DNA from: Primorskyibacter aestuariivivens
Lineage (GTDB): Bacteria > Pseudomonadota > Alphaproteobacteria > Rhodobacterales > Rhodobacteraceae
Assembly (NCBI RefSeq): GCF_028023675.1
Contig: NZ_JAQIOZ010000029.1
Span: 1 to 36,396, forward strand
DNA: 36,396 bases
Direction: 5' to 3'
The notes beneath the pieces are model-generated. The model was not told the DNA's origin, searched no databases, and was given only the letters and a program-made list of their open reading frames with translations. Below, one piece after another: positions 1-36,396 of this stretch; position 1 is the first letter of the stretch; each line of letters starts with the position of its first letter. The position numbers and the translations under genes were made by a program.

Positions 1-118
1 GCCTTGAACTCCGGCGAATGGTTCTTCCGTTTCGACATCTCTAATCTCCTTATCGTCGAAGACCAGCAGACAACAAATCGTAGCTTACGTCAGTGTCCGA
101 ATTTCAGGGGGTAGCTCA
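1..118 (-). mobile_element. IS3-type insertion sequence, partial (left window edge)
   Basis: Bases 2-119 are the exact reverse complement of 36279-36396, so both window edges carry the same element pointing outward. The tip is at base 118, reading TGAGCTACCC on the minus strand. Behind it lie a short leader, an AAGGAG ribosome site and the first codons of a transposase OrfA. The tip starts with TG, as usual for IS3-family elements. The element interrupts the gene at 85-558 and supplies that gene's last codons and stop. The rest of the element lies outside the window. Family assignment rests on 12 codons and the tip, so group and name are not determined. Confidence 0.8.
2..38 (-). CDS. IS3-family transposase OrfA, N-terminal fragment
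   Basis: Only the first 12 codons are present, reading MSKRKNHSPEFK, before the window ends. Short basic N-termini of this kind (SKRKNHSPEFK) are typical of the helix-turn-helix OrfA of IS3-family elements. An AAGGAG ribosome site lies seven bases upstream of the ATG. An identical fragment sits at the other end of the window. Confidence 0.7.
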   Translation of the reverse strand, partial: MSKRKNHSPEFK

Positions 119-558
119 AGCATTTGGGAACGTGGATCATCCGATAGATCCGACGCCAATGATTTTACTTCCCCGATCGTAGTATAGAACGCGTGATAAA
201 CTGGCCGTGAGAACCGTTCTTGCTGTTCCAGCCATTCGAAATAATCTTGGTCGTATTCGTCCTCATAGTCATAGGACGAACCTTGCACAGGGCTTGCGTT
301 GATTTCGATTTCTGGGTGATCATCAAACTCAATCTCGCAGCTATCCCAATCAGTTTTCACCCATCCCTCGAAACTCATGCTGCAAGCAGAGCACCTAACA
401 CTTACCGGCAAATGGTGGCCGTCCGCCTCGTGGTACACAACGGGCAGCTCTGTGAGGCCATCAACGTCGTCTTGGCAATTGGGACAGAAAAATGAGACGT
501 CAGCTTCTTCCCACTGGGCCTCTTCCATTTCCATCATGAGTGCTTTGGCTCTGCCCAT
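85..558 (-). CDS. Zinc-ribbon protein of unknown function, truncated by IS
   Basis: Unrecognised protein, third in line after the AbiE-like pair and 83 bases behind the toxin gene. The N-terminal half has two CxxC pairs (FFCPNC and RCSACS) about 30 residues apart, a probable zinc ribbon. The middle is very acidic (YDYEDEYDQDYFEW). The ATG at 558 was chosen because GGAAAG precedes it at good distance; a TTG at 624 in the same frame has no visible ribosome site. The native C-terminus is lost: from about base 118 the frame runs into the IS tip, giving a foreign tail of about 11 residues (LELPPEIRTLT) and an IS-encoded stop. It could be an accessory of the toxin-antitoxin operon or an unrelated downstream gene. 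Confidence 0.6.
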   Translation of the reverse strand: MGRAKALMMEMEEAQWEEADVSFFCPNCQDDVDGLTELPVVYHEADGHHLPVSVRCSACSMSFEGWVKTDWDSCEIEFDDHPEIEINASPVQGSSYDYEDEYDQDYFEWLEQQERFSRPVYHAFYTTIGEVKSLASDLSDDPRSQMLELPPEIRTLT

Positions 559-641
559 TTTTCGCTTTCCGATTGGGTTTTCTCGGTTTAGTTCAGAATT
601 GCCAGAGCGGTGTAATCCAGACAAGCATTCGGACTGCTATA

Positions 642-1649
642 TCAGCTATTAATTTCAGCCTCGAAAGCTTCAATTGCCCCGAGGATATCATCGAAGTCCG
701 GCGCGTCCCCGATGATCATCTCCCGCATGCCGGAATAGTCCCGTCGCAAGGCGGCAGTCAGATCCTCATTCGGCATCAATCTCAAAGACCCAGGCTTCGC
801 CCTTTCGTAGTTGGCCCAAGCGGCTTTGAAGAAAACCGACTTGTGATGAGCGACCTGTTCCAGCAGGTCGACGCTGCTGACAGCACGCTCCTTGGCCTTG
901 TGGCCGATGAGCTGGGCCATGTCGTAGTAGTGGCGTGACATCCGATCCGCGAGGGGTTTGGCGGGGTCTTGATAATATAGCATGTGCAGGATTGTGGCCT
1001 TTTCCCAGAAGGTCCGCTCAACACCCAGCACTTTCACATCCACCCCACCTGATCCCAGCAGACCTGGAAAGGCCTGATGAACATATGGCGATATCTCGCG
1101 AACCTCGGCAGGCAGATGGACGCCCCGTGCTCCAAACTCGAAACGAACAATGGGTTTGACGTAACCAGCGACACTGTCCGACAAGGATGGATAGGTGAAG
1201 AGCAGGGTTTGTGCATCTCCTGGATCAACTGTCAGGGAAAAACCCTGATCCAGACTGGCATCGAATGCAGCCTGAATCTCAGCCAAAAGCGGTCCAGAGA
1301 CTTCCGTCTCGGCCGCATCCTGGAGCTCCTGAAGCAAGGATTTGCGCTTTCCGCCGGACAGTTCGGGGTTTTCAGGATCGCGGTCGCCTTCAAAACCCAA
1401 CTGTGCGCGATCGAGGGATAGATCCACATCTTCTGAGAAGCGGTGGATCACGTCATAGGCTTTGGAAAGAGACGTCCCTCCCTTGAAAATCATGTGATCG
1501 CCAAAGGAGGGCAGGGCGAAGAGCTGTTTCAGGGACCAGCAGACCCAGAAATCTTTCTCAATGATAGCCTTGGACATCCCGAGCTGCGCCGCTGCCTCCT
1601 GGAAGGCTTCGTCTCGTTGTTCAGGGGTGTCGTTGGCAAACTGATCCAT
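642..1649 (-). CDS. AbiEii/AbiGii-type nucleotidyltransferase toxin
   Basis: Toxin of a type IV (AbiE-like) toxin-antitoxin or abortive-infection pair; the family comprises nucleotidyltransferases that block growth, some by modifying tRNA ends. The nucleotidyltransferase signature is clear: FKGGTSLSKAYDVIHRFSED followed by VDLSL, combining the GG-S motif with the metal-binding D-x-D. An N-terminal EKDFWVCW segment is also typical of the family. The length of 335 residues is normal. The start at 1649 (MDQFAND) lies two bases after the antitoxin stop (TGAGCATG), implying translational coupling. An upstream in-frame ATG at 1694 would overlap the antitoxin and adds an unconserved-looking leader. 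The actual target cannot be told from sequence. Confidence 0.88.
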   Translation of the reverse strand: MDQFANDTPEQRDEAFQEAAAQLGMSKAIIEKDFWVCWSLKQLFALPSFGDHMIFKGGTSLSKAYDVIHRFSEDVDLSLDRAQLGFEGDRDPENPELSGGKRKSLLQELQDAAETEVSGPLLAEIQAAFDASLDQGFSLTVDPGDAQTLLFTYPSLSDSVAGYVKPIVRFEFGARGVHLPAEVREISPYVHQAFPGLLGSGGVDVKVLGVERTFWEKATILHMLYYQDPAKPLADRMSRHYYDMAQLIGHKAKERAVSSVDLLEQVAHHKSVFFKAAWANYERAKPGSLRLMPNEDLTAALRRDYSGMREMIIGDAPDFDDILGAIEAFEAEINS

Positions 1650-1651
1650 GC

Positions 1652-2248
1652 TCAGGCGTGTGCAACGATCTGCTGCACGACAGGATGCATCCAAGCAGGC
1701 ACATGCTTGCTTTGCTTGGAAAGCAAAGCTCTATCCTTGTCATCAAGTAAGCGTGCCAACTTGCCAATCACCTGATCATCGACCCGGTCCTTGCCGACAT
1801 AGCGCAGCGCCTGAAACACGGTACCGGTTTTCTGGCCGGCACCAACTAGCGTCTTGGAGGAGGCATTGCGGAACTGGATCACCTGCCGACCGATTGTTTT
1901 GACCCGTGTTGGGCCATCGGTCATATAGGTCGGTCTGGACGGCACCTGGGTGGAGAGCCCCAACTGGTTGGCCGCCATAGCAGGGGAGGGCTGCAGAACC
2001 TGGTTGTCCTTGCGGGCCACCGCCTGCGCGATATCGTCCGCGGATGGCGACAGATAGCCAAAGCGCGGGCTTTTCTTGGGATAATCATAGAGCCCCCGCG
2101 TCAGGCGTCGGACCACTCCCTGATCCGCCAGACGCGACAACGCCTGATCCACGCTGGCGCGGGACCCGATGTCCAGAAAATCCGAGGGTGCAAAGATTGC
2201 GCCGCGGCCTTTTCCGATGATGCGTTGTTTGATCTTCGACGTGATCAT
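1652..2248 (-). CDS. AbiEi-like antitoxin / transcriptional repressor (DUF6088-type)
   Basis: Antitoxin partner of the nucleotidyltransferase gene just downstream. The N-terminal 60 residues form a winged-helix (GRGAIFAPSDFLDIG, then SVDQALSRLADQGVVRRLTR and GLYDYPK), the DNA-binding part found in AbiEi antitoxins, which repress their own operon. The remaining part is the AbiEi-type C-terminal domain that neutralises the toxin in characterised systems. The ATG at 2248 has an excellent AAGGAG site seven bases upstream; the frame stays open for 51 more codons upstream, but that extension crosses the promoter and has no ribosome site. The 198-residue length fits the shorter DUF6088 branch. Confidence 0.87.
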   Translation of the reverse strand: MITSKIKQRIIGKGRGAIFAPSDFLDIGSRASVDQALSRLADQGVVRRLTRGLYDYPKKSPRFGYLSPSADDIAQAVARKDNQVLQPSPAMAANQLGLSTQVPSRPTYMTDGPTRVKTIGRQVIQFRNASSKTLVGAGQKTGTVFQALRYVGKDRVDDQVIGKLARLLDDKDRALLSKQSKHVPAWMHPVVQQIVAHA

Positions 2249-2266
2249 AACTAATCTCCTTGTTAG

Positions 2267-2295
2267 AAAATAATATATGTTTTTCTGAAAGTCAA
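2267..2295 (-). promoter_or_regulatory. Candidate promoter and operator of the AbiE-like operon
   Basis: On the minus strand a TTGACT box (2290-2295) and a TATTTT box (2267-2272) are separated by exactly 17 bases, ahead of the antitoxin ribosome site. The -10 box overlaps the left arm of an inverted repeat, GAAAA at 2266-2270 and TTTTC at 2281-2285. A repeat in that place would suit autorepression by the AbiEi-like protein. The boxes are seen directly; promoter activity and binding are inferred. Confidence 0.5.
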
Positions 2296-2406
2296 TGTTG
2301 GAGGGTGCGTATCCATGGCCATCTGGAACGGCGGGCAGCGGTCTGTAAGTCAGACATTCTATTGAGGTGACCCAAAGAGCGAAGAAAAGACAGAATTCCA
2401 AAATGC

Positions 2407-2420
2407 TGAGCCGAAGCTCA
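2407..2420 (-). terminator. Small TTCG hairpin, possible terminator of the sbcDC operon
   Basis: Read on the minus strand, TGAGC-TTCG-GCTCA forms a 5-bp stem with a stable TTCG loop, followed by GCATTTT. It lies about 80 bases beyond the last sbcDC-operon gene and upstream of the abi promoter. The stem and T-run are short, so terminator function is uncertain. Confidence 0.3.
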
Positions 2421-2500
2421 TAAACATTTTTGACAGAGCAAACTTACAAACGCGGGCTCCTAGGGGAGTAGGTCAAGTTTCCAGAAGCCTTACGGCCTCT

Positions 2501-2803
2501 TCAGGGCTTCCCGAAAAGATCCGGTGTATCCTCGTCGCGACGGCTACTCAAACCCTCACCAAGATGCAGACAAGGGTGTTTAATACGCGTCAAGCCTTTG
2601 CCGCCCTCGAAGTGGACCCATCCACCTCTGGGCATGCCAACACTTAGGATCGGGGCCCCGCATATCGGACAAGTCCGCTTGAATGACGCGCCCTTCCTGC
2701 TTCCTTGACTATTCTGCAGCACCCAACCGCCGCGGACAGAGATTGTCCGCCCCGTCACCAGTCGGCGGTTGTGGGCTTTTCGATAACACCACCGTTCCGT
2801 CAT
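2501..2803 (-). CDS. Small zinc-ribbon protein coupled to sbcC
   Basis: A 100-residue protein I do not recognise. Its ATG overlaps the sbcC stop as ATGA, so it is almost certainly translated with sbcC. It is basic at the N-terminus and holds a CPICGAP knuckle near residue 45. A conserved-looking segment with HFEGGKG follows, and a later C and H (HPCLHLG) could complete a zinc site. The C-terminus (DTPDLFG) resembles an exposed short linear motif. Context suggests a helper of the SbcCD nuclease or of DNA repair, but nothing in the sequence proves this. Confidence 0.65.
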   Translation of the reverse strand: MTERWCYRKAHNRRLVTGRTISVRGGWVLQNSQGSRKGASFKRTCPICGAPILSVGMPRGGWVHFEGGKGLTRIKHPCLHLGEGLSSRRDEDTPDLFGKP

Positions 2804-5800
2804 CCGAGCCCCCTTCTTTCCTCAACTCTACTGCCGCTCGGTGTCGAACGTACGTAGAAGCCTTGGGGTATGGCCTCCTGCACCAGACCGACATGCGAGA
2901 TCAGACCCACAGCCCGACTACCCTCTGTCAACGCAGCAAGAACCTGGATCACTTGGTCCAGCGTGCCCGCCCCATTCTCGGTGTCGAGGCTACCGAAGCC
3001 TTCGTCGATGAAGATCGTATCCATCCGGATTTTGCCAGACAGGCTCTCGACCACATCGGCGAGCCCGAGCGCCAAGGCTAGTGCCGCGATGAATGTCTCG
3101 CCACCGGACAGAGTAGCCGTTGGACGCGCTTTTCCGGTGTTAATGTCGAAGACCTCGATTTCGAGTCCGCGCTTGCCGCGCCCACCCGATGCTTCGAGCC
3201 CGCGTGCAAGCCGGTAGCGTCCGCGCGTCATCGGGTCGAGTCGCATGTTCGCCGCGTCGAGCACCTGGTCGAACATAGCGCCAATCGCGAAGGTCTCGAG
3301 CGTCATCTTGAAATCGTTCTTGCCATTGGCCAGATCGGCCAGCCCCCGAAGAGGACCGGTTTCGGATTCAAGCCGCTCGGTTTCGGCCAAGGCCTCGGCC
3401 AGCGATTCTTTAAATCTGGTAAGTGACGTTACATCCGTTTTGTCTGTGGCGAGCGCCGCATTGGCCGCGTCCGAAAGGTGGGTAGCGTCGGCCAATGCTG
3501 ATTGAAGCGGGGCTAGATCCGGGCGCTCGTGATCCGCACAAGCGGCTTTGGCGTTCTGCCATGTCGTACGCGCCGCGATCAGGCCCTCACGATGATCGGT
3601 CACCGTCTTACGGTCGGCGTCGAGAGTCGGGAAATGCGCCTTGCAAGCATCGTATCTCGCATCGTCCAGCCCGACCTCATCCAGCCGAGCGCGAAAATCA
3701 CCTTGCGCCTTTTCCACGCGCCGCGTCTGCACCTGGCGCGCCCGCTTCGCTGCTTCGAGCTGCTCCTGCGCACGGGTGAGCGTCTCGCTCGCTACTCGAT
3801 CCCCCTGCATCGCCAGTTCCAGCGCTTTGGAGAGCTGTCTTTGCTCGCCTTGCAAAGCCTCCCGCCGTGCGACAACCGCCTCGGGCGTACGAAGACCTTC
3901 CGGCAGGGTCCCAACAACTGTATCACGCTTGGCTCGCGCACCGGCCAAAGCGGTCTCAGCCCGGCCTGCGACCGTGCGCGCCTTAGCCTCGGCGGCTTCG
4001 GCCTCGGTCACTTTCCGCTTGAGATCGGCCAACCGCTCCGCCATCGCGTCAATATCGACGGCCTCACCAAGCTCGGCGACAGTGCCTTCCAGCCGTACGA
4101 TTTCAGATTCGAGTTCCGCCAACGTGCGCTCAGGTCGTTCCTGTTCGTCCAGTGCCCGTTTCTTTTCGTCGAGCCGCGTTCGGCAATTGCCGAGTTCGCT
4201 TTCTGCCCGAACCCTAGCTTCGGTTGCGGTTCTCGCCTGAGCCTGCGCGCTACGAAACGCTTCGGTCAAACCAGATTGTTCGGGCGTGCCATGGGCCGGC
4301 GTAGGATGATCGTGGGAACCACAGACCGGGCAGGGCACCCCTTCGATCAACTTTTCGGCCAGAATGATCGCCTGCGTGCGCGAAAGCCGTGCCTCGGCCT
4401 CAATCAGGGCCGCATCGGCGGCTTCCGCCACTTCGGTCTTTGTCGCCAGTTCGCTCGATGCGGCTTCGACCTTTTGTTCGGCATCCGCGACGGCTCCCTG
4501 CGCCTTTGCATGCGCCGCTGCCTTGACCAGTTCCCGATTGACCTCGGCCAGTTCGCCAGTCAGCTTACCTCGCTCCGCCTCGGTCTTTCGCGCCTGTTCA
4601 AGCTCCAAATCGGTCGCGTCGCGCTTAGACTGGAGCCATTCGCGTGCTTCTACGGCCTCGGTCAGCGCCTTCTTGGCCGACGCTTCGTCCTTCGCAGCTT
4701 CATCAAGCGCTTTCTGTAGCTCCGCTGCCTGCCCGACCTGGTTCTCGATCGCCTCCAGCTTTGTCAGGTCGGCCTGAACCTGCTGCCGTCGCTCCTCGCC
4801 CGACTGCACCTCGATCAGTTTTTGCGCCGCCTCCTTCTTCGCCCCAGTGGCGGTGTTGAGTTCCGCTTCGGCCTCGGTGACGGCATTTTCCGCAATCCGT
4901 CTGTCGTACTCCGCATCGTGCAAAGCCGTCTCAAGATCACGGGCTTGCAGGGCATTCTTGACTACCTCAACTCGCATGGCCAGAGCATCGATCTCACCCG
5001 ATTTCGCTTCTAGATCGTCAAGCGCCTGTTGCGCCGTATCGACGGCAGCAAAAGCCTTTTCGATCTGTTCGCCTTCAGTCAAAGCCTTGCGCGCGGCTTC
5101 GTTCGCCGCCTCTGCAATCTGCTGAATTCTCTGCTTCTCTGCTACCCTGGCTTCCGCCGCAGAAATTCCTAGTTCCAGTGCCTCGGCGCTCTCGAAGCCA
5201 CGTTCCTCAAGCCGGGCTACATAGAGTGCACGCTGGTCGCGCAACGCTCGCTCTGCCTCTGAGGCTTCTTCCTTCAGCCGGGCGGCCAGGTCGCGATAGA
5301 TCTTCACGTCGAAGAGATCTCGCAATATCTCGACCCGTGCATCAGTTTTTGCAGCAAGAAACGTCTCGAACTTGCCTTGCGGCAAGAGCACGATCTGGCG
5401 AAACTGATCTGCCCCGTAGCCCAACAGCGCCTCGACCTGTTGACCCACGACCGAGACCTTCTTTTCAGCAATGACGCGGCCAGACTGACTTGAGTCAAGT
5501 GTATCCACCGAGATTCCGGTGACGTCGAAAAGCGAAGCTTCCGCCGCGTCTTCTGTCATCCCTTCGCCTCGCGCCTTCGGGCGCTCTTGCGCCGGACGAC
5601 GACGGATCAGGTAGGTTTTGGTTCCGAGTTCAAAAACAAATTCGACTTCAGTGGGTAGATCGGGCGCAGAGTGATCCGAACGCAGCGAACGTGGCTCCTG
5701 ATCGGTCTTGGTTGGTGCTCCGAAAAGCGCGAAGGACATCGCCGAAAACAACGTCGACTTCCCAGCCCCTGTTTGGCCGTATATTCCGAACAGCCCTGTT

Positions 5801-5880
5801 TCCAGCGCGGAGCGGAAATCTACGACCTCGGTTGTCGCGAACGGCCCAAAGGCCTGAAGCGATAGGCGAATGGGTCTCAT
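2800..5880 (-). CDS. sbcC: SbcC, ATPase subunit of the SbcCD (Mre11-Rad50-type) nuclease
   Basis: Rad50-like SMC ATPase that, with SbcD, opens and cuts hairpins and blocked DNA ends. Walker A is GQTGAGKST at residues 35-43. Long Ala/Glu-rich coiled coils follow on both sides of a zinc hook, C517-P-V-C520. The ABC signature (LSGGETF) and Walker B (FIDEGFGSLD) lie in the last 120 residues. The length of 1026 residues is normal for SbcC. The start overlaps the end of sbcD by four bases (ATGA), the usual coupling in sbcDC operons, and the stop overlaps the next small gene in the same way. High-GC coiled-coil coding produces long open frames on the opposite strand, which are not genes. Confidence 0.96.
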   Translation of the reverse strand: MRPIRLSLQAFGPFATTEVVDFRSALETGLFGIYGQTGAGKSTLFSAMSFALFGAPTKTDQEPRSLRSDHSAPDLPTEVEFVFELGTKTYLIRRRPAQERPKARGEGMTEDAAEASLFDVTGISVDTLDSSQSGRVIAEKKVSVVGQQVEALLGYGADQFRQIVLLPQGKFETFLAAKTDARVEILRDLFDVKIYRDLAARLKEEASEAERALRDQRALYVARLEERGFESAEALELGISAAEARVAEKQRIQQIAEAANEAARKALTEGEQIEKAFAAVDTAQQALDDLEAKSGEIDALAMRVEVVKNALQARDLETALHDAEYDRRIAENAVTEAEAELNTATGAKKEAAQKLIEVQSGEERRQQVQADLTKLEAIENQVGQAAELQKALDEAAKDEASAKKALTEAVEAREWLQSKRDATDLELEQARKTEAERGKLTGELAEVNRELVKAAAHAKAQGAVADAEQKVEAASSELATKTEVAEAADAALIEAEARLSRTQAIILAEKLIEGVPCPVCGSHDHPTPAHGTPEQSGLTEAFRSAQAQARTATEARVRAESELGNCRTRLDEKKRALDEQERPERTLAELESEIVRLEGTVAELGEAVDIDAMAERLADLKRKVTEAEAAEAKARTVAGRAETALAGARAKRDTVVGTLPEGLRTPEAVVARREALQGEQRQLSKALELAMQGDRVASETLTRAQEQLEAAKRARQVQTRRVEKAQGDFRARLDEVGLDDARYDACKAHFPTLDADRKTVTDHREGLIAARTTWQNAKAACADHERPDLAPLQSALADATHLSDAANAALATDKTDVTSLTRFKESLAEALAETERLESETGPLRGLADLANGKNDFKMTLETFAIGAMFDQVLDAANMRLDPMTRGRYRLARGLEASGGRGKRGLEIEVFDINTGKARPTATLSGGETFIAALALALGLADVVESLSGKIRMDTIFIDEGFGSLDTENGAGTLDQVIQVLAALTEGSRAVGLISHVGLVQEAIPQGFYVRSTPSGSRVEERRGLG

Positions 5881-7013
5881 GTCTGCTCCTCCCCGGAGGC
5901 TGAGGCGTGGAGCTTGTCCGCGACGATCTCGACTTCGGCAGCACTTAGTTCCCGGCCGCGTACAATCTTCATGAAGTCGCCGACCATCTCGATCGGCGTG
6001 ACCGCGACCCGACCACCGCTAAGCATTTTGGTCTCTGGGGCGCGACCCTGTCGGTCGTAGGCCAGATGGCAGGCATTGGGGTAGATCGCGCGCAACCGCT
6101 TCATCGGATCTATCAGAGGGTTTTCATCCGTTAGATTGGCCTGGATGAAGTCTTCAGACGGCGTTCCTGCCAGAAGATCCGAGAATGCCCCGGTCAACGA
6201 GCGCACTTGCCGGATCGGACGGAAAGCTACGGTACGGATCTCGACTCCTTCAGCTTTGAGATCGACGACAGTCATGGATTTTTCACTTCCCGCCTCGTCG
6301 AAACCGAAGGCGAGCGGTGCGCCGGAATACCGAATATGGCTCGCGCCTACTTCCTGCGGCTTGTGCAAATGCCCCAGTGCCACATAATCCGCCCCGTCGA
6401 AGACTTCAGAGGGCACAGTTTCGATCCCGCCGACCCGTGTCAGGGCGCGCTCGGTCTCACCGACCGCGCCGCCTGCAACGAAGGCATGAGCCACTACGAC
6501 CCAACGCGCTCCTTCAGGCACCTGACCCCTCGCTGCGGAGATTTGGGCTGCGATGACATCTGCTGGCGTGCTTATACCCTCATCCCCAAACACTTCCCGC
6601 GCGGCGTATTCATAGGAAAAGGGCAGCGCGGAAAAGGCGATCTCGCCATGCTCGTCACTCAGCACAAGCGGAGTCTCGACCGCGTCGGCGATTCCGCGCA
6701 CCAGCACCCTCGACGCGGTGGAGAAGACAGACATTGCCTCGATCCGGTCACCGGAATCGTGGTTTCCCGAGATCATCACCACCTCGGCTTCTGTCTCTTC
6801 TGTCACACGCTTAAGGAAGCGGTTGAACTGCCGGATAGACGAGTTGGGCGGTGAGGCACGATCAAAAACGTCCCCGGCGATCACAAGAACATCGACCCGT
6901 TCGACCAAGAGCGCCTCGAGAATCTGGCTTAGGACGACTTCATGATCCTCCTCGAGGCTCAACCCCATGAACTGACGCCCCAAGTGCAGATCTGCAGTAT
7001 GAAGTATTCTCAT
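5877..7013 (-). CDS. sbcD: SbcD, Mre11-type nuclease subunit
   Basis: Metallophosphoesterase partner of SbcC, with manganese-dependent exonuclease and hairpin endonuclease activity in characterised homologues. The metal-binding series is complete: D-L-H in HTADLHLG at the N-terminus, GDVFD, GNHD in MISGNHDSGD, a later histidine in VVAHAF, and GHLH in ALGHLHKPQ. The 378-residue length is typical. It is the first gene of the operon. The upstream gap of 71 bases separates it from a divergent regulator gene; a TTGACT on the minus strand within that gap could be a -35 box, but a matching -10 is poor. Confidence 0.95.
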   Translation of the reverse strand: MRILHTADLHLGRQFMGLSLEEDHEVVLSQILEALLVERVDVLVIAGDVFDRASPPNSSIRQFNRFLKRVTEETEAEVVMISGNHDSGDRIEAMSVFSTASRVLVRGIADAVETPLVLSDEHGEIAFSALPFSYEYAAREVFGDEGISTPADVIAAQISAARGQVPEGARWVVVAHAFVAGGAVGETERALTRVGGIETVPSEVFDGADYVALGHLHKPQEVGASHIRYSGAPLAFGFDEAGSEKSMTVVDLKAEGVEIRTVAFRPIRQVRSLTGAFSDLLAGTPSEDFIQANLTDENPLIDPMKRLRAIYPNACHLAYDRQGRAPETKMLSGGRVAVTPIEMVGDFMKIVRGRELSAAEVEIVADKLHASASGEEQT

Positions 7014-7029
7014 TTCGCACCGTCAATTA

Positions 7030-7041
7030 TTACACATGTAA
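7030..7041. promoter_or_regulatory. Palindrome between sbcD and the WYL regulator, candidate operator
   Basis: TTACA-CA-TGTAA forms two perfect 5-base arms around a two-base centre. It is placed between two divergent genes, one of which encodes a BrxR/CapW-like repressor. Regulators of that family bind inverted repeats near their own start in studied cases. Binding here is inferred only. Confidence 0.35.
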
Positions 7042-7084
7042 AAACTATATGGACAATGGTAGGGAGTCAAGATATCCTTCCCCC

Positions 7085-7903
7085 ATGCCCTTCGAAGACC
7101 TCAAACATGCCCAGCGTGCGCGCCTGGAATACCTCGACAGACTGTTTTTCTGGGATGGTGCAGCGACTCGTGCCTCCTTGATCAAGCGATTTGGTATTTC
7201 GAATGCGCAGGCCGCTCTCGATTTTCGGACTTACCTCGCCGAAGCGCCAAAAGACGCACTGCACTATGATGCGTCGTCGCGCCAATACCTTGCCCATGAC
7301 AGCTTTGAACGGCTTAGTGGCAAGGCATCCTCGATGGAATTGGAGCAACTCTTGGTCGGCGCACCATCCCCCGCATTCGATAGATTGCCAGATTTGCAAC
7401 GCACTCAGGACCTGCGTGTCTTACGGCCGCTCTACCGTGCCTTCAGGGCGAAAGAGGCAACGAGGATCGTTTATCAGTCGATGCGAGATCCTGAACCGAT
7501 GACTCGCTGGATTGCACCTGTTCGGTTTGCTTCTGATGGCGTTAGGCTTCACGTACGAGCCTGGTGTTTTGAACGTGAGGGTTTCCGTGACTTCCATCCT
7601 GCTCGCATAGACCCTGACCAGTCTTTCGCAAAAACCAAGCCAGCCGATGCGGTGCCCCGAGATGACGATTGGTTCACCTGGGCCATCCTGAAACTCAAAC
7701 CGCATTCAAGATTGACTGAGGCGCAGCAACGCGTGGTCCGCATCGAATTTGGGTTCACCTCAGACGTACTGGAGGCCAGAACCCGGAAAGCACTTGAGTT
7801 CTACACGGAACGCCGATGGGGTCTTGAGCAAAAGGAGCCTCGTCTAGAACGGGTCTCTATCGACTATGTTCCGATGAGTGAGGAGGAGATCGATGCAAAT
7901 TGA
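7085..7903 (+). CDS. WYL-domain regulator of the BrxR/CapW type
   Basis: Transcription factor with an N-terminal winged helix (about residues 5-70, with RLEYLDRLFFWDG and KRFGISNAQAALDF), a central WYL sensor domain and a C-terminal WCX-like domain. The WYL region reads VRLHVRAWCFE and then FRDFHPARI, close to the RWHVRA pattern of BrxR/CapW proteins. Those proteins repress BREX, CBASS and other defence genes and respond to ligands or DNA damage. The ATG at 7085 matches the usual N-terminus of the family but has no clear ribosome site; another in-frame ATG at 7049 adds 12 residues. It is divergent from sbcD and overlaps the following WGR gene by 11 bases. It probably controls the genes behind it. 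Confidence 0.82.
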   Translation: MPFEDLKHAQRARLEYLDRLFFWDGAATRASLIKRFGISNAQAALDFRTYLAEAPKDALHYDASSRQYLAHDSFERLSGKASSMELEQLLVGAPSPAFDRLPDLQRTQDLRVLRPLYRAFRAKEATRIVYQSMRDPEPMTRWIAPVRFASDGVRLHVRAWCFEREGFRDFHPARIDPDQSFAKTKPADAVPRDDDWFTWAILKLKPHSRLTEAQQRVVRIEFGFTSDVLEARTRKALEFYTERRWGLEQKEPRLERVSIDYVPMSEEEIDAN

Positions 7904-8282
7904 CATGCGCCGCATAGATCCCTCCCTCAACATGAACCGGTTCTATTCCGTGGAACTGACCAAAGACCTGTTTGGCCACCACGGCGTCCATCGGCAGTGG
8001 GGTCGCTTTGGGACTTGGGGGCGGCATCGCCATGATTGGTATGCGACAGAATCTGAGGCTGAATCTGCCCTTACCGATCTGGTCAAACAGAAACTAACAT
8101 GCGGCTATCTTATTCAGCCGCCTCCGTCCAACAGTCAGGATAGCGCGTTGGAAGCACTGATCAGCTTTGACTTCCAACCGCTGAGCCTGACTGCAGCACA
8201 TGGTAAAGCCGAAAAGCTTCAGTTCGGCAGAAAAATTTTTCCGGATTTGCCTAACTGCAAACGATTAAAGGGAAGAAGGTAA
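7893..8282 (+). CDS. WGR-domain protein
   Basis: A 129-residue protein carrying a WGR domain over about residues 12-70, with RFYSVELTKDLFG, the signature RQWGRFGTWG and a following acidic helix. WGR domains occur in bacterial nucleic-acid-linked proteins and eukaryotic PARPs, where they touch DNA breaks. The remaining C-terminus is not recognised. The start at 7893 follows GAGGAGGAG and lies inside the last codons of the WYL gene, so the two are translated together. It may be a DNA-binding cofactor of the regulator or of the helicase downstream, but this is inference. Confidence 0.75.
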   Translation: MQIDMRRIDPSLNMNRFYSVELTKDLFGHHGVHRQWGRFGTWGRHRHDWYATESEAESALTDLVKQKLTCGYLIQPPPSNSQDSALEALISFDFQPLSLTAAHGKAEKLQFGRKIFPDLPNCKRLKGRR

Positions 8283-8327
8283 ACAAACACGCGCGACGGG
8301 ACATCGGGCAAATCTTGAGGGGGCAGT

Positions 8328-9125
8328 ATGGCAATACCGCTGACAAAAAGGAAAAAACCTGACAAAGCGGGAGAGCTTGGTGAGCTGTATGCTCGGTTGC
8401 CTCAGGTCGAATGCCAAATCGACGATGTGATTAACCTTGAACTGGGGGATCTAAAGACACGCCTGAACGTCTTCAATTGGAAGGATACAGCGTATCTGGC
8501 ATCGGAGACCTTGGTCCACTTGATCCGCAAAGCCCGCAGGGAAAAGAACAGACCGGTCCTCGATGCTGCTGTCAAAGCCCTGTTCAGGAGATGTGAAGCC
8601 AACCTGCTCAGGACGGTTGATAACTCTCTGCCTAATGCAGACAAAATACGCGAAGACACGTTGGCAGAACTTGGCAAACTGTTGGCGCGAGATGGAACCG
8701 GAAAGGTGCCGGATCGTCTCGATCTCTTTGAATGGCGCTTCAATTTGCAGTTTCAATCGCTACGGATCGACGCGATCCGGCGCGAGACAAATGCCGTCAA
8801 TCGCAATGCCTCTCTTCCAAGCGATGCTACCGCGGTTGATGTTGCCGATTTGGAAGCCGCCTTCGACAAAGTCGCCAGTTGCCAGACAACGTCTGACGCA
8901 AATGGCATATATGTGCCATCTCCCGAAGACCAGATGATGGCACGAGACATCTATAGACAACTCTACAAGTTGCCAAAGGATGAACGAAACGCATTGATTG
9001 AAACCAAGATCATTGGCCTGACCGAAGAGGAGGCTGGGAGCAAACTAGGCGTTTCGTCTCGTACCATCAGAACGCGCAAAAAAAATGCGATAGCAAGACT
9101 GAAAAGCCTAAAGGAAAGCACATGA
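8328..9125 (+). CDS. RNA polymerase sigma-70-like factor
   Basis: A 265-residue protein with a clear sigma region-4 type helix-turn-helix at the C-terminus (LPKDERNALIETKII, then GLTEEEAGSKLGVSSRTIRT and KKNAIARLKSL). A region-2-like core lies in the middle (FEWRFNLQFQSLRIDAIRRE). The N-terminal 100 residues are not recognised. GAGGGGG precedes the ATG. It overlaps the next gene by four bases (ATGA), placing it first in a three-gene unit. Sigma-like genes beside an ImmA/IrrE metallopeptidase suggest a regulated transcription switch. It might instead be a sigma-derived transcriptional activator rather than a true sigma factor. Confidence 0.75.
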   Translation: MAIPLTKRKKPDKAGELGELYARLPQVECQIDDVINLELGDLKTRLNVFNWKDTAYLASETLVHLIRKARREKNRPVLDAAVKALFRRCEANLLRTVDNSLPNADKIREDTLAELGKLLARDGTGKVPDRLDLFEWRFNLQFQSLRIDAIRRETNAVNRNASLPSDATAVDVADLEAAFDKVASCQTTSDANGIYVPSPEDQMMARDIYRQLYKLPKDERNALIETKIIGLTEEEAGSKLGVSSRTIRTRKKNAIARLKSLKEST

Positions 9126-9787
9126 CCCCGAACGCAGCCCAATCTGAATTGTTCCTGCAGGATGCCATCCTTGAATTGATGGAGGCGAACAGACTTCCTG
9201 ACGCGCAACTTGTCGAAGATATCGTCAGCGAATATCCAGATTTCGCCGCAGAAATCACCGAGTTCGCCGTAGAGCTGGCAATCGACATGCTCGTAAACTC
9301 TGATCGGAATGAAGACGCTGTAGTTGTTCAAGACGATGTGTCGCCAATGGTTTCCCGCGCACTCAGCAACTTCGAAAACGAACTCTTTTTGCGTGACGAT
9401 TCATTGAAATCAGATGACGTCATCGCACGGGTAGTTCCGGAGGTAGACTCGATTGACCCCTTCGCAGACATGGATCGGAAGAGTTTTGGCCGGTTTGCAC
9501 GTTCCATTCATGCGAATAAGGTATTTGCTCTGAAATTGAGAGACCGGCAGATCCGGCTTGATACGATTCCGTATAGGTATTTGGAACTCATTTCTGAGTG
9601 TTTGAAAATCAGACTTGATCAGCTGTTAACTTATCTCAACGGGCAAGACCGCCGGCCGGCTATGGGCACACAGTTTTTCAAGGCAGATGACAGACCAAAT
9701 CACGACCTTCAACAGAGCTTCGATGAAGCGGTCGAAAGCTCTGGTCTGACCGACGATCAGAAACGATATCTAAAGAGTTTGAAGTAG
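9122..9787 (+). CDS. Unknown protein between sigma-like factor and IrrE-UvrD gene
   Basis: A 221-residue protein with no family I can name. The N-terminal third is acidic and helical (LELMEANRLPDAQLVEDIVS). The second half contains a helical block with RFARSIHANKVFALKLRDR and then YLELISECLKIRLDQLLTYL. It overlaps the sigma-like gene by four bases and ends one base before the next ATG, so it is made together with both neighbours. Lying between a sigma-like protein and a metallopeptidase, it is a candidate anti-sigma or peptidase substrate. No membrane segment is visible, so such a role would be cytoplasmic. This is inference from position only. Confidence 0.65.
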   Translation: MTPNAAQSELFLQDAILELMEANRLPDAQLVEDIVSEYPDFAAEITEFAVELAIDMLVNSDRNEDAVVVQDDVSPMVSRALSNFENELFLRDDSLKSDDVIARVVPEVDSIDPFADMDRKSFGRFARSIHANKVFALKLRDRQIRLDTIPYRYLELISECLKIRLDQLLTYLNGQDRRPAMGTQFFKADDRPNHDLQQSFDEAVESSGLTDDQKRYLKSLK

Positions 9788-9788
9788 A

Positions 9789-11465
9789 ATGGACGGATTC
9801 GAACCGATACGCAGGGCTGCACACGAGCTGCATCGGGCTACACTGGATGCAGGGGGCGATCCGCTCAATCCGCTTGCATTTGTGACGCATGCGATTGAGG
9901 CCTTGGACGATCTTGACCTGGATCTAGTCTGGCTTGAACCGGACGATCCTGGGTTGAAGGGCGCAAGAGCTCGATTTGATGACCAAGCCGGCCTGATCAG
10001 TTGTGAAAATGCGGGTGAGCCAGCAAGCCGCGCACTTCTTGTTGCACACGAAATCGGACACGATCAGCTGCATGCGGGTTCCCTGAACTGCAACTCAGCA
10101 GATGTGGATGTCTCACAAACAACAGAAGCAGCGGCAGTCGGATTGCAGCGTGTAGAGAGCTATGGCGTGCGGGAACGGCAGGAGTTGCAGGCCAATGTCT
10201 TTGCCAGAGAGTTCGTCTTTCCCCGGCAATTTGCGCGACATCTCTTCGTCGAGGAAAAAATGTCTGCCGTGGCAATCGTCGAAGCGACGGGTCTTCCTCT
10301 CGCGGTCGTTCGCCAACAGTTGTTCGACGCGCTCTTGCTCCCTCCCGGTCAGCCGGCGAACGAGAATAACTCCGCGAGTTACATTCCCAAGCCGGACAAG
10401 TCCCAAGACAGGGCTGTCGCGCATCGCGATTCACCCTATCTTCTTCAGGCAGGCCCGGGCACTGGTAAGACGAGAACGCTGATCAAGCGAATAGTCGCCT
10501 TGATCGAAGAGGGCGTCGATCCTGCCTCCATTCTGGTTCTTACATTCTCGAACCGGGCTGCAGGAGAGTTGTCAGAGCGTCTCGAACATGCTGTTCCTGA
10601 AGGCGCTGCCAAGGTTTGGGTCGGAACTTTTCATGCATTTGGACTGGACATTGTACGGCGGTTTTATCGCGAGTTAAACCTTCCGGATAATCCCATTCTC
10701 TTCGATAGAAGCGATGCGATCGAGGTCTTGGAAGAACTTCTACCAACCCTTCCATTGGTGCACTATCGTAATCTGTGGGATCCAACTCTTGTCTTACGTG
10801 ATATTCTGGACGCGATTTCGCGCGCCAAGGATGAGTTGGTCACGCCCGATCGCTACCGCGCGCTTTCAGACGCCATGCTCAGTAAAGCGAAGGCCGCGGG
10901 CGATGATGAGAAGATTGAGGCCGCCGAAAAATGCCTTGAAGTCGCGGATGTCTACGATCTCTACGAAAAGACGCTCTCCGAGCGAGGCGCGATAGATTTC
11001 GGTGATCTAGTCATGCGGCCAGCACTATTGCTCGACGCCAATACGGCCGTGAATGCCGAGCTACAGCTTCGGCATAGGCACGTACTCGTCGACGAGTACC
11101 AGGACGTAAACCGGGCCAGTGCAAAGCTCGTTAAGCTCGTCTCAGGGGATGCAAAACGGCTGTGGGTCGTCGGTGATGCAAGACAGTCCATCTATCGATT
11201 TCGTGGCGCGTCTTCGGCGAACATGACGAAGTTTGCTGTGGATTACGACAAGCCAGTGATCGATAAGCTCGAAATCAATTATCGGTCCAGTGAACAGATA
11301 GTTGATAGCTTTGTGGCTACAGCCCCGAAAATGGGCGCTTCACAGGGCATGTTGCCCTTAAGTCTTTCCGCGAACAACGGTCCCGGACCGGCGGCGACGG
11401 AAATCCGTCGGTTTGAAAGCCCCACGACGAAATTGAGGGGATCGCTGCCTGCATCGAAGATCTGA
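9789..11465 (+). CDS. ImmA/IrrE metallopeptidase-UvrD helicase fusion, N-terminal part of a frameshifted gene
   Basis: The first 200 residues form an ImmA/IrrE zinc peptidase: HEIGH at 87-91 and a downstream glutamate in QELQANVFAREF. A UvrD/Rep superfamily-1 helicase follows: Walker A GPGTGKT at 222-228, motif Ia (LTFSNRAAGEL), DEYQD at 435-439, GDARQSIYRFRG, and NYRSSEQ. The frame then fails: after base 11423 the correct frame is one base earlier, and this frame stops at 11463-11465 after a nonsense tail. The sequence AGCCCC at 11418-11423 is the likely site, a C run apparently one base short. The start lies one base after the preceding stop. Fused peptidase-helicase proteins suggest a damage- or phage-sensing enzyme. 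Confidence 0.85.
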   Translation: MDGFEPIRRAAHELHRATLDAGGDPLNPLAFVTHAIEALDDLDLDLVWLEPDDPGLKGARARFDDQAGLISCENAGEPASRALLVAHEIGHDQLHAGSLNCNSADVDVSQTTEAAAVGLQRVESYGVRERQELQANVFAREFVFPRQFARHLFVEEKMSAVAIVEATGLPLAVVRQQLFDALLLPPGQPANENNSASYIPKPDKSQDRAVAHRDSPYLLQAGPGTGKTRTLIKRIVALIEEGVDPASILVLTFSNRAAGELSERLEHAVPEGAAKVWVGTFHAFGLDIVRRFYRELNLPDNPILFDRSDAIEVLEELLPTLPLVHYRNLWDPTLVLRDILDAISRAKDELVTPDRYRALSDAMLSKAKAAGDDEKIEAAEKCLEVADVYDLYEKTLSERGAIDFGDLVMRPALLLDANTAVNAELQLRHRHVLVDEYQDVNRASAKLVKLVSGDAKRLWVVGDARQSIYRFRGASSANMTKFAVDYDKPVIDKLEINYRSSEQIVDSFVATAPKMGASQGMLPLSLSANNGPGPAATEIRRFESPTTKLRGSLPASKI

Positions 11466-13231
11466 AGGCCTCAGGAGTCACTTATCGCGATCAAGCGGTG
11501 CTGTGCCGGACAAACAAAAGGTTAAACGAAATCGCGGCCGGCCTGGAAGCACGCGGTATACCGGTCCTTCACCTTGGAAGCCTTTTTGAGCGCGAAGAAG
11601 TTCGCGACCTCCTGGCTTTGCTCAACCTTGCGATAGACCCTTTTGGTGACGCCATGGTGCGTGTTGGCACCTTGCCTCGCTATGCGTTGACCCTTCAGGA
11701 CATCTATCAGATCGCCAAAACCATCAGAGATGACGATATCTCCACACTCGAAGGTCTTGCGGCACTTCAGGCCGACGTTGCGCTCTCCGTTTGTGGTCGC
11801 GCCGGGTTAGCACAGCTTGTTGAAGATCTGACTGATCTTAAAAACACCAGCACGGCATGGGAGTTTCTCGCATCATATCTGCTGGATAAAACAAACCACG
11901 CCCGCGACATCGCGACCTCGAAGACGATTTCAGGACAGATGAAGGGTGTCGCGATCTGGCAGTTTCTGAACTTCTTGCGGGACGAAGTCCCCATTAAGGA
12001 CGGGTTGCCAATCGAGCGAACGCTCGCCCGAATCCGACAGATGGTTTTACTTGCCGAGGAACGGGACCTCCGGCAAGTTCCCGATGCCGCATTGCACATG
12101 AATGCCGTCCGATTGATGACGGTCCACGGCAGTAAAGGTCTTGAGTTTGAGGCCGTCCACGTTCCCGGGCTGACGGTCGCCAGTTTCCCATCCAGCAATC
12201 GCGGCCAACGCTGTCCGCCACCGGATGGCATGGTTGAAGGGTCTGATATTCTCTCCGCAAAAGAGTTCGCCAAACAAGCCCATGCCACAGAAGAAGAGTG
12301 CTTGTTTTTTGTCGCGATTTCGCGCGCTCAAAAATACCTCAATCTCTATTTGCCGAAAAAGCAGCCGAACGGAAACAATCGCAGTGAATCCAAATTTCTC
12401 AGCTGGCTTCCGCCGCATCTGGTAACCCAAATAGAAAACCCGGACCAATTGAGCGGCCCATCTATCACCGACGATCCAAACACGATTGAGGTCTGCTGGT
12501 CGGATACTTGGAGAATGACGGAAAGCCGTTTGACTGCCTATGAACGATGTCCGCGCCGCTTCTTCTACACGCATGTGATGGGCCTTGGCAGCGCCCGAAA
12601 AATGACAGCGTTCTCAAAAACACATGACTGTATCTACGATCTAATTCGCTGGCTCAAGGTGGAACGTCTGTCGGAGGCGCCTTCGCTCGCGGCGGCAGAA
12701 AGCGCATTTGATGACATCTGGCAGCGACGGGGTCCTGTCGGCCATGCCTATGCAGCCGCATACCGTCAGCTTGCATCCCGCTTCATTCGTAATCTTCTCG
12801 CCGCCGGTGACGGAAGAGAGTTTCTTGAAGCCAAGCGCTTGCCGGTTGAACTTTCCAGTGGAACGGTATTTGTCGAGCCAAGCGAAATATCCAGGCAACA
12901 AGATGGAACCATTTCAGTTCGCAGAGTTCGCACTGGCTATTGTCGTAGTGATGAATACTCACGCCTAGAATACGCCCTCTACAAATTGGCAGCGCAAGCT
13001 GAATATGGTGCAGGTGTGCTCGTCGAGGCGCTACATCTCACCGACAACATTAGCGAGCCAGTTCCAACAACCGACCGCGTCATTTTAAACCGCTCCAAAT
13101 CTTCCAATAAGATGCTGGATCAGATCGCTGCGGGACAGTTTCCGGCAGACACAGATCCGATTTCCTGCCCAAGGTGTCCTCACTTTTTCATATGCGCCGC
13201 GACGCCGCGCGGACGTATAAAGCAATCTTAA
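11417..13231 (+). pseudogene. UvrD helicase with Fe-S nuclease-like domain, C-terminal part of the frameshifted gene
   Basis: This frame opens after a TGA at 11414-11416 and continues the helicase: PHDEIEGIAACIEDL, then motif V (MTVHGSKGLEFE) and motif VI (EEECLFFVAISRAQKY). The last 220 residues look like an AddB/Cas4-type iron-sulfur PD-(D/E)XK domain, with one cysteine in YERCPRRFFY and three in CPRCPHFFIC. The usual acidic residues and the D-x-K are not seen: the position that normally reads D-Y-K-T-G reads RVRTG. The nuclease is therefore probably inactive and structural. Without the frameshift the whole protein would be about 1,147 residues. An internal GTG at 11498 could start a fragment, but no ribosome site supports it. 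Confidence 0.8.
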
Positions 13232-13340
13232 CTTTTTTCGACCCGCGCTTCCGGATCGGGCCACCAGAAAACGATTAACCATTCGAAGGGACGTAGGTGG
13301 GCAATGGTGCTTCACTCTTCAGTTCCCTGGAGAATGAGTA

Positions 13341-13850
13341 ATGACCCAAATTGACGTATTTTATCAAGGCGAGGACCTTGACGACATCCAACACCTGGAA
13401 CTTGAAGATGCGGCAACCATCGGCGACTTCAAAAAGCTGATCAGCGAGCGTCATGGCGCCAATGTTGACGTCCACGTGTTCATCGAAGATGCTGAAGATC
13501 CGTCTTCTGACGATGCCTGTCTGGCCGATCTCGGGGACCCGACTGGCCTCAAACTTCACTATCATCGTCAGCGTCGGATCGAAGTGTGCGTCACCTATAA
13601 CGGTGAAGATGAATGTCGCCTGTTTCCGCCATCGGCCACGATCAAGCGTGTCAAACGCTGGTTCGCGAAGAACAAGTTTGGCATGGCCAAGGAGGAGGCG
13701 GGGGAACATCTGCTTCAGATTTCCGGCACCCACGAACGGCCTCACCCCGGCACCCATATCGGCGCGCTTGCCAAATGTGGCTGTACCAAGCTGGAGTTTG
13801 ATCTCGTCCCTGATCAGCGTGTCAACGGTCACACCGAGTTGGGTCAATGA
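13341..13850 (+). CDS. bilA: BilA, ubiquitin-like protein of the bacterial ISG15-like system
   Basis: A 169-residue protein made of two beta-grasp (ubiquitin-like) domains in tandem. The first covers about 1-77 (from [14 protein letters not shown] to GLKLHYHRQ) and the second about 78-157 (from [17 protein letters not shown] to [11 protein letters not shown]). Two tandem ubiquitin folds are the hallmark of BilA. In studied systems BilA is conjugated to phage tail proteins and spoils the released virions. The C-terminus ends in G168-Q169 rather than a bare diglycine, so trimming by the JAB protease would be needed to expose the glycine. GGAGA lies seven bases before the ATG. It overlaps bilB by four bases. 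Confidence 0.85.
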
Positions 13851-14320
13851 GCAGTCCTGACGAAAGGGCATTGTCCGCCGATCTCGCCAAGCCGTCCTTC
13901 AAGCTCGCTGCACTTGAAGGGCGGTGGCGTCTCGCCGAGATGAGTTGGCCTTATGTCTTCATCGCTGTCACCGCGTCGGACGGCAGAGAATATGTCCTTC
14001 GGTTTCATTGCGCAGGTTATCCAGAGCGCGCGCCGACAGCCGGCCTTTGGGACATGTCCAAGAACTCTCAACTGGGCTTGGATATGTGGCCACGGGGCAG
14101 GGGCGGTCGACTGTCATCGGTCTTCAGGACCGACTGGAAGAACGGTTCAGCTCTTTACCTGCCTTGCGATCGTACAAGCTTCGAAGGCCACGAAAACTGG
14201 CGTCAGGAAATGCCGTCGAAAATCTGGAACCCGAAAATCGGGATCAATCAATATCTGGAGCTGGTTCATGAACTTCTCAATTGCGCGGACTATACGCCAC
14301 CTATTCGCACCGCGGCATGA
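13847..14320 (+). CDS. bilB: BilB, E2-like ubiquitin-conjugating enzyme
   Basis: A 157-residue E2-fold protein that takes the ubiquitin-like protein from the E1 and hands it to target lysines. The N-terminal helix and beta meander ([19 protein letters not shown], then [19 protein letters not shown]) are followed by a proline-rich turn ([12 protein letters not shown]). The likely catalytic cysteine is C107 in [10 protein letters not shown] final helix ([13 protein letters not shown]) completes the fold. The start is coupled to bilA (ATGA overlap). The end overlaps bilC by 53 bases. Identity is supported mainly by fold pattern and by the flanking ubiquitin-like, JAB and E1 genes. Confidence 0.85.
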
Positions 14321-14783
14321 ATTGTCATGCTCATGGTTGGTATGGCGGAAGCTGATGGCCAGCCTGCGTCAGCGCGGCGCCAATAGCAGCCGCGAAAGCG
14401 GTGCATTTCTTCTTGGCTACAAGGCCGGTGGCCAAGCCCGGATTGTGGATTTCGTTCTTTATGACGATCTTGACCCGCATTGTCTGGAGTCAGGCATCGT
14501 GCGCTTCGACGGACGGTATTTCAGTGAACTGTGGGCAATCTGCAAAGCGCGGAAACTGACCGTCGTGGCGGATGTACACGTCCATCCCGGTGGAGAGCAA
14601 CAAAGCAAATCAGATCGTGCACATCCAATGATTTCCCGATCAGGGCACCTGGCACTCATCGTCCCCAATTTCGCAAAACGCGCAAAGCGATCGACCGTCG
14701 GGATCTATCGCTACCTCGGAAACAAGGATTGGGAAAGCGTACCGAAATCGAAGCGCAAATCGTTTTTTCATGTTGGATTCTAG
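14268..14783 (+). CDS. bilC: BilC, JAB/JAMM deubiquitinase-like metalloprotease
   Basis: A 171-residue JAB-domain zinc protease expected to mature BilA and remove it from conjugates. The JAMM residues are present: E43 in [10 protein letters not shown], then H104-x-H106 and S113-x2-D116 in [15 protein letters not shown], a bacterial spacing. The start at 14268 was chosen because GGAG lies seven bases upstream and the protein then begins shortly before the conserved WLVWRKL helix. The frame is open much further upstream (to 13953), but that part lies inside bilB in another frame and is not a gene. The 53-base overlap with bilB is unusually long. Ten bases separate its stop from bilD. Confidence 0.86.
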
Positions 14784-14793
14784 GGAGGCCCTT

Positions 14794-16173
14794 ATGGATA
14801 TGCCAGTAACTGGTGACACCCTTCACCGCCTGATGAAACAGGCTCTGGATAGCGGCACCGTTGAGAGCGTCGAGGACGCCAAACGCCTGTTTGAAGGCTA
14901 CCGACTTTCAGTATCAATTGATCCAGCCGATGCCGACAGCCCTGAACATCAAACCGCGTTACTCACGGTCGTTGCTCTTGCAAGCCGAGTGTTTCTGGGT
15001 GGGGTTCATGTATCGGGTGCCTCGAGTGCGCCGCTGTTAACTGGGCACAAGGGCAGCAAGTCATTGGCTGATGAGATCATTAAGCACGGTGGTGTAATAG
15101 CGTCAGACTTGAGTGAGGACCCCGTCATTTATATCGGGGGAGGCGCGCGTCCCAGACGCGACGGGTTTGCCATTCGCACACAAGCTGCGGGGTGGCGAGG
15201 CGGTATTATGCCAGCGTATTCTGCACTTGGAGTTCCCCAAAAAGCTCCAATTGCGACCGCGGCAACTTTAAGTGCTGCCCTCGCCGTGGCCGAAGCATAT
15301 TTTCACGTAAGTAAAGCCTTGCCAATCGCTGGTCGGCGCACTCTAGGGCTGTCTCTTTGGAAGCTCAATCCAGACATCGATTGGCGCGCTGAAGATCCGT
15401 CTGAACCCACGCTCAAGTATTTACCAAATCGACTTTGGCTGATCGGTCTCGGCCACTTAGGACAGGCCTATCTTTGGAATGTGGGCCTGTTACCTTATGC
15501 AGACCCCTCGGCTCTGTCCCTCGTTCTGCAGGATATCGACGACGTCACCACCTCGACACATAGCACCTCTATTTTGACCGCACCGTCCATGGTCGGCCAG
15601 AAAAAAACCCGTGTTCTCGCCGATTGGGCAGAAGGCCGGGGATATTCGGTCTCACTGATGGAGCGGTATTTTACAGACGACTTTTTGCGCCAGCCTACGG
15701 AACCCGCCATCGCCTTGTGCGGCCTCGATAATGCACTTGGGCGCAGAGCACTCGACAAAGCCGGCTTTGACTTGGTTGTCGAGGCCGGGCTGGGGCGGGG
15801 TCACCACGACTTCCAGAAAATCAGAATGCATGTCTTACCAGGTCTCCGGCCGGCCGACGATATTTGGCGAGCTGCAGACTATTCAACTGGCCACGCCATG
15901 CCAGTTGCCTATGAAAAACTGGTGAAAGCCGGGACGCTTGATCAATGCGGTGCTACGCTCCTGGCGGGCAAAGCTGTCGGAGCCCCCTTCGTTGGAATGG
16001 TAGCCTCCTGCCTCGCGGTTAGCGAGATTCTGCGCCTTCTGCACGGTGGGCGCCGGTGTCAGCTTGCCGATCTAGATCTTTTGAGCATAGATCATCGTCA
16101 CATTGTGGAAAGCGGACAAAATGGCGAGCCTGCACACATGAATCCCGGCTTCACTGATGCAATGATCGGTTAG
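14794..16173 (+). CDS. bilD: BilD, E1-like ubiquitin-activating enzyme
   Basis: A 459-residue E1/ThiF-like enzyme that adenylates the C-terminus of BilA and carries it as a thioester. The Rossmann nucleotide motif is GLGHLG at 218-223 in RLWLIGLGHLGQAYLW, with an acidic strand end (LQDIDDVTTST) after it. Candidate catalytic cysteines are C385 in LDQCGATLLAG and C406 in MVASCLAV. The N-terminal 200 residues form an extra domain typical of BilD. The start at 14794 follows GGGAGG seven bases upstream, overlapping the end of bilC; an earlier frame start at 14770 lies inside bilC. It completes the bilABCD set. Confidence 0.87.
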   Translation: MDMPVTGDTLHRLMKQALDSGTVESVEDAKRLFEGYRLSVSIDPADADSPEHQTALLTVVALASRVFLGGVHVSGASSAPLLTGHKGSKSLADEIIKHGGVIASDLSEDPVIYIGGGARPRRDGFAIRTQAAGWRGGIMPAYSALGVPQKAPIATAATLSAALAVAEAYFHVSKALPIAGRRTLGLSLWKLNPDIDWRAEDPSEPTLKYLPNRLWLIGLGHLGQAYLWNVGLLPYADPSALSLVLQDIDDVTTSTHSTSILTAPSMVGQKKTRVLADWAEGRGYSVSLMERYFTDDFLRQPTEPAIALCGLDNALGRRALDKAGFDLVVEAGLGRGHHDFQKIRMHVLPGLRPADDIWRAADYSTGHAMPVAYEKLVKAGTLDQCGATLLAGKAVGAPFVGMVASCLAVSEILRLLHGGRRCQLADLDLLSIDHRHIVESGQNGEPAHMNPGFTDAMIG

Positions 16174-16361
16174 GCTTGGGGAAGGTAAGTCGAAGGGCGC
16201 CAGCGGATTGTTGTGGTATCTTTGATCAAGCGATTTCACGTCGAAGCATCGTTCATCGAAGCAGCTGTCCTAGGCCTTTAGGTCCAAACGCCAAAACTTG
16301 TTGACCGTGACGCTTCCAAGGCGCGAAGCTGTCCGAACAATTGATCAATCCTGAGGAAGTA

Positions 16362-17114
16362 ATGGCCAGAAATCTGCAAGTGGATGAGCAGGTCTTTATC
16401 CCCAAGTCGAAGATTGGCATTGAAAACGTCGAAGGTTCTGCGTTTCGGCAGAGTCGTGTGGTTGCCGTCGCGGACAGGACAATCACGATCGACTTGGTGG
16501 ACAATGATGGCAACAATGTCTCCGTGGGTTCTTCTGCAGCTCACCGAGGCCTTGGCTTCTTGATTGTAAGGATTGGAGATTTCAGGACGGAAGACAGCCT
16601 TCTAGACCCTCTTGCAAAATCAGTCCTGCAGTTTTCAAGAATTTTGGTGACAGACGAATTTGTCAGGCGGATTGACATTAGAACAATCGACGAACTCGGC
16701 AGCTACTGGGCTTTGAACCACGCGGTCTACAGTCACCTAATTTTCATTGGCCACGGCTCGCCTGATTCTATTGCATTTGGCCTCGGAGAACCCGCAAATT
16801 CCGAACAGCTTTTAGCAGCATTGGAAGTCGAAGGAGTGCAACCAAAGACGATTCTGTTCCTCGCCTGCGAAACAGGAAAGGCGCCCATCGCAAGAGAGAT
16901 ATCAACGAGCCCCGTTTGTGAATCTTACATAGCTCCATATTCGGCGGTTCACGGCGCAGACTCTTCATTGTTTGTACAAATGTTCTTGAACAAGCACCTT
17001 TTAGACGGAAGAACTACGACGGTTGCGTTTAAACATGCTTACGCAGCGATCGCGCGATGTCCATTCCGCATTTGGGAAAACGGGAACCTGAAATCTGGAT
17101 ATCACGCAAGGTGA
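16362..17114 (+). CDS. CHAT-domain (caspase-like) protease
   Basis: A 250-residue protein with a C-terminal caspase-like CHAT domain. The histidine is H131 in LIFIGHGSPD and the cysteine is C169 in ILFLACETGK, both in the typical order and spacing. The first 60 residues look like a small beta barrel (VDEQVFIPKSKIG, then TITIDLVDNDGNNVSVGSS). Bacterial CHAT proteases act in defence systems and often cut a partner protein when triggered. GAGGAA precedes the ATG; seven more codons upstream are open but lack a ribosome site. It lies 188 bases behind bilD on the same strand, so it may be an added effector or a separate defence gene. Confidence 0.8.
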   Translation: MARNLQVDEQVFIPKSKIGIENVEGSAFRQSRVVAVADRTITIDLVDNDGNNVSVGSSAAHRGLGFLIVRIGDFRTEDSLLDPLAKSVLQFSRILVTDEFVRRIDIRTIDELGSYWALNHAVYSHLIFIGHGSPDSIAFGLGEPANSEQLLAALEVEGVQPKTILFLACETGKAPIAREISTSPVCESYIAPYSAVHGADSSLFVQMFLNKHLLDGRTTTVAFKHAYAAIARCPFRIWENGNLKSGYHAR

Positions 17115-17183
17115 ATTGCCTTTTTGTTTAACATAATAAACCTTATCAGAAATTGCGCTTCAGCCTGGCACATTCTAAACTGG

Positions 17184-18237
17184 GTTGCGACAAAATCCCT
17201 ATCTTGCTGAAAGGCAAGGAGAACGGACATGGCCCACACAGAGCTGGATTTGCGAGAGAGACGCGCAATTGAAGACATGCTGAACGCGAAAGTGCCGGTG
17301 AGCAAGATCGCAGCTGAGATCGACAGGCACCGCTCAACTGTCTATCGCGAGTTCAAGCGGAACTTTTTCATCGATGATGAGCTGCCATATCTGAACGGTT
17401 ACTACGGCATGAATGCGCAGAAGTACGCGTCAGATCGGCGCGCGCGTCGGCGTAAGCTGATCCGCCTGGAAGACTTGCGCGCCCATGTCATCGCTCAATT
17501 GAAGGTCGGTTGGACGCCGGAACAGATCGCGGGTCGGCTTGGCTACGACGCTCAGCCCATTCGAGTGAGCCACGAGACGATCTATGCTTATGTCTACAGC
17601 CCCGAAGGCCAGTCTGAGCAGCTGGCCCGCCACTTGCCCAGTCGGCGCAAGAAACGCAGGCCGCGCTATGCCAGGCGTCCCAGGGGCCAGGTATTTCCGC
17701 CAGATCGATCCGTCCACCAACGCCCAGACCATGTGAAGACGCGCGAGACGTTCGGCGATTGGGAGGGCGACTTGATGATCTTTGAGCGCTCTCAGGGAAC
17801 GATGAATGTCGCCTCTCTGGTCGAGCGGAAGACCCGCTTTGCCGTCCTGTTCTGCAACAACGACCGCAGCTCGACCCACTTCATCAACAAGCTGATGGAT
17901 GTGATGGAACCCCTGCCCCAGCCAGCCCGAAAGTCGATCACTTTTGATCGAGGCTTCGAGTTCCGCGCGTGGCGCAAGCTGAAGTCGGGCATCGGCACCG
18001 ATAGCTGGTTCTGTGATCCGCAGGCGCCCTGGCAGAAGGGATCGGTCGAGAACCTGAACAAACGCGCGCGTCGGTATCTACCTCGAGACACCCAACTCGC
18101 GGCGCTCTCAAATCGCAATATGAAGGCGATTTGCGACCGCCTGAACGGCACGCCCAGAAAGTGCCTCGGATGGCGTACCCCAACCGAAGCCTTCAGAGAC
18201 GAACTGATGAAACTGAGATAGCGGAAACCGTCGCAAC
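17184..18237 (+). mobile_element. IS30-family insertion element (approximate ends)
   Basis: A single transposase gene is bracketed by an 8-base inverted repeat, GTTGCGAC at 17184-17191 and GTCGCAAC at 18230-18237, with partial similarity continuing inward. Outward matches are poor, so the true ends may lie a few bases further out, and no target duplication can be called. The element sits between the CHAT gene and an IclR gene, at the border of the defence island and the metabolic region. Confidence 0.55.
17229..18221 (+). CDS. IS30-family transposase
   Basis: A complete 330-residue transposase. The N-terminal helix-turn-helix reads KVPVSKIAAEIDRHRSTVYR, typical of IS30. A second conserved segment is WTPEQIAGRL. 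The DDE catalytic triad is intact: D181 in FGDWEGDLM, D240 in TFDRGFEF and E274 in KGSVENLNK. The final IS30-type motif with TPRKCLGWRTPTEAF is present too. AAGGAGAACGGAC precedes the ATG. The gene appears functional, so the element may still move. Confidence 0.95.
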   Translation: MAHTELDLRERRAIEDMLNAKVPVSKIAAEIDRHRSTVYREFKRNFFIDDELPYLNGYYGMNAQKYASDRRARRRKLIRLEDLRAHVIAQLKVGWTPEQIAGRLGYDAQPIRVSHETIYAYVYSPEGQSEQLARHLPSRRKKRRPRYARRPRGQVFPPDRSVHQRPDHVKTRETFGDWEGDLMIFERSQGTMNVASLVERKTRFAVLFCNNDRSSTHFINKLMDVMEPLPQPARKSITFDRGFEFRAWRKLKSGIGTDSWFCDPQAPWQKGSVENLNKRARRYLPRDTQLAALSNRNMKAICDRLNGTPRKCLGWRTPTEAFRDELMKLR

Positions 18238-18274
18238 GACCCTTGAGCCATCACTGAGTTCACACACGTTTTTC

Positions 18275-19048
18275 TTAAGTGGACACGCTTCGTGCAACTG
18301 CCAGCAGTAATGCTATCAATTCAGATTGTGAGATGCCTTTTCCCGCTTCGTCGTCCCGAATCGAAACTACGATTGCCCCTCGAACATTGTCGTCATTTCC
18401 GAGAACTGGCGCAGCATAACTCACTTCTCCCAAGATCGTCTCTTCTGCAGTCATTGCGTATCCATCGTTGGCGATGGCTTCTATGCTTTCAATCACTGCG
18501 CGCGGGTCAGTTTCTGTTTTTGGCGTTATTGGATCAAAACTCGAGGCCATCAACACTCCATCCCGATCTTTAGGTGCGAGTCCGGAAAGGATGACTCTTC
18601 CTCCTGCAGTAGCGAACGCTGGTCTCCTACGTCCAACAAGGGAAGTGAGAAAATCAGTTTCGTCACCGGCGATTCTTGCTAGATAAACGATCTCCGTTCC
18701 GTCGAGTTCACAATACGACACTCGGCCTTTTGTCTTGTCCCGGATATCGACGAGAAGAGGCCAAATCATCTTGACCAACGGGTCAGTGATCAAGAATTTA
18801 TACTGAAAATCCAGGGCTCTCAATGCAAGCTGATAAGTCTTCTTACGTTCATTTTTCTCAATATAGCCGTGAGATTCCAACGTTTTAATTGCGCGATCGA
18901 CAGTTTGAAATGTCAAGCCCGTCTCAGTTTGAATCTGCTTGTTTGTTAGCTCATGCCCATTTGCCAGAAAGCAATTCAACACACCAAACGCTCTTTCGAT
19001 AGAGTCTACAAACAATGGGTTTTCGCGTTTTTCCGAAAGTGAAGGCAT
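18275..19048 (-). CDS. IclR-family transcriptional regulator (distal copy)
   Basis: A 257-residue regulator with an N-terminal winged helix (IERAFGVLNCFLANG, then LTNKQIQTETGLTFQTVDRA) and a C-terminal GAF-like effector domain (DIRDKTKGRVSYCELDG, then GRRRPAFATAGGRVILSGL). IclR proteins control catabolic operons in answer to small organic acids. The ATG at 19048 is preferred over a TTG at 19054. It begins nine bases after the stop of the neighbouring IclR gene and is probably transcribed with it. Both point away from the transporter operon. Its stop lies just beside the IS30 end, but its length is normal, so it is not truncated. Confidence 0.9.
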   Translation of the reverse strand: MPSLSEKRENPLFVDSIERAFGVLNCFLANGHELTNKQIQTETGLTFQTVDRAIKTLESHGYIEKNERKKTYQLALRALDFQYKFLITDPLVKMIWPLLVDIRDKTKGRVSYCELDGTEIVYLARIAGDETDFLTSLVGRRRPAFATAGGRVILSGLAPKDRDGVLMASSFDPITPKTETDPRAVIESIEAIANDGYAMTAEETILGEVSYAAPVLGNDDNVRGAIVVSIRDDEAGKGISQSELIALLLAVARSVST

Positions 19049-19057
19049 ATCCAAGAC

Positions 19058-19828
19058 CTAAACAGAAATATTCATACGAGAAAGTGTAAGCGCCGTTTCC
19101 ATAGCCATCTTAGAAAGCAAACTTCGGTTCTCCGGTGCCTCCATCTCACCTACTGTTGTACCCAATCCGACGGCCGCGATCGCCTTTCCAGACGGGGAAA
19201 AAACCGGCGCACCAATGGCTGCTGACCCTTCAATAACCTCCCCCAATTGAAAGGCGAACCCATCACTGCTTGCTTGCCTGATTTTGGACCTGATCACGTC
19301 CATGTCAGTTATGGTTCGCGAAGTTGGTGTGGGTATTTTCGAAGACTGCAAGATGCGTTCACACTGCTCATCCGGCATCGTGCTCAAAATCGCTCGCCCG
19401 TAGGCACTTGATACGGCTGTCCACCTCCTGCCAGCAGGAGATACCGAAAATGCCTCTGCCCTGCTTGGGATCCTAGCAAGATACACGACCTCGTTGCCGT
19501 CCAATACCACGAGGTCCGCCCGAAGGTTGGATGTGTTGGCCAGGCGAACGAGAACAGGCATTCCCATTCGAAGTAACTGGCTATTCTTTAGATACGAGAA
19601 CGAAAGGCCAAGCAGTTTCTGACTAATTCGATATGCCCTGCCCTGCTCTTCAAATTCCAAGTAACCCATTGCGTTTAAAGTGAAAACAACACGCTGTACT
19701 GAGCTGCGATTTATCTTTGTAACCTGTGAAATCTCTTCAATTGTCAAGTCTGGCATGTCCGCAGAAAAGCACGAAAGCACGTTAAGCGCTTTGTCAAACA
19801 CACCTACTGTCTTCCTCGATTCTGCCAT
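19058..19828 (-). CDS. IclR-family transcriptional regulator (proximal copy)
   Basis: A 256-residue IclR protein with a winged helix (FDKALNVLSCFSADM, then LTIEEISQVTKINRSSVQRV) and an effector-binding domain (LANTSNLRADLVVLDG, then GRRWTAVSSAYGRAILS). It differs clearly in sequence from the next IclR gene, so the pair is not a recent duplication. GGAG lies upstream of the ATG. It diverges from the peptide-transporter operon across a 143-base gap holding an inverted repeat, and is therefore the best candidate for its controller. Confidence 0.9.
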   Translation of the reverse strand: MAESRKTVGVFDKALNVLSCFSADMPDLTIEEISQVTKINRSSVQRVVFTLNAMGYLEFEEQGRAYRISQKLLGLSFSYLKNSQLLRMGMPVLVRLANTSNLRADLVVLDGNEVVYLARIPSRAEAFSVSPAGRRWTAVSSAYGRAILSTMPDEQCERILQSSKIPTPTSRTITDMDVIRSKIRQASSDGFAFQLGEVIEGSAAIGAPVFSPSGKAIAAVGLGTTVGEMEAPENRSLLSKMAMETALTLSRMNISV

Positions 19829-19869
19829 TTTGTATTATCTCCTCAAATAACTCAGTATACTCCGCGATG

Positions 19870-19947
19870 CGATTACGCAAGCTTTCATTCGATTAAGTTG
19901 TTGACTTTTTGCCGGATGCTGTGCTCTTTTAACGGATAACGTAATCG
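19870..19947. promoter_or_regulatory. Inverted-repeat operator candidate for the transporter operon
   Basis: CGATTACG at 19870-19877 and CGTAATCG at 19940-19947 are perfect reverse complements. Extended to 17 bases the two arms still agree at about 13 positions. The 62 bases between them contain a TTGACT (19901-19906) that could be a -35 box, although no good -10 sits at 17 bases. Two copies of one recognition element around a promoter fit a dimeric or tetrameric IclR regulator that loops DNA. Binding is inferred. Confidence 0.45.
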
Positions 19948-19971
19948 TATTGCGGATCATGGGAGGAAATC

Positions 19972-21483
19972 ATGCGCAAGAAATCACTTCTCACCGGGGC
20001 AGCTTTGGCGGCATGCTTGGCCACGAGCGGTGTTCCGGCACTAGCGGGCAAGTCAGACGACACTTTGACTGTCGCCTTTGCCAAACAACTTGAAAATCTA
20101 GACGCTTACTCCGCGACTGCCCGCGAGATGATCGTCATCGCTCGCCATGTCTGGGATGGATTGCTGTATCGTGACCCAGCGACAGGTGAATACCTTGGCA
20201 ACCTAGCCGAGTCTTTTGAGTGGGTTGACGCGACAACTATTGACTTCGTGCTACGCGAAGGCGTCACATTCCACAACGGCGAAGCTTTCGATGCGGATGA
20301 CGCGGTCTATACTCTGAACTGGGTATCCAAACCTGAGAACGGCGTATCAAACCAAGGCAACGTCAACTGGATTGCCAGCGCAGAGAAAACTGGCCCCTAT
20401 TCACTGCGCCTGCACTTGAAAGAACCCTTCCCGGCGGCACTGGAATATCTGTCGGGACCCGTGGTGATGTATCCGAACGAATATCACGCCGAAGTCGGTA
20501 CTGCAGGCATGGGCAGCAACCCGGTTGGCACCGGTCCTTATAAAGTAACATCGGTCGAGGCCGGCAAACGCTATGTTTTCGAGAAAAACGACGGCTATTT
20601 TGCTGGGCCAAAAGGTACTGCAGAAATTGGCAAAATCGTTTGGCGCACCATTCCTGAACGTAACACCCAATTCGCTGAGTTGTTGTCCGGTGGCGTTGAC
20701 TGGGTTTGGCAAGTTCCGCCAGATCAGGCGGAAAAACTGGGTAAAAAATTCTCCGTGTCCAATGAGTCCACAATGCGGATCGGTTATGTTAGTTTTGACT
20801 CCGCAGGCCGCACCGGCGAGACGCCAATGTCTGACATCCGCGTTCGCAAGGCCATCGCGCATGCAATCAACCGCGAAGCGATCGTCAACGCGCTGCTGAA
20901 AGGTGCGTCCAAAGTTGTGCATTCGGCCTGTTTCCCAAGCCAATTCGGCTGCTTCCAGGACGTTGCCAAATATGACTACGACCCAGCGAGAGCCAAAGAG
21001 CTTCTAGCCGAAGCCGGGTATCCTGATGGGTTCACCGTTCCGTTCTTTGCCTATCGTGACCGCGGCTACGCAGAAGCCATTATTGGCGATCTGGCGGCTG
21101 TGGGGATCAGCGTTGACTTTGGTTACCTGAAATATGCAGCCCTGCGCGACAAGGTCCAAGGCGGTGAAGTTCCGTTCCAGTTCATGACCTGGGGATCGAA
21201 CTCGGTGAATGATGTATCGGCCATTACCAGTCACTTCTTTAGCCACGGCAAGGATGACTATGCATTGGATGCTGATGTGAAGACATGGTTGACCACGGCC
21301 GACACATCGATTGACCCAGCTGTTCGCAAGGAAAACTACGCAAAAGCGCTGAGTAAGATTGCTGACGAGGTCTACTGGCTGCCGCTGTTTTCCTATAACG
21401 TGAACTACGTCTACAGCGACGAGCTCGAGTTCACACCTTATCCGGATGAAGTTCCCCGCTTCTTCCAGGCTCGGTGGAAGTAA
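19972..21483 (+). CDS. Periplasmic substrate-binding protein of a peptide-type ABC transporter
   Basis: A 503-residue family-5 (DppA/OppA/NikA-like) binding protein that captures substrate in the periplasm. It starts with a signal peptide (MRKKSLLTGAALAACLATSG) ending at an A-L-A site near residue 25; a weak lipobox (LAAC) also exists but lies too close to the start. The family fold shows in VWDGLLYRDPATGEYLGNLAESF, the FHNGEAFDADDAVYTL motif, NPVGTGPYK and VRKAIAHAINREAI. GGGAGG precedes the ATG. It is the first gene of the operon and is followed by a strong hairpin that should favour its expression over the permeases. The ligand cannot be predicted. Confidence 0.93.
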   Translation: MRKKSLLTGAALAACLATSGVPALAGKSDDTLTVAFAKQLENLDAYSATAREMIVIARHVWDGLLYRDPATGEYLGNLAESFEWVDATTIDFVLREGVTFHNGEAFDADDAVYTLNWVSKPENGVSNQGNVNWIASAEKTGPYSLRLHLKEPFPAALEYLSGPVVMYPNEYHAEVGTAGMGSNPVGTGPYKVTSVEAGKRYVFEKNDGYFAGPKGTAEIGKIVWRTIPERNTQFAELLSGGVDWVWQVPPDQAEKLGKKFSVSNESTMRIGYVSFDSAGRTGETPMSDIRVRKAIAHAINREAIVNALLKGASKVVHSACFPSQFGCFQDVAKYDYDPARAKELLAEAGYPDGFTVPFFAYRDRGYAEAIIGDLAAVGISVDFGYLKYAALRDKVQGGEVPFQFMTWGSNSVNDVSAITSHFFSHGKDDYALDADVKTWLTTADTSIDPAVRKENYAKALSKIADEVYWLPLFSYNVNYVYSDELEFTPYPDEVPRFFQARWK

Positions 21484-21510
21484 ATCCTCCCTGAAAGACT
21501 GAGCCAACTG

Positions 21511-21545
21511 GGCGTCGGGTTGGTTTCCGACCCGACGCCTCTTTT
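21511..21545 (+). terminator. Rho-independent terminator/attenuator after the binding-protein gene
   Basis: GGCGTCGGGT (21511-21520) and ACCCGACGCC (21530-21539) form a perfect 10-bp stem with a 9-base loop, followed by TCTTTT. It lies between the binding-protein gene and the first permease gene of the same operon. Such partial terminators are common where much more binding protein than membrane components is needed. Confidence 0.85.
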
Positions 21546-21565
21546 AATTCTCAGAAAGGACCCTC

Positions 21566-22483
21566 ATGCTTATCTATAGCTTGAAGCGCCTGCTGCTCGC
21601 GATACTGGTGGCGATCACCGTTTCATTCATCAGTTTCAGCCTATTGTTCCTAGCCGGGGACCCCGCGATCGCAATGGCTGGCGAAGGTGCGACAGATCAG
21701 GACATTGAAAACATCCGTCAGCTCTATGGCTTCGACAAACCCGTTCTTGTTCAGTACTTTGACTGGCTGTTGCGGGCCATCGGTGGAAACTTGGGCGAAA
21801 GCTTTTACTTCAAAACCCCCGTTGTACACCTGATTGCGGAACACATGCCGGTAACCATGACATTGGGTGCCATGGGGATCACATTTGCTCTGTCGCTTGC
21901 AGTGCCTTTGGGTGTTCTGGCGGCCATTCGCCCCAACAGCATCATCGACCGTATCGCGCTGTTGATCTCGGTTTCAGGTCAGGCGTTGCCCAGTTTTTGG
22001 TTTGCCTTGGTTCTTGTCGTGATCTTCACTGTCACATTGGGATGGCTCCCAGCATCCGGTTCAGACACCTGGCTACATTTCCTGATGCCTACAGTTGTCC
22101 TGTCATACTATGCCGCTCCTGCCTTCATGCGCTTGACCCGCGCAGGAATGTTGGATGTGCTTGGATCCGATTACATTCGGACAGCACGCGCTAAAGGCCT
22201 GACTACGAAATCTGTTTTCCTTAAGCACGCTCTGCGCAACGCCATCATCCCAGTTGTCAGCCTCGCAGCCGTACAATTCGGCTTTATGCTTGGTGGCTCC
22301 GTGATTGTCGAAAGCATCTTTGCCCTAAATGGGGCCGGCTCTCTTGCCTGGGAATCCATTGGACGGAATGATTTTCCAACTGTTCAAGGGCTCATACTCG
22401 TCTTTGCACTGATCTACATCGTTTTGACCTTCCTCGCGGATGTTCTGAACGCTTGGCTGGATCCAAAAATCAGGATTGGTTGA
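21566..22483 (+). CDS. Peptide-type ABC transporter permease (DppB-like)
   Basis: A 305-residue inner-membrane permease with about six membrane segments, starting with one right at the N-terminus (KRLLLAILVAITVSFISFSL). The coupling motif for the ATPases appears as DYIRTARAKGLTTKSVF followed by KHALRNAIIPVVS, the EAA-type loop of the DppB family. AAAGGA precedes the ATG. It is followed after one base by the second permease gene. Confidence 0.92.
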   Translation: MLIYSLKRLLLAILVAITVSFISFSLLFLAGDPAIAMAGEGATDQDIENIRQLYGFDKPVLVQYFDWLLRAIGGNLGESFYFKTPVVHLIAEHMPVTMTLGAMGITFALSLAVPLGVLAAIRPNSIIDRIALLISVSGQALPSFWFALVLVVIFTVTLGWLPASGSDTWLHFLMPTVVLSYYAAPAFMRLTRAGMLDVLGSDYIRTARAKGLTTKSVFLKHALRNAIIPVVSLAAVQFGFMLGGSVIVESIFALNGAGSLAWESIGRNDFPTVQGLILVFALIYIVLTFLADVLNAWLDPKIRIG

Positions 22484-22484
22484 T

Positions 22485-23384
22485 ATGACTGATGTAACTC
22501 ACTCAATCGAAGAAGAAGACTTCGGGCCCTCACCGCGAGAAATCCTGAAGAAGAGCATCCTGGCACATCGTAGCCTTTTGCTAGGGTTCGGGGCCATTGT
22601 CATCATCGTCTTGGCCGCCCTGTTGGCTCCTGTCTTGGCACCCCATGATCCCTACTTGCAAGATCTGTCGATCCGATTCACTCCGCCAGTATGGCAAGAT
22701 GGTGGTAGCTGGGAACATATCCTTGGCACCGACCATCTGGGCCGCGATTACCTGTCACGTCTGCTGTATGGCGCGCGCATCTCACTGACCATTGGGATCG
22801 GCGCGGTGCTGATCTCTGGTACAATCGGCACGACGCTTGGCGTTTGTGCGGGTTACTTTGGCGGCCGCGTCGATATGGTCGTGAACTATCTAATCACCGT
22901 GCGTCTTTCTATGCCGGTGGTTCTGGTCGCTCTGGCGATTGTGGCCATCTTTGGCGGATCTCTGAACATCGTGATTATGGTCTTGGGCTTCCTGCTGTGG
23001 GATCGATTTGCCGTCGTCATGCGGTCGTCGACCATGCAGGTCCGCAACATGGATTACGTACAGTCCGCACAAGCGGTCGGCTGCTCTACGCTGCGCATCG
23101 TCCTGACGGAAATCATGCCCAATATCATGAACAACCTGATCGTTGTGGCAACGCTGGAAATGGCACATGCCATTCTATTGGAAGCAGGGCTGTCATTCCT
23201 TGGCCTAGGCGTACAGCCACCCTTACCATCTTGGGGCCTGATGGTCGCGGAAGGCAAAGAGATGCTGTTCTTTGAACCTTGGCTGATCATGATCCCTGGC
23301 GCAGCGCTGTTCATCTTGATCCTGTCAATCAACCTGATGGGCGACGGTGTGCGTGATGTCACCGCCCCTGCCGGCAAAAACTGA
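22485..23384 (+). CDS. Peptide-type ABC transporter permease (DppC-like)
   Basis: A 299-residue permease of the DppC type. It has a cytoplasmic N-terminal stretch, a first membrane helix (LLLGFGAIVIIVLAALLAPV) and the family motif HILGTDHLGRDYLSRLLYG. The coupling loop reads MDYVQSAQAVGCSTLRI. The terminal region GLSFLGLGVQPPLPSWG is a hallmark of this family. The ATG at 22485 lies one base after the dppB-like stop and is chosen over a TTG at 22476 that would overlap. Confidence 0.92.
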   Translation: MTDVTHSIEEEDFGPSPREILKKSILAHRSLLLGFGAIVIIVLAALLAPVLAPHDPYLQDLSIRFTPPVWQDGGSWEHILGTDHLGRDYLSRLLYGARISLTIGIGAVLISGTIGTTLGVCAGYFGGRVDMVVNYLITVRLSMPVVLVALAIVAIFGGSLNIVIMVLGFLLWDRFAVVMRSSTMQVRNMDYVQSAQAVGCSTLRIVLTEIMPNIMNNLIVVATLEMAHAILLEAGLSFLGLGVQPPLPSWGLMVAEGKEMLFFEPWLIMIPGAALFILILSINLMGDGVRDVTAPAGKN

Positions 23385-23395
23385 AGGAGCGCATC

Positions 23396-24397
23396 ATGAC
23401 AAACATTGTCGAAGTCGAAAATCTGCGCGTCAAAATCCCGGTCTCTGCCGGCATGCTAAACCCGGTTCGTGGGCTGACCTTTGAAATCAAAAAAGGTGAA
23501 ACGCTTTGCGTCGTCGGGGAATCCGGCAGCGGCAAATCCCTTTCGGCCTTTTCCTTGATGAAACTTCTGCCCAAGATCGCGGATATTTCCGCCGACAAAA
23601 TGCAATTCATGGGGCGGGACATTCTGAAAATGTCCCCCTCGGAACTGCAAAACATGCGCGGCAACCGCATGGCGATGATCTTTCAAGAACCGATGACAGC
23701 ACTCAACCCGTCCTACACGATTGGCAATCAATTGGTTGAAGTCCTGCGTCGCCACCAAAATGTGTCGGTCAAAGAGGCCACCGAACGGGCGATTTACCTG
23801 TTGGAAAAGGTCGGGATCACAGCGGCTGCCAGTCGCCTAAGCCAATATCCCCACCAACTATCCGGCGGTTTGCGGCAGCGGGTGGTCATCGCCATGGCGC
23901 TGATGTGTGGCCCGGATCTCATCATCGCCGATGAACCTACAACGGCATTGGATGTGACCATTCAAGCGCAAATCCTGCATCTCTTGAAAGAATTGCAGGA
24001 AGAGTTTGAAATGGCGATCTTGCTGATCACCCATGATTTGGGGGTTGTGGCGCGTATGGCCGACCGCGTGGCCGTGATGTATGCGGGTGAGTTCGTGGAA
24101 ACTGGGACTGCTGAACAGGTTTTCAAACAGCCTGTTCATCCCTACACGCAGGGCTTGCTGAGTTGCATTCCTGTCCCCGGAAAAACTGCACGCGGATCGC
24201 GTTTGGGCTCAATTCCAGGGATCGTACCGTCGCTGATCGGCGATATGCGCGGTTGTGCCTTCCGCTCCCGATGCCCACACGCAAATGGCGCCTGTCACAA
24301 TAATGTTCCATTGGAAAAATGGTCTGATGACCATTTCAAACGCTGCGTGTTGGACGACACGGCTCTAACATCCATCGCCAAGGAGGCAATCGCCTGA
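23396..24397 (+). CDS. Peptide-type ABC transporter ATP-binding protein (DppD-like)
   Basis: A 333-residue ATPase. Walker A is GESGSGKS, the Q-loop is FQEPMTALNP, the signature is LSGGLRQR and Walker B is LIIADEPTTALD. The C-terminal oligopeptide-transporter extension carries a cysteine set (GCAFRSRCPHANGACHN and a later RCVL), which in related proteins can bind an iron-sulfur cluster. GGAG precedes the ATG. It ends overlapping the next ATPase start (TGATG). Confidence 0.93.
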   Translation: MTNIVEVENLRVKIPVSAGMLNPVRGLTFEIKKGETLCVVGESGSGKSLSAFSLMKLLPKIADISADKMQFMGRDILKMSPSELQNMRGNRMAMIFQEPMTALNPSYTIGNQLVEVLRRHQNVSVKEATERAIYLLEKVGITAAASRLSQYPHQLSGGLRQRVVIAMALMCGPDLIIADEPTTALDVTIQAQILHLLKELQEEFEMAILLITHDLGVVARMADRVAVMYAGEFVETGTAEQVFKQPVHPYTQGLLSCIPVPGKTARGSRLGSIPGIVPSLIGDMRGCAFRSRCPHANGACHNNVPLEKWSDDHFKRCVLDDTALTSIAKEAIA

Positions 24398-25359
24398 TGA
24401 CACATTCAGATACGCCGGTGCTGGAACTGAACGGCATAAAGAAAACCTTTATGATCAGCCAGGGACTGATGAAAGGCACTAAGCCACTCTATGCGCTGAA
24501 CGACATTAGCGTGCAGCTGAACAAAGGCGAAGTGCTGGGTATAGTAGGGGAATCTGGCTGCGGTAAAAGTACCTTGGCCAAGATCCTTCTTGGCCTGATG
24601 GAGCCAACTTCTGGCGAGGTGCTGATCGATGGCCAGTCTCTCAAAGGACACAAACAGCTAGATATCTCCCGCCGTGTTCAGCCAATCTTCCAAGACCCCT
24701 ATTCGTCTCTCAATCCGCGCAAGCGGATTGGCGATATTATTTCGCTACCGTTGAGGGTACATGGCATTGGCGATCCTGCCGAGCATGAGCGCAAAGTCAT
24801 CGAAATCCTTGATTTGGTCGGTCTCCCAAAACGGGTTCTGAACAATTACCCCAACCAGATGTCTGGCGGACAACGGCAACGGGTCGCAATCGCTCGTGCT
24901 CTGATCATGAAACCTGAAATCGTGATTTGCGATGAACCAACCTCAGCTTTGGATGTGTCGGTGCAATCGCAAATCTTGAATCTGTTGATGGACCTCAAGG
25001 ACGAATTGCAGCTGACCTATTTGTTTATCAGTCATGATTTGTCGGTGGTTGAGCATTTGGCTGACCGGGTGATCGTTATGTACCTGGGTCGCATTTGCGA
25101 ACAAGCCCCCCCGGATAGGATATTCGATGAACCTCGGCATCCTTATACAGAAGCCTTGCTTGGCTCTGTACTAACTCCGGAGCCTGGCCAAGGCGTTCCA
25201 GACACCAACTTGGGTGCCAGTTATCCGAACCCTATTAACCCACCATCAGGATGCCGGTTTCACCCGCGATGTGCGAAGGCGATGGATATCTGCAAATCGA
25301 ATGCCCCCATGCTGCAACAAATCAATCGCAGCAAGGTCGAATGTCATCTGTATGAATAA
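24397..25359 (+). CDS. Peptide-type ABC transporter ATP-binding protein (DppF-like)
   Basis: A 320-residue second ATPase that pairs with the preceding one. Walker A is GESGCGKST, the Q-loop is FQDPYSSLNPR, the signature is MSGGQRQR and Walker B is IVICDEPTSALD. The C-terminal domain has the usual cysteine motif (GCRFHPRCAKAMDIC and a later ECHLY). It completes a full five-part importer with the four genes before it. Confidence 0.93.
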   Translation: MTHSDTPVLELNGIKKTFMISQGLMKGTKPLYALNDISVQLNKGEVLGIVGESGCGKSTLAKILLGLMEPTSGEVLIDGQSLKGHKQLDISRRVQPIFQDPYSSLNPRKRIGDIISLPLRVHGIGDPAEHERKVIEILDLVGLPKRVLNNYPNQMSGGQRQRVAIARALIMKPEIVICDEPTSALDVSVQSQILNLLMDLKDELQLTYLFISHDLSVVEHLADRVIVMYLGRICEQAPPDRIFDEPRHPYTEALLGSVLTPEPGQGVPDTNLGASYPNPINPPSGCRFHPRCAKAMDICKSNAPMLQQINRSKVECHLYE

Positions 25360-25398
25360 GGGGTGAGAGCCCTCGTCAGGGGGCCTCATACAATCAAA

Positions 25399-26835
25399 AT
25401 GACGGATAAATGTGCTGCGGCCCGCGAGGCCGCAATAGATAGAGCTGTGTCCACGATCAATGAAGGCGACTTTTTAAGGAGCCTGTCAGAGTTGGTCGAA
25501 ATCTCATCCGAAAGCCAAGATCCTGACAAGATCGAATACCTTTTTGAGTATTTGGAGCATGTTTCCTCAAAACACCTCGATCCACTTGGGTTTCGGTGTC
25601 GAATTTTCGACAACCCCGTCGAAGACGGCGGACCGATCCTGATAGCCGAAAGGATCGAAAACCCAAAGCAACCTACTGTGCTTTTTTATGGCCACGGCGA
25701 TGTTGTTTCCGGAATGGAGGGGCAATGGACCGAGGGACTGGATCCGTGGAAGCTGAAATCCGAAGGCAACAAGATTTTTGGCCGAGGTGTCGCTGACAAC
25801 AAAGGGCAACACCTCGTCAGTTTCTTTGCCTGGAAAGCAATTTTGGAAGAACGCAAACAGCTTGGTTTCAACATCAGACTGTTACTGGAGACAAGTGAGG
25901 AAATTGGATCGAAAGGTCTACGTGAATTCTGCCGCGAGAACGGAGATCTGTTGAGAGCCGACTTTCTCGTGGGCTCTGACGGGCCAAGACTGTCTGCCGA
26001 ACTTCCCACGCTCTTTATGGGCTCGCGTGGAAATATGACGTTTGATTTGGAGGTAAGCTATCGCGAGAGCCCGATGCACTCGGGCAACTGGGGGGGACTT
26101 CTAAAAGATCCCATTGTCCGACTAGCGAATGCGCTGTCATTGATCGTAGATGGAAAAGGACGGATCACCGTTCCTGGTTGGGAAGTTACTTCCCTAAACC
26201 AAAGCGTGAAGAAGGCCTTGGCGCATCCCTCTATCTCCGATGTATTTCAAAAGGCGGAAATCGACCGAGACTGGGGAACAGCAGACTTCACGCCTGCGGA
26301 ACGCGTTTTTGCCGGAAACAGCTTTTCCGTGGTTGGGATTTCCAGTGGAGACACGAACCACCCTGTCAATGCGATTCAGCCCCATGCAAAGGCCGTTTGC
26401 CAACTCCGCTATGTCGTCGGAACAGAACCCGAAGAGGCCTTAGCTGCGCTACGTGATCATCTGGATAACAATGACTTTTTTGATGTGTCTATTCAGCCCC
26501 GAAAAGCTGAGTATTTCCGGGCCACTCGCGTGGACCCGGACCACCCGTTAGTAAAGTTTGCGTCCACCTCTGTCAGTAGGACCTTGGGAGTCGCTCCAAT
26601 ACTGCTTCCCAATTTGGGTGGTTCACTTCCAAATGATTGCTTCACAGAAATTCTCAATATCCCAACTGTTTGGATCCCTCACTCCTACCCTGACTGTCTT
26701 CAGCATTCACCAGATGAACACTTGTTAACATCGGTCGTTGAGCAAGGTTTGGCTGTCATGACTGGGTTTTTTTGGGATCTCGGCGATCCAAATACGCAAG
26801 GCGTCACCAGTCTGGTTGAGGGGGTCACTCAATGA
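25399..26835 (+). CDS. M20-family metallopeptidase
   Basis: A 478-residue zinc-dependent hydrolase related to carboxypeptidase G2, dipeptidases and N-deacylases. The metal ligands and catalytic acid are visible: H99 in LFYGHGDVVSG, D133 in GVADNKGQH, the glutamate pair at 167-168 in ETSEEIGSKG, D194 in VGSDGPRL and a late histidine near LQHSPDEHL. The dimerisation (lid) domain lies in the middle. No signal peptide is seen, so it acts in the cytoplasm on imported material. The ATG at 25399 was chosen by family resemblance; a GTG at 25363 is in frame. It follows the transporter closely and overlaps the next gene by four bases. Confidence 0.9.
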   Translation: MTDKCAAAREAAIDRAVSTINEGDFLRSLSELVEISSESQDPDKIEYLFEYLEHVSSKHLDPLGFRCRIFDNPVEDGGPILIAERIENPKQPTVLFYGHGDVVSGMEGQWTEGLDPWKLKSEGNKIFGRGVADNKGQHLVSFFAWKAILEERKQLGFNIRLLLETSEEIGSKGLREFCRENGDLLRADFLVGSDGPRLSAELPTLFMGSRGNMTFDLEVSYRESPMHSGNWGGLLKDPIVRLANALSLIVDGKGRITVPGWEVTSLNQSVKKALAHPSISDVFQKAEIDRDWGTADFTPAERVFAGNSFSVVGISSGDTNHPVNAIQPHAKAVCQLRYVVGTEPEEALAALRDHLDNNDFFDVSIQPRKAEYFRATRVDPDHPLVKFASTSVSRTLGVAPILLPNLGGSLPNDCFTEILNIPTVWIPHSYPDCLQHSPDEHLLTSVVEQGLAVMTGFFWDLGDPNTQGVTSLVEGVTQ

Positions 26836-27761
26836 CTCCTTTTGCAATCGCCGGAATCCAAATGCACATCGACGCCCTACGATCGAATGTTGATGAGATG
26901 CTGAGCAAGCTGGATGTTCTGATGATCCGGTTTCCTTGGACCCAAATGGTACTATTCAGTGAACTCGCTCCCTTTGGCCCCCTTCACCGGTTTGCCCAGC
27001 CAACATCCAATGATGCGCTTGATCGCTTTTGTGAGGCCGCAAGGAAGCACCGTGTTTGGATCATTCCTGGATCGATGTTTGAAAAAACGGATGACGGTAG
27101 AGTGTTCAATACTTCTGCCGTGATTGACCCGGACGGCAATGTGGTTCGTCGCTATCGAAAGATGTTTCCCTTTCTGCCTTATGAAGCCGGTGTCGACGCT
27201 GGAACTGATTTTTGTACTTTCGACGTCCCCGGCGTTGGCAGGTTTGGTTTATCGATCTGCTACGACATTTGGTTCCCAGAGACGACGAGACAGCTGACCA
27301 GTGCAGGTGCCGAGGTTTTGCTCCACCCAGTTCTAACGGGAACTACGGATCGCGATGCCGAGCTGGCCATTGCACGTGCAACAGCAGCACAGTTTCAGTG
27401 CTACGTCTTTGACGTGAACGGACTTGGGGCGGGTGGGGTCGGCAAGTCCTGCGTTGTCGACCCAGCGTCCATGGTATTGCACCAATCTGGGGGACAAGAG
27501 GACATGTTCCCAGTCGAAATAGATCTGGATCAAGTTCGCCGCCAGCGAGAAACCGGGATACGCGGACTGGGTCAAGTACTAAAGAGCTTTCGAGATCGGT
27601 CAGTTGAGTTTTCTGCGTACGAAAAGAACAGCGCAGACGCCCACTACCTTCAAACGCTTGGACCGCTTGAGATGCCTGCTCAAGGGGCTCGGGACGGTTT
27701 GCTGAGCACCGGTTTGGGAGACTTGCCCATGGCGAACCCATCCACTCCCCTAAACGACTAG
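26832..27761 (+). CDS. Nitrilase-superfamily carbon-nitrogen hydrolase
   Basis: A 309-residue amidase with the catalytic triad E44 (LFSELAPFG), K110 (RYRKMFPF) and C143 (SICYDIWFPE). The family includes omega-amidases, N-carbamoylputrescine amidase and aliphatic amidases. The lack of close similarity to one named branch leaves the substrate open. The start overlaps the M20 peptidase stop by four bases (ATGA). Together the two enzymes suggest removal of acyl or amide groups from an imported molecule. Confidence 0.88.
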   Translation: MTPFAIAGIQMHIDALRSNVDEMLSKLDVLMIRFPWTQMVLFSELAPFGPLHRFAQPTSNDALDRFCEAARKHRVWIIPGSMFEKTDDGRVFNTSAVIDPDGNVVRRYRKMFPFLPYEAGVDAGTDFCTFDVPGVGRFGLSICYDIWFPETTRQLTSAGAEVLLHPVLTGTTDRDAELAIARATAAQFQCYVFDVNGLGAGGVGKSCVVDPASMVLHQSGGQEDMFPVEIDLDQVRRQRETGIRGLGQVLKSFRDRSVEFSAYEKNSADAHYLQTLGPLEMPAQGARDGLLSTGLGDLPMANPSTPLND

Positions 27762-27775
27762 GAAAGGCTGGGCGG

Positions 27776-30529
27776 ATGCAGAACTTAAATGACTATCATT
27801 CAGCTATACAGCTTAGGGCCGACTGCTGGAGCTCGCTGCGCGAAGTATCCGCAAATCTAAACAAGGCCCGGCCAAAACAGCAGTTGGCCAAAAACAAAAA
27901 CCGGTTTGAAGAATTATGCGAGGCTCTGTCCGTTATCGAACCTTATTGGGCATTCCCTGGGGTCGCGGCTTTCGAGCACCTTCGTCGCCAATTCCATCAT
28001 GGCAACTACAAAGAGGCAGCCTTTCTTTCCCATCGCATATCCCGCGCGCTGATCACTGGGGCATATCGGCGGAGGCAGATCCCGCTTGATTGGGAAAAGG
28101 TCGAAGCGGAAGAGCACGAAGACGAGGCCACCCTGACGCCAGAAGCACGGGCGTTGACCAAACCCTATTTCGAAGTGCTGATCGTCGATGATCTGAGCGA
28201 ACAACAGGATCGCTGGCTGCGCTCTAACATCAACACCATGCGGCGGCCGGAAGACCCGTTCATTTACGAACCCGTGGTGGTCAAAAGCGTCGAAGACGCA
28301 TTGATCGCAATCCTGTTCAACCACAATATCCAGGCCATCGTTGTGCGCCCCGGATTGACGCTGCGCTCTGACGTGCGCAACCCGATCTTGCGCCGGTATC
28401 TGAACCGGGCGCTGCAAGGTGAATTCTCCGATGTGGCAGCCGAGGACTATGGCCCTGAACTTTGTCGGCTTGTGGCTGCGGAACGTCCAGAATTGGATGC
28501 CTATCTGATCACCGACCGATCCGTTGAAGACATTGCCGGATTGGACCTGGGGATTTGCCGCCGGGTTTTCTACAATCAGGAAGATTTCCTGGAACTGCAC
28601 CTGAACATCATACGCGGCGTTCAATCACGCTACCGAACCCCGTTCTTTTCAGCCTTGGTGGATTATTCCAAACAACCCACCGGCGTATTCCACGCGATGC
28701 CCATCAGCCGGGGTAAATCGATCACCCGCAGCCACTGGATTCAGGATATGGGCGCCTTTTACGGGCCGAACATATTCCTGGCGGAAACCTCTGCCACCTC
28801 AGGCGGTCTGGACAGTCTTTTGGAACCGCAGGGCCCAATCAAAGAAGCTCAGGAACTGGCAGCCCGCGCCTTTGGATCAAAGCAGACGTTTTTTGCCACC
28901 AATGGCACCTCGACCTGCAACAAAATTGTGGTTCAGGCCCTGGTGCAGCCAGGCGATATCGTTTTGGTGGACCGGGATTGCCACAAATCCCACCACTACG
29001 GCATGGTGCTATCGGGCGCAGAGGTCTGCTATTTGGACAGCTACCCGCTGAACAAATACTCGATGTATGGCGCTGTTCCCCTCATGGAGATCAAAAAGCA
29101 GCTGCTGGATTTGAAAGCCGCCGGCAAGCTGGATCGCGTGCGCATGCTGTTGCTGACGAACTGCACATTTGATGGCATCGTCTACAACGTGCAAAGGGTG
29201 ATGGAGGAATGTCTGGCCATCAAACCCGACCTGATCTTCCTTTGGGACGAGGCCTGGTTTGCCTTTGCCCGGTTCAACCCTGTCTACCGGACACGCACCG
29301 CAATGAGTGCCGCAGGCACGCTGCGCGATCAATTGCGTTCGGACGCGCATAAAGAGGCCTATGAACAACAACAAGAGGCGCTGAAAGACGCCAGCCAAGA
29401 TGACCTTCTGGCCACGCGTTTGATCCCGCCGCCCACCGCCCGGGTCCGCGCCTATTCCACGCAGTCCACGCATAAGACCCTGACAAGCCTGCGCCAGGGT
29501 TCAATGATCCATGTCTATGACCAGGATTTCAAAGGCGAAATCGAACAAAGCTTCCTCGAAGCCTATATGACCCACACCTCGACCTCGCCAAACTACCAGA
29601 TTATCGCCAGCCTCGACGTTGGCCGCCGACAGGTCGAACTTGAGGGTTATGAATTCGTGCAGCGCCAGATCGAAGCGGCGCTGGCGCTAAGGCGCGCAAT
29701 CACTGAACATCCCAATCTGAAGAAATATTTCCGCATCGTAAGCGCGGCCGACATGATCCCCGACGCCTATCGGGAAAGCGGCGTCACCAGCTACGTCGAT
29801 TCAGAGCAAGAAGGGATCGACATCTGGGATTGCTGGCAGCAGGATGAATTCGTCATGGACCCGACCCGCATCACATTGCTTGTGGGCGGCACCGGTTGGG
29901 ATGGGGATACCTTCAAAACCAAAATCCTGATGGACAAGTATGGCATCCAAATCAACAAGACGTCCCGGAACACCGTCTTGTTCATGACCAACATTGGCAC
30001 CACCCGATCATCGGTCGCCTATCTGATCGAAGTTTTGGTCGAAATCGCCAAAGACCTAGACGATCTGCTAGACGACGCGTCCAAAATGGAACGGCTGGCG
30101 TTTTCCCATCGCGTGGCCAATCTGACCGACAACCTGCCGCCCCTGCCGGACTTCAGCCGCTTCCACGATGCTTTCCGCGACAGCGACGAAACCCCCGAAG
30201 GCGACATTCGTTCAGCGTTTTTCCTTAGTTACGACGAACAAAACTGCGACTACATGGATTTGACCGGGTCTCTTAGGAACGCCCTTGAGAACGATGTCGA
30301 AGTGGTCTCAGCAAGTTTTATCATCCCCTACCCTCCTGGCTTCCCGATCCTTGTCCCCGGACAGGTCGTCAGCCGGGAAATATTGGAATTCATGCTGGCG
30401 CTCGATGTCAGCGAAATACATGGCTACCGGGCTGATCTCGGGTTGCGGGTTTTCACAAAAGACGCGCTGGAAGCTCATTCCGCAAAACATTCTGTTCAAA
30501 CTGTTTCGCAAAATGGAGACAAGAAATGA
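27776..30529 (+). CDS. PLP-dependent Orn/Lys/Arg decarboxylase-family protein, long form
   Basis: A 917-residue protein of the fold-type I decarboxylase group. About residues 130-270 resemble the receiver-like wing domain (FEVLIVDDLSEQQDRW). The PLP domain shows FFATNGTSTCNKIV, the cofactor-binding aspartate in FLWDEAWFAFAR, and the Schiff-base lysine K567 in STQSTHKTLTSLRQG. The C-terminal domain ends with PYPPGFPILVPGQVV, normal for the family. It is some 150-200 residues longer than the enteric enzymes, with an extra N-terminal helical region and a long insert around 510-560. It overlaps the ATP-grasp gene by four bases. The amino acid used cannot be stated. Confidence 0.9.
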   Translation: MQNLNDYHSAIQLRADCWSSLREVSANLNKARPKQQLAKNKNRFEELCEALSVIEPYWAFPGVAAFEHLRRQFHHGNYKEAAFLSHRISRALITGAYRRRQIPLDWEKVEAEEHEDEATLTPEARALTKPYFEVLIVDDLSEQQDRWLRSNINTMRRPEDPFIYEPVVVKSVEDALIAILFNHNIQAIVVRPGLTLRSDVRNPILRRYLNRALQGEFSDVAAEDYGPELCRLVAAERPELDAYLITDRSVEDIAGLDLGICRRVFYNQEDFLELHLNIIRGVQSRYRTPFFSALVDYSKQPTGVFHAMPISRGKSITRSHWIQDMGAFYGPNIFLAETSATSGGLDSLLEPQGPIKEAQELAARAFGSKQTFFATNGTSTCNKIVVQALVQPGDIVLVDRDCHKSHHYGMVLSGAEVCYLDSYPLNKYSMYGAVPLMEIKKQLLDLKAAGKLDRVRMLLLTNCTFDGIVYNVQRVMEECLAIKPDLIFLWDEAWFAFARFNPVYRTRTAMSAAGTLRDQLRSDAHKEAYEQQQEALKDASQDDLLATRLIPPPTARVRAYSTQSTHKTLTSLRQGSMIHVYDQDFKGEIEQSFLEAYMTHTSTSPNYQIIASLDVGRRQVELEGYEFVQRQIEAALALRRAITEHPNLKKYFRIVSAADMIPDAYRESGVTSYVDSEQEGIDIWDCWQQDEFVMDPTRITLLVGGTGWDGDTFKTKILMDKYGIQINKTSRNTVLFMTNIGTTRSSVAYLIEVLVEIAKDLDDLLDDASKMERLAFSHRVANLTDNLPPLPDFSRFHDAFRDSDETPEGDIRSAFFLSYDEQNCDYMDLTGSLRNALENDVEVVSASFIIPYPPGFPILVPGQVVSREILEFMLALDVSEIHGYRADLGLRVFTKDALEAHSAKHSVQTVSQNGDKK

Positions 30530-31986
30530 CCGTATCCACGCTGAGCAACATCTCTGAAATTCGTCGCTTTTTTCACCGTAATGAAAGCCCTATCTATTTC
30601 GTCTCTGCTACCAACTTCAATCTGCTTGGCCTGGATGAATGGGTGAAAAACTTCAAATATATCAGCTACTATGACTGTTTTGACGGGCGGCATCCCAATG
30701 TTTTTTGTCCATCAAAACTGCCCCATGTAGAGTTTCAGTCGATCGAAGAAATAAACAACTACCTGCTGCAACACAAAGAGGTAATCGATTTTGTGAAACG
30801 CCGGGGCGGCAAACCCAAATTCGTCTTTCTGATGTTTGACGAAGAAACCGAAAGCCTGGTCAAGGATCTGGGCGGCGAGATCTGGTTCCCCAAGGCTAAG
30901 CTGCGTACCAAGATGGATAACAAGATTGAAACCGTGCGCATCGGCAACAAGGCAGGCGTGCCTTCGGTGCCGAATGTGCTGACCGAAATCAAAGATTACG
31001 CAGATCTGACCAAAAAGGCCGAAAAGGCCGGGCTGGGCAACGATCTGGTACTACAATCCGCCTTTGGGGATTCTGGTCACACAACTTTCTTCATCAAATC
31101 CGCGGCTGATTTCCGTCGCCACGAACACGAAATCGTCGGCGAGGACGAAATCAAAGTCATGAAGCGCATCAATTGCCGTGGATCGGCCATTGAAGCCTGC
31201 GCAACAAAAGAGGGAACAATCGTTGGACCGTTGATGACAGAACTGGTCGGCTTCAAAGAACTGACCCCCTATCGCGGCGGATGGTGCGGCAACGAAATTT
31301 TCGCAACCGCCTTTTCCAAGGAAACTCGCCAGAAAGCGCGCGAGATGACCTTTAGGTTTGGCGAACAGCTGCGCAAAGAAGGCTATCGCGGCTATTTTGA
31401 GTTGGATTTCTTAGTAGACAAGTCCACTGGCGAGCTTTGGCTGGGTGAACTGAACCCAAGGATCACGGGGGCCTCCTCTATGACCAACCACGCTGCTTTC
31501 GCCCACGCGGATGCACCACTGTTCTTATTCCACCTGTTGGAATTCTCCCGTCGTAAATTCAACCTCGATACTGACGAGTTGAACAACCGTTGGGCCGATC
31601 CATCGATGATCGATGGCTGGTCCCAAATGGTGATCAAACACACAGAAGACACCGTGGACCTGTGTTCCGAAGTGCCTGAAACCGGCATCTACAGGATGCA
31701 CGAAGACGGGCGGGTCGAATTTGACCGGTTTGATTATCACCGGCGCGCGGTCGAAACCGAAAACGAGGCCTTTTTCCTGCGCATCATGCAACCCGGCGAT
31801 TATCGCTATGAAGGGGCGGACATCGGCATTCTCGTGACGCGCGGCCGTTCTATGACCCGCAACTTTCAACTAAATAGCCGGGCCAAACGTTGGATTCACG
31901 GTATCGAGCAAGCAGTAAAAGGGTCTCCACTGCCAGCGGCAACGGCAGGGCCGGAGCTCTCGGATCGGGCATTCAAAGCCCTTTGA
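30526..31986 (+). CDS. ATP-grasp ligase-like protein
   Basis: A 486-residue protein with a biotin-carboxylase-like ATP-grasp fold. The N-terminal third (IYFVSATNFNLLGLDEW) is a pre-ATP-grasp domain. Nucleotide-binding parts are LVLQSAFGDSGHTTFF and DEIKVMKRINCRGSA. The metal ligands are in YFELDFLVD and LGELNPRITGASS. No biotin attachment site exists, so it more likely joins a carboxylate to an amine. It starts inside the decarboxylase stop (ATGA). I recall this decarboxylase/ATP-grasp pair as a conserved neighbour pair in Rhodobacteraceae, which suggests the decarboxylase product is its substrate. Confidence 0.85.
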   Translation: MTVSTLSNISEIRRFFHRNESPIYFVSATNFNLLGLDEWVKNFKYISYYDCFDGRHPNVFCPSKLPHVEFQSIEEINNYLLQHKEVIDFVKRRGGKPKFVFLMFDEETESLVKDLGGEIWFPKAKLRTKMDNKIETVRIGNKAGVPSVPNVLTEIKDYADLTKKAEKAGLGNDLVLQSAFGDSGHTTFFIKSAADFRRHEHEIVGEDEIKVMKRINCRGSAIEACATKEGTIVGPLMTELVGFKELTPYRGGWCGNEIFATAFSKETRQKAREMTFRFGEQLRKEGYRGYFELDFLVDKSTGELWLGELNPRITGASSMTNHAAFAHADAPLFLFHLLEFSRRKFNLDTDELNNRWADPSMIDGWSQMVIKHTEDTVDLCSEVPETGIYRMHEDGRVEFDRFDYHRRAVETENEAFFLRIMQPGDYRYEGADIGILVTRGRSMTRNFQLNSRAKRWIHGIEQAVKGSPLPAATAGPELSDRAFKAL

Positions 31987-31999
31987 CACAACCAACGCA

Positions 32000-33001
32000 A
32001 TGATCTGGCGCGCGATCTCAGAAGACACTCCGGGTGAAGTGTGGTCAGACTTGTTTCGGCAGTACTGGCCGCACTATCAGAAGTGGTGGACGAAAGAGGG
32101 TTTGGGCTGCCGTCCAAATTTCCGAGAGAGCAGGCAAGCCCTAATCAAGCATATGCCTGAAATCGTGCCAGTCTATGATGAACTGTGTGAACTGTCGGGC
32201 GGCAGTGACCAAACCGCGAGGTTTTTGAGCTTTTATTGCCCGCCACCTTATCTCTCTGGTTGCTCTCAAGCAGTATGGGCGGGTCGCGAGCCTGTATTGG
32301 TGCGCAACTATGACTATAGCCCCGAAGCTTTTGATTGCCTCGTTCTTAGAACCCGATGGATGGGTCGTTCTATCATGGGAGTAACCGACGGGTTGTTTGG
32401 ACTCGTCGATGGCGTCAATGACGCTGGTCTCGCCGTCTCACTGACATTTGGTGGCCGGCGGATTGTTGGAGATGGGTTTGGCGTCCCCCTTCTGCTGCGA
32501 TATGTTCTTCAGATCTGCGAAACGGTCGAGGAAGCGTCTGAAACCTTGGCGCGATTGCCTTGCCACATGAGCTACAACGTGACCGTACTAGACTCTAGGC
32601 GTCGGTTTCGAACGGTAATGTTGGCACCTGATCGACCGGCCATAGTTTCGTCGTCCGCAGTCGCTACAAACCACCAGGAAACGGTGGAGTGGCTCAGCCA
32701 TGCACGATTTACCGCCACAGTCGAACGCGAGCGGTTTCTATTGCAAAGACTTCGATTACACCGAGATACAGAAGAAAAGTTCATCGGAGCTTTTCTCAAA
32801 CCCCCTTTGTATTCGACGGCTTTTTCGCGAGGTTTTGGAACGCTCTACACGGCGGTCTACAGGCCACGCAAAGGTGAGCTGGAAATTCGTTGGCCAGGCA
32901 CAGTGTGGCCTCAATCCTTAGCCGCATTCACAGAAGGCTCACGCCTAGTGAGACTACCTGCCGAAACCGATGTTTCGATCGCGCAATCTATCTCTCTGTA
33001 G
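32000..33001 (+). CDS. C45-type Ntn hydrolase (acyl-CoA:6-APA acyltransferase-like)
   Basis: A 333-residue member of the peptidase C45 / linear-amide hydrolase group. The self-processing site is G87-C88 in YLSGCSQAVW, where C88 would become the N-terminal nucleophile. It is followed by the typical PVLVRNYDYSPEAFD strand and by GLFGLVDGVNDAGLAVSLTFGG-like strands. Members cut or transfer acyl groups on amide bonds. It begins 13 bases after the ATP-grasp gene. The ribosome site is weak, so expression may rely on readthrough from the gene in front. Confidence 0.8.
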   Translation: MIWRAISEDTPGEVWSDLFRQYWPHYQKWWTKEGLGCRPNFRESRQALIKHMPEIVPVYDELCELSGGSDQTARFLSFYCPPPYLSGCSQAVWAGREPVLVRNYDYSPEAFDCLVLRTRWMGRSIMGVTDGLFGLVDGVNDAGLAVSLTFGGRRIVGDGFGVPLLLRYVLQICETVEEASETLARLPCHMSYNVTVLDSRRRFRTVMLAPDRPAIVSSSAVATNHQETVEWLSHARFTATVERERFLLQRLRLHRDTEEKFIGAFLKPPLYSTAFSRGFGTLYTAVYRPRKGELEIRWPGTVWPQSLAAFTEGSRLVRLPAETDVSIAQSISL

Positions 33002-33049
33002 CCGATCGGAAAAACAACCTCCGTAACATTTCTATGAAAAGAGGCATAC

Positions 33050-34336
33050 ATGACCAATGCTGATCTCCTAACCCGTCGTAACAATGCTGTCGCCAGAGGT
33101 GTCGGCATGCAAACAAATGTGTACGCGACCCGCGCTTCTAATGCGGAAGTCTGGGATTCCGAAGGGGCGAAATACATCGACTTCGCTTCAGGAATTGCCG
33201 TTGTAAATACTGGCCATTGCCATCCTAAACTTGTCCAAGCCGTAGCCAGTCAATTGCAGGATTTCACACACACCTGCCACCAGGTGCTTCCCTACGAGAA
33301 CTACATTCATTTAGCAGAAAGGTTGAACCATGCAGTTCCCGGTGATTTTGACAAAAAGACGATTTTTGTAACCACCGGAGCTGAAGCAGTCGAAAACGCG
33401 GTAAAAATTGCCAGAGCTGCTACAGGAAGAGAAGCTATCGTCGCCTTCGGAGGTGGTTTCCACGGTCGCACGTTTATGGGGATGTCACTCACGGGAAAAG
33501 TCGCCCCTTATAAAAAGGGATTTGGGTCAATGATGCCCGATGTCTTTCATATACCGTTCCCAGTAGAATTGCATGAAACTTCAACGAATGCGTCTCTCTC
33601 CAGCCTCGACCGTTTGTTCGCTACGGATTTGGACCCAAACAGGGTCGCAGCAATAATCATTGAGCCCGTTCAAGGCGAAGGTGGATTCTATCCTGCGCCT
33701 GCGGAGCTAATGAACGAACTGAGATCAATCTGTGACAGGTATGGCATTGTTCTGATTGCTGACGAGGTACAAACGGGTTTTGCTCGGACTGGTCACCTGT
33801 TTGCGATGGAAGCTTACGAAGTCACAGCTGATCTCACGACAATGGCGAAAGGGCTTGCTGGCGGGCTCCCGCTGGCGGCCGTGACTGGTCGCGCAGACTT
33901 GATGGACGCGGCAGAGCCGGGGGGACTTGGCGGAACATATGGCGGTAATCCGTTGGGGATCGCCGCAGCTCATGCTGTTTTGGATATCATCAGGGAAGAA
34001 AACCTCTGCGCACGGGCGTCTGAACTCGGTTCAGCGCTCAAACAGAGGTTAAAAAAGATCAGCGAAGTAGTACCTGAAATCGCGGATATTCGCGGCCCAG
34101 GGTTCATGGTAGCCATCGAACTGAATTCGCCAGATGGCCAAAAACCCAATCCGGAAATGACTAATCGTGTCAAATCTGAAGCATTGGCAAGAGGATTGAT
34201 CTTGCTGAGCTGCGGAGTGCGTGGAAATGTCATCCGATTCCTCGCGCCATTGACCATTGAAGAAAGCACCTTCCGCGACGCTCTCGATATTCTCGAAGCG
34301 TCGGTACTCGCAGCCCGGGAGGAGAACGATGCTTAA
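33050..34336 (+). CDS. gabT: Class III omega-amino acid aminotransferase (GabT-like)
   Basis: A 428-residue PLP enzyme closely resembling 4-aminobutyrate:2-oxoglutarate aminotransferase. Markers are FASGIAVVNTGHCHPK, the phosphate-binding TTGAEAVENAVKIAR, FHGRTFMGMSLTGK, IIEPVQGEGGFYPAP, the DEVQTGFARTGHLFA block and the Schiff-base lysine K267 in TTMAKGLAGG. AAGAGG precedes the ATG. Its stop overlaps the start of the dehydrogenase, as in gabTD pairs. The true amine donor could also be 5-aminovalerate or a similar compound. Confidence 0.85.
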   Translation: MTNADLLTRRNNAVARGVGMQTNVYATRASNAEVWDSEGAKYIDFASGIAVVNTGHCHPKLVQAVASQLQDFTHTCHQVLPYENYIHLAERLNHAVPGDFDKKTIFVTTGAEAVENAVKIARAATGREAIVAFGGGFHGRTFMGMSLTGKVAPYKKGFGSMMPDVFHIPFPVELHETSTNASLSSLDRLFATDLDPNRVAAIIIEPVQGEGGFYPAPAELMNELRSICDRYGIVLIADEVQTGFARTGHLFAMEAYEVTADLTTMAKGLAGGLPLAAVTGRADLMDAAEPGGLGGTYGGNPLGIAAAHAVLDIIREENLCARASELGSALKQRLKKISEVVPEIADIRGPGFMVAIELNSPDGQKPNPEMTNRVKSEALARGLILLSCGVRGNVIRFLAPLTIEESTFRDALDILEASVLAAREENDA

Positions 34337-35780
34337 TCTAAAGGATCCATCTCTTCTCGAGACGCGCGCGTATATCTGCGGACATTGGGTGAAAACTTGC
34401 GACACATTCGAAGTCCACAACCCTGCGTCGGGCAACTTGATCGCAAATGTAACAGACGTTTCTGTTGACGACGTTTCGCTGGCAATCGATGCGGCGTTCG
34501 AAGCGCAAAAAGCTTGGGCGCGTCAAACCAGTAAGGAGCGTGCCGCCATTCTGAAACGTTGGCATGAACTTATCGTTGAAAACGTCGACGACTTAGCCCG
34601 AATCCTGACTGCAGAAATGGGCAAGCCCTTGTCCGAAGCGCGGGGCGAAGTGCTCTACGGCGCCTCATTTATTGAATGGTTCGCGGAAGAGGCCAAACGT
34701 GTATACGGCGATGTAATTCCAGGGCACCAACGCGACAAAAGGCTTATGGTTCTCAAGCAGCCAGTGGGGGTCGTTGGCTCAATCACGCCCTGGAATTTTC
34801 CAGTAGCTATGATTGCACGAAAGGTCGCCCCGGCCCTTGCTGTTGGGTGCTCCTTTGTCGCCAGACCTTCTGAATTCACACCCTTATCGGCTCTCGCACT
34901 GGCCGTTCTTGGAGAACGCGCAGGCCTGCCAAAAGCTGTGTTCAGCGTCGTTCCAAGCCTCGATGCTCCGGCAATTGGTAAAGAGCTTTGTCACAACTCT
35001 AAAGTCGCAAAACTGACATTCACCGGCTCGACGAAGGTAGGCAAAATACTATTGGGTCAATGCGCCCAAACCGTAAAACGAGTATCCTTGGAATTAGGCG
35101 GAAACGCACCGTTCATAGTATTCAATGACGCTGATATTGATGCAGCTGTCGACGGCGCTGTAGCGGCAAAATTCCGCAATGCCGGACAAACATGTGTTTG
35201 CGCAAATCGAATCTATGTTCAGTCCAAGGCCTATGAAGAATTTTGCGAAAAATTTGCCACGAAGGTTGAAGCATTGGGCGTTGGAGATGGTTTGCTCGAA
35301 GGCATCAGCATTGGGCCTCTGATCAATGACGCGGCCACCAACAAGGTGCGGGAACATATTGAAGACGCTATCAAGTTAGGGGCGAGGGTTCTCACCGGTG
35401 GTAAAAGCCATGAACTAGGCGGGAATTTCTTTGAACCTACAGTCCTAGTTGAAGTTCCAGCTGAAGCGCGCGTGTCAAAGGAAGAGACATTTGGCCCCCT
35501 TGCCCCGATCATTCGGTTTGAAGACGAACGAGAGGTTGTCGAACTCAGCAATGATACGGACTTTGGTTTGGCAGCCTATTTCTATTCAAGCGATACTCAC
35601 CGAGTTTGGCGACTTATTGAAGATCTAGAAACGGGTATGGTTGGCGTTAACACAGGCCTGATTTCGACTGAAGTGTCACCTTTTGGCGGTGTGAAACAAT
35701 CTGGGTTGGGCCGCGAGGGTTCCAAATACGGGATCGACGAGTATCTGGAAATCAAGAGCGTGTGCCTTGGAGTAATTTGA
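34329..35780 (+). CDS. gabD: Succinate-semialdehyde dehydrogenase-like protein (GabD-like)
   Basis: A 483-residue aldehyde dehydrogenase. The NAD(P)-binding and catalytic elements are present: TPWNFPVAMIARK, FTGSTKVGKIL, the general base E255 in SLELGGNAPF and the nucleophile C289 in NAGQTCVCANR. The motif ETFGPLAPIIRF and the GGVKQSGLGREGSKYGIDEYLE ending are typical of GabD. The ATG at 34329 has a GGAGGAG site and overlaps the aminotransferase stop by eight bases; a longer in-frame start at 34257 lies inside gabT. It would oxidise the semialdehyde made by the aminotransferase. Confidence 0.88.
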   Translation: MLNLKDPSLLETRAYICGHWVKTCDTFEVHNPASGNLIANVTDVSVDDVSLAIDAAFEAQKAWARQTSKERAAILKRWHELIVENVDDLARILTAEMGKPLSEARGEVLYGASFIEWFAEEAKRVYGDVIPGHQRDKRLMVLKQPVGVVGSITPWNFPVAMIARKVAPALAVGCSFVARPSEFTPLSALALAVLGERAGLPKAVFSVVPSLDAPAIGKELCHNSKVAKLTFTGSTKVGKILLGQCAQTVKRVSLELGGNAPFIVFNDADIDAAVDGAVAAKFRNAGQTCVCANRIYVQSKAYEEFCEKFATKVEALGVGDGLLEGISIGPLINDAATNKVREHIEDAIKLGARVLTGGKSHELGGNFFEPTVLVEVPAEARVSKEETFGPLAPIIRFEDEREVVELSNDTDFGLAAYFYSSDTHRVWRLIEDLETGMVGVNTGLISTEVSPFGGVKQSGLGREGSKYGIDEYLEIKSVCLGVI

Positions 35781-35859
35781 ACGACCCGGCTTTCATTCAC
35801 CCACGGTCGGCAACGACGCAAAGACATGATCTCCAACTAATAAAATCACGAGGCCCTTT

Positions 35860-36282
35860 ATGCCCGAGAAACGCAAACCTGATGCTCCACAAGAATTTAG
35901 TTCCGCAGAAATAGGTGCTTTGGCACATTTGTATCGAGGGGAAGTTTATCGAAGCACTATTTGGCGAACGCGGCTTGATACAACAACAAACTGGGCGGTT
36001 GTGAGTCTTGGAGTTTCTCTATCAATTGCCTTCTCCTCTCCAGAAGCCTCTCCGATACCCCTTTTGATCGTCGGAGTACTTGTATTCCTATTCATGGCGT
36101 TGGAGGCACGCCGCTACCGGTACTATAATGTCTGGCGTGCCCGTGCGAGGTGGCTGGAAACTCATTTCTATGCGCCAATCCTGACCGATGGTGATCTTCA
36201 TACTGAAGATGACTGGCAAAGCATCTTAGCCTATGATTACCTCCGCCCAAGCTATCACATCAGCTTTTGGATATCGCTTTGA
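35860..36282 (+). CDS. DUF2270 membrane protein, C-terminus cut off by IS
   Basis: A DUF2270-type protein of unknown function. The conserved block is clear: HLYRGEVYRSTIWRTRLD, then TTNWAVVSLGVSL and LEARRYRYYNVWRARARWLE. Two membrane segments lie around residues 46-60 and 66-82. The frame reaches the IS tip at 36280 and stops there: the TGA is the first three bases of the element. Only 140 residues remain, and family members are usually longer, so the gene is broken. It lies 79 bases after gabD and may or may not have belonged to that operon. Confidence 0.75.
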   Translation: MPEKRKPDAPQEFSSAEIGALAHLYRGEVYRSTIWRTRLDTTTNWAVVSLGVSLSIAFSSPEASPIPLLIVGVLVFLFMALEARRYRYYNVWRARARWLETHFYAPILTDGDLHTEDDWQSILAYDYLRPSYHISFWISL

Positions 36283-36396
36283 GCTACCCCCTGAAATTCG
36301 GACACTGACGTAAGCTACGATTTGTTGTCTGCTGGTCTTCGACGATAAGGAGATTAGAGATGTCGAAACGGAAGAACCATTCGCCGGAGTTCAAGG
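36280..36396 (+). mobile_element. IS3-type insertion sequence, partial (right window edge)
   Basis: This is the inverted copy of the element at 1-118, identical over the whole overlap. The tip TGAGCTACCC starts at 36280, directly inside the DUF2270 gene. It carries the AAGGAG ribosome site at 36347-36352. The element points outward, so both copies face away from the window interior with their upstream ends inside. Confidence 0.8.
36360..36396 (+). CDS. IS3-family transposase OrfA, N-terminal fragment
   Basis: First 12 codons only (MSKRKNHSPEFK) before the window ends, identical to the fragment at the left edge. AAGGAG lies seven bases upstream of the ATG at 36360. Confidence 0.7.
   Translation, partial: MSKRKNHSPEFK

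Follow-up and report, generated by a model that had tools for sequence, protein, structure and literature searches.

A bilABCD ubiquitin-like conjugation operon of Primorskyibacter aestuariivivens and the mobile protease-helicase/sigma-like cassette that probably controls it

In the Bil conjugation systems, phage protection is achieved, as Hor et al. reportedly described in 2024, by joining BilA to tail proteins. Among the controllers of immune operons, CapP is a protease of the M78 kind. According to PMC13373217, CapH and CapP combine an HTH repressor with an ssDNA-activated protease, and CapK with CapS, as well as CapW, are found before Bil, Bub, CBASS and other immune operons, which they control after DNA damage.

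We analysed a stretch of DNA from the marine bacterium Primorskyibacter aestuariivivens (Rhodobacteraceae; GCF_028023675.1, contig NZ_JAQIOZ010000029.1, positions 1 to 36,396), which is the source of a bil locus and is called here the window (36,396 nucleotides in all). A sequence-only reading had placed a complete bilABCD operon at 13341-16173, and this span is right for the core operon, which consists of four real, overlapping genes, bilA, bilB, bilC and bilD, all on the + strand, but it leaves out two promoter-like sites and a cassette at 8328-13231, located directly upstream of bil and formed by gene s, gene x and an M78 protease-UvrD-PDDEXK protein. The features are the following.

8238-8267, + strand: promoter-like site 1 (TTTCCGG-N17-CGATTA), 60 bp before gene s
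8328-9125, + strand: gene s, sigma-factor-like HTH protein of 265 aa (Pfam Sigma70_r4_2 4.4e-7, Sigma70_r4 6.3e-7)
9122-9787, + strand: protein x (221 aa), which looks HTH-like by eye and is a candidate target of the protease
9789-11465, + strand: M78 (ImmA/IrrE-like) protease and N part of a UvrD helicase, first half of a split gene (Pfam Peptidase_M78, UvrD-helicase)
11498-13231, + strand: C part of the UvrD helicase and PD-(D/E)XK domain, from the remaining half of the split gene (Pfam UvrD_C 3e-22, PDDEXK_1 8.5e-9)
13248-13277, + strand: promoter-like site 2 (CTTCCGG-N17-CGATTA), 63 bp before bilA
13341-13850, + strand: BilA, 169 aa, tandem ubiquitin-like protein (PADLOC BilA 5.4e-52)
13847-14320, + strand: BilB, 157 aa, E2-like (Pfam DUF7665 3.6e-72; PADLOC BilB 2.1e-60)
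14268-14783, + strand: BilC, 171 aa, JAMM deubiquitinase (PADLOC BilC 7.4e-67)
14770-16173, + strand: BilD, E1 with GLGHLG and C393 (PADLOC BilD 8.6e-158)

The search against BilA-D profiles that the sequence-only reading had proposed as a check gave matches for the four proteins (4/4, PADLOC), near full length and therefore not due to chance. The ISG15-like Bil identity is backed by these curated profiles, by the gene order and by similarity to solved proteins, as BilC resembles the solved BilC 8tyx_B (3.5e-8) and the BilD profile matches the E1(BilD) 8tyz_A (E 5.7e-4). The alternative that the same reading had named against itself, a sulfur-carrier or a non-Bil operon, was searched for with profile libraries and the Bil reading was not refuted; a ThiS/MoaD sulfur carrier was ruled out, with no Pfam or NCBIfam match of BilA up to 0.1. 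The double beta-grasp fold attributed to BilA is in agreement with the match of its profile to tandem ubiquitin. Its residue G163 (codon at 13827), kept in 23/23 aligned BilAs (E-value limit 1e-20; L078 and L073, the latter with a short BilA frame, left out), is the predicted mature end, followed by a six-residue tail. The full JAMM set announced for BilC was found (E43, H104, H106, S113 and D116; JAMM residues in 26/26), as was the E1 motif GLGHLG, at BilD 226-231, with G226, G228 and G231 in 27/27. The candidate E1 cysteine given as C385 is C393 when numbered from the first ATG, present in 27/27; both numbers denote one residue, C385 being counted from a later start. In this respect, BilD has 467 aa from the start at 14770; if it begins at M9 (14794), as annotated in the relatives L032 and L033, it has 459 aa. 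The set comprised 26 Bil loci, from which five genome regions judged weak or partial (L077-L081) were left out, L078 and L079 being retained in the BilC and BilD alignments. The BilD profile matched in 35 of the 295 genomes of the family, near full length only in two of them (the own genome and G294), the remaining matches being short and E1-like; no BilD match was found in annotated phage records, and the viral contigs searched contained one Bil contig. A downstream gene (16341-17114) was discarded as a Bil part, having a homologue in L032 only among the 26 loci scanned.

Regarding the cassette, of the two regions of an ECF sigma factor, 2 and 4, region 4 was detected in s by profile searches, which did not detect region 2, and its match to TIGR02937 (3e-8) fell under the curated cut-off; s could instead be an ordinary HTH regulator. 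The profile of x (A4) was built from 18 relatives, and its family produced only weak matches in Pfam (HTH_19 0.17, in 1/18 members) and a poor structure model (pLDDT 44.1, 2 sequences). The first half of the protease-helicase gene matched Peptidase_M78 at 8.5e-5 (22.8 bits, for a cut-off of 22) and UvrD-helicase at 8.3e-65, with a HEIGH motif at 10047-10061 and a Walker A at 10452. L032 and L033 encode this protein in a single frame of 1147 aa, whereas in the window it is split by a frame change detected with tblastn, the span being of 3443 versus 3444 bases. HExxH and GPG[TS]GKT were found in 21/21 intact helicases, these being 21 of 22 after leaving out the unrelated UvrD protein of L057. 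Matches to the GajB profile of Gabija fall in the UvrD part, and GajA had no match among the nine proteins scanned with PADLOC.

The neighbourhood of the cassette was studied in other replicons. All the sampled genomes detected with the x profile (10/10) carry the cassette adjoining a ubiquitin-like operon, Bil in three (own included) and Multi_ubiq in seven, although this profile, made from loci linked to ubiquitin-like operons only, may favour such cassettes. Likewise, 59 of the best 60 plasmid helicase matches adjoin a ubiquitin-like operon; position identified it as Multi_ubiq in 45 and as Bil in 6, and inspection added 8 of the remaining 9. Judged from sequence, the cassette is near-exclusive, within the sample, to two kinds of ubiquitin-like operon. 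Supported branches in a tree of 31 helicases, which left out the split ones of L102 and the window, force at least three partner changes between Bil and Multi_ubiq. In 8 of the 11 Bil loci without the cassette, HTH and M78 genes are in its place, and L039 has s and x and lacks the helicase, so the latter is not always needed. In L071 and L072 no gene s was recognised; in L036, L037 and L040 it is incomplete or has no name. A Multi_ubiq scan of the own genome produced no matches, and its control likewise matched nowhere. Bil being already known, the cassette is the larger finding; no description of it was found in the literature, within a coverage of the key papers on these systems that was only partial.

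The pattern YTWCCGGN{16,17}CGATTA has exactly two matches in the 4.29 Mb genome, sites 1 and 2, and none in the backwards control; in 30 other genomes 18 matches were found, against 3 in the backwards control, so such sites arise elsewhere too. A looser form appeared in 18/31 gaps, for 0.02 expected, and, with a longer stretch, in 21/33 junctions (Bil 7/15, Multi_ubiq 14/18), in counts for which the pattern had been shaped partly on the same junctions. L063 was left out of the junction counts, and the gap edges of L071, L072 and L092-L098, taken from reading-frame ends, are approximate. The other 8/15 Bil junctions had no motif and were no better than shuffles, a site before s was present in 5/18 loci only, and Bil operons without the cassette had none (0/10). 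The motif follows the helicase clade and not the partner, in such a way that it was present in 17/20 examined rows within one clade and in 1/10 outside it. Many Multi_ubiq loci have an extra copy of the motif within the s coding sequence; this copy may be coding-driven and was not counted.

We consider it probable that this BilABCD conjugation operon is under the control of a dedicated, mobile protease-helicase/sigma cassette. The sequence evidence behind this reading comprises the Bil operon itself, the cassette upstream, the association with ubiquitin-like operons, the partner exchange and the recurring promoter-like site before the operon, present here before the cassette too. In the mechanism proposed, the helicase-nuclease part would meet damaged or phage DNA and the M78 protease would be switched on to cleave x, a candidate target that might be a repressor or an anti-sigma, after which the sigma-like s would drive both promoters, raising its own expression and that of bilABCD. 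BilC would then trim BilA to G163, BilD would activate it through C393, and BilA, with BilB, would be joined to targets, presumably phage proteins. Because the protease-helicase gene is broken in two here, the switch of this strain may be stuck or impossible to induce, provided that the break is real and not introduced by sequencing.

Three other explanations were weighed against this one. That we are dealing with a plain Bil operon of a defence island, with a constitutive promoter of its own and the cassette as an unrelated neighbour, seems very unlikely, because, even if the island also holds AbiE genes, SbcCD-like genes and a WYL gene, and bilABCD works alone in published systems, ubiquitin-like operons adjoin the ten genome cassettes and all but one of the 60 plasmid helicases, with exchanged partners and a common motif. 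The cassette could also be the effector arm or a substrate, a helicase-nuclease that attacks phage DNA and that the ubiquitin-like protein itself activates or marks, as suggested by its full helicase and PD-(D/E)XK domains and by its link, in the sample, to conjugation operons and not to immune operons in general. We find this unlikely, given the promoter-like site immediately before the ubiquitin-like operon, the HTH/sigma-like first gene of the cassette, its replacement by HTH and M78 genes at other Bil operons and the retention of s and x without the helicase in L039. An equally low probability is assigned to the decay of the window copy, in which the split protease-helicase and a nearby IS30-type transposase gene (17229-18221) would be signs that the locus is not switched on any more. 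The frame change speaks for it; however, a difference of a single base could stem from faulty sequencing, the frames of bilABCD, s and x are open, neither promoter-like site is missing, the helicase of L102 is likewise split beside its operon, and L032 also has an IS30-type gene with an intact helicase. A search around the IS30-type gene found no inverted repeats of at least 15 bp.

A last alternative affects BilB. Studied BilB, from a solved complex, has a CEHH motif, that is, Cys, Glu+6, His+8 and His+13, according to the review PMC11354881. The window protein has C107, E113, H115 and Q120, so the comparison with the active site of studied BilB showed that CEHH is absent, and the protein is not assigned, from its sequence, to the CEHH-type E2 subtype. 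The E2 candidate C107 does exist, but a Cys is found there in only 13/24 BilBs and three of the 24 have no Cys at all, while H115, R109, Y104, W97 and W127 are each in 24/24. It is therefore conceivable, at somewhat less than even chance, that BilB is not a cysteine E2 here, C107 being dispensable, and that the E1 hands BilA to targets through C393, BilB acting beside it as an E2-like partner that is not catalytic. Against this, the nearest relatives (L032-L035, L100) retain C107, and the quality of the structure model was too low to show where this residue lies (pLDDT 55.9; 3 sequences). Foldseek with this model gave no match at E <= 0.001; chains C and D of 8tz0 appeared at E 2.5 and TM 0.40, not counted as evidence. 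A non-cysteine BilB can be reconciled with control by a dedicated cassette, replacing the E2 step of the sequence-only reading, and the missing conserved cysteine raises the question of how this branch carries out the E2-like step. The claim that all key residues are intact and the system so active goes too far, considering this unconserved cysteine, the absent CEHH and the split upstream gene.

The control cassette may represent a further class of immune controller, a reading to which we give not quite even chances: a sigma-factor-based switch with an M78-UvrD-nuclease sensor that serves ubiquitin-like conjugation alone, has passed between Bil and Multi_ubiq operons and here has a private two-promoter regulon, together with a BilB branch without cysteine use. 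With its recognisable promoter motif, the cassette makes the switching-on of ubiquitin-like conjugation directly testable, may indicate that Multi_ubiq operons not yet characterised serve in stress response or immunity, and gives a marker with which more can be found.

Compared with known systems, the window shares with PADLOC BilABCD the same four genes, their order, the four profiles, the C-terminal glycine, the JAMM and the E1 cysteine, and differs in the upstream control cassette, the six-residue BilA tail and an E2 cysteine not conserved across relatives. With respect to solved Bil (8tyx BilC, 8tyz/8tz0 BilD complex), BilC and BilD are detectably related, whereas BilA and BilB have no sequence link and the CEHH of the solved E2 is absent. 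Like CapH and CapP, as described in PMC13373217, the cassette has a protease adjoining a DNA-binding protein beside immune operons, a likeness in the way of working; unlike them, its M78 is fused to UvrD and PD-(D/E)XK rather than being a stand-alone protease with an HTH repressor, and it has a sigma-like gene and its own promoter motif. CapK with CapS, and CapW, differ in their proteins, a kinase with a STAS-wHTH and a WYL protein, respectively, in the same source; the WYL gene of the window (7049-7903; WYL domain only in Pfam) precedes the cassette rather than bilA. The published controllers described in PMC13373217 serve several kinds of immune operon, whereas the cassette is, in our sample, linked almost only to ubiquitin-like ones. 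Operons of Multi_ubiq, ThiF E1 and DUF6527 differ from bil in their ubiquitin-like protein, E1 and third gene, but have the same three-gene cassette, with the promoter-like site in 14/18 junctions.

The four coupled bil genes described by the sequence-only reading were recovered as described, all on the + strand, each gene overlapping the next throughout the operon. HMM searches against the PADLOC profiles matched all four proteins over nearly their whole length, as listed below together with the three-gene cassette that precedes them.

Genes of the cassette and of the bil operon in the window
8328-9125, s, sigma-like HTH protein, directly upstream of bilABCD with x and the protease-helicase
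9122-9787, x, second of the three cassette genes
9789-11465 and 11498-13231, M78 + UvrD + PD-(D/E)XK protein (protease-helicase), in two pieces here
13341-13850, + strand, bilA, PADLOC BilA 5.4e-52
13847-14320, + strand, bilB, PADLOC BilB 2.1e-60
14268-14783, + strand, bilC, PADLOC BilC 7.4e-67
14770-16173, + strand, bilD, PADLOC BilD 8.6e-158

In Pfam, BilB corresponds to DUF7665, BilC and BilD match Prok-JAB and ThiF, respectively, at sub-threshold level only, and no match was found for BilA. Regarding solved structures, BilC matched the BilC chain 8tyx_B (3.5e-8), and a 13-row BilD profile matched the E1 (BilD) chain 8tyz_A at 5.7e-4, this profile also matching ThiF (3.7e-4) and the NEDD8 E1. 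Tandem ubiquitin was matched by a 15-row BilA profile, and BilB matched no solved chain, either as a single sequence or as a 13-row profile. The operon itself is Bil, an already known kind of system.

When BilD was used in a tblastn search, 38 plasmid records (72,556 searched) and no phage record (50,697 searched) gave a match, the closest relatives being plasmid-borne in Pseudohalocynthiibacter (93%) and Roseovarius (82%). At E <= 1e-8 and with weak matches counted, the BilC profile matched seven genomes in each of two overlapping samples, 385 from the class and 398 from the phylum. Eighteen of the 38 plasmid records were examined, the other 20 comprising three records from Xanthomonas, three matches that are short and partial, and otherwise near copies. 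Together with six genome regions (L071-L076), the viral contig L100 and the window they make up 26 Bil loci, from which five weak or partial regions (L077-L081) were left out. The contig listed as viral (IMGVR_UViG_2911336950_000002) carries all four Bil genes and a fused HTH-M78 gene.

The active sites were then compared in alignments of 23 (BilA), 24 (BilB), 26 (BilC) and 27 (BilD) rows. The claim that all key residues are intact was supported for three of the proteins, whose sites look intact by alignment. The full JAMM set of BilC (E43, H104, H106, S113 and D116) is invariant in 26/26 rows, as are G226, G228, G231 and C393 of BilD in 27/27, C393 being the E1 cysteine previously numbered C385, with counting from M9. 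G163 of BilA is invariant in 23/23 rows, and most relatives stop exactly there; the BilA of the window runs six residues further, so that its trimming to G163 by BilC is predicted. The alignment did not support the claim for the E2. Of the 24 BilB rows, 13 have Cys at position 107, and those of L036, L061 and L075 are free of Cys throughout, the invariant residues being W27, P35, W68, P82, W97, Y104, R109, H115 and W127. In a review (PMC11354881), Cys138, Glu144, His146 and His151 are given for the studied BilB; the window has C107, E113, H115 and Q120 at equal spacing, Gln replacing the last His. The fold predicted for BilB is of too low quality to decide the E2 site, and C107 is only a candidate E2 cysteine, not conserved among relatives.

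Directly before bilABCD, x and the M78-helicase were found in 14 of the 26 Bil loci: the window, where the helicase is split, the plasmids L032-L038, L040, L041, L056 and L060, and the genomes L071 and L072. The protease-helicase is a single 1147-aa frame in L032 and L033, and it spans 3443 bases in the window versus 3444, the frame change being visible by tblastn. A second split copy lies beside a Multi_ubiq operon on plasmid L102 (4950-8402). The PD-(D/E)XK domain ends in a CPxCPxFFxC-type cysteine cluster (13166 onward), kept with variation in relatives, which we take to resemble that of Fe-S nucleases. The s gene is less constant: it is unambiguous in the nearer relatives L032-L035, annotated as sigma- or HTH-type in L038, L041 and L060, matched partially by the s profile in L056 and not at all in L071 and L072, and either unnamed or truncated (by an IS or where the locus ends) in L036, L037 and L040. 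One locus (L039) has s and x and lacks the helicase. Eight others (L042, L057, L058, L059, L061, L073, L074 and L100) have HTH and M78 genes, fused or separate, in such a way that an M78 peptidase is found at 22 of the 26 loci, which are not independent. Neither arrangement was seen at L062, which is incomplete, or at L075 and L076, each with a single neighbour scanned. At the Bil operons of L057 (2038-4321) and L058 (1937-4242), divergent HTH and ImmA/IrrE genes are followed by an exonuclease-domain gene.

Around these genes, the window carries an AbiE-type pair (AbiEii, DUF6088), SbcC- and SbcD-like genes and a WYL gene (642-7903), the SbcCD-WYL block being common to plasmids L032 and L033. 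Downstream of bilABCD, an IS30-type transposase gene (17229-18221) has an IS30 family counterpart at the matching place in L032. A 257-aa protein (16341-17114), whose GHG (137) and ACETG (175) stretches recall caspase-like proteases by eye, had no match in Pfam, NCBIfam or PADLOC and a homologue only in L032 among 26 loci scanned.

With the intact helicase as tblastn query, 203 plasmid records were matched at E <= 1e-30, of which 79 had at least 80% coverage. Among the best 60 of the 203, many of them near copies from Acinetobacter, a Multi_ubiq gene lies no more than 3 kb away in 45, and Bil no more than 8 kb away in 6. Eight of the other nine (all but NZ_CP010351.1) were inspected, and all have Multi_ubiq (L066, L067, L069, L101-L104 and L063), divergent in L069 and around 6 kb off in L063, with an IS66-type gene between. 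As a plasmid-independent check, a profile of x, whose 18 rows all come from loci linked to ubiquitin-like operons, gave 5 matches in the 385 class genomes and 6 in the 398 phylum genomes, that is, 10 distinct genomes including the source genome, and such an operon adjoins the cassette in 10/10. Three have Bil (the source genome, L071 and L072) and seven have Multi_ubiq + E1 (L092-L098); in six of the seven the third gene is DUF6527-like, and L095 has only a doubtful one. In a maximum-likelihood tree of 31 helicases, supported branches force at least three partner changes; L060 (Bil) falls among Multi_ubiq cassettes and L038 (Bil) next to L067/L095, long branches (L041, L036) and one long-branch join making some placements unsure. 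Within the loci sampled, and judging from gene neighbourhood, the cassette is one that belongs to ubiquitin-like operons.

The gap between the cassette and the ubiquitin-like operon is 69-119 bp (21 junctions measured), other neighbours mostly overlapping or nearly touching, and the promoter-like motif YTWCCGG-N16/17-CGATTA is frequent there in exact or near form. The source genome has exactly two matches, at 8238-8267 and 13248-13277 (backwards control, 0), and 30 other genomes have 18 in total, at most 3 per genome (control, 3). A looser form was found in 18/31 gaps (0.02 expected from shuffles), in 5/18 stretches before s (0.03 expected) and in 0/10 stretches before bilA in operons without the cassette. 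Taking the gaps plus 60 nt and adding L039 and L069, it was present in 21/33 (Bil, 7/15; Multi_ubiq, 14/18). A Multi_ubiq-derived consensus at up to 2 mismatches matched 7/15 Bil gaps, equalled by 0 to 14 of 500 shuffles; the other eight were no better than chance. The motif was found in 17 of 20 examined rows within the main helicase clade and in 1/10 outside. The site thus goes with the cassette, which would be expected if it is read by some cassette protein. Both strands of 45 loci (724 kb) together gave 63 matches to the looser form versus 6 in the backwards control; beyond junctions and stretches before s, many fall at one place inside s and others are scattered. In many Multi_ubiq loci, among them L064 (6208), L092 (8044) and L101 (4226), the motif recurs within the coding part of s, around 213 bp upstream of x, and may be coding-driven there.

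The best explanation, which we hold with moderate confidence, lowered slightly because s is missing in some loci and the motif has a background in other genomes, is that bilABCD is under a dedicated, mobile control cassette. The protease-helicase would cut x, and this cutting would free or enable s. In the literature searched, whose coverage leaves the main Bil and Bub papers outside, no description of the cassette was recognised among the matches listed; in the portions consulted, PMC13373217 lacks the word "helicase", its one UvrD passage found naming a knockout strain, and "UvrD" is absent from PMC1779556 and PMC8195603. According to PMC13373217, CapW, CapH+CapP and CapK+CapS control Bil, Bub, CBASS and other operons and sense ssDNA or DNA damage, CapP being an ssDNA-activated protease that cuts CapH. 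In the fused M78-UvrD-PD-(D/E)XK protein, a CapP-like protease would be joined to a DNA motor, and the control cassette of Bil is possibly a new class of controller.
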